A DNA stretch of 64,000 nt from the NCBI RefSeq assembly GCF_008365315.1, contig NZ_CP043506.1, positions 2,090,001-2,154,000 of the forward strand, written 5' to 3'. A program made the position numbers and the translations under genes. The notes under the pieces were generated by a model. The model ran no database searches and was not told where the DNA came from. It was given only the letters and a program-made list of their open reading frames with translations. Shown one piece after another: positions 1-64,000 of the stretch. Positions within the stretch are counted from its first letter, which is position 1, and every line of letters begins with the position of its first letter. The DNA is from Acetobacter vaccinii (GTDB lineage: Bacteria; Pseudomonadota; Alphaproteobacteria; Acetobacterales; Acetobacteraceae).

Positions 1-1766
1 CCACCCAGCCCCAGATCGGCATCGACGACCCCAACCAGGGTCAGGTGCGGAAAGTGCCAGCCTTTGGCGACCATCTGTGTCCCGATGATCAGGTCCACCT
101 CCTGCCGGCTGATGCTGTTTACTGCCTCGGCTGTTGCTGCTGCCCCCCCGGTCATGTCGCTGGACATGACAAGGACTCTGGCCTCGGGGAACAGGTCGTG
201 CGCTTCCTCGGTAATGCGCTCTATGCCCGGGCCTATGGCGGTCAGGGACTGCTCGGCCGAGCAGGCGGGGCAGGACTCGGGCAGTGGTTCAACATGGTCG
301 CAATGGTGGCAGGCCAGAATCCTGCGGGCACGGTGTTCCACCAGCCAGGCTGTGCAGCGTGGGCATTCCATGCGGTGGCCACAGGCGCGGCAGAGGGTGA
401 GCGGCGCATACCCCCGGCGGTTGAGGAACAGCATGGCCTGCTCCCCCCGTTCCAGTGTCTGGTTGATGGCGTCCACCATGAGCGTGGACAAAAAGCGCCC
501 GCGTGGGGGTGGGGCTTCGCGCATGTCCAGCACAGTGGTTTCAGGCATGCTGGCCCCACCGTGCCGGGTGGGGAGCATAAGGTGATGGTACCGGCCCGTA
601 TGTGCATTGGCCAATGTTTCAAGGCTTGGGGTGGCAGAGGCCAGCACAACCGGAAAACCCGCAAGACGCCCCCGTACAACCGCCATGTCCCGCGCGTTGT
701 AGGTAACGCCTTCTTCCTGCTTGAACACGCCTTCGTGCTCTTCATCCACAATAATCAGACCAAGTTTGTGGAAGGGCAGAAACAGGGCAGACCGTGCCCC
801 GGCAATCACAGGGGCCGAGCCATCGGCAGCACCGGCCCATGTCAGGCGGCGGGTTTTCTGCCCGGCTTCGGAGTGCCAGATGGCGGGGCGCACACCAAAG
901 CGCCGGGCAAACCGTTCGACCCACTGGGCGGACAGGGCAATTTCGGGCAGCAGCACAAGGGCCTGCCGTCCTTCGGTCAGGCAGGTCGCAATGGCCTCCT
1001 GATAGATTTCCGTCTTGCCTGAGCCTGTGACTCCTTCCAGCAGCGTGACGGAAAAACGGTTGTCACGCACGCTCTGGCGCAGGGCTTCGGCAGCGTGCTG
1101 TTGCGCGCCTTCCAGCACAGGGGGGCAATAGGCGGGGTCCGGGCGGCCAAAAGGGTTGGCCGGGCCAAGGCGGACAGCGTGGAGGGCTCCGGCATCGACC
1201 AGTCCCCGGACAACACCGGGGCTTGTGCCTGCCGCCTGTGCCAGTTCGGTGGTGGCTCGGGGCACACCATCGGCCAGCAAGGCTAGTATTTTCTGCCGGG
1301 CAGGGGTTGCGCGCAGGCCCGCAGGCAAGGGTGTGGTGGCCAGCCAGCCCATTGTCGGGGTGGGTTGGCCCTGCATATGCGGGCGCAATGTCATTGCCAG
1401 CACCATGCCGGGTGGGGACAGGGTATAGGCCGCGACCCAGTCGATAAAACGTCGGAGTTCGGCGGGCAGTGGAGCCACATCCAGCTTGCTCAGGACAGGC
1501 CGCAGGCGGTTTGCGGCAATCGGGCTCTGGGTGGACGGTGTGGCCAGGTCGGGGGGTAAGTGGGGTGTTGTGTCCCAGACCACCCCGGTTGCCTGCCGCT
1601 TGCCCAGAGGGACGGTAACAATATCGCCCGCATGCAGGACGAGGCCAGGGGGTAGTTTGTAATCAAACGGGCCGGGAAAAGGCATGGGCAGCAAGACGGC
1701 CACCCGCTCCGGCACTTCTGGCGTGGGCGGTGTGTCCAATACGCGGGAAGGGGAGGGTGTAGCCAT
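1..1766 (-). CDS. priA: Primosomal replication protein N' (PriA helicase), C-terminus cut by window edge
   Basis: This gene encodes the 3'-5' DNA helicase that reloads the replisome at stalled forks. About 588 residues are visible, starting from an ATG at 1766; the last part of the roughly 730-residue family length lies left of the window. The N-terminus has the PriA DNA-binding style (VAVLLPMPFPGPFDYKLPPG). A Walker A motif (GVTGSGKT) sits near residue 245, a DEEH box near residue 340, and zinc-binding Cys pairs (CRACGHRMECPRC) near residues 460-480. The visible end (KGWHFPHLTLVGVVDADLGL) matches the helicase core. It diverges from xerC with 77 bp between the two starts. Nothing in the visible part looks damaged. 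Confidence 0.95.
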   Translation of the reverse strand, partial: MATPSPSRVLDTPPTPEVPERVAVLLPMPFPGPFDYKLPPGLVLHAGDIVTVPLGKRQATGVVWDTTPHLPPDLATPSTQSPIAANRLRPVLSKLDVAPLPAELRRFIDWVAAYTLSPPGMVLAMTLRPHMQGQPTPTMGWLATTPLPAGLRATPARQKILALLADGVPRATTELAQAAGTSPGVVRGLVDAGALHAVRLGPANPFGRPDPAYCPPVLEGAQQHAAEALRQSVRDNRFSVTLLEGVTGSGKTEIYQEAIATCLTEGRQALVLLPEIALSAQWVERFARRFGVRPAIWHSEAGQKTRRLTWAGAADGSAPVIAGARSALFLPFHKLGLIIVDEEHEGVFKQEEGVTYNARDMAVVRGRLAGFPVVLASATPSLETLANAHTGRYHHLMLPTRHGGASMPETTVLDMREAPPPRGRFLSTLMVDAINQTLERGEQAMLFLNRRGYAPLTLCRACGHRMECPRCTAWLVEHRARRILACHHCDHVEPLPESCPACSAEQSLTAIGPGIERITEEAHDLFPEARVLVMSSDMTGGAAATAEAVNSISRQEVDLIIGTQMVAKGWHFPHLTLVGVVDADLGLG

Positions 1767-1843
1767 GTCTGCCTGTTTAGGCGCGTGGCATGATAAAGAA
1801 CAAGAGGAACGGCCAGCTAAAGGCGGGACAGGAGGAGGCGAGC

Positions 1844-3794
<1,951 letters not shown>

Positions 3795-3795
<1 letters not shown>

Positions 3796-4772
3796 TGTCC
3801 CGGCAGCAGGGGTGGGGGAGTTATCGGGTACCCGCCCGCTGGGGCTTGGTGGCAGTTCTGTCCTGTGTGGCGGCCTTGCCTCTGGTTGTGCCCGCACAGG
3901 CGCAGGAGAGCGGCTGCTACACTCAGGTCGCCCGGGTCGCCCTGCATGATGACAGCGGGTTTTTGAATATCCCCGCGTCCATCAATGGCCATATCACGCG
4001 GATGATTGTTGATACCGGATCAGAGGGCAGCCTGTTATCACCCGAAGCCGCAGCCCTGTTTGAGACACAGCGCGACAAGGCCGTGCGGACAGTAGTGCAA
4101 GGCACGGGTGGGGTGGGGCATATTGTGCCCAATGCCATTGTCACCTCCTTCCGGGTTGGCAAAGCCCAGCTTGGCCCGGTGTCCGTCCCGGTCTCGGCCT
4201 TGCCTGCGACGCCCCGGACAGAACCCGCAGTGGAGGGGCTGATCGGGGGCGATATGCTTTCGGGCTATGATGTGGAGTTTAATGTCGCGCAGGGCTGGCT
4301 GGCGTTGTGGCGGGCTGATGCCCCCGATTGTACTGGCCCTGTGGGTTGGCGGTATATCTACCGTGCTGTGCCTTTGATGGTGACAGACCACCACCGCGCC
4401 CTTGCCCGGCTGGAACTGGATGGCCACCCGCTCTGGGCGCTGGTTGATAGCGGAGCACGCTCACGCATTGTGTCGGAGACAGCCGCGATACGGGTGGGCG
4501 TGCCGGAAAGCACGTTGCAGACCGATCCCGGAGGGTTGACCCAGGGGGTGGATGGCCACAGCCAGCAGTATCACTGGCATCGTTTTCACCGTCTGCAAAT
4601 CGGCCAGGAGCGGGAGGAGGCCCCGGTGCTGACCGTCATGCCCCTGAAGGATACAGCCGACATGCTGCTGGGGGCAGACTGGTTTGCCACCCATAGGGTC
4701 TGGATATCCTACCGGACCCACACACTCTATGTCATGCCGTCACAGCGGGGCGGGGGGCAGGGCGGCCTATAA
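3795..4772 (+). CDS. Exported retropepsin-like aspartyl protease
   Basis: The protein is 325 aa with an N-terminal signal segment (LVAVLSCVAALPLVVPAQAQ), so it is likely periplasmic. It has two aspartyl-protease half-domains. The first carries IVDTGSEGSLLSP near residue 75, and the second carries ALVDSGARSRIVS near residue 215, giving a DTG/DSG pair within one chain. This matches bacterial families with duplicated gag-asp-like domains (Asp_protease_2). The start codon overlaps the pip stop (TAATG). No substrate can be assigned. The only oddity is the Ala in DSGA where many members have DTGA. Confidence 0.75.
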
Positions 4773-4800
4773 CACCGCCGCCCTGCGTTTGAATGGCGGT

Positions 4801-5313
4801 TCAGCCTTTCAGGTGTTTGTTGCACTCGCTGTAGTAACCGCCCCCGTTCTGGATCCATTTCATGTTGCCATTGGCGTTTTGCGCCTTGTTGGCCTTGTAC
4901 TGGTCCAGGCAGGTTTGCATGCGGGCTTTGCCGGGGCTCAGCTTGGAATATTGTGCTGCCACGGCGGAGGGGAAAACCGCCCCGGAGGTTGAAGCCGTTG
5001 CTGCGGCGGGTGCGGCCTTTTCAGCTTTTTCGGCCTTCTCGGTTTTTTCAGGCTTGTCGGTTTTGGCGGGCTCAGCCTGTGCACTGGCTTTGTCTGCCGG
5101 GGCGGCAGGGGCCGGGGTGCTCGCGGCGGCAGGGCTGTCACAGGTGGCAGCCTTGAACGCGCCATAGCTTTGTTTGCCCAGCGTGCCGTCAGCTTTGGCT
5201 GCGGTAAACTTCTGATGGCATTCCTTGGCGGTAAGGGCATGCGCGCCGGAGGGGAGGAGGGCTGCGCTGCCAATCAGCAGGGAAGCCAGCCCGAGACGTA
5301 CGGATATCTTCAT
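4801..5313 (-). CDS. Small secreted protein with Ala/Pro/Lys/Glu-rich linker (PsiF-like)
   Basis: The product is 170 aa from an ATG at 5313, with AAGG a few bases upstream. A signal peptide (LASLLIGSAALLPSGAHA) is followed by a short Cys-containing segment (ECHQKFTAAKADG ... AATC). A low-complexity linker rich in Ala, Pro, Lys and Glu (residues about 60-110) contains KPEKTEKAEKAEK. A second Cys-containing segment closes the protein (MQTCLDQYKANK ... SECNKHLKG). The paired Cys modules recall PsiF-type repeats, but I cannot place it firmly. It converges on the aspartyl protease with 28 bp between stops. Periplasmic location is inferred from the signal peptide; function is unknown. Confidence 0.7.
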   Translation of the reverse strand: MKISVRLGLASLLIGSAALLPSGAHALTAKECHQKFTAAKADGTLGKQSYGAFKAATCDSPAAASTPAPAAPADKASAQAEPAKTDKPEKTEKAEKAEKAAPAAATASTSGAVFPSAVAAQYSKLSPGKARMQTCLDQYKANKAQNANGNMKWIQNGGGYYSECNKHLKG

Positions 5314-5760
5314 GACAGTGCCTTGGAAGAAGGATGGGTCCAATCAGGCCATCGGGCAGGGGGGCTCCCTGTTTCGGCCATGGTGTGGACTATGGCAAAG
5401 AGAACGGACAATCCAAAGCGTTAAAATTGTTGCTAAAATAAGGCTGGCGAGGTTGGCCTTGGCGTCATGCTGTCGGGCCTGTGGGTGCCGGATTGGAAAA
5501 AATAAAACCGATGTGGCAAGGAAGCCGCACCCGCAGCCTGCAACAGCCCATGCTGCACGAAAAACCAGCCTGCACCCCAGTGATCTGGAGGGCCCGGCAA
5601 TGTGCCATCAAGGGGATGGAAGCGGGGGATGGGACAGGGCCTGAAAAGTGGCAGTTATGAAGGCTTGCCGCTTTGTTTCGGTTAAGATACAAACAAAGTG
5701 ATAACACTCATCAAGAGTGGAGTATTTGTGCCTGCGTTACGGCAAGGAGATATGCTGATT
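5314..5760. other. Intergenic region upstream of amtB
   Basis: This stretch holds the 5' regions of the secreted-protein gene (leftward) and of amtB (rightward). I see an AAGGAG ribosome-binding site at 5744-5749. I searched by eye for a sigma-54 type -24/-12 site, because amtB genes are often NtrC-controlled, and found none convincing. No gene is apparent. Confidence 0.4.
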
Positions 5761-7164
5761 ATGTTTTTGTCATCACCTGGGGCGTTATCCCCCCTCAAGC
5801 GCGTGGGCACGCCAAAAGCGGGTTTCCTGCTTGGCGGGATTGCTGCCGTTTCGTTGCTGAACGGCGGCGCGGCTATGGCCGCTGATGCAGCACCCGCCAT
5901 CGACAGCGGCGATACGGCGTGGATGCTGATTAGCATCGCCCTGGTGCTGATGATGACAATTCCCGGCCTCGGACTGTTTTATGCCGGTATGGTGCGCAGG
6001 AAGAATGTTCTTGCAACCCTCATGCAGTCCTTTGCGCTGTGCTGTATCCTGTCTGTCGTCTGGATGGTCGCAGGGTATTCCCTTGCTTTCACCACCGGTT
6101 CCGCCTGGATTGGTGACTTCTCGCGCGTGCTGCTCAACGGTATTGGGGCGCATATTCACAACGGGGCAGATGTGCCGTTCGTTCTGGGTGCCGACTCCCC
6201 CAACGCCAGCACGATGACAATCCCTGAGAGCATTTTCATGCTCTTCCAGATGACCTTTGCCATCATCACCCCGGCCCTGATCGCAGGTGCTTATGCCGAG
6301 CGTATGAAGTTCAGCGCCATGTGCGTGTTCTCCATCCTGTGGTCCTTGCTGGTGTACGCACCGGTTGCCCACTGGGTATGGAGCCCCATGGGCTGGCTGG
6401 CTGGCCTTGGCACTGCTGACTTTGCCGGTGGTACGGTTGTGCACATCAACGCCGGTGTGGCGGGTCTGGTCTGCGCACTGGTGCTCGGCCGTCGCCGTGG
6501 CTATGGGCATGAAGACCTTTCTCCCTTCAACCTGACCTATGCTGTTATCGGCGCGTCCCTGCTGTGGGTGGGCTGGTTTGGCTTTAACGCCGGGTCCTCG
6601 CTTGGGGCTGGCGGGCGTGCTGGCATGGCCATGGTCACGACACAGGTTGCAGCCGCTGGTGCTGGTATCTCCTGGATGCTGATGGAGTGGATGCGCGCAG
6701 GCAAGCCTACGGTGCTGGGCATTATTTCCGGTGCTGTTGGCGGGCTGGTTGCCATTACGCCCGCGGCAGGCTTTGTGCTGCCGGGTAGCGCGCTGCTGAT
6801 CGGGCTGATTACGGGTGTCGTGTGCTACTGGAGCGCAACTTCCCTCAAGCACCTGCTGGGCTATGACGACAGCCTGGATGCCTTTGGTGTGCACGGTGTG
6901 GGCGGTATTGTCGGCGCGCTGCTGACAGGTGTGCTGGCTTATGGTCCGCTGTCTGCCACCGACAGCAACCCGACCGGTATTGTTGGCTCCATGCACCAAC
7001 TCATGATCCAGGCGGAAGCCGTGGGTGTGACCATTGTGTGGTGTGCGGTTGTCAGCTTCATCCTGCTCAAGATTGTGGACGGGGTTATCGGCCTGCGTGT
7101 TACGCCTGACCAGGAGCTGGAAGGGCTGGATACCTCCCTGCATGGGGAACAGATCAACCTCTAA
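5761..7164 (+). CDS. amtB: Ammonium transporter (Amt/AmtB)
   Basis: This inner-membrane ammonium channel is about 467 aa with eleven predicted membrane segments after a cleavable leader (LGGIAAVSLLNGGAAMAA). The family signature GLGLFYAGMVRRKN follows the first helix of the mature protein. The two pore histidines lie in PVAHWVWSPMGW and DAFGVHGVGG. Start choice is uncertain: ATG 5752 is only 2 nt from AAGGAG, ATG 5761 is 11 nt from it, and a GTG at 5698 is also in frame. The PII gene lies convergent downstream instead of upstream in the same operon, which is less usual. Two strong hairpins follow the stop. Confidence 0.95.
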   Translation: MFLSSPGALSPLKRVGTPKAGFLLGGIAAVSLLNGGAAMAADAAPAIDSGDTAWMLISIALVLMMTIPGLGLFYAGMVRRKNVLATLMQSFALCCILSVVWMVAGYSLAFTTGSAWIGDFSRVLLNGIGAHIHNGADVPFVLGADSPNASTMTIPESIFMLFQMTFAIITPALIAGAYAERMKFSAMCVFSILWSLLVYAPVAHWVWSPMGWLAGLGTADFAGGTVVHINAGVAGLVCALVLGRRRGYGHEDLSPFNLTYAVIGASLLWVGWFGFNAGSSLGAGGRAGMAMVTTQVAAAGAGISWMLMEWMRAGKPTVLGIISGAVGGLVAITPAAGFVLPGSALLIGLITGVVCYWSATSLKHLLGYDDSLDAFGVHGVGGIVGALLTGVLAYGPLSATDSNPTGIVGSMHQLMIQAEAVGVTIVWCAVVSFILLKIVDGVIGLRVTPDQELEGLDTSLHGEQINL

Positions 7165-7173
7165 AAGCCTTGG

Positions 7174-7201
7174 CCTTCCAGCGGTATCTGCCGCTGGAAG
7201 G
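7174..7201 (+). terminator. Perfect 11-bp stem-loop after amtB
   Basis: CCTTCCAGCGG (7174-7184) pairs perfectly with CCGCTGGAAGG (7191-7201) around a 6-nt loop, 9 bases after the amtB stop. No T-run follows, so it probably acts as a 3'-end stabiliser or as the first of two tandem terminators. Confidence 0.6.
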
Positions 7202-7212
7202 CGACTTCAAGC

Positions 7213-7252
7213 AAAGCGCCTCTGCCATTGTGTTGGCAGAGGCGCTTTTTTT
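7213..7252 (+). terminator. Rho-independent terminator of amtB
   Basis: AAAGCGCCTCTGCCA (7213-7227) and TGGCAGAGGCGCTTT (7234-7248) form a perfect 15-bp stem with a 6-nt loop, followed by a T-tract to 7252. This is a textbook intrinsic terminator and the second hairpin after amtB. Confidence 0.9.
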
Positions 7253-7625
7253 GTTGGTGCAGCGTGTGCGAGGGGCTGTCTCATACCCAACAGGGAAGGA
7301 CGCTGCCCATTGGCTCTGTAATGACCATCTCTGTGAGATGCGGAGACTGAGAGCTACCCGCGTAGAAACAGTCTTATAGCTGCGGCCTCACAAGCGAACG
7401 GGCATGGGTGTGCGCAAGCCGATGCTGCGGTGCACAAGGCCAGCGGCTTACGGCCAATCTGGAAATAGTTTGGGAAGTCACGCACCAATGAGTATTGAGG
7501 CAGCTATCTGTGCCTGACCCTGACTACTCTGGCGCTATGGGGAGTATCCTGCCGGTGGTGTTACCCACAGGCCGCCGCGTTTTGCCATGACAAGACAGGC
7601 AGAAACGCGGCGAAGTGTAGTGGTG
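7253..7625. other. Gene-free spacer between convergent amtB and PII gene
   Basis: About 370 bases lie between the amtB terminator and the stop of the PII gene. I see no supported gene, no T-tailed hairpin for the PII gene and no repeat. It could hold an untranslated RNA, but nothing visible argues for one. Confidence 0.35.
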
Positions 7626-7964
7626 TTAGAGGGCAGATTCGTCTGTTTCGCGTGTCCGGATACGGATGACGCGTTCAAGATCACTGACAAAAATCTTGCC
7701 ATCGCCAATCTTGCCCGTGTGTGCGGAATCGAGGATCGCCTCAATTACCTGGTCCACAAGGTCATCGGTTGTGGCAATTTCAACCTTGATCTTGGGCAGG
7801 AAACTGATGCGATATTCCGCACCACGATAGATTTCGTTCTGGCCCTTCTGGCGCCCGAACCCTTTGACTTCAGAAACGGTAAGCCCCTGTACACCCAAAG
7901 GTGCCAGTGCTTCCCGGACATCACCAAGCTTAAAGGGTTTGATAATGGCGGTAATCAGCTTCAT
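7626..7964 (-). CDS. glnK: Nitrogen regulatory protein P-II (GlnK/GlnB)
   Basis: The trimeric PII signal protein is 112 aa, the usual length. It starts MKLITAIIKPFKL from the ATG at 7964, with AGGGAG about 10 bases upstream. The T-loop carries the uridylylation Tyr (YRGAEYRISF, about residue 51). The C-terminal signature TGKIGDGKIFV binds ATP and 2-oxoglutarate. PII proteins gate AmtB and adjust NtrB and adenylyltransferase activity. The gene points toward amtB, tail to tail, and is transcribed away from the ubiH-type gene, so it has its own promoter in 7965-8172. GlnK versus GlnB cannot be settled by sequence; amtB proximity favours GlnK. Confidence 0.92.
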   Translation of the reverse strand: MKLITAIIKPFKLGDVREALAPLGVQGLTVSEVKGFGRQKGQNEIYRGAEYRISFLPKIKVEIATTDDLVDQVIEAILDSAHTGKIGDGKIFVSDLERVIRIRTRETDESAL

Positions 7965-8172
7965 CCAGCGTGTACTCCCTGCCGTCGGCATATCTGTGAC
8001 GTTTTGATAGTGACACATTTATTCGACCCACGATAGGGTTTTATGAGCCTTGCAATAGCAGCATGACTGGTTTTTCAAGACAGGGAAGAGCATATAGAAA
8101 GCCTGCTGATGGCACTGTTCCGGAGCTTTCTGGCAGGACCATGACACAGGCAGAGTTAAGGAAGCGCTACCC

Positions 8173-9426
8173 ATGCACCAGACAGCCACATCACCCCAGG
8201 TGGACCCAACTGTGACGGCCGCAGCCCCGTTGGCGGATGTGGATGTCTGCATTGTAGGTGCTGGGCCAGTAGGGGCCACATTGGCCTGCCGCCTTGGGCG
8301 GGCGGGCCTGCGTGTTGCGGTTATTGACCGGGTTGGTCTGTCACCCATGGAACACCCCGATGTTGACGGGCGTGCCTATGCGCTGGCGGCTGGCCCCAAG
8401 CTCTTTTTGGAAGAAGCCGGGGTATGGGACCACCTGCCCCTGCCGTCCTGCCCGATTGAGGATATTCTGGTCACAGATGGCCGACCGGGTGAGCCTGCGT
8501 CTTCCCTGTTTTTGGAATTCACGCGTGAAGATGCCAACCAGCCTTTCGGGTGGATGGTGGAGGCCCGGTCGTTGCGTGTGGCGCTGAATGCCACGCTGGC
8601 AGCCACGCCGGAAGTGTGTGTGCTGGCCCCGGCCGAGGCAACAGTGACCCGGCAGGATGACGGTGCGCAGATCCGTTTGACGGATGGGCGCAGCTTCCAC
8701 GCCCGTCTGGTTGTGGCAGCGGATGGCCGTCGTAGCCGCCTACGGGCAGAAGCCGGTATCCCGCTGACCAAACTGCCGTATGGACAGACAGCCATTGTCA
8801 GCGCCATTGCGCATGAGTTCCCGCATGACAACAGCGCCATCGAGCATTTTCTGCCCGCTGGCCCGTTTGCCCAGTTGCCGCTGCCCGGCACGCAGGAACA
8901 TCCTTACATGTCCGCCATTGTCTGGAGCGACAAGGACGGCACAGCCGAGCGTTTTGCTGCCCTGCCAGATGATATGTTTGCCCGGCAGGTGGAAAAGCGC
9001 ATGGGCACGGGGCGGCTCGGCCGTGTACAGCCTGTAGGACGGCGGTGGACGTATCCGCTCTCGGCCCAGTATGCCCAGCGCTATGTTGCGACCAGAATGG
9101 TGCTGGTGGGTGACGCCGCCCATGGTATCCACCCCATTGCGGGGCAGGGGCTCAATCTGGGCTACCGGGACATTATTCAGCTGAGCAGCCTGCTGATAGA
9201 CGCCCACGCCAAGGGGCAGGATGTTGGCGCCCCGGCGCTGCTGGCGCGCTATCAGGCCCAGTGTCGTCCGGCCAATATGCTTATGCTGGCGGCGACAGAT
9301 GCGCTTGATCGCCTTTTTAGTAACAATAACCCGATCTTGCGCCTGGCGCGCGACATCGGCATTGCCAGCGTGCACCGGATGCCAGCCTTGCGGCGGGCCT
9401 TTGTCCGGCACGCCATGGGGCTGTAA
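8173..9426 (+). CDS. UbiH/UbiF-family FAD-dependent hydroxylase
   Basis: This 417-aa flavoprotein monooxygenase belongs to the group that hydroxylates the ubiquinone ring. A Rossmann GxGxxG (IVGAGPVGATLA) lies near residue 28, the internal motif VVAADGRRSRLR near 185, and the FAD-ribityl motif VGDAAHGIHPIAGQGLN near 310. All are typical of UbiH, UbiF, UbiI and UbiL. Ubiquinone is central to acetic acid bacterial respiration, so a role in its synthesis is likely, but the ring position cannot be read from sequence. The stop shares one base with the cysE start (TAATG). A related monooxygenase with another aromatic substrate is the main alternative. Confidence 0.85.
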   Translation: MHQTATSPQVDPTVTAAAPLADVDVCIVGAGPVGATLACRLGRAGLRVAVIDRVGLSPMEHPDVDGRAYALAAGPKLFLEEAGVWDHLPLPSCPIEDILVTDGRPGEPASSLFLEFTREDANQPFGWMVEARSLRVALNATLAATPEVCVLAPAEATVTRQDDGAQIRLTDGRSFHARLVVAADGRRSRLRAEAGIPLTKLPYGQTAIVSAIAHEFPHDNSAIEHFLPAGPFAQLPLPGTQEHPYMSAIVWSDKDGTAERFAALPDDMFARQVEKRMGTGRLGRVQPVGRRWTYPLSAQYAQRYVATRMVLVGDAAHGIHPIAGQGLNLGYRDIIQLSSLLIDAHAKGQDVGAPALLARYQAQCRPANMLMLAATDALDRLFSNNNPILRLARDIGIASVHRMPALRRAFVRHAMGL

Positions 9427-10295
9427 TGGGGGACCGTATGCAGGATGAACTTCAGCACTCCGTGATTTCCAGCCAGTTTGATGCCAGCAGCAGCCTGTGC
9501 GCGCCGCAGCTTGCCGTGCTGTGGCAGCAGATGACACAGCAGGCCTGCACATGCAGCGACCAACTGGTCAAAGGGCTGCTGACAACAGGCGTGCGTGCCC
9601 ATGCTGATTTTGCCTCCGCCCTGGCAGCCCTGTTGGGGCGCAAGCTGGGTGACCGCTCGGTGGCGGTCGATGCGCTGACAGAACTGGTGCAGGAAGGGTT
9701 TGATGCAGACCCCGACATTGTTTGCGCGGCCGCAGCCGATCTGCTTGCCATTCGGGAGCGTGATGCGGCCTGCCCGGACTTTGTCACGCCGTTTCTGTTC
9801 TTCAAAGGCTACCATGCCGTGCAGGCGCACCGTGTAGCCCACTGGTTGTGGCAGCAGGGCCGCAGGCATTTGTCTTTGCACCTGCAAAGCCGTGCGTCGG
9901 AACTGTTCGGGGTGGATATTCACCCTGCCGCACGGTTTGGTCGCCGGATTCTGTTCGACCATGGGACAGGGATTGTGGTGGGGGAAACCTGCGTGATCGA
10001 GGACGATGTGTCCTTGCTGCAAAATGTCACGCTGGGCGGTACAGGCAAACATAGCGGTGACAGGCACCCCAAGGTGCGCCGCGGCGTGCTGATTGGGGCT
10101 GGCGCGAAAGTGCTGGGTAATATCGAGGTAGGGGAAGGTGCCAAGGTTGGGGCAGGGTCCATTGTGCTGGAAACTGTGCCGCCCTTTACCACCGTCGTGG
10201 GCAACCCGGCCCGCAAGGTTGGCACCCGCCATGTCGGCAGTATGCCCGCCCTAAACATGGACCAGACCCTGCCGCCGATAGACTATATTATTTGA
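9426..10295 (+). CDS. cysE: Serine O-acetyltransferase
   Basis: The 289-aa product makes O-acetylserine, the cysteine precursor, from serine and acetyl-CoA. An N-terminal helical domain (residues 1-150) carries the family features (FKGYHAVQAHRVAHWLW). The left-handed beta-helix of hexapeptide repeats then bears the catalytic segment (DIHPAARFGRRILFDHG) and ends with FTTVVGNPARKVG. The start overlaps the preceding stop as TAATG; an ATG four codons later (9438) is an alternative. After the stop, a CTCTGTG/CACAG pairing (about 10308-10343) could form a weak hairpin but has no T-run. Confidence 0.92.
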   Translation: MGDRMQDELQHSVISSQFDASSSLCAPQLAVLWQQMTQQACTCSDQLVKGLLTTGVRAHADFASALAALLGRKLGDRSVAVDALTELVQEGFDADPDIVCAAAADLLAIRERDAACPDFVTPFLFFKGYHAVQAHRVAHWLWQQGRRHLSLHLQSRASELFGVDIHPAARFGRRILFDHGTGIVVGETCVIEDDVSLLQNVTLGGTGKHSGDRHPKVRRGVLIGAGAKVLGNIEVGEGAKVGAGSIVLETVPPFTTVVGNPARKVGTRHVGSMPALNMDQTLPPIDYII

Positions 10296-10662
10296 GAACT
10301 GTTCCTCTGTGGCACTGCTTGCACGCAAGTCGTTGTCACAGGGGATAATGCGGTCTTTCCCGCAGCAACCAACGTAAGCTTATGTCATCAGTCTTCTGAT
10401 TGAGGACTTGTTGAGCGCTTCAGGCACCGGCTGGTAACGTGAACCCGCTTGCAAAGCATTTGCAAAACTTAAGAAGTTTTTGGTGAAGCTTTTTCCAAAA
10501 AGCTTCAAGCAATGCAGCCTTTAAAAGAAGGCAAAACCTCAAAACACTCTTTTTGTCAGAGGCGGCTTTTGAGCACGTCTTTTATGCACGGAGACTGGCA
10601 GCGTTAAGGCGCCAAAACGCCCAGCCCTGACATGCAGGAATATGGTCTCAGAGGGCAGAAAC
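10296..10662. other. Gene-free spacer between cysE and groEL terminator
   Basis: No supported gene is visible. The stretch contains one near-perfect palindrome (listed separately) and is more AT-rich than its surroundings around 10440-10560. Confidence 0.35.
10485..10506. repeat. 22-bp perfect palindrome
   Basis: GAAGCTTTTT at 10485-10494 is mirrored by AAAAAGCTTC at 10497-10506 around CC, a perfect inverted repeat in an otherwise empty spacer. It could fold as a hairpin in either strand's transcript or be a copy of a dispersed intergenic element. Only one copy is seen in this window. Confidence 0.45.
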
Positions 10663-10696
10663 GAAAAACGGCCACGGACGATAGTCCGTAGCCGTT
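10663..10696 (-). terminator. Intrinsic terminator of groESL
   Basis: On the minus strand, ACGGCTACGGAC pairs with GTCCGTGGCCGT (one G-T wobble) around a 4-nt TATC loop at 10668-10695, followed by a T-run. It lies about 60 bases past the groEL stop and fits as the operon terminator. Confidence 0.85.
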
Positions 10697-10756
10697 CCCG
10701 CAAGGGGGAGGGGCGGCAAGCCACCCCTCATCGTGCCTGTTGGGCAGAACTTCTGA

Positions 10757-12448
<1,692 letters not shown>

Positions 12449-12456
12449 TCAGCGAT

Positions 12457-12750
12457 TCAGGCAGAGATAATGCCCAGAATGTCGCTTTCCTTCATGATCA
12501 GCAGTTCCTCACCGTCGATCTTCACTTCCGTGCCGGACCACTTGCCGAAAAGGATGCGGTCGCCGGCCTTGACGTCAAGCGCCACAACCTGCCCCTGTTC
12601 GTTACGGGCACCCGGGCCTACGGCCACGACTTCGCCTTCCATCGGCTTTTCTTTTGCCGTGTCGGGGATGATGATGCCACCGGCGGTCTTCTGTTCGCTC
12701 TCAAGGCGGCGAACAACTACCCGGTCGTGTAAGGGACGAAATTTCGTCAT
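12457..12750 (-). CDS. groS: Co-chaperonin GroES (Hsp10)
   Basis: The 97-aa co-chaperonin caps the GroEL ring. It starts [17 protein letters not shown] from the ATG at 12750; a TTG five codons upstream is unlikely. The mobile loop that contacts GroEL ([19 protein letters not shown]) lies at residues 17-35, and the end has [13 protein letters not shown]. It is first in the groES-groEL operon, downstream of a CIRCE operator and a sigma-70-like promoter, so HrcA repression is expected. Confidence 0.97.
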
Positions 12751-12843
12751 TATGGATTGCTCCACATTGCTGTGCTGCGGCGGCGCCCTCGTTAAAAAAG
12801 CAACGCCACCTGTGTGAACCGCGCGTACATACGCCGCGACGCG

Positions 12844-12870
12844 TTAGCACTCCCACCCCGGGAGTGCCAG
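12844..12870 (-). promoter_or_regulatory. CIRCE operator (HrcA-binding inverted repeat)
   Basis: TTAGCACTC (12844-12852), a 9-nt spacer and GAGTGCCAG (12862-12870) match the CIRCE consensus TTAGCACTC-N9-GAGTGCTAA, with two mismatches in the right arm. It lies between the groES promoter and the groES start, the classic position for HrcA repression of groESL. Confidence 0.93.
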
Positions 12871-12875
12871 CAATG

Positions 12876-12904
12876 GAGATAGGTCTGCCCCCCAGCAGTG
12901 TCAA
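12876..12904 (-). promoter_or_regulatory. groESL promoter (-35/-10)
   Basis: On the minus strand, TTGACA (12899-12904) is followed by exactly 17 bases and TATCTC (12876-12881). The -35 is a perfect consensus and the -10 matches 4 of 6. Transcription would begin at or just before the CIRCE element, so operator occupancy would block it. Confidence 0.75.
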
Positions 12905-13091
12905 GGAAGCCCCCTGTCTTTCTTTCCAATTTAACACACTCGGGTGTTCATCCCCCTTTAAGAAGGGTCAGAATGGATATTCTGATTGACAATCGGCCAC
13001 GTACATGGCCGGAATAGCCCCAGACCTGTGTGGCACATGTTCGTGCGGCAGGCGCTTCCCGTAAGTGAAAAGACAAGGATTATCGCGGCCC

Positions 13092-13295
13092 ATGGCTACA
13101 GGGACAGTCAAGTGGTTCAATACCACCAAAGGTTTTGGTTTTATTGCGCCAGATGAAGGTGGGAAAGATGTGTTCGTGCACATCACCGCCGTGCAGGCGG
13201 CCGGGTTGCGCGGCCTGAATGACGGACAGAAAGTGTCTTACGAACTGACAGAGGAACGTGGCAAGCAGGCTGCTACGGAACTCAAGCCGCTCTAA
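13092..13295 (+). CDS. cspA: Cold-shock protein (CspA family)
   Basis: This 67-aa single-stranded nucleic-acid-binding protein forms an OB-fold. RNP1 appears as KGFGFI and RNP2 as DVFVHITAV. It starts [10 protein letters not shown] from the ATG at 13092; an in-frame extension to 13065 would add nine residues not found in the family. AAGGA sits about 12 bases upstream. It stands alone between the groESL promoter region and the convergent helicase gene. The 5' leader of about 180 bases could carry a cold-shock thermosensor, though no clear structure is evident by eye. Confidence 0.93.
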
Positions 13296-13304
13296 CGGCA
13301 TAGT

Positions 13305-13350
13305 CTCCTGCCTGTTCAGCCTGCTTTCGGGCCGCCTGTTCAGGCAGGAG
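13305..13350 (+). terminator. Possible bidirectional hairpin between cspA and helicase gene
   Basis: CTCCTGCCTG (13305-13314) pairs with CAGGCAGGAG (13341-13350) across a 26-nt loop. There is no strong T-tract, and the right arm overlaps the last codons of the helicase gene. It may slow transcription from cspA. Confidence 0.35.
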
Positions 13351-16309
13351 TGTTATTGCCTGCCAGGAAGGCTGTAATTTCCCTGGCGGCTTCGGCCAGC
13401 CCCGCCCGTTGGATATCGCATCCATCAGGAAAAGCGTGGAGCAGGCGTGAGGGTGTGCGGCGGTCCAGCAGCACAAATACCCCTTTGTCAGTCTGGCGGC
13501 GGATTAACCGCCCAAATGCTTGGCGCAGTCGCAGTCGGGCTATGCTGTCATCAAATTCCCTCGGATTCCCGCCAGAGGCATGGATGCGTCGCTCCCGGTG
13601 CAGAATGTCGGGTCGGGGCCATGGTACGCGTTCAAACGCGACCAGCCGCAGGGCGTTGCCCGGAACATCCACTCCATCGCGCATGGCATCGGTGCCCAGC
13701 AGGCAGGCGTGTTCCTCCGTGCGGAAAATATCGACCAGAGTATTGTTGTCCATGGCGTCAACATGCTGGGCGTAAAGCGGCAGGCCTTCGGCTTCCAGCG
13801 TGGGGGCAATGCGGTCGTACACGCCCCTCAGGCGTGAAATGGCGGTAAACAGGCCAAGCCCACCCCCGCCGGATGCCTGAAAAAGTGTGCGGAAGGCGGC
13901 AGACAGGTCCACGATGCTGCTGTTGTCCACATCCGTGATGATAAAGGTGCGTGTCTGCTGCCCGTAATTGAAAGGGCTGGCCAGGCTTGCGCGGATGGCG
14001 GGGGATGGAAAGTGGTTGGCCCCTGTACGGGCTTCCGCCGCCTGCCATGCGTCTTCCGCAGACTCGTCGTCAGGGTCGGTGGCCCCTTGCTGGTCGCGTA
14101 GGGTGGCGGATGTAATCAGCATGCCCTGTGCAGGCACAGCCATGATGGCAGCAAAGGGAATGGTCGGGTCCAGCCAGTGTCGGTGCAGGCCTGCGTCGAT
14201 TTCCCCCATGCGTTGGCGTTCGCGCCGTTCCAGCCGAATAAAATGGACATGGGTCGGGGCGGTTTCCTCAGGGGGCTGCTCCAGAGCCGAGAGCATGCTG
14301 ATCCATGCTTCTAGGCGCGAGACCGCGCGGCGGCGCAGGCTGCGGGTCATGGCCTCGATCCGGCCGCGGGTGTTGCTGTCCAGACTGTCCGCCTCAGCAT
14401 GCAGGCGGTCCTGTAGCCGCTGGACCAGCGTACGCAGGGGGGTGGCCAGACGTTCCAGCGCGCGCGCCAGACTCTGGCCTGCCTCAAGCAGATCCGGGGT
14501 GAGCGGGTGGAGGTCACATTCCAGCGTGGCGTGGGCTGCCACCTTGCCGCTGTCCTGCGCGCGAGCCAGCGCTTGCTGCCTGAGCAGACGCAGGAAGGTT
14601 TCTGTCGGGTTATCCAAAACAGGCTGCACAGGTTCAGCGACTGCGGGGAACAGTTCAGACAGTGCTTCGTCAGGTGTTGGGCCATTGTCCAGCGGGGCTG
14701 TGTGCCCGTGCTCCTCATCCGTTCCCAGACGGCCAGACCAGCCTGGGGCAGGCAGGGCATGTGCGGCTACAAGGGCGGCACCCAATGGGGTTTCAAGCTT
14801 GGGGTGGCCGACAATCAGGTCGTCCAGCCTGCGTTTGAGGCCCCGAGCCCGCGACCGTCTGCCTTCGGCCCCGAGTAGCCAGCGCCGGAGTTCTGCGGTC
14901 TCAAGGCCAGAGAGCTCCGCGCAGAAGGCCCCATCTGCCGCATCCGCCAGGTGGTGGCCTTCGTCAAACACGTAGCGGGATGGTGCGGCGCCGGGCTGTT
15001 CCTGCGTGACATCATCGCTCATTCCCGCCTGCTCGTAAGCGGCCTGTGCCATGACAAGCGCATGGTTGGCGATCACGAGGTCTGCATCCTTTGCACGGCG
15101 GATACCGTGTTCCACAAAGCACTTCTGGTAATGAGGGCAGGCGCCGTGAATACATTCGCCCCGCCTGTCAGCAACGCCGCTCAGGTTTCCATGGCCGAAC
15201 AGGTCTCCAAACCAGCCGGGAAGGTCACCGCCCATCAGGTCGCCATCGGCGGTGGCCAGTGCCCAGCGGGCCAGCATGACCAGCGCAATGGTAATGCCCG
15301 CAGGGCGGGAGGCCGAACTGTTGACGGCGTCTTCCATGTTCAGCAGGCACAGGTAGTTCTCCCGCCCTTTGCGCAGCACCACCTTCTGCCGGTGTATCGT
15401 AGCATCGGGGTAAAGGCGGCGGGTTTCCTGCTCGATCTGGCGCTGGAGGTGGCGTGTATAGGTACTAATCCAGACAGCCCCGCCGTTACGTTCGGCCCAG
15501 AGGCTGGCCGGGGCGACGTAGCCCAAGGTTTTGCCCGTGCCTGTGCCAGCTTCGGCCAGCACTACGGCAGGGTCACCCCGGACAGAGCGCGGGATAAAGG
15601 CTGCGGTGGCAACGCTGGCAAAATCGGCCTGACCTGCCCGGCTTTCTGCTCCCGGACCAAGCAGCTCCGCCAGCCGGGTGCGGACTTCCGTAGGCGATAT
15701 GTCGTAGGAGGAGGGCGGGGGCAGGGGGGCGGTTTCTTCCCATTTTGGTAAGGTGCGCCAGACCCGCAGGGCATCGCCGGGTTGCAGCATGCTGTCGGGC
15801 AGAGTGCCGCGCTCGTTCAGCCTGTCATGCAGGCCAAGGGTTTCCGCCACGGTGCCTGACCAAGCCCAGCCAGCCTGGCCCAGACGCAGGCAAAAAGCAG
15901 CCAGATGTTCCGCCATGGGGCCACGCCCCTGCTGTTGCAGGGCTTCGAGCAGGGTTGTCATCAGTTGTGGCAAAAGGTCAGCCTCGGCCTGCCCTATGCG
16001 TTCGGCCTCAAAGCCAAGGGCCAGCGCAAGGCCGCGTGGTGTTGGGGCGGCTGTGCGGGCGGGATAGACAAAGGCGAACAGTTCCAGCAGGTCCAGCCAG
16101 GGGCTGGGCTGGCCTGTGGGGGGGAGGCCGAGCTTGCGGGCCAGTGATGGTCCATGCACGACAAGGCATGCCGGTGTGTTGTGCAGGCGCTCCAGCACGT
16201 GCTGCGTGGCAAGGGACAGGAGTTCCCCATCCTCTGTCAGCAGGGAGAAGCGGCCCTGATGAGGAATAAGAGCCGGAGCATCGTGCGCGGAGGGGAACGT
16301 GGGCTGCAT
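13340..16309 (-). CDS. DinG/XPD-type ATP-dependent DNA helicase
   Basis: The product is 989 aa. A long N-terminal part (residues 1-225) of unassigned fold precedes the superfamily 2 helicase core. Walker A is AEAGTGTGKTLGY (about residue 260). A cysteine set between (ENYLCLLNMED, then ECIHGACPHYQKCF) matches the iron-sulfur domain of DinG and XPD. The DEGH box (YVFDEGHHLAD) is near residue 445, and the late motif RLRLRQAFGRLIRR is present near the end. DinG-type enzymes unwind 5'-3' and resolve D- and R-loops. The extra N-terminal region makes it longer than E. coli DinG (about 716 aa), as in other alphaproteobacteria. It appears to be a stand-alone gene. Confidence 0.88.
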   Translation of the reverse strand: MQPTFPSAHDAPALIPHQGRFSLLTEDGELLSLATQHVLERLHNTPACLVVHGPSLARKLGLPPTGQPSPWLDLLELFAFVYPARTAAPTPRGLALALGFEAERIGQAEADLLPQLMTTLLEALQQQGRGPMAEHLAAFCLRLGQAGWAWSGTVAETLGLHDRLNERGTLPDSMLQPGDALRVWRTLPKWEETAPLPPPSSYDISPTEVRTRLAELLGPGAESRAGQADFASVATAAFIPRSVRGDPAVVLAEAGTGTGKTLGYVAPASLWAERNGGAVWISTYTRHLQRQIEQETRRLYPDATIHRQKVVLRKGRENYLCLLNMEDAVNSSASRPAGITIALVMLARWALATADGDLMGGDLPGWFGDLFGHGNLSGVADRRGECIHGACPHYQKCFVEHGIRRAKDADLVIANHALVMAQAAYEQAGMSDDVTQEQPGAAPSRYVFDEGHHLADAADGAFCAELSGLETAELRRWLLGAEGRRSRARGLKRRLDDLIVGHPKLETPLGAALVAAHALPAPGWSGRLGTDEEHGHTAPLDNGPTPDEALSELFPAVAEPVQPVLDNPTETFLRLLRQQALARAQDSGKVAAHATLECDLHPLTPDLLEAGQSLARALERLATPLRTLVQRLQDRLHAEADSLDSNTRGRIEAMTRSLRRRAVSRLEAWISMLSALEQPPEETAPTHVHFIRLERRERQRMGEIDAGLHRHWLDPTIPFAAIMAVPAQGMLITSATLRDQQGATDPDDESAEDAWQAAEARTGANHFPSPAIRASLASPFNYGQQTRTFIITDVDNSSIVDLSAAFRTLFQASGGGGLGLFTAISRLRGVYDRIAPTLEAEGLPLYAQHVDAMDNNTLVDIFRTEEHACLLGTDAMRDGVDVPGNALRLVAFERVPWPRPDILHRERRIHASGGNPREFDDSIARLRLRQAFGRLIRRQTDKGVFVLLDRRTPSRLLHAFPDGCDIQRAGLAEAAREITAFLAGNNTPA

Positions 16310-16359
16310 GACTATTTCAGATGAGCCATCCGCGCCCGGAATGCCAGAGGGTAAAAAGC

Positions 16360-16397
16360 AGAAAAGCCTGCCACCGGGGCGGGTGGCAGGCTTTTGA
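16360..16397 (-). terminator. Intrinsic terminator after suhB
   Basis: AAAAGCCTGCCACC (16362-16375) and GGTGGCAGGCTTTT (16382-16395) form a perfect 14-bp stem with a 6-nt loop. On the minus strand the stem ends in TTTT and lies 25 bases past the suhB stop. Confidence 0.88.
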
Positions 16398-16420
16398 AGG
16401 CTCTGAAGGGGGTGCCCTTC

Positions 16421-17251
16421 TTACTCTTTCAGGCTGTCTGCAACGGTTTCGCGCAGCTTGCTGTAGAGGTTGCCATTGCCTGCAACAATCATCACATCGT
16501 CAGGCAGATCGTCCAGGTCTGCGCCGTCAGGGTCTGTTACCTGGCCACCGGCTTCGCGCACAAGTAGGATACCTGCTGCGCAGTCCCATGGCTTGATGCC
16601 GAATTCCCAATAGCCTTCGTAACGGCCTGCTGCGACCCAGGCCAGGTCTAGCGCGGCAGCGCCAAAGCGGCGGATACCGGCAACACGCGGCATCAGGTTG
16701 CCCATGACACGTGCAAACGGCAGGCGCAGGCGGGCCGGAACCTTGGCGAAGGGAATACCCGTGGCAAACACGGCTTCCTGTATGTCCCGCCGGGCGGACA
16801 CACGCAGGCGACGCTCGTTCAGATAGGCACCAACCCCTTTTTCGGCCCAGAACATTTCGCCCGCAGCGGGGTTATAGACCAGAGCTGCCGCCAGTTCGAT
16901 CTTACCATCGGGCAGCTTGCGCTGCAGGCCGATGGAAATGGCCCAGTGCGGGATACCGTGCAGGAAGTTGGTGGTACCATCCAGCGGGTCCACCACCCAG
17001 CGCCATGTCCAGTTGTCGCCACCGGATGCACCGGATTCTTCCATCAGGAACGCATAACCGGGGCGTGCGCGCTCCAGCTCTTCACGCAAGGTCTGTTCCG
17101 CACGCAGGTCGGCCTGGGAAACAAAGTCTCCCGGCCCCTTGATGCTGACCTGAAGCTGTTCGACTTCATTGAAATCGCGCAGCAGACGCTTGGCCGCTTT
17201 TTGGGCGGCGGTTTGCATCACCATCATGACGGGGGAGAGACGCATGGCCAC
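16421..17251 (-). CDS. suhB: Inositol-1-monophosphatase family protein (SuhB-like)
   Basis: This 276-aa Mg-dependent phosphatase has all the family metal motifs: MEESG (Glu, about 70), VVDPLDGTTNFLHG (about 87) and GIKPWDCAAGILL (about 220). SuhB-type proteins dephosphorylate inositol phosphate and also act in rRNA transcription antitermination. The start may be GTG 17251 (AGGA 10 bases upstream) or ATG 17245. It follows efp by 39 bp on the same strand, so efp-suhB is a likely operon, closed by the strong hairpin at 16362-16395. Other small-phosphate substrates such as histidinol phosphate cannot be excluded. Confidence 0.88.
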   Translation of the reverse strand: MAMRLSPVMMVMQTAAQKAAKRLLRDFNEVEQLQVSIKGPGDFVSQADLRAEQTLREELERARPGYAFLMEESGASGGDNWTWRWVVDPLDGTTNFLHGIPHWAISIGLQRKLPDGKIELAAALVYNPAAGEMFWAEKGVGAYLNERRLRVSARRDIQEAVFATGIPFAKVPARLRLPFARVMGNLMPRVAGIRRFGAAALDLAWVAAGRYEGYWEFGIKPWDCAAGILLVREAGGQVTDPDGADLDDLPDDVMIVAGNGNLYSKLRETVADSLKE

Positions 17252-17290
17252 GGTATTTTTGTCCTGACTCTGAAAAAGGAAACGGAAAAA

Positions 17291-17857
17291 TCAGTTCTTG
17301 GCGCGTTCCACGTAGGAACCGTCTTCCGTGCGGACCACAATGCGTTCGCCAGCTTCGATAAAGGGCGGCACCATCGTTTTGACCCCGTTGGAAAGCTTGG
17401 CAGGCTTGTAGGAGGAGCTTGCCGTCTGCCCTTTGACAACCGGATCAGCCTCAACCACTTCCAGCGTAACCTGCGGCGGCAGGTCAATACCGACGGGGTC
17501 GCCTTCAACCAGGTGCAGGTTGAGTGTCATGTTGTCCTGGATAAACGGAGCCTGGTCGCCCATCAGGTCCACGGGCACGCTCAGCTGCTCAAAGTTTTCC
17601 GGGTCCATCAGGATCAGCAGGTCGCCATCGGTGTAGGAATACAGATATTCCCGGTCTTCCGTCATCAGGCGTTCGACGGTGTCAGCGGTGCGCCAGCGTT
17701 CGTTGGTTTTGTTGCCCGTTTTGAGGTCGCGCATTTCCACCTGAATGAACGCGCCACCCTTGCCCGGGGTGATGATCTGCTGCTTGAGAACCGTCCAGCG
17801 ACGCCCGTCGTGTTCAATGACCTGACCGGCACGGATCAGGTTTGCCTGCTGTTTCAT
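17291..17857 (-). CDS. efp: Translation elongation factor P
   Basis: The 188-aa factor rescues ribosomes stalled at polyproline stretches. The loop that enters the peptidyl-transferase centre reads TPGKGGAFIQVEMRD, with Lys at the tip, so lysine-type modification is possible. The C-terminal signature (AGERIVVRTEDGSYVERAKN) is intact. It starts MKQQANLIRAGQV at the ATG 17857, with AGGA 7 bases upstream; the longer open frame to 18082 is unsupported. It is probably cotranscribed with suhB. Confidence 0.97.
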   Translation of the reverse strand: MKQQANLIRAGQVIEHDGRRWTVLKQQIITPGKGGAFIQVEMRDLKTGNKTNERWRTADTVERLMTEDREYLYSYTDGDLLILMDPENFEQLSVPVDLMGDQAPFIQDNMTLNLHLVEGDPVGIDLPPQVTLEVVEADPVVKGQTASSSYKPAKLSNGVKTMVPPFIEAGERIVVRTEDGSYVERAKN

Positions 17858-18106
17858 ACTTCGTTCCTGAGAGGAATGGCTGTTTAGGAAGGGGCTTGTA
17901 CAGTCCCGACGCGGGAAGGGCAAGCATGCAGGGGCATAACGCACCGCTTTGTGGGTGAGGCAATGCCGGGCTTGAGGCATGGGGTCGTTTGTCAGCGGCA
18001 AGCGGGCCTTCATGCTGTTTCTGTGTACCAAGATGCAGGAAACGCTGCGCGGGATATTGTCAGGCGCGTGTTTATGCCGCATAAGCCTGTGAACAATCCT
18101 GCCACG
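17858..18106. other. Spacer between efp and tRNA-Ser
   Basis: About 250 bases hold the promoters of efp (leftward) and tRNA-Ser (rightward). No gene is seen. Confidence 0.4.
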
Positions 18107-18196
18107 GGAAGGGTGTCCGAGTGGTTTAAGGAACCGGTCTTGAAAACCGGCGTGCGGGGAACCGTACCGTGGGTTCGAATCCCACCCCTTCCGCCA
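18107..18196 (+). tRNA. tRNA-Ser (anticodon UGA)
   Basis: The 90-nt cloverleaf has acceptor stem GGAAGGG/CCCTTCC, discriminator G and an encoded CCA (18194-18196). The anticodon stem-loop CCGGTCTTGAAAACCGG shows TGA. The long variable arm (CGTGCGGGGAACCGTACCGT) is typical of class II tRNAs, and the T-loop is GGGTTCGAATCCC. A tyrosine-integrase remnant lies 71 bases downstream, so the 3' end of this tRNA is a plausible attachment site. Confidence 0.97.
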
Positions 18197-18229
18197 AGGT
18201 GTTATTTTTCATAATAAAACCAATCACTT

Positions 18230-18260
18230 AAACCAAATGTGTGCCACATTTGGTTTTGTG
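18230..18260 (+). terminator. Hairpin terminator after tRNA-Ser
   Basis: AAACCAAATGTG (18230-18241) pairs perfectly with CACATTTGGTTT (18245-18256) around TGC and is followed by TT. It lies 33 bases past the tRNA and ends just before the integrase remnant. Confidence 0.75.
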
Positions 18261-18267
18261 TGTGCCA

Positions 18268-18384
18268 TTACGAAATCTTGGTCATTGCTTCCAGTGCGAG
18301 GCGTTTCTGCTCTACCGCACGCGTGTAGCGCTCGACCTCTGCAAGCGTTTTATGGCCGGTGATTGCTGCTTCCTGGACCTGATG
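18268..18384 (-). pseudogene. Tyrosine integrase C-terminal remnant
   Basis: The last 34 residues of an open frame (AAITGHKTLAEVERYTRA ... LALEAMTKIS) match the C-terminal block of phage/island tyrosine integrases. They include the GHKTLAEVERYT segment, with the catalytic Tyr. The rest of the integrase is absent, replaced upstream in the same frame by an IS5-type transposase end. The stop points at the tRNA-Ser 3' end, the usual arrangement for a tRNA-targeted island. It is not expected to be active. Confidence 0.72.
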
Positions 18385-18423
18385 TTTACTCTGAATTTTG
18401 AGCAGAGGTGGCGGTGTTAATCC

Positions 18424-18651
18424 GCTCCAGGAGGAAAAGCGGCAAATATTATAGACGATATTGGCCAGCCTGGTCCTCATGGTGGTTCGAACGATGCCTA
18501 CGGTTTGGACGAACAGCCCTATCTGCGATTTCTGATCAGCAAAGACATGCTCGACGCGCGACCGGATAACGGACTTTCCGGCGTTGGATTTCTGGATATG
18601 TCGTGGCATAGACTTGAGATGCGGATTTATTCCTGAGGACCTTCGAAGCAA
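18424..18651 (-). pseudogene. IS5-family transposase C-terminal remnant
   Basis: About 75 residues (MPRHIQKSNAGKSVIRSR, then VEHVFADQKSQIGLFVQT, then RLANIVYNICR) match the C-terminal DDE region of IS5-type transposases, including the conserved Glu of RVEHVFA. The N-terminal two thirds are missing; only about 130 bases separate it from the tandem repeats upstream. Its frame runs on into the integrase remnant, giving a chimeric 127-codon open frame from a TTG. No intact terminal inverted repeats were found. Confidence 0.72.
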
Positions 18652-18824
18652 AGCTCTTCTTGTCCATTTCGTATCGCTATTTCTCCAATCAGAACCGGAA
18701 AAGTGGAAGCAGAGTCAAGGCCACGACACCAAAAGGTTTTTAGAAGCCTCCATCTAAATGAGGTCTGCTCTGTTAGACCCGCCGAGCGTTATGTTGTCGG
18801 CGGGATCGCCCGACACAAAGATCG

Positions 18825-19277
18825 TCACCTGTGATGATGCTGTTGCGGTTGCGGTTGCGGTTGCGGTTGGCACGATGGGAGGTAGACACCGGCCGTATCT
18901 TCAAAACGCTCCGGATGCGCCGTGAGAGGCATGGTCACGACATCGTCGCTCCGATGGTCGGCATAGACGAACGTCAAATAGTAAGACTGATCGTCGGTCG
19001 AAGGATCGCCATTAAACATTTTGTTCCATTCCAGCAGGTCGCGCCGCAGCGGCGATCCGACATCGCCACTGCGGGTCCAGACCGCCGATACACAGGCCGA
19101 AACACGCTCGACGCGCACGATCAACCGGCCATTGAGAAACGCCTTTCCATCAAGCTCGTCATTGAACCTCGTATTGAGATTGTAGGTCAGTTCCTCCAAA
19201 GATTCCGGCTTGGCATCCGCATGTGTGATGCCGCCGATGCAGATGGCGCAAATCAGGCTCAGGAGAGCGCGGAGCAT
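18825..19277 (-). CDS. Hypothetical secreted protein (duplicate A)
   Basis: The 150-aa product has a signal peptide (LLSLICAICIGGITHADA), a conserved body (DELDGKAFLNGRLIVRVE, then TRSGDVGSPLRRDLLEW) and two well-spaced Cys. I do not recognise the family. The C-terminus is a Gln-Pro run (QPQPQPQPQQHHHR) encoded by a TTGCGG-type hexanucleotide repeat that the duplicate lacks. The ATG overlaps the stop of a truncated upstream frame (TGATG), which suggests an original two-gene operon. Its neighbours are mobile-element remnants. Confidence 0.6.
   Translation of the reverse strand: MLRALLSLICAICIGGITHADAKPESLEELTYNLNTRFNDELDGKAFLNGRLIVRVERVSACVSAVWTRSGDVGSPLRRDLLEWNKMFNGDPSTDDQSYYLTFVYADHRSDDVVTMPLTAHPERFEDTAGVYLPSCQPQPQPQPQQHHHR
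18843..18869 (-). repeat. Hexanucleotide microsatellite (TTGCGG)4.5
   Basis: Four full TTGCGG units plus TTG run from 18843 to 18869 inside the 3' end of duplicate A. Read on the minus strand they encode alternating Gln and Pro. The paralogous position in copy B has no expansion, so this is recent slippage that lengthens the protein in frame. Confidence 0.85.
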
Positions 19278-19457
19278 CAATATCGTCCTTCCAGCAGAAG
19301 CATGGCCTCGTCATGCCGTCTCTTGACCAAGCCACGCAAGACCTTGCCTTTCGAACGCACCTGCTCCGCAATGATCATGACGGCCTTGCGTTTGTTGTCG
19401 CTGTTGATGGCGGCACGGACGTCCGGCCAACCTTCTTCCCGGATTATAGACGAACGA
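19277..19457 (-). pseudogene. 3' tail of an upstream gene, duplicate A
   Basis: An open frame of about 55 codons ends at the TGA that overlaps the secreted-protein start. It reads EEGWPDVRAAINSDNKRK, then AVMIIAEQVRSKGKVLRG, then LVKRRHDEAMLLLEGRY. An in-frame stop lies just beyond the repeat boundary and no start codon is available, so it is a truncated gene. The family is not recognised. Confidence 0.55.
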
Positions 19458-19665
19458 TCCCCTCATGGTTCGAGAGATTGACCTGTAAGAAAGCGATTCT
19501 GCTGATTGTCCGCCAGAGTGAGGAGATTTTGACTATCCTGACCGCCAGATGGGGGGATTTTTATGACTCGTAATCTCTCATCGATCTCTGTCCGGGAGCA
19601 GGCTCACATGTCATAATCAGGTTTGAGCGTTATGTTTCCGGCAGGACTGTCTGGCACAAAGATCG

Positions 19666-20100
19666 TCACCCGTGATGATGTCGTTTCGGTTGGCACGACA
19701 GGAGGCTGACACCGGCCGTATCTTCAAAATGGTCTGGATGCGCTGTGAGAGGCATGGACACGACATCGTCGCTCCGATGGTCAGCATAGACGAACGTTAA
19801 ATAGTAAGACCGGTCGTCGCTCGAAGGATCGCTATCGAACATTTTGTCCCATTCCAGCAGGTCGCGCCGCAGTGGTGATCCGACGTCGCCGCTGCGGGTC
19901 CAGACTGCCGACACACAGGGCGAAACGCGCTCGACGCGCACGATCAACCGCCTGTTGAGAAACGCCTTTCCATCGAGCTCCTCGTTGAACATCGTATTGC
20001 CGTTGTAAGACAGCTCCTCCAAGGACTGCGGCCTGGCGCCCGCGAGGGCAGTTCCGCCGATACAAACGACGCAAATCAGGCTCAGGATAACGCGGAGCAT
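19666..20100 (-). CDS. Hypothetical secreted protein (duplicate B)
   Basis: The 144-aa paralogue of the protein at 18825-19277 begins with a signal peptide (ILSLICVVCIGGTALAGA). Most of the body is the same (LIVRVERVSPCVSAVWTR, then YYLTFVYADHRSDDVVSM), but it ends in KRHHHG in place of the Gln-Pro run. Both copies keep open frames and a signal peptide, which suggests both may still be selected. The ATG at 20100 again overlaps the stop of a truncated frame. Function is unknown. Confidence 0.6.
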   Translation of the reverse strand: MLRVILSLICVVCIGGTALAGARPQSLEELSYNGNTMFNEELDGKAFLNRRLIVRVERVSPCVSAVWTRSGDVGSPLRRDLLEWDKMFDSDPSSDDRSYYLTFVYADHRSDDVVSMPLTAHPDHFEDTAGVSLLSCQPKRHHHG

Positions 20101-20280
20101 CAATATCGTCCTTCCAGCAGAAGCATGGCCTCGTCGTGCCGTCTTTTGACGAGGCCACGCAAGACCTTGCCTTTCGAACGCACCTGCTCCGCAATGATCA
20201 TGACGGCCTTGCGTTTGTCGTCGCTGTTGATAGCAGCACGGACCTCCGGCCAACCTTCTTCCCGAATTATAGACGAACGA
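20100..20280 (-). pseudogene. 3' tail of an upstream gene, duplicate B
   Basis: This frame is the counterpart of the one at 19277-19457, with a few substitutions (EVRAAINSDDKRK). It is closed by a TGA a few codons beyond the repeat boundary. No start codon or recognisable domain is present. Confidence 0.5.
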
Positions 20281-20619
20281 GACAGGGGCGTCGAACTCGT
20301 TTTGTGTCAGGTAGGCAGAGGCGCTCCGGCAAACGATTGCCTCAGAACTCGGGAGATGGGTCTGTGGAATAGGGCTCTGCAGATCGCCTGTCAGACTGAA
20401 GAGATTTTTATTTTATCTCTTCGTAGCGTGTGATGAAGCTGCGCTCATTGTCGAACGGGCAATAGAACCTGAGCGGGTTTCCCCTTTATCTTTGGCTTGG
20501 CGATCCAGACGCACCAGAACGAGGGGAGAATGATATTGCGCAAAGCCTTTCTTTAGTATTGCGATTAATTCTTAACTACAGTATCGAGGTCCGGGTGTTT
20601 CCTTAACTGACGTGATCTC
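20281..20619. other. Spacer between mobile debris and the FecI-type operon
   Basis: About 340 bases contain no supported gene. The right end should hold the promoter of the sigma-factor gene. No clear Fur box was identified by eye. Confidence 0.35.
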
Positions 20620-21135
20620 ATGAATTCTAACGTCACTCTTTTGACAGAGCTGCTTCTGAAAGAGCGTCCATCACTCTTGCGCCTGATTAAGCGGATTGTG
20701 GGCAGTGTGACGGATGCCGAGGATCTGACGCAGACCCTCTGGTTGCGTATTCAGTCTGTGACTGACAGCCCGCCTATTGAGAACAAGCAGGCCTATCTGT
20801 ATCGTTTGGCCCGTAATGTTGCGCTGGATCGCCTGCGTGCCTTCGACCGGCATAATGCAGTTTTTGAGGCAGCACCTTTGTTGGATGAGGTTGTGGCTCC
20901 GCTTCCATCTGCGGAAACTCATCTGATTGATCGAGAAAATTTAGAAATTCTTCTTCAGGCGATAGAAGGTTTGCCGCCCCGGTGCAGGGAGGTTTTTATT
21001 TTACGGAAAGTCGAAAACCTCAAAATTTCGGAAATTTCTGAACATCTCGGGATGTCATCCAGTATGGTAGCGCGCCACCTGCAACATGCACTCACCCATT
21101 GTATGGCACGGCTTAAAGAAACTGGTGTGCCTTGA
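20620..21135 (+). CDS. ECF sigma factor, FecI-like
   Basis: This 171-aa sigma-70 family protein has region 2 (VGSVTDAEDLTQTLWLRI, then YLYRLARNVALDRLRA) and region 4 (LPPRCREVFILRKVENL, then ISEISEHLGMSSSMVARH). It has no extra domains. It is followed by a FecR-type anti-sigma gene (55-bp gap) and an STN-type TonB receptor, the standard cell-surface-signalling trio in which a bound siderophore releases the sigma factor. It probably drives its own receptor gene. Confidence 0.9.
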   Translation: MNSNVTLLTELLLKERPSLLRLIKRIVGSVTDAEDLTQTLWLRIQSVTDSPPIENKQAYLYRLARNVALDRLRAFDRHNAVFEAAPLLDEVVAPLPSAETHLIDRENLEILLQAIEGLPPRCREVFILRKVENLKISEISEHLGMSSSMVARHLQHALTHCMARLKETGVP

Positions 21136-21190
21136 TCATCCGCGTTTTTATTCTCCACAGGCATTCTGTCTGTTTTTAAAAGTCTTTTCC

Positions 21191-22162
21191 ATGTCAGATC
21201 CTTTTAGTGATAGTGATGATGAAGCGTCTCGCTGGGTAATCCAGCAGGATATGGGGCCGCTTTCTGGGGATGATGAGCGGGAGTTTCTTGCATGGTTGCA
21301 ACATGATGTTGCCCATCAGGAAGCGTATCTCCGGGCACAGAAAACATGGGCGGCTATGAGTGCCCCGAGTATTACACAGGCTCTGGCACAACACACATCA
21401 GCAGTCGCAGTAATTCCCAAACGGAGGCGTCGTTTTGGTAAGGCCAGAAATGGCTGGGCAGTCGCAATTGCAGCTTGCCTTGCCTTAGGGATGTACGTTG
21501 GTGAACCACCCGTATTGTTATGGTGGCAGGCAAGTGAGACTTCCCGCGTAGGAGAAATCCGGACAGTAACGCTGGCGGACGGGTCACAAGTGCAGTTGGA
21601 TAGTGATAGTGCGATTGCTGTGCATTACACAGACAAGAAGCGGGAAGTACGCCTTTTAAAAGGCCAGGCTGCTTTTACGGTCACGCCGGACCGAGAGCAC
21701 CCCTTTGTTGTGACGGCGGAAAATGGAGATACTACGGCGCTAGGCACGCGCTTTATCATCAAGCGCAATGCGGCTCTGACCGATGTGACGGTGACAGAAC
21801 ACAGTGTGCGTGTTCAGGCGCAAGGGCATAATGCGCTATCTGAGGTCATTGTGCATGAAGGTGAGAGTACAACTTACGGCCCTCAAGGTGTCTTTGCGGC
21901 TCATGAGGTGGATGTTGACACTCAGGCTGCCTGGACCCGAGGTCGGCTGGTGTTTGTGGACCAGCCGCTGAAAACCGTGATCAACGAGCTGGCGCGCTAT
22001 CATCGAGGGTACATCACACTCATCAACGCAGAGGTTGGTAAGCTGCGGGTGAGTGGTTCTTTTGATGCGACAGACCCTTTGGCGGCCCTTGATACGTTGG
22101 AGCATTCGATAGGCCTGCATATTACAAAAGTGACCAATGCTTTGATTTTTATAAGGAAATAA
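21191..22162 (+). CDS. FecR-type transmembrane anti-sigma regulator
   Basis: The 323-aa product has an N-terminal cytosolic sigma-binding domain (SRWVIQQDMGPLSGDDER). One membrane segment follows near residues 85-100 (GWAVAIAACLALGMYVG), then a periplasmic FecR domain (VTLADGSQVQLDSDSAIAV) and a C-terminal secretin-like domain (LDTLEHSIGLHITKV). The start is ATG 21191; the longer frame upstream is unsupported. It should sense the STN domain of the next gene's receptor and control the upstream sigma factor. Confidence 0.9.
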   Translation: MSDPFSDSDDEASRWVIQQDMGPLSGDDEREFLAWLQHDVAHQEAYLRAQKTWAAMSAPSITQALAQHTSAVAVIPKRRRRFGKARNGWAVAIAACLALGMYVGEPPVLLWWQASETSRVGEIRTVTLADGSQVQLDSDSAIAVHYTDKKREVRLLKGQAAFTVTPDREHPFVVTAENGDTTALGTRFIIKRNAALTDVTVTEHSVRVQAQGHNALSEVIVHEGESTTYGPQGVFAAHEVDVDTQAAWTRGRLVFVDQPLKTVINELARYHRGYITLINAEVGKLRVSGSFDATDPLAALDTLEHSIGLHITKVTNALIFIRK

Positions 22163-22292
22163 TATTTTCCAAAAATCTTTCAATTTTGACGTTCGCGTTT
22201 TTTGTTTTCAAGCGTCATCAGGAATGAGAGGCATTTGCAAAATAGGCAATGCCATATAATTCTGCTTACTCTGATGGGGCTAACTCAAAGCG

Positions 22293-24755
22293 ATGCTGCC
22301 TGTTACGATCAATACCCATGCCTCAAAGCTCAGAAGTTTTGCAGCCTCGCTGCTTTTTACTACAGCCAGCATATCTGTGACGACAGTTGTTACTGTTTCC
22401 GAAGTGCATGCCCAAACGCTGCAAACCTATAATATTCCGGCGGGCTCACTGGCTACGGCTTTAAATCGCTTTAGTGAAGTATCAAATATCCAGCTTGTGT
22501 ATGATGCATCTCTGACCCGCAACCTGCAATCGCCGGGTATAAAAGGCACGATGCTGCCAGCCGAGGCTTTATCGCATCTGCTATCAGGCAGTGGTTTATT
22601 ATACAGATTCACGAATGGTAAGTCCGTTACCCTGACAAAACCGTCCAACACCATTACCCTTGGCCCAGTCAGGGTTGGCGGCGTATTACAAAAACAGGCT
22701 CCAGACACAGCAATGATTGGTAACCTTCCCCCTGTTTTTCCAGGAGGGGATGTCGCGCGTGGTGGGCAGATGGGTATGCTTGGCAATAAGGACGTCATGG
22801 ACACCCCCTTTAACGCCACCAGTTATACAGCCGATTTTATTAAAAACCGTCAGATACGGAATATCCGTGATGCGTTAAAGGATGATCCATCTGTAAGGAG
22901 CACGTTTACAACGGGTAGTCCGGGTTATGAGGCTATGACTGTCCGGGGTTTTAATGTGCTGAGCACAGATATGTCTTTTGGTGGCCTTTACGGCATTGTG
23001 CCAGCACCAGCGACTTTGTCTGAAGTGGCAGAGCGTGTGGAGGTTTTGAAAGGTCCGGCCGCTTTATTAAATGGCATGTCACCGGGTGGCTCTATTGGGG
23101 GGGCTATCAATATTGTTCCAAAACGGGCGCATGATACACCACTGACAGAGGTTGAGGCTGATTATACCTCTAATAGTCAATTTGGCGGTCATCTTGATCT
23201 GGGGCACCGGTTTGGAAAAAACAAGAATTTCGGGCTGAGAGCAAATGGTGTTATTCGCTCTGGTAATACAGCCATAGAACGCAACAGTATGAGAACAGCC
23301 CTGACATCGTTAGGGGCTGATGCCAGATTTAAACATGTGCGTCTTTCTGCTGATTTTGGATATCAGTATCGCGGGATTGATGGAACAGTTCCCTATTTTT
23401 CCTTACAGGATACGACGCCAATCCCACAGGCCGATAAAGTAAGCCGTAACCTTGGTGCGCCGTGGAGCAGGGATCGTAGTCAGGATTATTTTGGGGTTTT
23501 TAAAAGCGAAGTTGATTTGCTTCGCAATGTTACGGCGTATGGTGCTGTTGGTATGAGTTCTAATCAGGCGCATGGTTTGATGATAAAATCAATCAGCAAT
23601 ATTGACAGTCGTGGGCTCGGAAATGGGAGTGCCAATGCAACAGGGAATGAAAGCACGAATATAACCGCAGATCTTGGTTTAAGGGCGCATCTTAAAACAG
23701 CATTCTTGCTGCATGAACTGGCTTTTGCGGCCAATAGATACCAGTCTGATTCTGGAACTTTTTCTCAATATGAAACAATGAACCGTGGCACTGTGCCGAT
23801 TGATGGCTATACGGCTTTTGCACGACCAACAATCAAGGTGCCGGGGCATGTGCCTCATACAGCCTCTTCCACACTGTCCAGCCTGGCATTTGCCGATACG
23901 ATTTCAGCCTTGGACAAGCGTATTCAGGTAACTGCAGGTTTGCGGGTACAACGTGTGCAGTCTGCAAATTTTAGTGCTTCAACCGGGCTGAGAACCAGTA
24001 GTTACGATCAGACGGCTATTAGCCCTGCTGTTATGGCTGTGTTCAAACCTGTTAAGAATGTAATGGTTTATGGAAACTGGATACAAGGCCTCCAGCAGGG
24101 GACAATCGTAGGTTCCACCTATGCCAATGCCGGTGAGATTTTTTCACCTTATAAATCGACCCAGTATGAGGTGGGTGTTAAAGGTGACTTTGGGAGGTTT
24201 GTTGCAACATTCGATGTTTTTCAGATCATGCAGCCCAGCACCATTTATGACAGTGCAACAAATATTCTGTCATTGAATGGAGAGCAGCGTAATCGTGGCT
24301 TGGAGCTGAATGTTGTGGGGCAGCTTGCCAAAGGCCTTCACATTGCTGGTGGGTTAATGCTGATTGACCCTCGCCTGACCAAAACACAAGGTGGGAAGAC
24401 CGACGGATGGAAAGCTGCCGGAGTATCAACCGTTAACTTCAATGTCGGTCTTAATTACGATATTCCCTGGGTCAAGAACCTCGCTTTGACAAGCGATGTT
24501 ACATATACGAGTTCGCAATATCTGGATACGATTGTGCCACGTCGTAGTTTCCCTGGCTGGGTCAGGCTTGATCTGGGTGCGCGCTATAGCATCAAAAACC
24601 CGGCGTCTCAGGATGGAGGCAGGCTGTCGTTCTATCTCAATGTCGATAACGTGGCCAACACCCGCTACTGGAATAGCATGGGTCCGTATGCAGCTTACTT
24701 CTTGACACTTGGCGCGCCGCGCACAGTCCGTTTTGCCATTTCGGCTGATTTTTGA
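22293..24755 (+). CDS. TonB-dependent siderophore receptor with STN signalling domain
   Basis: This 820-aa outer-membrane receptor has a leader ending near HAQ (residues 1-40). An STN domain follows (residues 42-115, LQTYNIPAGSLATALNRF), then the plug (NRQIRNIRDALKDDPSV ... AERVEVLKGPAALLNG) and the 22-strand barrel, ending in Phe (TVRFAISADF). The STN domain is the part that talks to FecR, which fits the two genes upstream. The plug resembles FcuA/FhuA-type hydroxamate siderophore receptors. The ligand is not readable from sequence. Confidence 0.9.
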   Translation: MLPVTINTHASKLRSFAASLLFTTASISVTTVVTVSEVHAQTLQTYNIPAGSLATALNRFSEVSNIQLVYDASLTRNLQSPGIKGTMLPAEALSHLLSGSGLLYRFTNGKSVTLTKPSNTITLGPVRVGGVLQKQAPDTAMIGNLPPVFPGGDVARGGQMGMLGNKDVMDTPFNATSYTADFIKNRQIRNIRDALKDDPSVRSTFTTGSPGYEAMTVRGFNVLSTDMSFGGLYGIVPAPATLSEVAERVEVLKGPAALLNGMSPGGSIGGAINIVPKRAHDTPLTEVEADYTSNSQFGGHLDLGHRFGKNKNFGLRANGVIRSGNTAIERNSMRTALTSLGADARFKHVRLSADFGYQYRGIDGTVPYFSLQDTTPIPQADKVSRNLGAPWSRDRSQDYFGVFKSEVDLLRNVTAYGAVGMSSNQAHGLMIKSISNIDSRGLGNGSANATGNESTNITADLGLRAHLKTAFLLHELAFAANRYQSDSGTFSQYETMNRGTVPIDGYTAFARPTIKVPGHVPHTASSTLSSLAFADTISALDKRIQVTAGLRVQRVQSANFSASTGLRTSSYDQTAISPAVMAVFKPVKNVMVYGNWIQGLQQGTIVGSTYANAGEIFSPYKSTQYEVGVKGDFGRFVATFDVFQIMQPSTIYDSATNILSLNGEQRNRGLELNVVGQLAKGLHIAGGLMLIDPRLTKTQGGKTDGWKAAGVSTVNFNVGLNYDIPWVKNLALTSDVTYTSSQYLDTIVPRRSFPGWVRLDLGARYSIKNPASQDGGRLSFYLNVDNVANTRYWNSMGPYAAYFLTLGAPRTVRFAISADF

Positions 24756-24920
24756 GTTCTTGTGGTGTGGATAGCCCTGTCTTGGTGTTCGATTAGAGTT
24801 TTGTAAAATGCTCAAAATTCAGTAGTTTCGTACCTGCGGCAAGACGCTTAAAAACTGTGGAAGAATATGCGGTTCGGGTATGCCTCTGTGGCAGTCAAAT
24901 CCACCATAGAGGCTCCAAAA

Positions 24921-25799
24921 TCATGCAAGCAAATTGACCTGATGCTTCAGGACATGGTGCCTGAAGAGAGCATCGGCTTCATCCTGCAATTCCCGCAAAA
25001 TCGTGGTGTTGATGTGGTGAATGCTCCAGTTCCTAGCGACGATGGCTTTGTGCCAGGCGCGGCGTAGGCCAGGGCTGGTGTCGTCGGTAGCCAGAATATA
25101 GGCGGCCTGATCGATATTATGTGGAATGTCACGGCCCAGTCGTTCAAGCCCATCAAAAAAACTGGCTATGGTATAAGCCCCGATGGTTTGTGCCTGAGTG
25201 GTCCAAAAAACCGAACGGTTGGGAATAAGCGCCTCGGACCCCTGCAATAACCGCATAGTACCTGTTGTCAGTGCGTAGTCCTGATAGGGGGCAAAGGTGA
25301 TCAAGGCATCAAGTTGGGCCTGTTGAAGCGCTGCGAGTCCTTCGGCGGGGAGGACATCGCGGGTGATGACATCGTTTAAATTTAAGCCTTCTTTTTCAAG
25401 TGCTTTTGCTAGTAGGTAGGTCTGAAAAGAGCCTTCTGCAAGTCCGATGGTTTTGCCTGCCAGATCCTGCACGGTCATGATGTCAGAGTCGGTTGAGACG
25501 ACAAGAGCACCATCGCGCCGCCGCTGTGCGGACGCGGCCAGAAAGGTGACGTCCTGCCCATTGGCGGCAGCAAAAATAGGTACTGTGGAACTGGTGCCAC
25601 AAATATCAATCTCCCCAGTGGCAAGAAGAGCCGCACTGTCTCGACCATTGGCGTAGCGGATAAATTCTACAGCGATATTTGGGAAAGTTCCCTCCCAGCG
25701 AGATGCCAGCACCAGATGCAGGTTCGCTGGGTGCACCCCGATACGGAGCGGGCGTTTGCCCTTTATAATGGTCGGGATGGGAAGGGAGGTGGCATTCAT
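24921..25799 (-). CDS. SsuA/NMT1-like substrate-binding protein without signal peptide
   Basis: The 292-aa product has a periplasmic-binding-protein fold of the SsuA/TauA/ThiY group: PLRIGVHPANLHLVLASR at the start, then GEIDICGTSSTVPIFAAANG and VQDLAGKTIGLAEGSFQTYL. No signal peptide or lipobox precedes the domain, so it may be cytosolic. DszB desulfinases show that this fold has been recruited as cytosolic enzymes. Unlike the neighbour at 26352-27392, it lacks a Cys-Pro active-site motif at the N-terminus. No ABC permease or ATPase gene lies nearby. It diverges from the ArsR gene. Sulfonate-type binding is an inference. Confidence 0.7.
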   Translation of the reverse strand: MNATSLPIPTIIKGKRPLRIGVHPANLHLVLASRWEGTFPNIAVEFIRYANGRDSAALLATGEIDICGTSSTVPIFAAANGQDVTFLAASAQRRRDGALVVSTDSDIMTVQDLAGKTIGLAEGSFQTYLLAKALEKEGLNLNDVITRDVLPAEGLAALQQAQLDALITFAPYQDYALTTGTMRLLQGSEALIPNRSVFWTTQAQTIGAYTIASFFDGLERLGRDIPHNIDQAAYILATDDTSPGLRRAWHKAIVARNWSIHHINTTILRELQDEADALFRHHVLKHQVNLLA

Positions 25800-25943
25800 G
25801 TTCCATATTATACCGACACAGACAGCGGATTCCAGATGATAAACAGAGGTAATCAGAACGGGTTGCAGCTGGGAGCATAATTAAGCATACTCGTGGCGTG
25901 AAATTGCTCAGACAGCATAACCACGCAACCAAAAGGCGTGCCC

Positions 25944-26342
25944 ATGACAAAAATTGTAGACTGTTCGCCTGCAGACAATGCGCTCGAACTGCTCAAGCAA
26001 CTCGCTAACCCCAATCGGTTGGCCATTGTCGGCAGCCTTCTGGAGGGCCCCCGCTCCGTGGCGGAGCTGGAGCTGGTTCTCTCCATCCGTCAGCCCACGC
26101 TGTCCCAGCAAATTACCTCCCTGCGGGATGCCGGGCTCATTGAAGGTCGTAGGGAAGGGCGGCATACAATTTATTTTTTGTGTGACGAGCGTGTCACCTC
26201 TGTCATGCGTTTTTTAGCCACTCTTTACCCAGACCTTCTGCCCGCGCAGTTACGCATTCTACCGCCTTTTGGCAATATGAACTGCACGGACCTGCCTGAG
26301 ATGATTGTTGATATGCGGTTGTCTGCCCAGGACGTGTATTAA
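25944..26342 (+). CDS. ArsR-family winged-helix regulator
   Basis: The 132-aa product contains the ArsR helix-turn-helix core (LLKQLANPNRLAIVGSLL, then SVAELELVLSIRQPTLSQ, then REGRHTIYFLCDERV). Cys at about residues 7, 80 and 114 could be redox or ligand sensors, but the CxC metal motif of ArsR/SmtB is absent. The core resembles the BigR/SqrR sulfide-responsive group in wording, though I cannot confirm its cysteine pair. ATG 25944 is preferred, with AAGG 7 bases upstream. It lies between two sulfur-type genes and converges on the desulfinase-like gene with 9 bp between stops. Confidence 0.85.
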   Translation: MTKIVDCSPADNALELLKQLANPNRLAIVGSLLEGPRSVAELELVLSIRQPTLSQQITSLRDAGLIEGRREGRHTIYFLCDERVTSVMRFLATLYPDLLPAQLRILPPFGNMNCTDLPEMIVDMRLSAQDVY

Positions 26343-26351
26343 CCCGCTATT

Positions 26352-27392
26352 TCATGCGGCGATGCTGAGGGACGAGGCTTCACGCAGTGGACGTGGGTCA
26401 ATCCACTCATGAATATCAAAATCAGTGTTGATGAAGCCATGGTGCAGAAGGAAATTTTTCTGAATTTCCAAGGCATTAATCCATTCTGGCTCCAGGCGTA
26501 TTTCCAAACTCTGCGGTAATGCAGGCCCGTAGGCGGCAAAAGCATCGGCCGCTGTTGTGTTGGTTTCACGTCCGACGATTTCAAAAACCTGTTCTTCATG
26601 GGTTTTAGCCCAGACGGCAGCGCGCTGTAGCACGGCAAGATAGTGTGCCACGAGGTCTGGTCGTGTTTGGGCGAAAAGGCGGTCAACAGTGACCGGTCGA
26701 GGGGTGCCGTTGTTGATTTTGAATTTTTGGTCTGTAAAGGCGTTGATGTCGGCGATAATGCGTAGCCCGTGCTCACGCTGTAGGGCGACTGCCTGTGCGC
26801 CTTTGGCGTAAATGGCGTCCACCCGGTCCGCCAGCAGAGCATCAGCAATAACATCCCGCCAGGGCTTGGTGTCATTGTGGCCTTGTGTAAATCGGGTGGG
26901 ACCGGCTTTGAATTCACGGATCGTCACATCATTCAGGCTGAGTCCCTGGCTGGCCAGAACGGAGACATAACCATGCAATGCCATTGCACGGGCAAAGTCG
27001 ATTGTATCGTCCGGGCGCAAGGGTAGGGCGAGTGTTTTGCTAGCCAGATCTGCGGCGGAGGTAATCTGGCTCTCGGGTCGGACAAGAATAAACTGCGCTT
27101 CATCGACCCATGTAAGTCCGACAACAACAGTATCTTGCCCGCGTGAACGCGCCCAGATTGCTGGGATATTACCACCTTCACGGAACAGGCCATGTAAGTT
27201 GTGGTTGAAATGCGCGCTACGGACATTTTCTTCAGGTGCATCACGCAGAGAATGTAGCTGAATACCTTTGTTCAGCAAGCTTTCCCGCAACCAACCCTTA
27301 TCCAGAGCAATGCCAGTTGCCGTGGGTACGGGGCAGCGTGTGTACCAGAGTGATGAAATGTTGTGGGGAGAGATGGAAGCGGAATCCGACAT
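26352..27392 (-). CDS. DszB-like sulfinate desulfinase (SsuA-fold enzyme)
   Basis: The 346-aa product lacks a signal peptide and has the SsuA/NMT1 fold. Its N-terminus reads SLWYTRCPVPTATGIAL, matching the YSNCPVPN context of the catalytic Cys27 of DszB. His61 (SAHFNHNLHGLF) and Arg71 (LFREGGNIPAIWA) sit 10 residues apart, as do His60 and Arg70 in DszB. DszB hydrolyses hydroxybiphenyl sulfinate to phenol and sulfite. I infer C-S bond cleavage of some sulfinate here. It is divergent from the DszA-type monooxygenase, supporting a paired function. ATG 27392 has AGGG about 8 bases upstream; longer starts at 27407 and 27419 exist. A binding-protein role is the alternative. Confidence 0.72.
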   Translation of the reverse strand: MSDSASISPHNISSLWYTRCPVPTATGIALDKGWLRESLLNKGIQLHSLRDAPEENVRSAHFNHNLHGLFREGGNIPAIWARSRGQDTVVVGLTWVDEAQFILVRPESQITSAADLASKTLALPLRPDDTIDFARAMALHGYVSVLASQGLSLNDVTIREFKAGPTRFTQGHNDTKPWRDVIADALLADRVDAIYAKGAQAVALQREHGLRIIADINAFTDQKFKINNGTPRPVTVDRLFAQTRPDLVAHYLAVLQRAAVWAKTHEEQVFEIVGRETNTTAADAFAAYGPALPQSLEIRLEPEWINALEIQKNFLLHHGFINTDFDIHEWIDPRPLREASSLSIAA

Positions 27393-28047
27393 GACAGCGA
27401 CCCTCATGGGGTTAAACACACAAAATAAACGTCATATATATAAATATAACATTTTTTGTGAGTCAATGTGTCGGGCACTTTCACCAACATATCTTGAGAG
27501 ATGGGGGTGGTGGAAATTCATTCGGACATATTGATCTGATCCGAATCTGTGACATGCGTAGTCATGATGGCAAAAAATAATCATTAACCATTTGAAAAAT
27601 AATATTTTTATGTCTTCTGAAGGTGGTTGATGCCTTGGCCTGGTGACTTTCTAGGGGCGTGGTTGAACACTCAACAAACCTCAAAACCTAGCATGAAGAA
27701 CGCAAAATAATTTTGCTGCATGCTCTGGTGTTCCTTTGTTCTGAGAGTGTCGAGTGTCTGGAAATGTCTTCAATTCAAGACGCATAAAAATAATCAACCA
27801 TTTGATTTAAAATGGTTTTTATAAAAACAAAGCCTATTGCTTTGGGGTGGCACCGTCTACGCCTGCCAAAAATTACACAAAAAACATTATATAAAAAAAT
27901 ATACCGTAATGTTGACACGGCATCAGCAAAATGCATCTTAATGATGTGTTATTTTTTTAACGCACGAAAACGAATCGTTATAAAATCCAACAGCTAGACA
28001 GCAGCGCCCCGGATGGTCGGTGGCGGCATGTCGGGAGAGGTCTGGTT
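27393..28047. promoter_or_regulatory. AT-rich divergent control region between desulfinase-like and monooxygenase genes
   Basis: This 655-bp stretch separates two divergent genes and is markedly AT-rich. It contains a split direct repeat (listed separately). A hairpin AACCATTT/AAATGGTT at 27796-27817 is followed by a short T-run. A TTGACA at 27912-27917 could be a -35 for the monooxygenase gene, though a good -10 at 17 bases is not obvious. GGGAGAGG before 28048 is a clear ribosome-binding site. No gene is seen. Confidence 0.5.
27573..27805. repeat. Split direct repeat in the divergent region
   Basis: AAAAATAATCA-TTA-ACCATTTGA at 27573-27595 recurs without the central TTA as AAAAATAATCAACCATTTGA at 27786-27805, about 213 bases apart. 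Two copies of a 20-base element between divergent genes suggest a regulator-binding site. Confidence 0.55.
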
Positions 28048-29424
28048 ATGAGTAAAACTGCCAGTTCGGGCACAAAAAAACGCCAGCTTGTTCTTGGGGC
28101 TTTCCTGACACGTTATGGCCACCACCCCGGCGCATGGCGTCAGCCTGAAACACAGTTGGGCGTCGGGCCGGATTTTGCATCCTGGCTACATCTGGCGCGC
28201 ACGGCCGAGCGCGGCAAATTCGACACGGTTTTTCTGGCTGACTTCGTGGGGATGGGGGGGGATGACCTGTCCAGCTACGAAAAAGGGGCAGGTTTTCATG
28301 GGTTTGAACCACTGAGCCTGATTTCTGCCTTGGCCGCAGCGACAACACATGTCGGGCTGGTGGCTACGGTGAATACCAATTTTTCCCATCCCTACACTTT
28401 GGCGCGCACTATGGCCTCTATCGACCATCTGAGCGGTGGGCGCGTGGGGTGGAATGTTGTGTCGTCCTTGTCTCCCGGTTCCATCGCCACATTTGGTGTG
28501 CATGACCCGCTGGACCACGCTGCCCGCTATGATCGGGCAAGTGAGTTTATAGATGTAGCAAAAAAGCTTTGGGACAGTTGGGATGATGATGCTTTTGATC
28601 ATCCCGACAAATCCAGCGGGCGTTTTCTCAGTGCTGATCAGGGCCACCCTGTGCACCATCATGGCACGTATTTTGATGTGGACGCAGTACTGGACCTGCC
28701 GCGCCCAGTACAGGGCTACCCGGTTTTTGTGCAGGCGGGCAACTCCGATACAGGCCGGGATTTTTCTGCCCGCCATGCTGAAATGATTTATGCTGCCGCT
28801 CAGTTTGTTGAGGATGCCAAGGATTACTATGACGATGTCAAAGGTCGACTGGCACGTTGGGGGCGCTCGCCAGACCAGTTGAAGATTACTCCCGGTCTTT
28901 CCTTTTCCATCGGCAGGACTGAAGAAGAGGCGCATGAAAAGTTTGAGCGCCTGCAAGGTGCTGTCAATTTTTCTGGCCCGGTTGAACTCATGGGGGTGGA
29001 TCTGACAGGCTATCCGCTGGACGGGCCATTGCCGACGGATATTCCCGTGCCAGAAAATGGTAAGGGTCGGTGGGCGCAGGTGGTCCGTCTGGCAGAACGT
29101 GAAAAGCTGACCATTCGCCAACTGGTGCTGCGTTACAACGTGGTGCGCGGGCATCGTGTTGTCATTGGCACCCCGGCCCAGGTGGCAGACCAGATTGAAG
29201 ACTGGTTTCTTAAAGGTGTGGTTGACGGGTTTAACCTTATCTCCCCACTGAACCCTGCTTTTCTTGAAGAGTTTGTTGATCTGGTTGTGCCGGAATTGCA
29301 GCGTCGTGAGATCTTTCGCACCGAGTATGAAGGCAAAACCCTGCGCGATCGCCTGAACCTTCCTCGCCCGGCTAATCAGCATTCGCGGCTGGTGGAAAAA
29401 GCACGAGAGGCCGTTCAGGCTTAA
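28048..29424 (+). CDS. DszA/NtaA/SnaA-family FMN-dependent monooxygenase
   Basis: This 458-aa luciferase-like enzyme uses reduced FMN. The N-terminus (GAFLTRYGHHPGAWRQP), the motif ARTAERGKFDTVFLAD, GRVGWNVVSSLSP and the C-terminus (VVPELQRREIFRTEYEG, then KTLRDRLNLPRPA) match the DszA/NtaA/SnaA group. DszA oxidises dibenzothiophene sulfone to the sulfinate, the substrate of DszB, so divergence from the DszB-like gene is striking. Related members attack nitrilotriacetate, EDTA or sulfones, so the substrate is open. No flavin reductase gene is visible in the window; FMNH2 must come from elsewhere. GGGAGAGG precedes the ATG. Confidence 0.85.
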   Translation: MSKTASSGTKKRQLVLGAFLTRYGHHPGAWRQPETQLGVGPDFASWLHLARTAERGKFDTVFLADFVGMGGDDLSSYEKGAGFHGFEPLSLISALAAATTHVGLVATVNTNFSHPYTLARTMASIDHLSGGRVGWNVVSSLSPGSIATFGVHDPLDHAARYDRASEFIDVAKKLWDSWDDDAFDHPDKSSGRFLSADQGHPVHHHGTYFDVDAVLDLPRPVQGYPVFVQAGNSDTGRDFSARHAEMIYAAAQFVEDAKDYYDDVKGRLARWGRSPDQLKITPGLSFSIGRTEEEAHEKFERLQGAVNFSGPVELMGVDLTGYPLDGPLPTDIPVPENGKGRWAQVVRLAEREKLTIRQLVLRYNVVRGHRVVIGTPAQVADQIEDWFLKGVVDGFNLISPLNPAFLEEFVDLVVPELQRREIFRTEYEGKTLRDRLNLPRPANQHSRLVEKAREAVQA

Positions 29425-29525
29425 CTATTCTTCCGGCTCTGAGAAATTACACAATAAAAGCGCTTTATTTCTCAGAATCCGTAAAAACTTATGATGTAAA
29501 AACGTTTTTCCAAGGATAATTCTGT

Positions 29526-30266
29526 ATGACCACCACCTCTCAGAGCAAAGGGGCGAGTGCTGATCTCACTCCGGAAACCACGGCGTTTATCGAGACAGTC
29601 AAGCACGAGGCGGGACGGGCTTTTAACGCATTTCGCACAACTGGCACCATTACCGCCAATGGTACTGTCGGGTTTATTGAACGTGTGCCGGGTCAGGAAC
29701 TGCTTGTTGCAGTCAATTATCCAGGTCCGTTTGAGGTTGATCAACCCTTGAGCGCTCATGTTTTCGATCTTCAGGGCAAGGCTGTGCTGGGCAACCCGCA
29801 GGGGGCAAACCGTTATGCCAGGGTTTTTCGGGAGCAGCCAACTATAACAAGCCTGAGCCATGTCCATTCACCCAGTCTGGGGGCATGGGCGCAAACACAC
29901 CGCAGTTTTCCTATTCATTATGTTCCTGTCCAGCGTTTTCGTCTGAGCCGTGAGCTGCCAGTCTATATTGACCGGCGGCAGGCAGAAGATGATTTCATTC
30001 TGGAAACGCTGTCCCGCACGCCTGAAACACCGGGCATTATCGAGGCTAATGGGGGGGCAACAGTCTGGGGCTGGAAAGGGCTGCGCGATCTGGCTGAGTT
30101 TATTCTGCTGCTCGAAGAGGGCGCGGATATCCAGATCCGTGCGCAGGCTGTTGGCGGTTCGCGGCCATTTGGCCCCGGTGTGCTGCGTCAGCAGTGGACG
30201 ATGAGTGGCCTGTATGACCGTGCGAGAGCCGAGAATCTGCTGACAGCATCCGATCTGCCGAGCTGA
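29526..30266 (+). CDS. Class II aldolase/adducin-family protein with an altered metal site
   Basis: The 246-aa product has the class II aldolase/adducin fold. The first metal pair is present (SLSHVHSPSLGAWAQTH, His-x-His), and the helix region after it (GLRDLAEFILLLEEGADI) fits the family. The segment that normally reads HHG or NHG and supplies the third His instead reads EANGGATVWGWKG, so this His is missing. Zinc binding and aldolase chemistry may be altered or lost. It lies 101 bases after the monooxygenase gene with its own AAGGA site, so it is probably in the same transcription unit. Substrate is unknown. Confidence 0.75.
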   Translation: MTTTSQSKGASADLTPETTAFIETVKHEAGRAFNAFRTTGTITANGTVGFIERVPGQELLVAVNYPGPFEVDQPLSAHVFDLQGKAVLGNPQGANRYARVFREQPTITSLSHVHSPSLGAWAQTHRSFPIHYVPVQRFRLSRELPVYIDRRQAEDDFILETLSRTPETPGIIEANGGATVWGWKGLRDLAEFILLLEEGADIQIRAQAVGGSRPFGPGVLRQQWTMSGLYDRARAENLLTASDLPS

Positions 30267-30431
30267 GAAAACGCACCGTGGATGGGGTGGGGGCACGCAT
30301 CGCGGTGGTGAAAGGGCAGGGTACGGTGGTTCGTGGCAGTGGTCGATAGCACTGCCACATCCCCCGGTATGCCGTAATTTCTTGCAATTTTTGAAAAAAT
30401 GACCCGGTCCGGCCGTGACCACGAGGAAGAC

Positions 30432-32789
30432 ATGACAGTGCGGAAGGCGTCCCGTATACGCAATTACAACACGATTATCGTCCTGGGCCTGGCCTTTGAT
30501 GTAATGACTGTGCCATTTCTGTCAGGGGCGCAGGCTCAGTCTGCTACTCCGGTCGGAGCGGCGGTCAAGTCAGGGGCAAAAAAGGACGCCAGGAAGCCGC
30601 TGCCTGAATCTCAGCAGAGCGAGCAACTGCTTGTGACAGGGCAAAAACTGCGTATTGCAGGGGCCAAGCCTGAGACGCAGGCTGTAACCCGCACGACCTT
30701 GACCCGCCAGCAGATCGAGCAATACACGGGCGGCCTGTCCACGGCGGTAAGCGGTAGCCTCAATTACGTAGGGGGCGTGCACTTTGCAGGCAATGATGGA
30801 ACAGGCATTGCGGAAGGTACCTTTACCATTCGTGGGTTTTCGGGGGACCAAATCGGCTTTACACGCGACGGCGTGCCGTTGAATGACCCGATGTTTCTGA
30901 CCCCGCATGTTGATTTTATGGGCGATCCGGAAAACTACGAGGATGTGCAGGTTATTTACGGGTCACCATCAATCAATGCACCGACGCTGACGGCAAGCGG
31001 CGGGCAGGTCAAGATTGATACCCTTAATCCGTCTGACAAGCCGTCTTTCTTCTATAAGCAGACATTTGGCAATAATGATCTGTTTCGGGAATTCGGTCGG
31101 GTCAATTTTGGCAAGCACGGTGGATTTTCGGGGTGGGTATCGGCCTCCCATACCAGTGGCAGCCTTTGGACAAATAACGGCGGGAGCGAGGCAGCAACCC
31201 GTTACGAAGCTAATCTGCGTTACCAGTGGGGGGAGGAGAACGAGATCAAACTGGTGGCCTCAAGCTACGACATGCAGACTAATGCCTTCAGCTATCCCAC
31301 CTTGGCGCAGTATCAGACGCAGCCTTACGGCACCAATTTTGGGTCACGCGTGTTAACCACCGGGCATGGAACATATGGGGTTGCGGATGTTTCCTCCACC
31401 ACGGCACCGGCACAAGCCCTCAACCGGGCAGATTTTCGTATTCAGACCTTTGGGCTGAACACGCATTTCAAGCTGCATGACAGGGTCAGACTGAACTTTA
31501 CGCCCTATTTTGTGCATGTCGCCAGCGGGATGGCCACATTCGGTGCCATGACATTGCCTGAAGGGTTGGTAAACTCTGACCTGAATGGGGATGGTGACAG
31601 GCTGGATACCACGTCGGTCGGTTTTGGCGTGCTGCCAACCCAGAACAGGGGCGGCTTTACAACCACCGTGGATGCAAAACTGGCGAATTGGGATACTGTT
31701 CAGGTCGGCTTTTGGTACGATCATACCGGTGCCAGCAATCAGATGCCCTTTTTGCGGATTAATGACAACGGGTCACCCCAGGCAACGGATGGGAGCCACC
31801 TTCTGACCGATGCCTCGGGCCGTAAGCTCTATCTGACCAACCAGGATGATGTGATCGAGACTGAGAAAGTCTGGGTGCAGAATGACCTGCGACCCATCCA
31901 GTCATTGGATATTGTCTCGGCTCTGGCATGGCAGCATACGCAAAACAGTGGTCACAACAATGCCGGTTTCTTCACCGGGGAGGAATATGACCGTTCGCAA
32001 GGGTATTACCATCTGCTGCCTAGTGGCTCTATTTCCTACCGGTTGAATGGGCACAACCAGTTTTATTACAACGACACGCTGAACATTCGCCCGCCTGCCA
32101 TTGCCAGCATTTATGGCAATGGCACCCCCAAGGCAGAAACAACCTGGAATCAGGAACTGGGCTGGCGGTATACCAGTCGGCAGGTTTTTGTTGATGCCTC
32201 TGTTTTTCTGGCAAAGTTTAAAAACCGTCAGGTTTCCTACGCGGTTAACAGCGCGGAAACAGCCTACTTTAACGCAGGCAATGTGACATCGCGCGGGGCG
32301 CAGGTTTCCGTTCATGGTAAGCTGCCTTATAATTTCAACTACTTTGCCTCATGGGCCTTTGTGGATGCACGGCAGGCATCCAACTATACCTATAACGGAA
32401 TTGTTGCTCCCACGCGCGACAAGCAGCTTTTCAATACGCCGCAGCACACGCTTGTCGCGGGTCTTGGGTATGATGACGGGAAATTCTATTCCAACTTCCT
32501 GATCCATTATACGTCATCATTCTATGGTGACTTGGCAAATACCCAGAAAATTCCGGGCTATGAAACGTTCGACCTGAACTTTGGCTATCATTTCCATGTT
32601 CCTGTTCGGCATCTGGGCGCCGGTACGGTTTCTCTTAACCTCAATAACATTGCTAATCGCCATTATCTGGGTGGGGTATATTCCGGTACAGTGGACGCAG
32701 CACCGGGGAACAGTTTTTCTGCCAGCCCCACATATATTCGGGGTGCACCGCGCACAGTTTTTGCCAATATTTCGATGGAAATTGAGTAA
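30432..32789 (+). CDS. TonB-dependent outer-membrane receptor (module A)
   Basis: This 785-aa receptor starts at ATG 30432 with GAGGA just upstream. A signal peptide ends near AQAQ. A plug domain follows without an STN domain (TFTIRGFSGDQIGFTRDG, then QVIYGSPSINAPTLTASGG), then the barrel (NLNNIANRHYLGGVYSG). Lacking STN and any adjacent FecI/FecR pair, it should be a pure transporter. It sits within a catabolic gene set, and a relative occupies the same role at 54120-56480. I infer uptake of the organic substrate of the module and not iron. Iron-chelate uptake remains possible. Confidence 0.88.
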   Translation: MTVRKASRIRNYNTIIVLGLAFDVMTVPFLSGAQAQSATPVGAAVKSGAKKDARKPLPESQQSEQLLVTGQKLRIAGAKPETQAVTRTTLTRQQIEQYTGGLSTAVSGSLNYVGGVHFAGNDGTGIAEGTFTIRGFSGDQIGFTRDGVPLNDPMFLTPHVDFMGDPENYEDVQVIYGSPSINAPTLTASGGQVKIDTLNPSDKPSFFYKQTFGNNDLFREFGRVNFGKHGGFSGWVSASHTSGSLWTNNGGSEAATRYEANLRYQWGEENEIKLVASSYDMQTNAFSYPTLAQYQTQPYGTNFGSRVLTTGHGTYGVADVSSTTAPAQALNRADFRIQTFGLNTHFKLHDRVRLNFTPYFVHVASGMATFGAMTLPEGLVNSDLNGDGDRLDTTSVGFGVLPTQNRGGFTTTVDAKLANWDTVQVGFWYDHTGASNQMPFLRINDNGSPQATDGSHLLTDASGRKLYLTNQDDVIETEKVWVQNDLRPIQSLDIVSALAWQHTQNSGHNNAGFFTGEEYDRSQGYYHLLPSGSISYRLNGHNQFYYNDTLNIRPPAIASIYGNGTPKAETTWNQELGWRYTSRQVFVDASVFLAKFKNRQVSYAVNSAETAYFNAGNVTSRGAQVSVHGKLPYNFNYFASWAFVDARQASNYTYNGIVAPTRDKQLFNTPQHTLVAGLGYDDGKFYSNFLIHYTSSFYGDLANTQKIPGYETFDLNFGYHFHVPVRHLGAGTVSLNLNNIANRHYLGGVYSGTVDAAPGNSFSASPTYIRGAPRTVFANISMEIE

Positions 32790-32928
32790 TGATTGCTCAT
32801 TTTCATACAGGAGCCAAAAACTTGGGCATGTATTGCCCATGGTATGGCGGCCGATGTTGTTCCAGCACTCACGACGTCTAATAAAACAAGAACTGTCAGG
32901 CTAAAAGTAAGAGAGGCAGGAGCCCATT

Positions 32929-34551
32929 ATGGTGCGCGATCTGGAACAGACTGAGTATGACTATATTATTATTGGCGGTGGCAGTGCGGGGTCCGTTATT
33001 GCGGCACGGCTCTCGGAGGATGGTAAGAACACGGTACTGCTTCTAGAAGCCGGACCTGATTTTACGCCTGACACAACGCCTGATGACATAACAGATGGCG
33101 TGGATATGACCAGTGCGATCCGCCATGCGGACCGTTATACGTGGACAGAGCTTCAGGCACAGTTTGTAAAAGACACGGCAGAGCGTGCATTTTACGAGCA
33201 GGCCCGCGTGATTGGTGGAGGGTCATCCATCAACGTCATGGCGGCCAATCGTGGTCTGCCGCGTGATTATGATGAGTGGGAGCAGGCAGGAGCAGTCGGG
33301 TGGAACTGGGAAAACCTTCTACCATACTTCAAAAAGCTCGAACATGATCATGATTATGATGGCCCCTTGCATGGCAAGGATGGACCCATCCACATAACTC
33401 GTAATGATTATGCCACTTGGCCCGGTTTTGTTGAGCAGGGCCGTGAGGCTTTGGAGGAACTGGGATATCGCGACATCGGAGATGTGAATGGTGCCTTTGT
33501 CGATGGTTTTTTCAGGCCTGGTATTTCCAGCAAGGATGGCAGGCGCTCATCCGCTGCACTGGCTTATCTAGACGGACAAACGCGTAGCCGACCCAACCTG
33601 CGTATTGTTGGCGAGGCGCAGGTTGAACGCCTTGTTGTTGAGAACGGGCGGGTCGGTTCCGTCATTGCCAGCATCGCGGGCCAGAAGGTGACCATTCCTG
33701 CGCGGGGGGAGGTTGTTCTGACAGCAGGGGCGCTGCATACCCCAGCTATTTTGCTGCGTTCTGGCATTGGGCCAGAGGCAGGGCTGCGTAAGGCTGGCAT
33801 TGCAATCTCCCATGTCAGGGAAGGGGTGGGGCGTAACCTGCGTGACCACCCGGCTCTGAGCCTGACAACTGGTATTCCCCAGAGTCAGGCGCTGGCTAAG
33901 GCGGAGGTGCCTGCTCATTTTCTGGGCCTGCGGTATTCCTCCGGCGTGGATGCGGCGCTGCCGACGGACATGTTTCTGGGGGTTGGGGTGGCCCCTGTGC
34001 CAGCACCTGTGGGGCACCTGATCACCTGGGTCAACAAGTCAGTCTCAACCGGGGAGGTCACTCTTTCGTCCGAGCAGGCATCGGGGCTGGATGTGCGCTT
34101 TAACCTCCTATCTGACCCGAGTGATCGGGAAAGGCTCAAGCGAGGCCTTGAGTTTATTGCAGGTTTGGGGGTAACAGGCGCGCTTGGGCAGGACTGGTAC
34201 GTCCCGCATGTGCATTTTGGGCGTTTGCGCCTTGGGGCAGCAGGCACTGGCGCTGTGCTGCCGCTGCGGGATGTGCTGGCGGATGAAGAGCAGCTTGATG
34301 ACTATTTCCGCAGTGCTGTCAAAGGGCTGTGGCATGCATCAGGCACAGCCCGTCTGGGGCGGCAGGATGATCCTCTGGCTGTGGTGGATAGAAACGCCCG
34401 CCTGATTGGTATTGCCAACCTGCGCGTGGGCGATGCGTCACTTTTTCCGACAATTCCAACAGCCAACACCAACCTTCCGACCATTGCTGTAGCAGAAAAA
34501 GTGGCCGATCTGATCCGGCACACAGCCCAAACCGCAGGAGGGGCCGTATGA
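32929..34551 (+). CDS. GMC-family FAD-dependent alcohol oxidoreductase
   Basis: The 540-aa flavoenzyme starts with the dinucleotide-binding motif DYIIIGGGSAGSVIAARL, with LLLEAGPDF after it. The GMC signatures are ARVIGGGSSINVMAANRG and GEVVLTAGALHTPAILLRSG. The catalytic His is in GLWHASGTARLG and the partner Asn in TANTNLPTIAVAEK. It resembles choline and alcohol dehydrogenases. It should oxidise an alcohol to an aldehyde, and the aldehyde dehydrogenase gene overlaps its stop by 4 bp (ATGA), implying coupled steps. No signal peptide is seen, so the enzyme is cytosolic. Confidence 0.9.
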   Translation: MVRDLEQTEYDYIIIGGGSAGSVIAARLSEDGKNTVLLLEAGPDFTPDTTPDDITDGVDMTSAIRHADRYTWTELQAQFVKDTAERAFYEQARVIGGGSSINVMAANRGLPRDYDEWEQAGAVGWNWENLLPYFKKLEHDHDYDGPLHGKDGPIHITRNDYATWPGFVEQGREALEELGYRDIGDVNGAFVDGFFRPGISSKDGRRSSAALAYLDGQTRSRPNLRIVGEAQVERLVVENGRVGSVIASIAGQKVTIPARGEVVLTAGALHTPAILLRSGIGPEAGLRKAGIAISHVREGVGRNLRDHPALSLTTGIPQSQALAKAEVPAHFLGLRYSSGVDAALPTDMFLGVGVAPVPAPVGHLITWVNKSVSTGEVTLSSEQASGLDVRFNLLSDPSDRERLKRGLEFIAGLGVTGALGQDWYVPHVHFGRLRLGAAGTGAVLPLRDVLADEEQLDDYFRSAVKGLWHASGTARLGRQDDPLAVVDRNARLIGIANLRVGDASLFPTIPTANTNLPTIAVAEKVADLIRHTAQTAGGAV

Positions 34552-35987
34552 ACGCGACACCAGAAAACTCGATCCATCTCCCCATAATTATCGGACATGA
34601 GGAGAGGGATGAAGGTACATTTCTACCCGTTTATGACCCTGCGACTGGCCAAAACATTGGGTCTACTGTTGTGGCCGATGCCGCCATTGTCGATTGGGCC
34701 GTGACACGTGCGGCTCAGGCTTTTCCAGCATGGGCGGCGTCAGAGGGGCAGCGGGTACAGGCATTACAGGCCGCAGCTGCAACCCTTGGGGGGCATGTGG
34801 AGGAATTGGCAGCCTTGCTGGCGCGGGAGACCGGGCATTCCCTCGCGTTTGCCCGGATTGAGGTACAGGCAGTCATTGGTCTGCTTGGTGGTGCTGCGGC
34901 ACGCTCCACCCCTGTGCTGGAGCCAGTGCGATATGGAGCACTGCAAGCCCAGCCAGTGTATGTGCCGTATGGGGTTGTGGCTGCCATTGGCCCGTGGAAT
35001 GTGCCGCTTATCCTCTTGTTCCAAAAAATCGCGGATGCACTTCGGGCCGGGAATACCGTAGTGGCCAAGCCTTCGGAATACACGCCACTGTCCACAGTGC
35101 TGATTGGCAGGCTGATCCGTGGGCATTTTCCAGACGGGGTGTTGAGTATTCTGGCCGGGGGAGCGCAGACAGGCGAGCAGCTTGTAGCGCACCCGCTTGT
35201 CAGCAAGATCAGCTTTACGGGCAGTGTGGCAACAGGGCAGCGTATTCTTGGCAGCGCGGCAGCCCGTGTGGTGCCAGTCACAGCCGAGCTGGGTGGTAAT
35301 GACCCTGCCATTGTGTTTGAGGATGTGAACCCGCAGGATGTTATAGAGCGTCTGTTCTGGGGTAGTTTTTTCAATTCCGGGCAAATATGCTTTGCCATCA
35401 AACGGCTGTATGTTCATGACTCGCTATACGATACCGTGGTTGCAGGCCTTGCAGAGCGTGCCCAGCGCACACGTCTGGGTGGCCCCGCAGACCCAACGGC
35501 AGAGCTGGGACCGCTGACGACTAAGGCGCAGTTCCTTCATATTCAGACGTTGGTGTCAGAAGCCCGTGCACAGGGTGCGATCATTCATTCGGGTGGTGAG
35601 GCATTGGCCGGGCCGGGTTTCTTTTACCCACCGACGATTGTGACAAACCTTGCCGAAGATTCCCGCCTTGTGGCTGAGGAACAGTTTGGGCCAGTTCTGC
35701 CCGTATTGCGCTTTGCTGATACCGAGGACGTTATCCAACGCGCCAACAACACCCGCTATGGGCTTGGTGCCTCGGTCTGGAGTGCTGACACGGCGCGGGC
35801 CGCAGCCGTTGGGGCACAGCTCCGCTCTGGCCTGCTGTGGGTCAATGGGCATGGAAACGTTGTGCCCGGTGCGCCCAAGGCCGGGTTTGGCGCAAGCGGT
35901 CTGGGGGTTGAAGGCGGGCAAAGCGGTTATGAGTCCTATTTGAATATCCGGACCCTTTATGGGCCAGTGCCGGAGACAAACGCATGA
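34548..35987 (+). CDS. Aldehyde dehydrogenase (NAD(P)+-dependent)
   Basis: The 479-aa enzyme contains the family motifs GPWNVPLILLFQKIADAL, the general-base Glu in TAELGGNDPAIVFED (about 260) and the nucleophile Cys in NSGQICFAIKRLY (about 295). It should oxidise the aldehyde made by the overlapping GMC enzyme to an acid. The start overlaps the GMC stop and its own stop overlaps the MFS start, both as ATGA. The substrate cannot be read from sequence. Confidence 0.92.
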   Translation: MNATPENSIHLPIIIGHEERDEGTFLPVYDPATGQNIGSTVVADAAIVDWAVTRAAQAFPAWAASEGQRVQALQAAAATLGGHVEELAALLARETGHSLAFARIEVQAVIGLLGGAAARSTPVLEPVRYGALQAQPVYVPYGVVAAIGPWNVPLILLFQKIADALRAGNTVVAKPSEYTPLSTVLIGRLIRGHFPDGVLSILAGGAQTGEQLVAHPLVSKISFTGSVATGQRILGSAAARVVPVTAELGGNDPAIVFEDVNPQDVIERLFWGSFFNSGQICFAIKRLYVHDSLYDTVVAGLAERAQRTRLGGPADPTAELGPLTTKAQFLHIQTLVSEARAQGAIIHSGGEALAGPGFFYPPTIVTNLAEDSRLVAEEQFGPVLPVLRFADTEDVIQRANNTRYGLGASVWSADTARAAAVGAQLRSGLLWVNGHGNVVPGAPKAGFGASGLGVEGGQSGYESYLNIRTLYGPVPETNA

Positions 35988-37189
35988 ACCGGACATCTCT
36001 GTGGTATTCAGTGCTGGCTCTTGTTTACGGGGTGGCCATTGCAGCCTGCCATGGCAAGACCCTGTCCATGCCTGTTGATATTGCGCATGACTTTGGCATT
36101 TCTGTCGCGCAGGCCAGTTGGGTGGTGTCGTCGGTGGCGTTTGTTGCTGCTGTTGCGGCGCCTGTGGTTGGCTGGCTGGTTGACCGCTGGGGGGAAAGAC
36201 GTTCCCTGGCACAAGGCCTGTTTGTGGCTGCTGTTGCGGGGTTTCTGGTGTCACAGACCAGCCATTTTGGTGTGCTGATAGGCCTGCGTGTGATTGAAGG
36301 CGCTGGGTATATTCTGGTTGTGCTGTCGGCGTTGTCGCTGTTGATCCGGTCTAATCAGGGGCCTCGGCGGGTTCGGGCGCTGGCGCTATGGTCGGTGGCC
36401 TCACCAACGGGTGGGGCGTTGGCCGTGCTGTTTGCCGCACCGCTGGTAGCAGAGGACCGGTGGCGGCTGGTGTTTCAGGCCCATGCTGCCATCCTTGCCA
36501 TAGGGCTGCTGTTTATCCCGTTTGTTCCCCGGCGGGATGGGGCTGTGAAGCGGCCTGATATTCGAATAGGCGCGGTTTTTGGTATTTATCGCAACCGTTC
36601 TGTCATTCGGCTGAGTGTGGCACTAGGTCTGCTGTGCATTCTCGACCTTGGGCTGGCAACAGCGTCGCAGTCCTACTTTATCGCCCGTCGTGGTGTGGCA
36701 CCGGTTCTGATTGGGCAGACCTTTCTGGCCAGTGTTATTCTGATGATTGCGTCCAGCTATGTGTGCGGTCGTGTTTTAAGCCACAAAGGGCGGGAACATC
36801 TGGTGGCTTTGACGGGGTGTGTCATAGCCTCAGTGGGGGGGATTATTGTCTTTCTGCCGTGGGTGGCTGTCCCTGTCGCCCTTGGGGTATCTGTGCTGTC
36901 CAGCGTCGGCAATGGTATCCAGATGGCATGGCTGATTTCGCGCATTCCTCATGTTGCCCCTAGTGAGGATCTGATGGGGTCAACCGGCGGTATTGTCAGC
37001 CAGATGCTTTATATTGGCATGTTTGTCGGGCCGCCGGTTGTGCTGGCGCTCTTGGATGATGCTCCCTTGTTTGTTTTTGCAGCCGTCATTGTTGCCATCA
37101 ACGTCTTGCCACTTGTCTTGGCGCGCGGGATAGGCGGGCAGGGAGAGCAGGGGACGGTTTTTACACAAGGTGTTCCGGCTGAACTATAA
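35984..37189 (+). CDS. MFS permease (module A)
   Basis: The 401-aa inner-membrane transporter has about twelve membrane segments. The motif between helices 2 and 3 is WLVDRWGERRSLAQG. A relative lies in module B at 58097-59290; the two share the second-half pattern NRSVIRL / DSSVIRL and the same length. It is translationally coupled to the aldehyde dehydrogenase gene (ATGA), so it probably imports the substrate that the TonB receptor brings across the outer membrane, or exports a product. A stem-loop pair follows. Confidence 0.85.
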   Translation: MNRTSLWYSVLALVYGVAIAACHGKTLSMPVDIAHDFGISVAQASWVVSSVAFVAAVAAPVVGWLVDRWGERRSLAQGLFVAAVAGFLVSQTSHFGVLIGLRVIEGAGYILVVLSALSLLIRSNQGPRRVRALALWSVASPTGGALAVLFAAPLVAEDRWRLVFQAHAAILAIGLLFIPFVPRRDGAVKRPDIRIGAVFGIYRNRSVIRLSVALGLLCILDLGLATASQSYFIARRGVAPVLIGQTFLASVILMIASSYVCGRVLSHKGREHLVALTGCVIASVGGIIVFLPWVAVPVALGVSVLSSVGNGIQMAWLISRIPHVAPSEDLMGSTGGIVSQMLYIGMFVGPPVVLALLDDAPLFVFAAVIVAINVLPLVLARGIGGQGEQGTVFTQGVPAEL

Positions 37190-37231
37190 AACACGCAGGA
37201 AGTCACACTATGTGGCTTCAAGGAGATGATA

Positions 37232-37292
37232 ATGGCGGCACGTATTCCCATGCAGGAATGTTTGCCGCCATTTCTGCCAAGTTGGCATTTTT
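37232..37292 (+). terminator. Compound stem-loop and terminator after the module A operon
   Basis: ATGGCGGCA (37232-37240) pairs perfectly with TGCCGCCAT (37263-37271), with an inner TATTCC/GGAATG stem. A small TGCCA/TGGCA hairpin (37275-37287) then ends in TTTTT. An ORF could start at 37232 behind AAGGAG, but it encodes nothing recognisable and coincides with the hairpin, so I call the region a terminator. Confidence 0.6.
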
Positions 37293-37441
37293 CTAATCTG
37301 GGCCACATTACCTCTGTGCCAAGTACGAGTTACGTGCACGAAATGTTACCAGCGGACACAGCAACGTGGGCTTGCATGTCCCATTATGGTCCAAGATACG
37401 TTTTTGCAGGTCTATCATTCCCGTTGCGGCTTCCTGCCTGA

Positions 37442-38998
<1,557 letters not shown>

Positions 38999-39018
38999 GC
39001 TGTCGAGCAGGAGTGGCC

Positions 39019-39984
39019 ATGACAGAACTCGTGATCGTTTTTGCCGTCAACGATGGTGTGCAACTGATGGACATTGCAGGTCCGGCAGATGTGTTTGCTG
39101 AGGCCAACACACTGCATGGTAGCCAGTTTTATAAGTCCGTTATTGTCGCACCGCAGAAAATTATTCGCAGTTCGTGTGGATTGACTGTGCAGGCCGATTA
39201 CCTTCTGAATGAAGTTGGCGGCGTAACAATCGATACATTATTGGTCGCAGGTGCGCCCGACGCTGCCCGCCAAGAGCCCGATCCTAGGTATACGGCATGG
39301 CTTTTCCACCATGCCGGTCAGGCACGACGGTTTGGTTCAATATGTGGAGGGGTATTTGCATTAGCTGCCACCGGCCTTTTGGATATGCAAAAAATTGCCG
39401 CGCATTGGGCTGATGTTGAACAGATCCGACAGCGTTTTCCGACTGTGGACGTCAATGCAGATGCCATTGTGGAAGAAGATGGTCCTTTACGCACCGCAGC
39501 AGGTGTTTCCTCCGGGCTGGATCTTGCCCTTGCCTTGGTCCGAGAGGATTTGGGGGAGGGTATAGCGCGTGATGTTGCCCGGCAGCTTGTGCTTTTTTAC
39601 AAGCGGCCAGGAGGGCAGTTGCAATACAGCCGCCAGAAAACACTCTCTCCCGCAGGGCGTTCGGCCCTGCAATCGCTACAACGGCGCATTATGCAGCAGC
39701 CGACGGCGGACTATGGCGTAGAGGTGATGGCGGCTATGGTGCAGTTGGAGCGCCGACAACTCACTCGGCTTTTCACGCAGGAAACCGGTCTGTCTCCTGC
39801 CCAGTGGGTTGAACAGACCCGTCTGGCTGTCGCCCGCACTCTTTTGGAAGAAGGGCGTAGTCCCCCAAAGGTTGTGGCCGCAGATGCGGGTTTTGGGTCT
39901 GTGCGGACACTGCGACGCGTTTTTCAGCGTCATCTGGGGATTACCCCTGCAGAATATAGAAAACGCTTTGGGAAGTTGGTCTAA
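39019..39984 (+). CDS. GlxA-family AraC-type transcriptional regulator
   Basis: The 321-aa protein joins an N-terminal DJ-1/PfpI-like domain (residues 1-175, VIVFAVNDGVQLMDIAGP, with the nucleophile-elbow Cys in FGSICGGVFALAATG) to a C-terminal AraC double helix-turn-helix (LTRLFTQETGLSPAQWVE, then FGSVRTLRRVFQRHLGIT). This is the GlxA/CdhR arrangement seen in regulators of amine and amino-acid catabolism. AGGAG precedes the ATG at 39019. It is 20 bp downstream of the CoA-transferase gene and probably controls module A. Confidence 0.9.
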   Translation: MTELVIVFAVNDGVQLMDIAGPADVFAEANTLHGSQFYKSVIVAPQKIIRSSCGLTVQADYLLNEVGGVTIDTLLVAGAPDAARQEPDPRYTAWLFHHAGQARRFGSICGGVFALAATGLLDMQKIAAHWADVEQIRQRFPTVDVNADAIVEEDGPLRTAAGVSSGLDLALALVREDLGEGIARDVARQLVLFYKRPGGQLQYSRQKTLSPAGRSALQSLQRRIMQQPTADYGVEVMAAMVQLERRQLTRLFTQETGLSPAQWVEQTRLAVARTLLEEGRSPPKVVAADAGFGSVRTLRRVFQRHLGITPAEYRKRFGKLV

Positions 39985-40139
39985 AAGCTCGACTGAAAAA
40001 GAATAAAATTATGCATCAAGTGGAAGACTGGATGGCGAGAAATGGCTGTCAGAGTTTTAGATGGGCAAGGTAGCCTCCAGGTCATGCTGAAGGACTGAAA
40101 TATCACCTGCGACACGTTTGATGTGTAGGAGGACATATC

Positions 40140-40580
40140 CTACTCTAGTTTCTTCTGAGTATCCTTTAAGTCTGTTGTGAGTTGAGAAATATAATGAAGA
40201 TTAAGACTTGTCAGGCATGACAGTCTACGAATTTCATGCGCGGTAGCATTGGCATGGCCCATAAGTGACATTGAAAATGCGCAGTATTTATATTTATAGG
40301 TCTCAAACTCTTTGTTGCTTATCGGCATATATCTTCTGGAATCTTTTTTGAAATACTCTTCCTCAAACCAGGTATCCAACATCTTGGGTTCCTTCTTTTC
40401 TATTTGAAAAAGGAGATGCTCACTGGCTTTAAATTTATTTTGTGCACACATGCTGACATCTGATAACGATTGAAACTGGCGATAACAGGCCTGAGACAAG
40501 TCATTTGTGCTGGGTTCTGCATAAACAGAGAGAGGAACTAACGAGAGAAAAAAAACTGTTGGAGGGAATATTTTCAGCAT
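40140..40580 (-). CDS. Small exported protein, LprI/DUF1311-like (paralogue 1)
   Basis: The 146-aa product has a signal peptide (FFLSLVPLSVYA) and four conserved Cys (QACYRQF, VSMCAQN, KYKYCAFSMSLMG, RRLSCLTSLNLHYISQL). The last block resembles the Cys...GG/GS...C-x-L/T-x-L pattern of LprI lysozyme-inhibitor-like proteins (DUF1311). It is 36 bp downstream of a paralogue on the same strand. Both genes are distinctly AT-rich for this genome, suggesting transfer. The role is inferred only from family resemblance. Confidence 0.62.
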   Translation of the reverse strand: MLKIFPPTVFFLSLVPLSVYAEPSTNDLSQACYRQFQSLSDVSMCAQNKFKASEHLLFQIEKKEPKMLDTWFEEEYFKKDSRRYMPISNKEFETYKYKYCAFSMSLMGHANATAHEIRRLSCLTSLNLHYISQLTTDLKDTQKKLE

Positions 40581-40616
40581 TAAATTTTTTCCATAATTTA
40601 TGAAGTAATTAAAAAA

Positions 40617-41039
40617 TCATTTTTTCTGTATCAGTGTTAAATCTCCCTCAAGTTGCTCAATATATTGAATATTCAGGCTTGTCAGGCATGCTTTTTCAGT
40701 AATTTCGTGAGAGTTGCTGACTGATCCACCCATAAGAGACATTGAGAAATTACAATTATATTTTTTGAATTCGTTGTTGCTTTCAATTATACTTTTCGTC
40801 GCGTTATCTTTGAGTGCTTGATCGACATTCCACTGCTTTAAGAGCGCCAAAACTCGTTTCTGTTCTTTTATAAGATGTTTTTCACTCTCAGAGAGTTTTT
40901 TTGTCATGCACACAACAATATCTGATGAGGCAAAAAAAACGTCAGAACATTGTATGTATAAATCTCGATTGCTGGGAGCCGCATTGGCAATGCTTTTCAA
41001 TTGGAAAAATAAAAAAATAAATACACATATCTTTTTCAT
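40617..41039 (-). CDS. Small exported protein, LprI/DUF1311-like (paralogue 2)
   Basis: The 140-aa paralogue of the protein at 40140-40580 has a leader (FIFLFFQLKSIANAA) and matching Cys blocks (IQCSDVF, IVVCMTKKL, NCNFSMSLMGG, EKACLTSLNIQYIEQL). Spacing between the Cys is nearly the same in both. It is the first gene of the pair. Codon use is AT-rich. Periplasmic or outer-membrane location is inferred from the leader; a cleavage-site Cys for lipidation is not seen. Confidence 0.62.
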   Translation of the reverse strand: MKKICVFIFLFFQLKSIANAAPSNRDLYIQCSDVFFASSDIVVCMTKKLSESEKHLIKEQKRVLALLKQWNVDQALKDNATKSIIESNNEFKKYNCNFSMSLMGGSVSNSHEITEKACLTSLNIQYIEQLEGDLTLIQKK

Positions 41040-41295
41040 TATTAATGATCCAATTTAAATACAATTTATATTTTCTTGTGGGGCCTTGGTGATAAAGTAT
41101 GTTTGACCCTGACCATGCACCGTGAATATGGGCTTGGCGGCAACAGGTCTGACTGTTGTTACCTAAAATCAGGCGCCAAGCACTATAATCACCGGTTTTT
41201 CAAGCATTCCAAATTTGGGCAGACCTCAGCTTTAGTATGGCCAATTTCGTAAAAGTAAAAGAAAAATAGTTGCAATGAAAGTCTCGAAACCAAGC
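41040..41295. other. Spacer between the LprI-like pair and the metallophosphoesterase gene
   Basis: About 255 AT-rich bases hold the promoter of the LprI-like pair at the left. No gene or clear terminator is seen. Confidence 0.35.
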
Positions 41296-42411
41296 TTAAC
41301 CCGCATGGAAGTGAAACAGGGTTATTTCTGACGGTATACCAAGGCGCAGGGCAAATCCTGGCCACAAGCCAGTGCCGTTACTGACATACAGGATCATCTT
41401 GCCCACATCGTAACGTCGGGAGACAAAGCCGTTGTTGCCACGTGCCACAAGACGGTCCAGCCCCCAGAGCATTCCACCATGGGTGTGGCCGGAGAGTTGC
41501 AGGGCAACGCCATGGGCGGCAGCCGTGCGGGCATCACCGGGTTGGTGGTCAAGCAGAATAATCGGGGCATCTGCAGGGCTTCCAGCAAGGGCCTTGCCTA
41601 CGTCCGGGCCTGCCTGTCCGTGGTGAGGGGCAGAGCGATCAGTCACGCCCGCAAACACCATTTTATCCTGCCCTCGCGTAACCACGGTGTGACTGTTCAG
41701 CAGGAAATGGAAGCCCAAACCTGACAGGTGGTTTATCCAGTCGGAATAATCAAAAAAATACTCATGATTGCCCGGTATTGCCAGTACACCATCTGCCGCG
41801 TGGAGCTGGGCGAGGGGGGCAACATCTGCCTGTCGCATAGCGACTGACCCATCAATAAAATCCCCAGTCACCACAATCATATCAGCTTTTGTCGCGTTGG
41901 TGCGCTCTACTACTGCGGCTGCCCAACTGGCAGGGAAAAGCCTGCTTAAATGCATGTCAGTTAACTGGGCAAGGCGGTAGCCCTCAAACGCAGGGGGCAA
42001 ACCCCGGATCATGATGTTGACGTCGTGGACAGGGGGGACACGCAGGGCATTGGCAATACCAATCGCGGCAAGCCCCCCAGCACAGCCCCCCACACCCAGC
42101 CGAGCGAGTGTGGGGATATGCACTGGCTCCCATCGGACCAGGGCAATCAGCAGGGCACAGAGATCAAGCCCAAGTTGGAAAAACGTAAGGAACAGGAGTG
42201 TGCCAAAGGCCCAGTTGAACGCAATAATGAGCGGGCGCGGGAACTCTGGTGCAAAAACAGAACCAGAAGAGAGGCGGCACCAATAATGGTAAAGTGCAGC
42301 AACAACGATCAGACCTGCGGCAACAACCTTAAGAGCAAGAGGCAACGGGAGCGGCCATAACCAGTTCAGAATGACGACCAGCAGAGGGATGGTAAAAACA
42401 ACAAGACGCAA
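41296..42411 (-). CDS. Membrane-anchored metallophosphoesterase (YkuE-like)
   Basis: The product is about 371 aa with three to four N-terminal membrane segments (LRLVVFTIPLLVVILNWL first), followed by a calcineurin-like phosphoesterase domain. Metal motifs are LAQLTDMHLSRLFP, VVTGDFIDGS, AIPGNHEYFFDYS and LQLSGHTHGGMLWG. Such proteins hydrolyse phosphodiesters at the membrane, often in lipid or envelope metabolism. No ATG is available near the N-terminus. I chose TTG 42411 because AGGAG lies about 10 bases upstream; an in-frame TTG at 42510 would add 33 residues. The gene diverges from the TetR gene. Confidence 0.85.
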   Translation of the reverse strand: MRLVVFTIPLLVVILNWLWPLPLPLALKVVAAGLIVVAALYHYWCRLSSGSVFAPEFPRPLIIAFNWAFGTLLFLTFFQLGLDLCALLIALVRWEPVHIPTLARLGVGGCAGGLAAIGIANALRVPPVHDVNIMIRGLPPAFEGYRLAQLTDMHLSRLFPASWAAAVVERTNATKADMIVVTGDFIDGSVAMRQADVAPLAQLHAADGVLAIPGNHEYFFDYSDWINHLSGLGFHFLLNSHTVVTRGQDKMVFAGVTDRSAPHHGQAGPDVGKALAGSPADAPIILLDHQPGDARTAAAHGVALQLSGHTHGGMLWGLDRLVARGNNGFVSRRYDVGKMILYVSNGTGLWPGFALRLGIPSEITLFHFHAG

Positions 42412-42572
42412 AGCAGTCAGTCTCCTGTTCTGGCAGTCAGGGGGCTTCCGCCTGACTTCCTCTGGTCTGCAAAGTGGTGTGGAACGTGGGGGCAGTGATG
42501 GTTGTGGCAAACTCTGTGGACTTAAAATTACAGAAGTCTTGCGGCAAAAGGATGCAGGTTTTTATGTGCAAC

Positions 42573-42608
42573 AGTGTTCCTGTTGAAATATACGGAGGAA
42601 CACTCCGT
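42573..42608. promoter_or_regulatory. Overlapping inverted repeats, probable TetR operator
   Basis: AGTGTTCC (42573-42580) is mirrored by GGAACACT (42597-42604), and overlapping it ACGGAG-GAACA-CTCCGT spans 42592-42608. Both are perfect. They lie 18 bases before the TetR start and between it and the divergent metallophosphoesterase gene, the usual place for TetR autoregulation. Confidence 0.65.
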
Positions 42609-42625
42609 TTAACAAGAGTGCAGAC

Positions 42626-43202
42626 GTGACTGACAAGCCAGAACGCCGCCCGCGTAGAGATGGGCAACGCAACAGGGAGCGCCTTCTGCATGTGGCTAAG
42701 GCTGCATTTACAGCAGGGGATATCGACATTCCTCTGGATGAGGTTGCCCGTCAGGCAGGGGTAGGCATCGGCACACTGTATCGCCACTTTCCGAACAGAG
42801 ACGCCCTGATCGAAGCGGTTTACCGTGCTGAACTCGATCATCTGGCGGCTGCGGCACCTGTGCTTGCCGCACAGCATCCACCTGTGGAGGCACTACGGGC
42901 GTGGATGCGGCTTTTTGTCGACTATATTGCTGCAAAGCAGGTGATTGCTCCCGCCCTTAACGGGTTGGTGGGGGGGGGCGACCGCGCTCTACGCCCATTC
43001 TGGTGCAGTCTTGCAGGAGGCAATCAATACACTTGTGGCGGAGGCTGTTGCCAGTGGGGAGATCAGTTCGGATATCGCCCCGATTGATCTCCTGCGTGCG
43101 CTGGCCGGTGTGTCAAACTTTGCGGCGGGGCCGGGGTGGGAGGCCAGTGCAAAGCGGCTTGTTGATATTCTTATCGCCGGGTCACGGGTGCCACCGCTGT
43201 AA
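42626..43202 (+). pseudogene. TetR-family regulator, frameshifted at a G9 tract
   Basis: Residues 1-115 are a normal TetR start: RNRERLLHVAKAAFTAGD, then VARQAGVGIGTLYRHFPN. The frame is lost at a run of nine G (42970-42978). The rest of the domain continues in the +1 frame (ATALYAHSGAVLQEAINT, then LLRALAGVSNFAAGPGWE) to 43202. Eight G would restore a 191-aa protein of ordinary length. This may be a sequencing error, a real inactivating slip or a phase-variable switch. The start is GTG 42626. DNA-binding residues are intact in the first part. Confidence 0.8.
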
Positions 43203-43250
43203 CCCTCGGCCAAGGCGTCGGTCTGGTCGTGCTGAGTGCGGCAGAATACT

Positions 43251-44246
43251 TCAGCCCTGCGCTAGCTGAGGGGCGTTGTCGATCCGCCTCCGTTTGCTGG
43301 ACTCTTTATGGTGGACAGAAACGCAGGTGAGTACACTCAAAACAATCAGCAAAAATGCGGCAACTTCAAGCGGCCGGGGCCAGCGTTGTTCCCACACAAA
43401 GCCGTAGAGGAGCGCAAACAGGGTTTCAAACAGGATCATCTGCCCGGTCATGGTAAGCGGTACCAGGCGGCTCATCCGGTTCCACAAGGCATTCCCCATA
43501 ATGGAGGCAACTGCCGCCATAGTCAGCGACACAGCAGCAAAGCGTTCCCACTGTGTCACACTATACTGCAAATGGCCGAGCAGAAGGGCAACTGGCAGCA
43601 GCAGCACAGCCTGTGCCCCGGTGACAAGCCCCGTCAGCAGGTTCCATTCATGCACGGAAACCTTTGTCAGCCGCATAAGGCAACGGCTGTTACCCACGGC
43701 ATAGGCAGTCCAGGAGGCAAGGGCAGCAATAGCGCAGACAAGGCCGATAATGGACTGGCGGCTGGCCTCGGGTGCCGCGATTGCTTCCCAGCCGATGCAG
43801 GCTGCCCCTGCGGCGCAGAACAGCAGGGACGGTAAAAGGGTGAGCAGAGAGACAGCCCCCTTGTCCCGGCTGCCAATAACCGTGACGGCAACAGGTAGAA
43901 AGCCAATGACCAGAGAGGTCAGGGCAATACCACCGGTCTGCACGGACATGGATAGCAGGATATAATAGAGCGTGTTGCCAAAGAGCGAGAGCCGGAAAAG
44001 AGCAATCCAGTCCTGCTGCTTGAGGCTACGTTGCAGCTTTTGCCACCGTGGCATAATCAGAACGGCGGCGATTGCCCCATAAGTCAGGTAGCGGCCTATG
44101 GCCAGTTGCAGGGGTGTAAAGGCCCGCACCAGTTCTGGCGCAAGAAAAACCAGCCCCCATAACGCGCCTGCCCCTGCGCCACAGAGTACACCTAAGGGGA
44201 TATTATGGGCATGACCTGTCTGCTGTTCTGTTTCCATGGTGGTCAC
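43251..44246 (-). CDS. EamA/DMT-family exporter
   Basis: The 331-aa inner-membrane protein has ten hydrophobic segments in two EamA repeats (GAGAGALWGLVFLAPELV first; MGNALWNRMSRLVPLTMTG in the second). The family exports amino acids and other metabolites. The start is GTG 44246, with AAGGAG 9 bases upstream; ATG 44237 is less well placed. It is divergent from an Lrp/AsnC regulator gene only 91 bp away, the usual layout for a regulator and its amino-acid exporter. The substrate is unknown. Confidence 0.87.
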   Translation of the reverse strand: MTTMETEQQTGHAHNIPLGVLCGAGAGALWGLVFLAPELVRAFTPLQLAIGRYLTYGAIAAVLIMPRWQKLQRSLKQQDWIALFRLSLFGNTLYYILLSMSVQTGGIALTSLVIGFLPVAVTVIGSRDKGAVSLLTLLPSLLFCAAGAACIGWEAIAAPEASRQSIIGLVCAIAALASWTAYAVGNSRCLMRLTKVSVHEWNLLTGLVTGAQAVLLLPVALLLGHLQYSVTQWERFAAVSLTMAAVASIMGNALWNRMSRLVPLTMTGQMILFETLFALLYGFVWEQRWPRPLEVAAFLLIVLSVLTCVSVHHKESSKRRRIDNAPQLAQG

Positions 44247-44337
44247 AATGGGTTTCTCCTTATCAAAGGAGACATATCATCGAAAAAGTGAGTTTTGCGC
44301 TCTTGATTGGCGGTCAAAATGCAACAAAAACTCAGGG

Positions 44338-44820
44338 ATGAGCAAAAAAAGAACGACCAGGTCTCTGGACCCCTTTGATCGCGCGATCCTGCGTATTGTC
44401 CAAAAAGACAATAAAACACCGCAGCGACAAATTGCGGAGCAGGTTAACCTGTCGGCTGCGGCTGTACAAAGGCGTATTGCAGCGATGGAAAAGGCAGGCA
44501 TCATTGTTGCCAATGCGGCTGTCGTGGATGTTCATGCCGTACAGATGGGCATTACTGCGATTGTCGAGGTGCATTTAAAGGACGAGCGGCTGGATACGGT
44601 CGATAATGCCAAAATGCTCTTTCATGATGCCCCAGAAGTACAGCAATGTTACTACGTAACCGGGGGGATCAGCTTTATGCTGATTATAGTGGCCGCCGAT
44701 ATGACAGCCTATGAGGACATAACACGCCGCCTTTTTGCCCAGAACGAGTCCGTGGCGCGGTATCGCTCCCTGATCGCGCTGGACCGCGTTAAAGCGGGCA
44801 GTAGCATTGTTATTCCGTAG
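44338..44820 (+). CDS. Lrp/AsnC-family transcriptional regulator
   Basis: The 160-aa product has an N-terminal helix-turn-helix (DRAILRIVQKDNKTPQRQ, then VNLSAAAVQRRIAAMEKAG). A C-terminal RAM ligand domain follows (GITAIVEVHLKDERLDTV, then CYYVTGGISFMLIIVAADM). Length is typical. ATG 44338 with AGGG just upstream is preferred; open frame extends to 44236 without a start signal. It probably controls the divergent EamA exporter in response to an amino acid. Confidence 0.92.
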   Translation: MSKKRTTRSLDPFDRAILRIVQKDNKTPQRQIAEQVNLSAAAVQRRIAAMEKAGIIVANAAVVDVHAVQMGITAIVEVHLKDERLDTVDNAKMLFHDAPEVQQCYYVTGGISFMLIIVAADMTAYEDITRRLFAQNESVARYRSLIALDRVKAGSSIVIP

Positions 44821-44860
44821 TCTGTGACCTCACGCCAGAAGGGGCGAGAGTGTGTTGGGG

Positions 44861-45652
44861 TCAGTCGTAATACTGGGGTAGTAGCTTGAGGGTCTGAATA
44901 TCCTGCGGGTCGTGGAACAGGACCAGTTGAGCATTCAGTTCATGCTGTAGCGCCTTGATCCGCCGTATGGAGTGTAATGCCTCATCCGCACTGGTTGTTG
45001 AGCCGGGTATGCGTTCTTCAATAAAGTTTTCACGCAGATCACCAGCGTCGAAAGACAGGATCATCGGTCCTGTATGAGGGAGCCTGACAAGAGCGGATTG
45101 ATGGCCCGCAGTGTGACCAAAGGTGGTTATCAGGTCCAGACCGGGGAACGCCTGCCAGTCTCCGTCTCTAAAGTCCCAGAGTATGGTCTCCTGGGTAAAG
45201 TCTTCCCGAATGTATCCGCTACAGGAGGATGTAAGGGCGCTGAGATATTCCTGCCTTTGAACGGATATGCGGGCATGTGGGAAGTGTTTGATGGAGCCAC
45301 AGTGGTCAAAATGCAGATGTGAGAGAATAACCCATGAAATATCACGGGGTGTCAGGCCGATCTGTGCCAACTGGTAATCAAGCCGGTGCATGGGGCGGAC
45401 AATGGGCGGTGTCATACCGTATGACAGAAAATATTGCTCTCTTTTTGCAGTATTTTCCATATGCTCTGGGTCCAGGCCGGAATCCAGCAGCACCCATCCG
45501 TGGCATGTCTCCAGCAGATAAGCACAGACAGGTTCACACAACATAAAGCGCGGGTCCGCCCCGGAAACCGAGACGGATTTTGGCAAAACTTCATACCCAC
45601 ACAGTAAGATGTAGAGTTTTGTGATGTCTGTTTCCAAACTGTCTGCCGTCAT
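44861..45652 (-). CDS. Metallo-beta-lactamase-fold hydrolase, AttM/AHL-lactonase-like
   Basis: The 263-aa product carries the dinuclear zinc motif SHLHFDHCGSIKHF (HxHxDH), then FGHTAGHQSALVRL and SFDAGDLRENF. The lead-in MLCEPVCAYLLETCHGWVLLDSG and overall length match the AttM/AiiB group of N-acyl-homoserine lactonases. It may open a lactone in the breakdown pathway and need not be a quorum-quenching enzyme. The start ATG 45652 overlaps the stop of the amidohydrolase gene (ATGA), so it closes the operon. The substrate is open. Confidence 0.82.
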   Translation of the reverse strand: MTADSLETDITKLYILLCGYEVLPKSVSVSGADPRFMLCEPVCAYLLETCHGWVLLDSGLDPEHMENTAKREQYFLSYGMTPPIVRPMHRLDYQLAQIGLTPRDISWVILSHLHFDHCGSIKHFPHARISVQRQEYLSALTSSCSGYIREDFTQETILWDFRDGDWQAFPGLDLITTFGHTAGHQSALVRLPHTGPMILSFDAGDLRENFIEERIPGSTTSADEALHSIRRIKALQHELNAQLVLFHDPQDIQTLKLLPQYYD

Positions 45653-47136
45653 CGCTGTTGTGCCCGGTTCTGGGTGTGCAACTGTGCGCGGTAATACTGT
45701 CGGATAGAGTTTTCCCACTCTGGTGCAATAGGCGGTGTGCCGCGTGCCAGAGCATGTTGGACAATGGCGTGTAACTCGTTTTCCATGTCGTGCAGATCAA
45801 CGGTCTGGCAGCGTCCGTCGCTGACAATGGTGCGGCCATTGACAACAAGGGCTTGCACATCCTGTCGGGTCAAGCGTGTCAGCAGCAGTTCGGGCAGGAC
45901 ATCATCTGCTATGGCGGTGGGCATGACCCGTTGGGTATTGACGATAACAAAGTCTGCCGGGCGGCCTGCCTCAAGCACTCCACCGTTATCCTGCCCGACA
46001 ATACATTCACGCCCCACACGCATAAGAGCATGAAAGCAAAGGGGCGTGCTGTCGCGGGTGTCGCCCGGTCCATCCAGCCCGGGGTGCAGCGTTTGCATGA
46101 TCCCACGGAGCAGGCGGGCTTCCCGCAGAATGTCATCATCATCTTCAAGCGACATGCCGTCCAACCCGATCCCGAATTTCAGCTTTTTAGCCAAAATGGT
46201 CGGCAGAGGGGGCAGTCCCGAAGCCAGCCGCATGTTGGAGGAAATATTGCATGACAGCAGAACCCCTCGTGCTGCCAGCAATTCAATTTCATGCTCGCGC
46301 AGCCACACGCCATGCGCCAGTGTCAGCCGGGGGGATAGCAGGCCGATGCTGTCAAAATACTGGAGAATACCCTCGGGAAACATGCTGTCCGCCCATTCCC
46401 GCTGGGGGCGTGTTTCAAAAAAATGTATGTGAACCCGCCTGCCAGTGGCAGCGGAACGGTCGCTTATTGTCTCCAGTGTTGCCCGGTCAGTCCATTGCGG
46501 GCCAACAGGACCATACTGCACATTAAAAGTGGGGCTTTCCAGTTCTGCCAGAGCGTCTACAATGTTCAGCCCTTCCTCCAGACTGCGGCGGTGCCGGGGG
46601 GCTGTCAAAGCAGGGAAGTGCTCCGGGTGGGTGAATATATCCTGAAAGCGTTGTTCACTTTCATAAACAAACGGATTTGCCCCGGCAAAAGGCACGGCAA
46701 AGGCAACGCGGATACCGACCGCTTGGGCGGCTTTGGCAACCCCCGTAGCCTCCTGCAACAGGGCGCGGCCGTTCTGTGTGTTATGGCAGTGCACTGTTGC
46801 ACCAATGCCCGCACAGGCCATGCGGGCAAAAGCACAGGCTGTATTCAAAAAAGATAGTGTGTGCGGTTCCACCCCAAGTCTGGACATCCAGACTTCCAAC
46901 GGTCCGTCGGGAATACCGCAGGACAGTGTTGGCAGGCCCCGACCATGATCGTGGGCATTGGCAAAAGCAGGCATGGCAAGACTACCAGCCTGTGGCATTG
47001 TAGCCCCGGCCGGACCAACACGCGTGATCATGCCATCACGCGCGTGCAGTGTCTGCTGGTGGGCAACAGGCTGGTGGCCGGGTAGCGGCAGAAGCCGCTC
47101 GACCGCCCACTCTGTGGGATGTGAGGACGTATTCAT
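45649..47136 (-). CDS. Amidohydrolase (ATZ/TRZ/cytosine-deaminase type)
   Basis: The 495-aa metal-dependent hydrolase has AFANAHDHGRGLPT (HxH, about 60), the third His in RRVHIHFFETRPQREW (about 235), His in LTLAHGVWLREHE (about 275) and the Asp in FGIGLDGMSLEDDDD (about 325). The end returns to a composite domain (LEAGRPADFVIVNTQRVMP). The type hydrolyses or deaminates amides, ureas and ring amines. It overlaps both neighbours (ATGA at 47133 and 45649), so lipase, amidohydrolase and lactonase-like protein are made together. Deaminase versus amidase cannot be told. Confidence 0.88.
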   Translation of the reverse strand: MNTSSHPTEWAVERLLPLPGHQPVAHQQTLHARDGMITRVGPAGATMPQAGSLAMPAFANAHDHGRGLPTLSCGIPDGPLEVWMSRLGVEPHTLSFLNTACAFARMACAGIGATVHCHNTQNGRALLQEATGVAKAAQAVGIRVAFAVPFAGANPFVYESEQRFQDIFTHPEHFPALTAPRHRRSLEEGLNIVDALAELESPTFNVQYGPVGPQWTDRATLETISDRSAATGRRVHIHFFETRPQREWADSMFPEGILQYFDSIGLLSPRLTLAHGVWLREHEIELLAARGVLLSCNISSNMRLASGLPPLPTILAKKLKFGIGLDGMSLEDDDDILREARLLRGIMQTLHPGLDGPGDTRDSTPLCFHALMRVGRECIVGQDNGGVLEAGRPADFVIVNTQRVMPTAIADDVLPELLLTRLTRQDVQALVVNGRTIVSDGRCQTVDLHDMENELHAIVQHALARGTPPIAPEWENSIRQYYRAQLHTQNRAQQR

Positions 47137-48404
47137 TTGTTGAAAGGAATGTCCGGCAGGGCAGACTGTATGGGGCCAGGGGGTGTGAGGCTGTCGCAGG
47201 ATGATGCAACAGGCTTGCCGCTCAGAACATCTTTGACAAACACAGCAGAGTCAGGGAGTGAGTAGTTGACGGCACCATTATGTGTGACCCCGGGGTACGT
47301 ATGCCACTGCACGGTTGTGCCTGCCTTGCACAGGGCTTTTGCGGCATCATATTGACCCTTGGTGCCAGCCATACCGTCGGCCAGCCCGGTGCCTAAAAAC
47401 AGAGGGATGGTGACATGCCCGTTTGGGAGTTCAAAATACTGGTCCATATCCTTGTCATAGGCAGTTATGTCCTGGGCCAGCATGTCTTTGCCTTTGTGAA
47501 TGCCCAGTTCTTCCGCCTTGTCAAACAGGTCATGCAGGCAGGCTGTTTTGGAAACAGACAGCATAACACGCCCTTTGTCTGACAGCAGGGAGGACGGGTC
47601 TGTTTGAGGGTGAATGGCCTGGTCGCTACCCGCCAGGCGGAGCATGGCAAAGGCGGGGTCCATGTCGTTAACAGTGGTATAGCGGGTTTCGTTACTGTCG
47701 TCGCTTTGGGGGTGGTCCTGATGCACAGAGGCAACCAGCCCCGTCATGACAGCCGCCTTAATACCAAGTTTGGGAGCATACTGGGGGAATGCCCATGATG
47801 CGGCAAGGGTCGCCCCCGCACCTTGTGACTGCCCGACAATCAGGAGTGTGTTACGCACGGGAAACTGCTTTTGGTTCAGGATCGCGCGGCCAGCATCAAG
47901 CAGGCTGTAGGCTTCCGGGCGGTAGAGCAGGTACGGGTGCACTCCCGGTGTGCCAAGACCCTGATAGTCGGAGGCTACAATAGCAAAGCCCCGCTTGAGC
48001 CAGGCGTTGAGATATGCCGTATCCCGCGCCCGCGGGCCCATCCATGATGGCGCGCAGCGATCAGCCACACCTGTCGTACCATGCGCCCAAATAACGACAG
48101 GCCAGCCTTTCTTGGGGGCCGGGCCGGAGGGAAACAGCATATAGCCTGACACGGGAACTAGCCGCTTGGGGTCCATGCCATCGGTTGAGCTGTAGAGGAT
48201 ACGATAGGCTGCCCCCGTGTCGGCGGGGAGCCAGCTTGCCTTGAGTGGCTCCGTACGCAAAATGGTGCCGGGCGGTGCCTCAACGGGTGCCTGCCACTGG
48301 TAAAAGGCTGACACATCCTGTGTCGGAGTGGCCGCCAGCCCCGGTAAGGGGCTCAGGACGCATGTCAGGGCAAGAAGTGTTGTTCTGGAAAAAAGAGCTT
48401 TCAT
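47133..48404 (-). CDS. Secretory lipase-family alpha/beta hydrolase
   Basis: This 423-aa exported hydrolase has a signal peptide (LLALTCVLSPLPGLAA). Its alpha/beta core resembles the secretory lipase family: VVIWAHGTTGVADRCAPS, the nucleophile Ser in IVGQSQGAGATLAASW, and His in TYPGVTHNGAVNYSL. It should hydrolyse an ester in the periplasm or outside the cell. It is translationally coupled to the amidohydrolase gene and lies 59 bp after the IclR gene on the same strand. Confidence 0.82.
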   Translation of the reverse strand: MKALFSRTTLLALTCVLSPLPGLAATPTQDVSAFYQWQAPVEAPPGTILRTEPLKASWLPADTGAAYRILYSSTDGMDPKRLVPVSGYMLFPSGPAPKKGWPVVIWAHGTTGVADRCAPSWMGPRARDTAYLNAWLKRGFAIVASDYQGLGTPGVHPYLLYRPEAYSLLDAGRAILNQKQFPVRNTLLIVGQSQGAGATLAASWAFPQYAPKLGIKAAVMTGLVASVHQDHPQSDDSNETRYTTVNDMDPAFAMLRLAGSDQAIHPQTDPSSLLSDKGRVMLSVSKTACLHDLFDKAEELGIHKGKDMLAQDITAYDKDMDQYFELPNGHVTIPLFLGTGLADGMAGTKGQYDAAKALCKAGTTVQWHTYPGVTHNGAVNYSLPDSAVFVKDVLSGKPVASSCDSLTPPGPIQSALPDIPFNK

Positions 48405-48463
48405 ATCAACAGTGCTTTCGATGGTGCATGTTAGGCCAATTCACTGTCCTGAACACGAAAGAT

Positions 48464-49288
48464 TTAGAGAAGTTGCAGGCGCAGGGCGTCAGCTTCCTGT
48501 TGCAGATGGGGTAGGTACTCCTGTTCCATCTGCTGTGGGCTGGCCTGTTCGCGGCGGATACCAACATTAAGGGCAGCGATTGCTGTGCCGTCTCTGCGGA
48601 ACAGAGGGACAGCTATGGAGCGAAAACCGACTTCAACCTCCTGATCGACCAGCGCATACTGGTGCTGCCTGATAGCGCTCAGGAGTGTTTCAAGCGTGGT
48701 TCTGTCCGTAATTGTCCGTTCGGTTATTTTTTCCAAAACCATGCCGTCAAGGGTTGTGGTCAGGTGTTCTGGTGCCATGTTGGCCAACAAGGTTCGCCCT
48801 ACAGCGCTGCAATATGCAGGCAGGCGTAAGCCTATGTTTTCTGTCACACCAAACGCCTGCGTGCGGCGTGGGTAGGCATAGGCAATCATGACAGCTTCTG
48901 TCCTGTCTAGCACCGCGACAGAACAGGTGGCGTTAAGGGTGTGTGCCAGCCGTTCGCAGACTGGTTGTATCAGGGTGGATGTCGGGTTGGCGGACAGGTA
49001 GGTTGCCGCCAGCCGCAGGACACTGGGCTGCAGGCGGAACAGCCTGCCCTCATCAGCGACATACCCAAGGTGCAGCAGTGTCAGCAAGGCACGCCTGACT
49101 GTTGCGCGGGGGAGGTCAACCTTGCGGGACAGGTCACTCAAGGTCATGGCCGGGTGGTCAGCATCAAAGGCTGCCAGAATGGTAAGGCCACGGGCAAGGG
49201 CTTCAGAAAAGTCACGCCCAACTGGATTGCTTTTGCGTGCCTCAGCATCGCGTGTCAGAATTCTGGCCACCTTTGCCTCACTTTTCAT
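48464..49288 (-). CDS. IclR-family transcriptional regulator (PcaR/PobR-like)
   Basis: The 274-aa product has an N-terminal winged helix (LSDLSRKVDLPRATVRRALL) and the C-terminal effector domain (YPRRTQAFGVTENIGLRL, then YCSAVGRTLLANMAPEHL). PcaR, PcaU and PobR of this group regulate aromatic degradation. The ATG at 49288 is preferred over an upstream TTG. It sits inside the leftward gene series, 68 bp after the glutamine-synthetase-like gene. A palindrome of the GTTCG-N5-CGAAC type at 52164-52180 is a fitting operator. Confidence 0.9.
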   Translation of the reverse strand: MKSEAKVARILTRDAEARKSNPVGRDFSEALARGLTILAAFDADHPAMTLSDLSRKVDLPRATVRRALLTLLHLGYVADEGRLFRLQPSVLRLAATYLSANPTSTLIQPVCERLAHTLNATCSVAVLDRTEAVMIAYAYPRRTQAFGVTENIGLRLPAYCSAVGRTLLANMAPEHLTTTLDGMVLEKITERTITDRTTLETLLSAIRQHQYALVDQEVEVGFRSIAVPLFRRDGTAIAALNVGIRREQASPQQMEQEYLPHLQQEADALRLQLL

Positions 49289-49356
49289 ATCGGAATCATA
49301 ACATATTCTGTGGGTGTGTGCCACAAAAGACAGCAGAGCAGCACAGAGGCGCCCCC

Positions 49357-50799
49357 TCAGAACATGTCAAAATATTCACGCTGCTCCCATTCAGACACTT
49401 CAAGTTCATAGCGTTTTATTTCCGCTTTTTTGATGTCTGTCAGATAGGAGATAAAGGAGTCCCCCATGGCGTTACGGAAAACCGAGCTGTGTTCCAGTGC
49501 GTCTACGGCACGGGCCAGGGTCGTGGGCAACAGGGCGGCGGGAGTGCCATAGGGTTCATCCGCTGCAATGCCCGGTGATATCTGGTTTGCCAGCCCATCC
49601 AACCCGGCAATGACCTGAGATGCCAGATAGAGGTACGGGTTTGCTGCTGGCTCTCCAACACGGTTTTCAATGCGTGATGCAGGGTCGGCCGGGGCGGACA
49701 GCACCCGTAACATGACGCCCCGGTTGTCCATGCCCCAGATAGCCCGGTCTGGGGCGAGGGAAAATGGGCGATAGCGCTTATATCCATTAATGGTGGGGGT
49801 GGAAAACACAGCCGCCGCAGCAGCATTGTGCAACAAACCGCCCAGCCAGTGCATGCCTGTTGCTGACAGGGGGGCGGTATTGTCCGGCGGGACAAATGCG
49901 TTGTCCCCCGTAGACAGTGTTTTCAGGGACTGGTGTAAATGCCAGCCACTGGACATGACATCAGGCAGACGTGGCCGACACATGAAGCTGGCATGGTAGC
50001 CATGGCGGCGGCACACCTGTTTGACCGCTGAACGAAACAGCACCATGTCGTCAGCAGGCTGCATCCCTTCCGCAACTTTAAAGACCATTTCAACCTGGCT
50101 GGGGCCAAACTCTATTTCCATCGACAGGAGGTTTAAACCCAGTGCCTGAATGTTCGTGCGCAGAATATCCAGAATGGGCGCAAGCTGATCGTAGTTCAGT
50201 TCTGTCAGGTAATTATAGCCCCTGTGTGTCAGGCTGACATCTGGTGCAACAGCGGGCTGTCCTGCATCTTCTGCTGCCAGTCGGGGGTTATCCAGACGGG
50301 TGAGGTGGAACTCCACCTCCAGCCCCGTCATAAAGCCATAACCGGCCTCCTCCAGCCGGGTCAGGGCATCGCGGCAGATATGGCGGGTGGCAAAGGGCAC
50401 TTTACGACCATCGCGGAAATACAGGTCACACAGCATCCAGCCTGTTTGTGGTGCCCAGGGCAGAATTTTGAAGGTTGTGGGGTCTGGCACCATAATCACA
50501 TCGGCCGAGCCCCGCATTTCGGTCATGCCGGTGCTGTTCTGGGCCGAAAAAATGGAAATAACAGTGCGATGAGCCGTGTCCTTCATCAACAGGGAGGAGG
50601 GCAGGGAGATCCCGGCTGAAAAAGCGCTCCCCAGTGCCGATGCCACCAGTGTCTTGCCACGCAGGATACCGTGCTGGTCAGGGAAGGAAAATCGGATGGT
50701 TTCCAGCCTGTTTGCGCGGACCTGCTGTTCAGCGTCGCGGGCCGCTTCTTTCTGCCGATCGGTCCATAGGGTGTGGTTTTCAATAAAGCTCATCGCCAT
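49357..50799 (-). CDS. Glutamine synthetase-like gamma-glutamyl ligase
   Basis: The 480-aa ATP-dependent ligase has a GS beta-grasp domain (RFSFPDQHGILRGKTL) and the catalytic domain (GLEVEFHLTRLD, LSMEIEFGPSQVEMVF, SSGWHLHQSLKTL, NGYKRYRPFSLAPDRAIW, and the Glu-flap-like SRIENRVGEPAANPYLYLA). It is of the PuuA/IpuC/TdnQ-like type and not the housekeeping GlnA, which has an adenylylation Tyr loop absent here. Such enzymes join glutamate to amines. It follows the Rieske oxygenase by 6 bp, the association known from aniline dioxygenase clusters. Start ATG 50799 or 50793. Confidence 0.86.
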   Translation of the reverse strand: MAMSFIENHTLWTDRQKEAARDAEQQVRANRLETIRFSFPDQHGILRGKTLVASALGSAFSAGISLPSSLLMKDTAHRTVISIFSAQNSTGMTEMRGSADVIMVPDPTTFKILPWAPQTGWMLCDLYFRDGRKVPFATRHICRDALTRLEEAGYGFMTGLEVEFHLTRLDNPRLAAEDAGQPAVAPDVSLTHRGYNYLTELNYDQLAPILDILRTNIQALGLNLLSMEIEFGPSQVEMVFKVAEGMQPADDMVLFRSAVKQVCRRHGYHASFMCRPRLPDVMSSGWHLHQSLKTLSTGDNAFVPPDNTAPLSATGMHWLGGLLHNAAAAAVFSTPTINGYKRYRPFSLAPDRAIWGMDNRGVMLRVLSAPADPASRIENRVGEPAANPYLYLASQVIAGLDGLANQISPGIAADEPYGTPAALLPTTLARAVDALEHSSVFRNAMGDSFISYLTDIKKAEIKRYELEVSEWEQREYFDMF

Positions 50800-50805
50800 A
50801 GTCCC

Positions 50806-52125
50806 CTAGTGTTCGGTGCTAGCAGTCTGCCAGGGTGCGCCAGAGCGGCGGCGGGCATCGACCTTGTGCCAGTGCTCGATATCGCCAGAATCACAGACAC
50901 CATCCATGGTGGCGGGACCGCGGATGCTGGCAGCTTCGTCCGTGGTCAGCACCATAAGCGGGGTTTCGCCCCGGCCTGCTTTTTCAATGGCGTCAACCAG
51001 TATCCGACGGTAGGCAATAATCCCTTTGTCAGCCTGGCCCAGATGTTCGCGGGTACGATCCTGGATGTGCCCTTGGGATTCAATGGCCCACTGGTCATGC
51101 ACATTAATATCTTCCCCCATGCCGGTATAAGTTTTGCTGGCCTGTTCTTCGGGGTCAAAGCCGTAGTCATTGTCACGGCCTATGCGGGGTTTGTAGTCTG
51201 GCAGGGTGTAAAGCTGTAGTCGCTGTTCGCGCATTTTTTCCTTATCAACCGGGGCTGTGAAGCTGGTAAAAATGGCATACCAATATGTGCTGGTGTCATT
51301 AATGGGTATATGCCACTGCGTGATGGTCATTTCGCTTGACATGGGAATGACAAAAGCCTGCGGAAACAGAACATTGGTTACGCGTACATGCGTTTGCTCC
51401 TCGGTCATTGGGCGGGTGGTAATAAGCTGCAAGCCGTATGGAGTGGGACTGACAGCAATGTCCGGGCAGTCGAATTCCCGCAGGACCCTGGTCATGGGAA
51501 TGTCACTTTCTGCGGAAGCAGACCGAAACTGCCGCCCGTATGCTGCATCTGTGTCATCATCTTCAAAAAAGCGATGCAGAAAACTGGCATGTGACGGATC
51601 AATACCGACTTCAAGTGCTTGCAGCCAATTGCAGTCAATGAGCCCTTTGAATGCAAAAGTATGGCTGTCTGGTGCAATAAAGCAGTCTAGATCAGGAAAG
51701 CTCGGGGCTTCGCCCTCTCCAAGATAGACAAAAATAATGCCGCTTTTTTCTACGACTGGATAAGATTTTTGATGGATACGCTTGCATAGTGTGCTGCCCT
51801 TGGGTTCGGCAGGGGTTTGCAGGCAGTTGCCCTCGGTATCAAACAGCCAGCCATGGAATGGGCAGCGCAACCCACCATCTTCCAGGCGGCCATAGGCAAG
51901 GTCTGCGCCACGGTGCGGGCAATCCCTGTCCATAAAGCCAAGTTTTCCATTTTCGTCGCGGAATAGAACAAAGTTCTGTCCCATAAGCTGCACGGGGCGC
52001 ACTGGGCGCGTGCTGTCCAACTCTACCGCAAGGGCGGCAGGCTGCCAGTAGTGGCGCAGCAGTTTGCCTGCAGGCTTTCCTGCTGAAACCTCGGTTATCA
52101 GTGCGTTTTGCTCGGCACTCATCAT
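50806..52125 (-). CDS. Rieske non-heme iron ring-hydroxylating oxygenase, alpha subunit
   Basis: The 439-aa oxygenase has the Rieske [2Fe-2S] motif CPHRGADLAYG ... GLRCPFHGW (about 70-95). The mononuclear iron site is ALEVGIDPSHASFLHRFF, with two His, and Asp nearby. It resembles the single-subunit phthalate/vanillate-type group; no beta subunit gene is present. Electrons should come from the ferredoxin and reductase encoded divergently at 52310-53859. It starts the leftward operon with the glutamine-synthetase-like ligase. The substrate may be an amine or an aromatic; N- or O-demethylation is an alternative reaction for this group. Confidence 0.9.
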   Translation of the reverse strand: MMSAEQNALITEVSAGKPAGKLLRHYWQPAALAVELDSTRPVRPVQLMGQNFVLFRDENGKLGFMDRDCPHRGADLAYGRLEDGGLRCPFHGWLFDTEGNCLQTPAEPKGSTLCKRIHQKSYPVVEKSGIIFVYLGEGEAPSFPDLDCFIAPDSHTFAFKGLIDCNWLQALEVGIDPSHASFLHRFFEDDDTDAAYGRQFRSASAESDIPMTRVLREFDCPDIAVSPTPYGLQLITTRPMTEEQTHVRVTNVLFPQAFVIPMSSEMTITQWHIPINDTSTYWYAIFTSFTAPVDKEKMREQRLQLYTLPDYKPRIGRDNDYGFDPEEQASKTYTGMGEDINVHDQWAIESQGHIQDRTREHLGQADKGIIAYRRILVDAIEKAGRGETPLMVLTTDEAASIRGPATMDGVCDSGDIEHWHKVDARRRSGAPWQTASTEH

Positions 52126-52163
52126 GGGTGGCTGGTCTCCGAAAGAATAGCGTGCGAGAAGTT

Positions 52164-52180
52164 TGTTCGTTTAGCGAACA
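52164..52180. promoter_or_regulatory. Palindromic operator TGTTCG-N5-CGAACA
   Basis: A perfect 6-5-6 inverted repeat (TGTTCG at 52164-52169, CGAACA at 52175-52180) lies in the 184-bp gap between the divergent oxygenase and ferredoxin genes. IclR-family regulators such as PcaU/PobR bind GTTCG/CGAAC palindromes, and an IclR gene lies 3 kb away. A single CGAACA half site recurs at 53868-53873, downstream of the reductase gene. Confidence 0.65.
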
Positions 52181-52309
52181 TAAATAACTTATGTGAACAA
52201 TATGCTTGCAAGAAATGAAAAAACTATGCAAGCTCGTTTTGAGGTCGAGACAATAAAACAGGATGTGGTGCCACTTTTGTCAGGTGGCCCCTTTGCGGAG
52301 TTTCCCAAT

Positions 52310-52633
52310 ATGGCTGAACTTTTTTTTCGACAGCGCGACGGAAGTGTCAAAAAAATTGATGCCAAACCGGGGGTTAGCGTCATGCAGCTTGCCATCCAGG
52401 AAAATATCCGGGGTATTGATGCTGAATGTGGTGGTGCCTGTGCCTGCGCCACCTGCCATGTTTATATTGACGAGGCGCATATCCCGCTGCTGCCAGCGCC
52501 AGCCGATGATGAGGCTGAAATGCTTGATGGTGTAGCCGCAGAACGGCGAGAAACCAGCCGCCTTGCATGTCAGGTTATTGTGAGTGATGCGCTGGACGGT
52601 ATGGTGATTGAAGTGCCGGAGCGTCAGTTCTGA
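52310..52633 (+). CDS. [2Fe-2S] ferredoxin, adrenodoxin/putidaredoxin type
   Basis: This 107-aa electron carrier has the cluster Cys in DAECGGACACATCHVYID (positions 40, 46 and 49) and LACQVI (87), the vertebrate-type spacing C-x5-C-x2-C. ATG 52310 with GGAG 9 bases upstream is chosen; a longer frame from 52193 adds 39 residues not found in the family. Its stop overlaps the reductase start (TGATG). It should pass electrons from the reductase to the divergent Rieske oxygenase. Confidence 0.93.
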   Translation: MAELFFRQRDGSVKKIDAKPGVSVMQLAIQENIRGIDAECGGACACATCHVYIDEAHIPLLPAPADDEAEMLDGVAAERRETSRLACQVIVSDALDGMVIEVPERQF

Positions 52634-53859
52634 TGGCGGGCGGTGTTGTCATTCTTGGGGCTTCGCATGCGGGTGTGCAGTGTGCAGCGGCATTGCGGGA
52701 TTCTGGCTACAAGGGCGCGATTACCCTTGTGGATGAAGGCGCTGAGGCTCCTTATCAGCGCCCGCCTTTGTCCAAGGGGTTTATGACCGGGGCAACTCCG
52801 CTCGAAAATCTGGCTCTGCGGGGAGATAGCTTTTACAGCACAGAAGCGATTGCCCTTAAGGCTGGTGTGCGGGCTGAGCGGATTGTTCCCGCTCTGCGGC
52901 AGGTCATATTGGCTGACGGTACAAGCCTTGAATACGAAACATTGGTTATTGCAACAGGGGGCAGGGGCCGCCCGTTTCTTGATCATGAGCCTCTGGGCAA
53001 TGTGCATACCCTGCGGACATTGCAGGATGCCTGGCAGATCCGTGCTGCGATTGATCAGGTCGATGGGCCTGTCGCCATTATTGGCGGGGGATACGTCGGT
53101 CTGGAACTGGCTGCGACCTTACGCACCAGCTTTGGGCGGGATGTCCACGTGTTTGAGGCATCAGAGCGTTTGCTGGCACGAGCAGCTTCTCCCTCACTGT
53201 CCGATCTGGTGGCGCAGAAACACCGCGCGGCGGGGACTGTTTTGCATCTTGGTTGTGCGGTTGCCGGGTTGGCGCAGTCAGAAGGGCAGGTGAGCGGGGT
53301 TGTGACTGATGAGGGCGCGGTGGTTGCCACAGCGCTTGTGGTCAAAGGGGTGGGTATTCTGCCCAATCAGGAGCTGGCCGCAGCCTGTGGTCTGGCGTGC
53401 CAGGATGGTATTCTGGTTGACCAGTATTGCCGGACCTCTGACCCTTCCATTTTTGCCATTGGTGATTGCTGCCGGTTTCCGGATGCAGTGTCAGGTAAGA
53501 TGCTGCGGCTGGAATGTGTACAGAATGCGCATGATCAGGCGCGTGCAGTCGCCTCGGTCATTGTTGGGGACGCACAGCCTTATGCGGCGGTACCATGGTT
53601 CTGGTCCGATCAGCTGGGTATGAAACTGCAAACAGCAGGACGCTGGGAGCCGGGCATGAGCTGTGTTGTAAGAGACGAATCCGAAAAAGGAAAAATATCT
53701 TTCTTTCATTTTTCGGAATCCGGACGCTTGGGTGCTGTTGAAACTGTTAACCACCCGTCCTTGCATATGTTGGCAAGACGTATGCTGGCCGCAGGGCTTT
53801 CCCCCAATCCGGCAGATTGTGCAGATGCGACGTTTGATTTGAAAAAATTACTCTCATGA
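52633..53859 (+). CDS. FAD-dependent ferredoxin reductase
   Basis: The 408-aa NAD(P)H:ferredoxin reductase is of the putidaredoxin/rhodocoxin-reductase type. It has an FAD motif (GGVVILGASHAGVQCAAAL), the NAD motif (AIIGGGYVGLELAATL) and a late FAD motif (IFAIGDCCRFPD). RPPLSKGFM is typical of the family. It is translationally coupled to the ferredoxin and completes a three-component oxygenase with the divergent Rieske gene. Confidence 0.93.
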   Translation: MAGGVVILGASHAGVQCAAALRDSGYKGAITLVDEGAEAPYQRPPLSKGFMTGATPLENLALRGDSFYSTEAIALKAGVRAERIVPALRQVILADGTSLEYETLVIATGGRGRPFLDHEPLGNVHTLRTLQDAWQIRAAIDQVDGPVAIIGGGYVGLELAATLRTSFGRDVHVFEASERLLARAASPSLSDLVAQKHRAAGTVLHLGCAVAGLAQSEGQVSGVVTDEGAVVATALVVKGVGILPNQELAAACGLACQDGILVDQYCRTSDPSIFAIGDCCRFPDAVSGKMLRLECVQNAHDQARAVASVIVGDAQPYAAVPWFWSDQLGMKLQTAGRWEPGMSCVVRDESEKGKISFFHFSESGRLGAVETVNHPSLHMLARRMLAAGLSPNPADCADATFDLKKLLS

Positions 53860-54119
53860 CAAACTAGCGAACAAAAAGAGCTGTTTCTAAGTCTGTAGTT
53901 TGGGTGTTGTTGAGAGTATTCTCGCATTAAGCGGGTTTGTATAATATTATAAAATATATGGAATTATATTTATAATAATAAAAATAGAAAAAACTTTACA
54001 TTATGGCGGGCGTATCATTACGATTATGAATCGTTACGGAATCGAGAAAACAAGTGTGGTGTTCCGTGAGTTTGTTCACAGGCAAATTTTTCACCTAACA
54101 GGGGCGACGGAGGACCGGA
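53860..54119. other. AT-rich spacer before the module B TonB receptor
   Basis: The 260 bases contain a very AT-rich core (about 53940-54000) and a CGAACA half site at 53868-53873 that could be recognised by the IclR regulator. GGAGGA before 54120 is the ribosome-binding site. No gene is seen. Confidence 0.45.
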
Positions 54120-56480
54120 ATGCGTTGTGGTCGAAAATTCTTTCTTTTGGCAGGCTGTATAAGCCTGATCGCACCGCCCGCCATGGCGGCGACACAGGCA
54201 ACGGGCAAGTCAGCCAGCACAGGCAAAAACACAACTGCGGAGAGCGATAAAAACGAATATCTGGATGTGGTCGGCGGTGCAGTTCTGTCTGCCACAGGGG
54301 TCACAGGCCGTCAGTTTGGCGGGGGGCTGATCCGTAAGGAAACTGGCGAAAAATCTGCCAGCACGGTCTCGCGCGACTTTATTGCCAAGCAGTCTCCCAC
54401 ACAGTCCACATTCCAGATGCTCAAGCTGACCCCAGGGGCTAATGCGTCTTCATCCGACCCGTTTGGGATGCAGTATGGTGGTGGCGGCTTTTCGGTACGC
54501 GGGCTTGATTCTTCCCAGATGGGGTTTGTGTATGAAGGTATTCCTGTTACCAGCTCCTATAACAGTCAGGTAAACCCTTCCGAATGGGCTGATACGGAAA
54601 ATCAGGAGCAGATCCGCCTGGAGCAGGGCGCTCCTGACATTTCAACACCGACCGTCAACGCATCGGGCGGCGTGGTCTTTATCCAGACCCGCGATCCGTC
54701 ACGCCACTTCCACGTCATGGCAGATGCCACTGGTGGGTCTTATGACATGGCGCGCGGTTTTATCCGGGTGGACACTGGCGAGCTGGGGCGCTCTGGCGTG
54801 CGGATGTTCATGTCCATGTCGCATCTGGAGGCTAACCATACCCGTGGGGCGGGGCATGACGGCAAAACCCATTTTGACCTGAGCGCGTTGAAGGAGTGGG
54901 GAGCGGAGAGCCGCAGCAAGCTGACAATTTCCTTCTCGGATTTTGATATTTCCAACTATCGCTATCCGACAAAGGCCCAGTATGAAGCCGGTGGCTATAA
55001 TTACAGCGCCAACTATCAGAACGGCACCAACACCAACTATTATAAACTGCACCAGAACCCTTACGAGGCTCTGCTTGTGTCCTTGCCGACAAAGTTGAAG
55101 CTGGCAAAGGGGCTGACGTTCAACTTTACGCCCTATACCTACTATAACTATGGCACCACGGGCTTTGGTGGCCGGGTTTCGGAAAATGCTGTCTATAGTG
55201 GTCTGGACAAGTATCAGGTCGATCTGAACGGGGATGGTAATATCTCCGGCACCTATATGACCTACCAGCCGTATATTGAGGAAACATCACGTTCCGGCTT
55301 CAACACCAACATGGTGTACAAGGTTGGCCATAACACGCTGACGTTTGGGTACTGGTTCCAGTATGAAAACGACAACCTCTTCTCCCAGTATGGGCGGGTC
55401 AATGCCAGTGGTGCACCGCTGAACCCATGGGGAGATACGGATTACTACACCCATAATGGTGGGCCGATCTATCTGATGGCGTCACACTCCTATGTGACAA
55501 CCAATGTGCTGTATATTGGGGATACGCTGTCTCTGCTGCACGACAAGCTGAAGCTGACCGCCGGGTTCCGTGAGGCCATGGTGAACAGGCAGGGCACAAA
55601 CTCGCTACCCGGCACGCCCTACCATGTTGGCACCAACAACGCCGAGCCACTGCCTATGGTGGGCGTGACCTACAAGATCAATGATCACCATCAGTTCTTC
55701 CTGAATGGTAGCACGGCTTTCAGAACACCGACTTCCAACTCCCTGTTCGAGAGCACCTATAACGGGGCTGTTTCGCAGGTTGGTAACCCGAACCTGAAGC
55801 CGGAATACTCGATCAGTGAAGAATTTGGTTATCGTTATACGTCAAACCTGATGATGGCGCGACTGACTTTCTTTAACTACAACTTTACAAACCGCCTTGT
55901 CAGCACGGTCATTTATAATGGCACCCAGCAGATTCCGTCGCAGTTGAACGGTGGTGGGCAGCATGCCCGCGGTGTGGATTTTGAAATTGGCACAGCGCCC
56001 ATTCATCACTTCCGCCCGTATATGTCGGTCGAATACCTGGATGCACGGCAGGACAATAACCTGAAGGTTGGCAATAATTACCTGCCAACAAAAGGTAAAA
56101 CGGCTGTTAATGCTCCCAAATACCAGCTTGGGTTTGGCCTTGATTATGACGATGGCCGGTTTTTTGGTAACGCAGGGATCAAATGGGTGGGCAGGCAGTA
56201 TTCCACATTCATGAATGATGCCTCAATCGACCCCTATGTGCAGGCAGACCTGACAGCGGGCTACCGCCTGCATGATATCGGGCCAGCCAAGAACCTGGAA
56301 TTTCGTCTGAACATCGTCAATCTGGCAAACAACCATTACCTCTCAGGCGTTTACAGCGTGAAGTCCAACGCCAACGCAACTCCAGGCGTTCTGGGCTCTA
56401 CAATCGCAGCTTCGGGTTCGCCGTCTTACTATGTGTCTACCCCGTTTATGGCCATGGGAACCATCACGGCCGGTTTCTGA
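54120..56480 (+). CDS. TonB-dependent outer-membrane receptor (module B)
   Basis: The 786-aa receptor has a leader (LAGCISLIAPPAMAA), a plug (SVRGLDSSQMGFVYEGIP, then LEQGAPDISTPTVNASGG) and a barrel with HYLSGVYSVKSNANATPG near the end. It ends in Phe. There is no STN domain. It is related to the receptor at 30432-32789, sharing the plug pattern with VNASGG and the end pattern HYLxGVYS. It begins the rightward gene series of esterase, MFS, enolase-type and hydantoinase genes, so it probably carries their substrate. Strong GGAGGA precedes the ATG. Confidence 0.88.
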   Translation: MRCGRKFFLLAGCISLIAPPAMAATQATGKSASTGKNTTAESDKNEYLDVVGGAVLSATGVTGRQFGGGLIRKETGEKSASTVSRDFIAKQSPTQSTFQMLKLTPGANASSSDPFGMQYGGGGFSVRGLDSSQMGFVYEGIPVTSSYNSQVNPSEWADTENQEQIRLEQGAPDISTPTVNASGGVVFIQTRDPSRHFHVMADATGGSYDMARGFIRVDTGELGRSGVRMFMSMSHLEANHTRGAGHDGKTHFDLSALKEWGAESRSKLTISFSDFDISNYRYPTKAQYEAGGYNYSANYQNGTNTNYYKLHQNPYEALLVSLPTKLKLAKGLTFNFTPYTYYNYGTTGFGGRVSENAVYSGLDKYQVDLNGDGNISGTYMTYQPYIEETSRSGFNTNMVYKVGHNTLTFGYWFQYENDNLFSQYGRVNASGAPLNPWGDTDYYTHNGGPIYLMASHSYVTTNVLYIGDTLSLLHDKLKLTAGFREAMVNRQGTNSLPGTPYHVGTNNAEPLPMVGVTYKINDHHQFFLNGSTAFRTPTSNSLFESTYNGAVSQVGNPNLKPEYSISEEFGYRYTSNLMMARLTFFNYNFTNRLVSTVIYNGTQQIPSQLNGGGQHARGVDFEIGTAPIHHFRPYMSVEYLDARQDNNLKVGNNYLPTKGKTAVNAPKYQLGFGLDYDDGRFFGNAGIKWVGRQYSTFMNDASIDPYVQADLTAGYRLHDIGPAKNLEFRLNIVNLANNHYLSGVYSVKSNANATPGVLGSTIAASGSPSYYVSTPFMAMGTITAGF

Positions 56481-56504
56481 GAATAGAAGTGAGGGGGCCG
56501 TCAA

Positions 56505-58094
56505 ATGTCTTATAGCCAGTGCGGGCGTCGTGTTTTCCTTGCAGGGGTGGCTGGGGCTGCTCTGATCGGGGTGGGTGCGGGTAAGGAGGCTGTGCGCCAG
56601 ACAACAGCAGGTCTTATCAGGGGCAAGACCACCGCCGAACCTGGAGTGACAGCCTGGCTGGGTATTCCTTTTGCGGCCCCTCCTGTTGGTGCGTTGCGGT
56701 GGCGGCCCCCGCAGCCGCCTGCATCATGGGCGGGTGTGCGGGATGCCACCCATTTTGGGGCAAGCCCCTGTGCGCCATCCATGCCCGGTGTCAATCTGGA
56801 TTACAGCCCGGACAGGATGAGCGAGGATTGCCTGACCCTGAACATCTGGGCACCGCCAGATGACGGTAAGCCAAAGCCAGTCATGGTCTGGATTTTTGGT
56901 GGCGCGTTTGTCATGGGTAGTAGTGCCAACCCGCGTTACGATGGAGCGCATCTGGCAGCCCAGGGCGTGGTGTTTGTGTCCATCAATTACCGTGTGGGTA
57001 TTCTGGGCAGTTACGTGCACCCGGAACTGTCGCGGGAATCTCCGGCAGGGGTATCCGGCAATTATGGTCTGATGGACCAGATTGCGGCCTTGCAATGGGT
57101 GCGTGACAATATTGCAGCATTTGGGGGTAACCCCGATAATGTAACGATTTTTGGCCAGTCTGCCGGGGCGTTCAGCGTTGGTTTCCACCTTGTCATGCCG
57201 CAGTCCCGTGGCCTGTTTCACAAGGGTATTGCCCAAAGTGGTGCGCCTATGGGGCGACCGTCCTCTAGTATTCTGCTCGGGCGGCAGGCAGACATGCAGG
57301 AGGCTGGTCTAGCCTTTGCACGGCGCATGGGGGCAACCTCCATTGCTGACATGCGTCGTATGGATGCTATGCATCTTGTGACAACCTATGGCTTCAACTG
57401 GCTTTTTTATCCCAATATCGACGGATGGTTGATCCCGGAACATCCGTATGACCTGATGGCTACAGGCCGCTGTGCTAATGTGCCGGTAATTGCGGGCCAT
57501 AATCATGACGAGGGGCGGCTCTTCCCCCCTCTGGGTAATGGCACCATGGGCGGACTGCACACGGCCTTGCAGGAAAACTACGGCCCGCTTGCTCCGGATA
57601 TTTTGCGTATTCTGCAACAGCAGAACCCGGATGACCTCGCCGCTATGGGGCAGGAAGCATTTGGAGATGTTGTTTTCAACTGGAACAGCGTTGCCCTGTT
57701 TATGGCTATGGCCCGGGTGTCGCGCAGTTATGCGTATCGGTTTGATTACGCTCATGCGTCCACACGTCCCGATAGTTTTGTCAAAGGTGAGGGGCTGGGT
57801 GCTTACCATGGGGCGGAAATCGACTTTGCTTTGCGGACCTGTCGTTTTGACGTGCCAGAGCGCAGGGCGGAGCAGGAAAGTTTGATGCAGACAATGTCTG
57901 GCTACTGGCTCAATTTTGCACGTGTGGGCAATCCTAACGGACCAGGGTTGCCATACTGGCCGCAGTACCAGACAGGTTCAGGCAAGGTTTTGCGTTTTGC
58001 CGAGGGTGCTCCCACGCTGGACAATATCGCTTTTCACGATCGTCTGGTGCTGCTGGGGCGCGCTATGGGCAACCGAGTGGTGGAGCAGGGCTGA
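56505..58094 (+). CDS. Type B carboxylesterase
   Basis: The 529-aa hydrolase has the nucleophile Ser in TIFGQSAGAFSVG, the oxyanion-region motif WIFGGAFVMGSS, and SEDCLTLNIWAPPD. The His is in GLGAYHGAEIDFAL. The N-terminus carries RRVFLAGVAGAALIG, a twin-arginine-like leader, so export by Tat is possible. It lies 25 bp after the TonB receptor and 2 bp before the MFS gene. It may cleave an ester before the product enters the cytosol. Confidence 0.9.
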   Translation: MSYSQCGRRVFLAGVAGAALIGVGAGKEAVRQTTAGLIRGKTTAEPGVTAWLGIPFAAPPVGALRWRPPQPPASWAGVRDATHFGASPCAPSMPGVNLDYSPDRMSEDCLTLNIWAPPDDGKPKPVMVWIFGGAFVMGSSANPRYDGAHLAAQGVVFVSINYRVGILGSYVHPELSRESPAGVSGNYGLMDQIAALQWVRDNIAAFGGNPDNVTIFGQSAGAFSVGFHLVMPQSRGLFHKGIAQSGAPMGRPSSSILLGRQADMQEAGLAFARRMGATSIADMRRMDAMHLVTTYGFNWLFYPNIDGWLIPEHPYDLMATGRCANVPVIAGHNHDEGRLFPPLGNGTMGGLHTALQENYGPLAPDILRILQQQNPDDLAAMGQEAFGDVVFNWNSVALFMAMARVSRSYAYRFDYAHASTRPDSFVKGEGLGAYHGAEIDFALRTCRFDVPERRAEQESLMQTMSGYWLNFARVGNPNGPGLPYWPQYQTGSGKVLRFAEGAPTLDNIAFHDRLVLLGRAMGNRVVEQG

Positions 58095-58096
58095 CC

Positions 58097-59290
58097 ATGA
58101 AAGAACCCGTTTTTGACACCCCGCTGTTTGACAGCCGAGGCTCCTTCTTCCTGCTGGTGTTCTGCTATGTTGCAGTTGTGGCATCCATGGGTGTTATTGG
58201 CATCTTTGTGTCATTTCTGCCCCGGATTGCGCAGGACCTGGCCATTTCCAAAGCGCAGGCCGGGTTGGCACTGTCGCTTTTTTCGGTGCCTTCGGCATTG
58301 GCCTGCCTGCCAATAGGGCGGTTGATTGACCGTATTGGCATCCTGTTGGGCATGATGCTGGCAGGTCTGTTGATGGGGGCTGGCGATGTCATGCTGGCTG
58401 TCTCCAACGGGCGGGTCGAGCTTTATCTGGGTATGCTGCTGGCCGGGGCCGGGTTTGGGTGTCTGGTTGTTGCCTGCCCCAGTGCTTTGGTGTCGTGGCT
58501 GAGTGGGGATATCAGAACACGCGCTCTTTCCTTCTGGTCTACCTATGGGCCTGTGGGGTATGCATTTGGTCTGCTGCTGTCGGTGCCGTTTGCCAGTGGG
58601 TCTGCCTGGCGGCATGCGTTTTACAGCCATGCGGCTGTTGCTGTCGCGTTGACGGCCTTGTCCCTTTTTCTGCCACGCAAAGGCGCGTCGGTGGAACTGC
58701 GTTCAGAGAACGTGGGCCTGGGCCTTTTGTTTCGGGATTCCTCAGTCATCAGGCTGGCGGCGGCGCTGGCGTTACCCAATGCGGTTGCGTATGGCGTCAG
58801 TGTTGTTACGCCCTCCTACCTCAACCGTGTGTATGGGATGGGGCTTGGGCTTTCCAACAGCGGGATTGCCGGGGCAAAAATCTTTGCCATGATGCTGGGT
58901 GGTGTTTTGACAGGTTATGTCCTGACAAAGAAGTTTCATTTCCGGGTGATGTATAGAATTCTGATCTGCCTTGGGGCTACGGCGTTGCTGGTCCTGTTTT
59001 TCCCCAAAGGGAGCTTTGGTCTGGCTCTGGTGGGGCTGATTGTATGGTTGCTGGCATTCGGCGGTATGGCGGGCGCTGCAACGGCACAGTTACCGTTCCT
59101 TGTGAACAGGAAGGAAGATATCGGCAGTGTCTCGGGCCTGATCGGGCAGGTGACTTCGATTGTCTGTCTGGCAACACCCCCTGTGTATTTTGCACTTGCA
59201 GGCTGGAGCCAATACTGGGGCTTGTCTTGTGTCGTACTGTGCTGTGCAGCACTGGCAGTGCCGTCAGGCCGGACTAACCCGCAGGTATAA
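58097..59290 (+). CDS. MFS permease (module B)
   Basis: The 397-aa inner-membrane transporter has twelve membrane segments, with GRLIDRIGILLGMMLAG between helices 2 and 3. It is related to the permease at 35984-37189. It starts 2 bp after the esterase stop. It is a likely importer of the esterase product. The direction of transport is inferred from context. Confidence 0.86.
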   Translation: MKEPVFDTPLFDSRGSFFLLVFCYVAVVASMGVIGIFVSFLPRIAQDLAISKAQAGLALSLFSVPSALACLPIGRLIDRIGILLGMMLAGLLMGAGDVMLAVSNGRVELYLGMLLAGAGFGCLVVACPSALVSWLSGDIRTRALSFWSTYGPVGYAFGLLLSVPFASGSAWRHAFYSHAAVAVALTALSLFLPRKGASVELRSENVGLGLLFRDSSVIRLAAALALPNAVAYGVSVVTPSYLNRVYGMGLGLSNSGIAGAKIFAMMLGGVLTGYVLTKKFHFRVMYRILICLGATALLVLFFPKGSFGLALVGLIVWLLAFGGMAGAATAQLPFLVNRKEDIGSVSGLIGQVTSIVCLATPPVYFALAGWSQYWGLSCVVLCCAALAVPSGRTNPQV

Positions 59291-59349
59291 CGTTAAAAAA
59301 GCAGGGAAATACTGCTTTTCTTGAAAAATATGAGGCGACAGACGTAGCA

Positions 59350-60537
59350 ATGCTCCGTCGCATGCGTGGAGACGATGTGGTGAAGATTATTTCTATTGAG
59401 GCCTATCCCTTTTCCCTTCCAACCCGGCGTGACTTCCGTTGGGCGGGCATGCTTGGTCAGCTTGGCAATTTTGTTGTTGTCCGGGTTGAAACCGAAGGGG
59501 GTGTTGTTGGCTATGGTGAGGCTACTCCCCTGCCGGACTGGGGGGGAGACTTCGGCCGCCACGCGGGGGAAACCATAGGCACGGTCATAACCATGATCCG
59601 CACCGTTTTTGCTCCGGCCCTGATCGGGACAGATGTCACGGCGGTGACACAGGCCGCCAGCATTATGGACCGGGTCGCGGTGGGGAATGTTTACGCCAAA
59701 TGTGCGCTTAGCATTGCCCTGTATGATGCCTGGGGTAAAAGTGTTGGTCTGCCTGTATACAAGTTGCTGGGTGGTGCTGTGCGCGCCAGCGTGCCGGTTG
59801 CCCATATGGTTGGCCTCATGCCGGAAAAAGAGGCGCTGGATGAGGCCACCCTTGCTGTGGAAGACGGCGTGCGTGCCCTGCAAATCAAGGGTGGGGTGGA
59901 TGCCGAGCGTGATATCCGCCTTGTTGCAGCCCTTCGCACGCAGTTTGGGGAAGGCATAGCCCTGCGGCTGGATGCCAACCAAGGCTATGGCCATGCCAAG
60001 AACGCCATAGCCATTGTGCGCCGTCTTGTTGATGCTGGTGTCAGCCTGGTTGAGCAGCCGTCCGAAGGTGTGCGGTATATGGCGGATGTGACAGCCGCCA
60101 GCGCAGTGCCGATTGTGGCGGATGAAAGCTGCTGGGATATTCACGATGCGGTGGATGTGCTGCATGCTCGGGCAGCAGACTGCATTTCCATCTATCTGGC
60201 CAAGGCTGGTGGTTTTTCCGGTGCTTGCAAAGTGGCGGATCTGGCTGACGCCGCTATGGTGCGGTGTGATGTGAATGGCTCTATTGAATCAGCCATTGGC
60301 ACTGCGGCCAATGTGCATTTTGCACTGGCACGGCCAGCGGTGTCACTGCCTGCGGTCATTACAATCAGCGCCCCGGCAGGTAGGCACCCTTATCGTGTCG
60401 CCGGGCATTATTATGATGATGATATTCTGACAGAACCTATGCAGGTTCAGGACGGTGCCATTCTGCCACTTGATGCACCGGGCCTTGGTATCAGCATTGA
60501 TGAAGACAAGCTCCAGGCTTTCCGGTGTGACAAGTGA
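59350..60537 (+). CDS. Enolase-superfamily enzyme (mandelate racemase/muconate lactonizing type)
   Basis: The 395-aa product has metal ligands Asp in RLDANQGYG, Glu in SLVEQPSEG and Asp in IVADESCWD, with the acid/base Lys in ISIYLAKAGGF. The usual KxK of the second strand reads ALQIKGG, so the first Lys is Gln while the catalytic second Lys is kept. That points to a muconate-cycloisomerase-like or dipeptide-epimerase-like reaction with altered specificity. Three in-frame starts exist (59350, 59362, and GTG 59380 with GGAG upstream). The stop overlaps the hydantoinase A start. Confidence 0.85.
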   Translation: MLRRMRGDDVVKIISIEAYPFSLPTRRDFRWAGMLGQLGNFVVVRVETEGGVVGYGEATPLPDWGGDFGRHAGETIGTVITMIRTVFAPALIGTDVTAVTQAASIMDRVAVGNVYAKCALSIALYDAWGKSVGLPVYKLLGGAVRASVPVAHMVGLMPEKEALDEATLAVEDGVRALQIKGGVDAERDIRLVAALRTQFGEGIALRLDANQGYGHAKNAIAIVRRLVDAGVSLVEQPSEGVRYMADVTAASAVPIVADESCWDIHDAVDVLHARAADCISIYLAKAGGFSGACKVADLADAAMVRCDVNGSIESAIGTAANVHFALARPAVSLPAVITISAPAGRHPYRVAGHYYDDDILTEPMQVQDGAILPLDAPGLGISIDEDKLQAFRCDK

Positions 60538-62645
60538 TGCAGACAATAGATTATCGTATCGCTGCTGATATTGGCGGCACATTTACCGACGTGGCCTGTC
60601 TGTCCTCGGAAGGGATGCTGATTACGGCCAAAGTGCCCTCCACTCCGCATGATTATGCCGAGGGTATTCTTGTCGGGATCAGGCAGATTGCAGACCAGTT
60701 GGGCATGGCAGCAGGCAGCTTTGGGCAGCTTTTGCATGCCTCAACCATTGCGACCAATGCCATTTTGGAATCCAAGGGAGCCAAGACAGGTCTTGTTACG
60801 ACCGAGGGCTTTCGTGATGTGCTGGAACTGCGGCGTATCCGTGTGCCCCGCCTGTATGAGCCTTTGTACGAAAAACCACAGCCTCTGGTGCCTCGTCGTC
60901 ACCGGCATGAGGTCAGCGAGCGGCTGGATGCGCGCGGTGCAGTGGTTCAGCCATTGGACGAGGCAGGTGCAAGGGCGGTAGGCCGCGCCTTGGCGCAGGC
61001 GGGGGTAGAGGCTGTGGCCATCTGCTTCCTGCATAGCTACGTCAATCCAGAGCATGAACGCAGAGTGGCTCAGATTTTGCGGGAGGAACTGCCAGAGGAC
61101 TGTTTTATCTGCGCCAGTTGCGATGTGCTGCCTGAAATGCGGGAATACGAGCGTACCAGCACAACAGTGGTGAATGCCTATGTCGGCCCGGTTGTGCGCA
61201 CCTATCTGGAAAAACTGGTGCAAAGGCTGGAAGCTGCGGGTTTTGACGGCAATGTGTTGATGATGCAGTCCAGCGGTGGTCTGCTGGATGTCGCACAGGT
61301 GCAGGAACGCCCAGCAACCGTGGTGGAAAGTGGCCCAGCCGCTGGTGTCGTTGGCGCTGCACGCCTTGGCATGGCCGCAGGGTATGGGGATATCATAACC
61401 TTCGATATGGGGGGCACGACCGCCAAAGCCTCGCTGATTCAGGACGGGCGCGTAACCGCCACGGATGACTACGAAGTTGGGGGCGGTATTTCCATGTCCA
61501 GCGCGCTGGCCAAAGGAGGGGGATACGCCCTGCGCCTGCCGATTATTGACGTGTCGGAAGTCGGCGCGGGTGGCGGGAGTGTTGTCCGTATTGATGCCGG
61601 GGGAGTGCTCAAGATCGGGCCGGAAAGCATGGGGGCCGTACCTGGGCCTGCCTGCTACGACAAAGGCGGCAAGCAGGCTACTGTGACTGATGCCAATGTG
61701 GCGTTGGGCTATCTGAACCCGGTTGCTCTGGCGGCAGGCACAGTGCCTGTCAACGCAGATCTGGCGAAAGAGGCCATCCGGCAGGCTGTGTGTGAACCCG
61801 CCGGGATAGACCTGCTGGAGGCTGCGTATGGCATCCACCGGGTTGCTAATGCCACCATGATGCGCGCAGTCAAGGCGGTTTCCACCTACCGAGGGCGCAA
61901 CCCGCGGGACTTTACCTTGCTGGCGTTTGGCGGCAATGGCGGCATGCATGCCGCGGCCCTTGCGCGTGAACTGACGATAGGCCGTGTGATTGTGCCGCCG
62001 GGGGCGGGTGTGTTCAGCGCTGTCGGGTTGCTGGTGGCTGACTACGAGATGGGCCGGTCGGTGTCCTTACCTTTGCTGCTGAGCGATGATCAGGCCAGTG
62101 TGCTGGAAACAGCCTTTTGTGATCTTGAAGCATCTGTTCTGTCTGATATGGCGTGTGATCAGTCTCCAGTCTTATCCCGCTTTGTACAACTGCGTTACAA
62201 AGGGCAGGGGTCGGAACTGGGCGTTGCCGTGCCACCGGGGGCCGTTGTGGCACAAACCATGCAGCAACTGGTGCAGGGTTTTGAGGCTGAACATAAACGG
62301 AGCTATGGCTACCTTAACGACAATGGCCTGATAGAACTGGTGACTATCCGTGTTGTGGCATCCTTGCCGCCTGCGCGCGCACCTAGGGTAAGCCGGGTTG
62401 CAGGCTTGGGAGAGGGTGGGGAGGAAACAACCCGCAACGCCTATTTTGGTGCGGCATCGGGGCTTTTGGAAACACCGGTCATAACCCGCATGATGTTGAC
62501 GGACACCCCCCGCCAAGGACCGCTGATTGTGGAGGAATATGAAGGCACGACCGTTGTTCCGCCTGACTGTCAGGCGTGGCGGGACACCCACAACAATATC
62601 GTGATTCAGCTTGGGACAGAGGAGCCGCATGATGGCCGAGTATGA
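60537..62645 (+). CDS. hyuA: Hydantoinase/oxoprolinase subunit A
   Basis: The 702-aa product has an actin-like ATPase fold (AADIGGTFTDVACLSSEG, then TFDMGGTTAKASLI), the HyuA/OplA signature ASTIATNAILESKGAKTG and the end LIVEEYEGTTVVPPDCQ. With subunit B it should hydrolyse a cyclic amide such as a hydantoin or 5-oxoproline, using ATP. ATG 60537 overlaps the preceding stop (TGATG); GTG 60534 is an alternative. It overlaps subunit B by about 14 bp. Acetone-carboxylase-type chemistry is a further possibility for the family. Confidence 0.92.
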   Translation: MQTIDYRIAADIGGTFTDVACLSSEGMLITAKVPSTPHDYAEGILVGIRQIADQLGMAAGSFGQLLHASTIATNAILESKGAKTGLVTTEGFRDVLELRRIRVPRLYEPLYEKPQPLVPRRHRHEVSERLDARGAVVQPLDEAGARAVGRALAQAGVEAVAICFLHSYVNPEHERRVAQILREELPEDCFICASCDVLPEMREYERTSTTVVNAYVGPVVRTYLEKLVQRLEAAGFDGNVLMMQSSGGLLDVAQVQERPATVVESGPAAGVVGAARLGMAAGYGDIITFDMGGTTAKASLIQDGRVTATDDYEVGGGISMSSALAKGGGYALRLPIIDVSEVGAGGGSVVRIDAGGVLKIGPESMGAVPGPACYDKGGKQATVTDANVALGYLNPVALAAGTVPVNADLAKEAIRQAVCEPAGIDLLEAAYGIHRVANATMMRAVKAVSTYRGRNPRDFTLLAFGGNGGMHAAALARELTIGRVIVPPGAGVFSAVGLLVADYEMGRSVSLPLLLSDDQASVLETAFCDLEASVLSDMACDQSPVLSRFVQLRYKGQGSELGVAVPPGAVVAQTMQQLVQGFEAEHKRSYGYLNDNGLIELVTIRVVASLPPARAPRVSRVAGLGEGGEETTRNAYFGAASGLLETPVITRMMLTDTPRQGPLIVEEYEGTTVVPPDCQAWRDTHNNIVIQLGTEEPHDGRV

Positions 62646-64000
62646 TCTGGCGCTGCTGGAAATCATCAAGAACGGGTTTGAGGCCGTCGCTGATGAAATG
62701 GCAATTATCCTTATGCGGACAGCCCATTCCCCGATTGTTCGTGATGCTATGGATTTTTCCACGGCCCTGTGTGACCCGTACGGCCAGAATATTGCCCAGG
62801 GCCTGACAACGCCCATGCACCTTGGCAGTTTTTATGATGCCATGCAGCACCTGATCGGGCAGTATGTGGGCGACATTGATGACGGTGATGTTTTTATTGG
62901 CAATGACCCGTACATTGCCTCTGGTCAGCATCTGCCGGATATTTATGTCATCAAGCCGATTTTTCACGCGTCGGTTCTGTGCGGCTGGGCTGCGACCATT
63001 GCCCATCATGTTGATGTAGGGGGGCTGGTGCCGGGCAGTAATTCGCTCAGCTCCACCAGTATTCATCAGGAAGGGTTGCGTCTGCCATTCCTCAAACTGT
63101 TGCGTCGGGGCGTGGTGGATACCGCCATTCAGGCTATCATAGCGGCCAATGTACGCACGCCAGACCTGGTGCTGGGGGATATTACGGCCCAGTGCGCTGC
63201 CGTACAGGCAGGTGACAGGGGCTTGCATGATATGCTGCACCGCTATGGGGCTGCACGTCTGGCCAGCTATACGACCGCCCTGCATGACTATGCGGAAAAA
63301 CTCTCCCGCACTGCGATCAGCAACATTGCTGATGGTGTTTATATGTTTGAAGACCATATTGATGGGCTGGGCGATACCGGTGCGCCAATTGTCTTCCGCC
63401 TCCGGCTTGAGGTGGCGGGCGATGAAGTGACAGCAGACTGGACTGGCACATCCGCTCAGGTGGCTGGGGGGATTAATGCCCCGTTGTCCTTTTGCAAATC
63501 CAATGTGTATGCGGCTCTGCGTTCGGTCATGGGGGGGGATGTTCCCAACTGTCATGGCTATACGCGCCCCATTCATGTCGTGGCACCAGAAGGCACTGTG
63601 TTGAACTGCACCTACCCGGCAGCCTGTGGTGGGCGTGGTATAACCGGCTACCGGATTGTGGATTGTGTATTTGGGGCCTTGGCGGCCTGCCTGCCGGATA
63701 ATGTGGCAGCGGATGGGGCAGGGGGTTCCACACTCCCCAGCTTCAGCGGGCGGCAGCAGGGCAAGACCTTTGTGTTCTCAGAATGTGTGATGGGTGTCTG
63801 GGGTGCAACCAGTAGGCATGACGGGCAGGAAGGGGTGCCCCATATGGCATCCAATCAGGCCAATGTGCCGGTGGAGGTGATTGAGGCTGACTATCCTATC
63901 CGGGTTGAGCGTTATGGCATTGCCCCCGATACGGCGGGGCCGGGCCGCAACCGTGGCGGGTTTGGCATTGTCCGCGATTACCGCATTTTGCAGGACGGCG
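62632..64000 (+). CDS. hyuB: Hydantoinase/oxoprolinase subunit B, cut by window edge
   Basis: About 456 residues are visible (family about 550-600). The N-terminus EIIKNGFEAVADEMAIIL, the motif RDAMDFSTALCDPYGQNIAQG and the segment DPYIASGQHLPDIYVIKP with the His-rich WAATIAHHVDVGG fit the HyuB family. The start is ATG 62632 (or 62629), just behind AGAGGAG, overlapping subunit A. It should form the catalytic partner of subunit A. The C-terminus lies beyond the window. Confidence 0.9.
   Translation, partial: MAEYDLALLEIIKNGFEAVADEMAIILMRTAHSPIVRDAMDFSTALCDPYGQNIAQGLTTPMHLGSFYDAMQHLIGQYVGDIDDGDVFIGNDPYIASGQHLPDIYVIKPIFHASVLCGWAATIAHHVDVGGLVPGSNSLSSTSIHQEGLRLPFLKLLRRGVVDTAIQAIIAANVRTPDLVLGDITAQCAAVQAGDRGLHDMLHRYGAARLASYTTALHDYAEKLSRTAISNIADGVYMFEDHIDGLGDTGAPIVFRLRLEVAGDEVTADWTGTSAQVAGGINAPLSFCKSNVYAALRSVMGGDVPNCHGYTRPIHVVAPEGTVLNCTYPAACGGRGITGYRIVDCVFGALAACLPDNVAADGAGGSTLPSFSGRQQGKTFVFSECVMGVWGATSRHDGQEGVPHMASNQANVPVEVIEADYPIRVERYGIAPDTAGPGRNRGGFGIVRDYRILQDG

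Follow-up and report, generated by a model that had tools for sequence, protein, structure and literature searches.

Does a small group of genes in Acetobacter vaccinii encode a route by which sulfur is taken from organic compounds through a sulfinate? DszB, which cleaves C–S bonds without a cofactor, removes sulfur from oil compounds and is the slow step of fuel desulfurisation. An earlier note on the window (the whole stretch of 64,000 nucleotides that was analysed, from an assembly of 3.08 Mb in three contigs) had placed a DszB-like desulfinase gene and a DszA-type monooxygenase gene on either side of a 655 bp control region and had read them as a two-step organosulfur cleavage system. An ORF check found both frames where they had been placed, and the length given for the control region was exact. 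The features of the locus are as follows.

24921..25799, minus strand: second SsuA-fold protein (292 aa), no signal peptide being visible, transcribed away from the ArsR gene (TIGR01728 score, A. garciniae orthologue)
25800..25937, no strand: divergent intergenic region between the ArsR and SsuA-like genes, holding the 12-nt element TAATTAAGCATA, a candidate operator only
25938..26342, plus strand: ArsR-family regulator, convergent with the DszB-like gene (HMM scores, PDB alignment, A. garciniae orthologue)
26352..27392, minus strand: putative cytosolic sulfinate desulfinase related to DszB, 346 aa, with Cys20, His61, Arg71 and Gly74 (PDB phmmer, profile search, AF2 model with structural alignment, conservation)
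27393..28047, no strand: divergent control region of the DszB-like and monooxygenase genes, 655 bp (sequence)
28048..29424, plus strand: NtaA/DszA-type FMNH2-dependent monooxygenase of the luciferase family (LLM), 458 aa (TIGR03860, PDB relatives, orthologues beside DszB-like genes)
29526..30266, plus strand: class II aldolase-like protein whose subfamily retains HVH and has Gly in place of the third zinc His

The gene order from 24.9 to 30.3 kb is SsuA-fold (−), ArsR (+), DszB-like (−), the 655 bp region, LLM (+) and aldolase-like (+). The DszB-like frame may start at GTG 27419 (355 aa) or at ATG 27392 (346 aa), and GAGGGT lies seven bases 5′ of the latter. We read the window as carrying an organosulfur scavenging module, in which a cytosolic sulfinate desulfinase is fed by a flavin monooxygenase, with a probability of about 0.55. 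The module rests on computed family, fold, active-site register, conservation and gene linkage; from these we infer catalysis, the order of the steps, the substrate and the role of the aldolase-like protein.

The DszB-like protein was characterized by sequence, profile and structure comparison. DszB was the sole PDB sequence to match it below 0.01 with phmmer, and the profile match to DszB extended over the full length (2.1e-34). In the profile alignment, Cys20, His61, Arg71 and Gly74 are in register with Cys27, His60, Arg70 (in RXGG) and Gly73 of DszB (PDB 2DE2/2DE3), with which the protein also shares its fold and cytosolic location. As noted earlier, Cys20 lies in YTRCPVPT and ten residues separate His61 from Arg71; the DszB motif YSNCPVPN, likewise given earlier, matches the PDB sequence. 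C27, H60 and R70 of DszB are implicated residues, as that note also had it, in the excerpts of PMC6100217, which mention DszB homologues with the RXGG motif. Since sequence, profile, fold and active-site register agree, far above chance, the proposed kinship with DszB is upheld. Full-length homology, the AF2 model and structural alignment likewise support the SsuA-type (type-2 PBP) fold without a signal peptide: judged from sequence and model, the first strand (residues 14–19) leaves no space for one, and the Cys column falls at residues 9–60 (median 24) in the best 120 matches, beyond 45 in three of them. SsuA itself shares the fold and part of the sequence, whereas the window protein lacks a signal peptide and has the Cys/His/RXGG set; an ordinary SsuA solute-binding protein was rejected, as TIGR01728 scored 72.3 bits against a cut-off of 163.5 and is the wrong profile. 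One match has a UniRef name starting ‘Dibenzothiophene d’ (P0095), and CDD includes a DszB-like domain model.

Among 7998 candidates scored, 2565 relatives reached E ≤ 0.001, and the best 120, which include the window's own protein, were examined. Both Cys and His are conserved in 116/120 of these, and Arg and Gly in every one. In 64 DszB-family ORFs from the loci described below (one gene is counted twice, as L002 and L082), the Cys is replaced in ten, by Ser in nine and by Pro in one, so Cys chemistry is not open to every member. The best 120 are nearly invariant (119 or 120 sequences) at Trp16, Arg19, His64, Glu72, Asn75, Trp95, Glu98 and Arg232; the DszB reference has, in the same order, Ala, Asn, Tyr, Phe, Glu, Arg, Gly and Ser. 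The locus ORFs are less strict, retaining Arg19 in 53 of 64, His64 in 58, Glu98 in 55 and Arg232 in 57, with Glu in 11, Gln in 28 and His in 18 at the Glu72 column. Because Arg19, His64 and Glu72, next to the catalytic residues, stand where DszB has Asn26, Tyr63 and Phe71, and Glu98 and Arg232, farther off in the sequence, where it has Gly and Ser (placement by alignment), the enzyme probably acts on a polar sulfinate and not on 2′-hydroxybiphenyl-2-sulfinate. The HBPS-enzyme site residues Ser25, Tyr63 and Gln65 of DszB, whose roles are given in the same excerpts of PMC6100217, align with Thr18, His64 and Leu66; as they are not kept, we do not class the protein as an HBPS desulfinase.

A tree of 89 rows left the fork between DszB and the family unresolved, with DszB on a long branch and the SsuA rows apart from them (100/99); given the long branch, no order of descent is claimed. 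The DszB-like protein is 30% identical to the annotated plasmid DszB of Mycobacterium. This identity and the long branch of the annotated DszB are points against the main reading. In the 4S pathway dszA, dszB and dszC form one operon, whereas the window has divergent genes and no DszC-like match. The different order and regulator, together with the 30% identity, set the locus apart from the actinobacterial dszABC operon, in agreement with the earlier view that it was not derived from the rhodococcal plasmid operon. The absence of dszC held for the window and not for the genome, which has three DszC-like matches (27–30% identity, E ≤ 0.001), one of them (L083) directly adjoining an NtaA-type monooxygenase elsewhere.

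The LLM is an NtaA/DmoA-type FMN monooxygenase (TIGR03860, 508 bits; cut-off 279.7). Its solved relatives are, best first, 7e36 chain B, the YtnJ/MoxC entries, DszA/BdsA, which rank fifth, and nitrilotriacetate monooxygenase. YtnJ, which we take to be CmoJ, belongs to the same subfamily and scores slightly above DszA (292 versus 275 bits). According to excerpts of PMC10863075, CmoJ acts on an alkylcysteine sulfoxide, and its product is a sulfenic acid and not a sulfinate. DszA opens a sulfone to the sulfinate from which DszB then frees sulfite, as the available parts of PMC5819316 and PMC6100217 describe. The LLM shares with DszA/BdsA the TIGR03860 subfamily, Asp59 of DszA and the BdsA FMN-site residues Ser139, His156, Arg159 and Tyr160 (named in the same part of PMC5819316), whereas the BdsA sulfone contacts are altered (His316 to Leu and Phe246 to Tyr), as is Leu230 (to Asn). 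LLM His25 aligns beside a gap at BdsA His20, in a column that holds His in 81 of 120 matches and Thr in 38; the adjacent His26 is kept in 116/120, and YtnJ carries Gly and Thr at these two places. Identity to DszA is 40%, no closer than to five other NtaA-type paralogues in the same genome (35–42%), which holds at least six NtaA-type LLMs. The assignment to the NtaA/DszA family therefore stands, and a particular nearness to DszA does not. Since BdsA His316 and Phe246 are also lost, the sulfinate product of DszA, on which the two-step proposal had drawn, is not simply transferable to this enzyme. LLM orthologues are 62% identical in a Sphingobium plasmid cluster and 82% identical in A. garciniae, and this identity, set against the values for DszA and the paralogues, is the strongest sign that the LLM may be a dedicated partner.

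We then compared gene neighbourhoods. A. garciniae shows synteny with the window and 80% protein identity, the basis for taking the host to be an acetic acid bacterium; its DszB-like, ArsR, SsuA-like, LLM and aldolase-like genes lie within ∼11 kb in a changed order, in a cluster that also holds SsuABC-like transporter genes, the binding protein having an N-terminal export signal (by eye). It was the one locus found in a scan of genome contigs with the DszB-like protein alone. The Sphingobium plasmid carries a row of DszB-like, aldolase-like, LLM and DszB-like genes next to ssuABC genes. Searching 385 alphaproteobacterial genomes with the LLM (E ≤ 1e-150) gave two further orthologues (65%), one in family f131 and one in f100, either of which may be the Sphingobium family; both occur with DszB-like and aldolase-like genes, and in locus L125 the three genes stand side by side on the same strand.

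An LLM gene lies near 31 of 36 other DszB-like loci, where 1.33 would be expected from the LLM counts of the genomes on the assumption of even spacing (‘near’ meaning within 5 kb of the first-to-last DszB-like copy). An NtaA-type LLM occurs near 17 of the 36 loci, a DszC/acyl-CoA-dehydrogenase type near 18, a transporter near 33 and an aldolase-like gene near eight, the labels being best BLASTP matches (E ≤ 1e-8) to hand-picked references and one of the eight (L115) being weak. The DszC-type neighbours suggest that some clusters also produce their own sulfone or sulfoxide. These loci come from 31 genomes (37 loci and 32 genomes before L102 (G698), whose DszB frame was lost in ORF calling, was dropped): 7/7 matching genomes of the phylum sample, 8/8 and 16/24 of two families, and 4/6 of the window's own family, the two weakest being omitted. 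They exclude the window's own locus and plasmid loci L004–L007, L016 and L017, and are not independent, as 16 of the 36 belong to the single family f66. L094, with a gap at the His column, was included, and L082 was scored as LLM-less despite an LLM C-terminal fragment directly upstream. This last locus (also L002) is a second DszB-like gene of the window's genome, ∼350 kb away, behind an LLM fragment that adjoins an IS5-like element. Where DszB-like and aldolase-like genes occur together in families f44 and f66, the accompanying LLM is of the SsuD-like kind and not orthologous to that of the window, so the monooxygenase partner is not fixed. This variable partner, the distance of the LLM from DszA and the sulfenic acid product of CmoJ are points against the main reading.

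The distribution of DszB-like genes is patchy. At E ≤ 1e-20 they occur in 7/398 genomes of the phylum sample and in 24/249 and 8/247 of two families; at E ≤ 0.001 they occur in 6/200 genomes of the window's family, a search in which the three other genomes listed in the same genus gave no DszB-like gene. No account of the DszB-like family or its linkage to LLM genes was found in open-licence PMC papers.

Linkage extends to the aldolase-like gene. Alignment with 8ix6 places Gly at what is presumably the third zinc His of class II aldolases, HVH being retained, and this Gly is present in 119/120 matches. With the aldolase-like protein as query, three of 72,556 plasmid records matched, each having a DszB-like gene no more than ∼4 kb away, as did 5/398 genomes, each having one no more than ∼2 kb away; four of the five are from family f44, and the 398 genomes equal in size, and seemingly in membership, the phylum sample searched for DszB-like genes. 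Of the earlier proposal, the kinship with DszB and the link to a flavin monooxygenase hold, and its limit to two steps does not, since the cluster exceeds the pair and the aldolase-like protein is also linked. The locus is real and broader than a two-gene pair, its DszB-like system being known here from sequence and predicted structure. In L125 and in one of the two copies of L124, the aldolase-like protein has diverged (36–37% identity to that of the window); this divergence and the 10/64 Cys losses are points against the main reading.

In the module that we favour, the FMNH2-dependent monooxygenase would oxidize an imported organosulfur compound within the cytosol, breaking a C–S bond to yield a sulfinate or its precursor. 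The DszB-like protein would then take SO2 off the sulfinate carbon without a cofactor: Arg71 and the Gly74 backbone may hold the sulfinate while His61 closes over it and Cys20 serves as a proton or nucleophile source. Sulfite would pass to assimilation, and the aldolase-like protein is probably a third working part, handling the carbon skeleton. Outside the window, the genome encodes a single ORF carrying two sulfite/nitrite reductase domains, as well as four PF01613 flavin reductases. In Pseudomonas, MsuC oxidizes methanesulfinate to the sulfonate, from which SsuD/MsuD release sulfite (excerpts of PMC13352529). That system too serves sulfur scavenging in proteobacteria by way of a sulfinate but oxidizes it first, whereas DszB-like chemistry would need no oxygen; for each sulfur, the DszB-like step would spare an oxygen and a reduced flavin. 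A sulfolane-degrading Rhodoferax has a DszA homologue at the end of its ssu operon and no dszB, as far as the available text of PMC6395730 goes.

Structural alignment finds the same fold in MqnD, Thi5 and 4,5-dihydroxyphthalate decarboxylase, and Arg19, His64, Glu98 and Arg232 are specific to the family. It is possible, if unlikely, that the DszB-lineage Cys/His/Arg site acts on an acid other than a sulfinate, for example in decarboxylation or in C–C or C–N cleavage. Most named matches are called ABC transporter or sulfonate substrate-binding proteins, and Ser-for-Cys copies occur near Cys copies in 9/44 loci (two of the 44 being the same gene); Ser in place of Cys27 abolishes DszB activity, according to the excerpts of PMC6100217. 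A cytosolic sulfonate- or sulfinate-binding protein, acting as ligand sensor or buffer and not as enzyme, would fit these observations, but the retention of Cys and His in 116/120 of the best matches and the separate SsuA-like proteins of the A. garciniae and Sphingobium clusters make this quite improbable.

The desulfinase might also be real and not be fed by its neighbour, the LLM being a CmoJ-like C–S monooxygenase of a sulfoxide or thioether and the sulfinates coming from other sulfur-starvation enzymes. The scores of YtnJ and DszA, the number of NtaA-type LLMs in the genome and the SsuD-like LLMs of f44 and f66 are in keeping with this, yet we think it very doubtful, as the 62–82% LLM orthologues of at least three families (f1, f100 and f131) are accompanied by both DszB-like and aldolase-like genes and the three genes of L125 adjoin on one strand. 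A true dibenzothiophene or benzothiophene (4S-type) pair would draw on the same two enzyme families, those of DszA and DszB. It is extremely improbable: the thiophene pathway was discarded because residues neighbouring the catalytic ones differ, BdsA His316 and Phe246 are lost, and DszB residues ∼130–155 form an insert that the family profile lacks.

If a family homologous to DszB keeps the catalytic residues and is linked across many proteobacteria with flavin monooxygenases, sulfinates would appear to be ordinary intermediates of sulfur scavenging. Such a family would correct many ‘substrate-binding protein’ annotations and offer fresh starting points for desulfinases. A wider possibility, which we raise tentatively and regard as somewhat unlikely, is that polar natural organosulfur compounds are processed by a widespread sulfinate pathway of three enzymes, the LLM, the zinc-site-deficient aldolase-like protein and the DszB-like protein, which has stayed hidden because its desulfinases are annotated as transporter binding proteins. 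The actinobacterial DszB would then be a specialized offshoot, and in f44 and f66 the enzyme would pair with a Cys-to-Ser partner.

With respect to regulation, the ArsR-family protein is 90% identical to its A. garciniae counterpart and scores below the cut-off of the BigR model (73.6 bits against 155) and above that of HTH_metalloreg (70.7 against 55). Persulfide sensing of the BigR/SqrR type was rejected, since the PDB alignment has Gly at the Cys of LVCTLVEG in BigR, which we assume to be its first redox Cys. Promoter-like matches between 25780 and 29540 numbered four against 3.6 expected, no excess over chance, promoter and terminator scans gave no more matches than in shuffled sequence, and inverted repeats in both control regions were only short or imperfect. 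By-eye comparison of the 25800–25937 region showed the 12-nt element to be common to the window and A. garciniae; it has a single window match at up to two mismatches, and 38/100 shuffles also give at least one. Neither TonB receptor of the window is orthologous to the receptor found in the A. garciniae and L125 clusters (26–29% versus 42%), and both were therefore left out of the part list. The second SsuA-fold protein scores 113.7 bits with TIGR01728, under the cut-off of 163.5, and is 77% identical to its A. garciniae orthologue and 33% identical to a protein of a Streptomyces plasmid cluster.

In the alignment, the column that holds Cys27 of DszB and Cys20 of the DszB-like protein of the window is occupied by Ser in 9 of 64 DszB-family ORFs (one gene is counted twice among the 64). 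These Ser copies are found at the loci L087, L088, L089, L090, L095, L096, L098, L109 and L119, and a Cys copy lies within 20 kb of every one of them. Since DszB is inactivated by the Cys27 to Ser change (PMC6100217), the Ser copies and their Cys neighbours look like inactive/active pairs.

The A. vaccinii genome itself carries a second DszB-like gene, adjoined by a transposase that is IS5-like by eye, and additional organosulfur-type islands at L081, L083 and L084:

L002:910-2547 (C1, about 2469300-2470940), the second DszB-like copy, which immediately follows a C-terminal fragment of a luciferase-family monooxygenase (LLM) gene
L081, three NtaA-type LLMs, an acyl-CoA-dehydrogenase-type flavoprotein and Ssu-like transporter genes
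L083, a DszC-like gene adjoining an LLM
L084, Opp-type transporter genes with an LLM

Besides the DszB-like/LLM module, the window holds the following genes:

20620-24755, ECF sigma factor, FecR-like protein (by eye) and TonB siderophore receptor, adjoining the module
24921-25799, second SsuA-fold protein, no signal peptide visible
32929-37189, GMC oxidoreductase, aldehyde dehydrogenase and MFS genes whose ends overlap, preceded by a second TonB-type receptor (by eye)
45649-52125, amidohydrolase, hydrolase, IclR-type regulator, glutamine synthetase-like and Rieske oxygenase genes (by eye)

By eye, the last group resembles a cluster for the catabolism of aromatic amines or amides. A Streptomyces plasmid cluster with a DszB-like gene and an LLM encodes a protein 33% identical to the second SsuA-fold protein.

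The G+C content of 20001-34000 is 47-56%, compared with 58-65% in the part of the window before 18 kb. Taken alone, this difference is no proof of acquisition, because the greater part of the window's right side likewise has 53-59%.

An exporter-type ABC protein pair recurs beside DszB-like clusters, on the plasmid locus L007 (13371-17010), at L124 and L125, two alphaproteobacterial loci with orthologues of the window LLM, and at L096; in L125 and L096 it is accompanied by a TonB receptor. These proteins might take up a larger compound.
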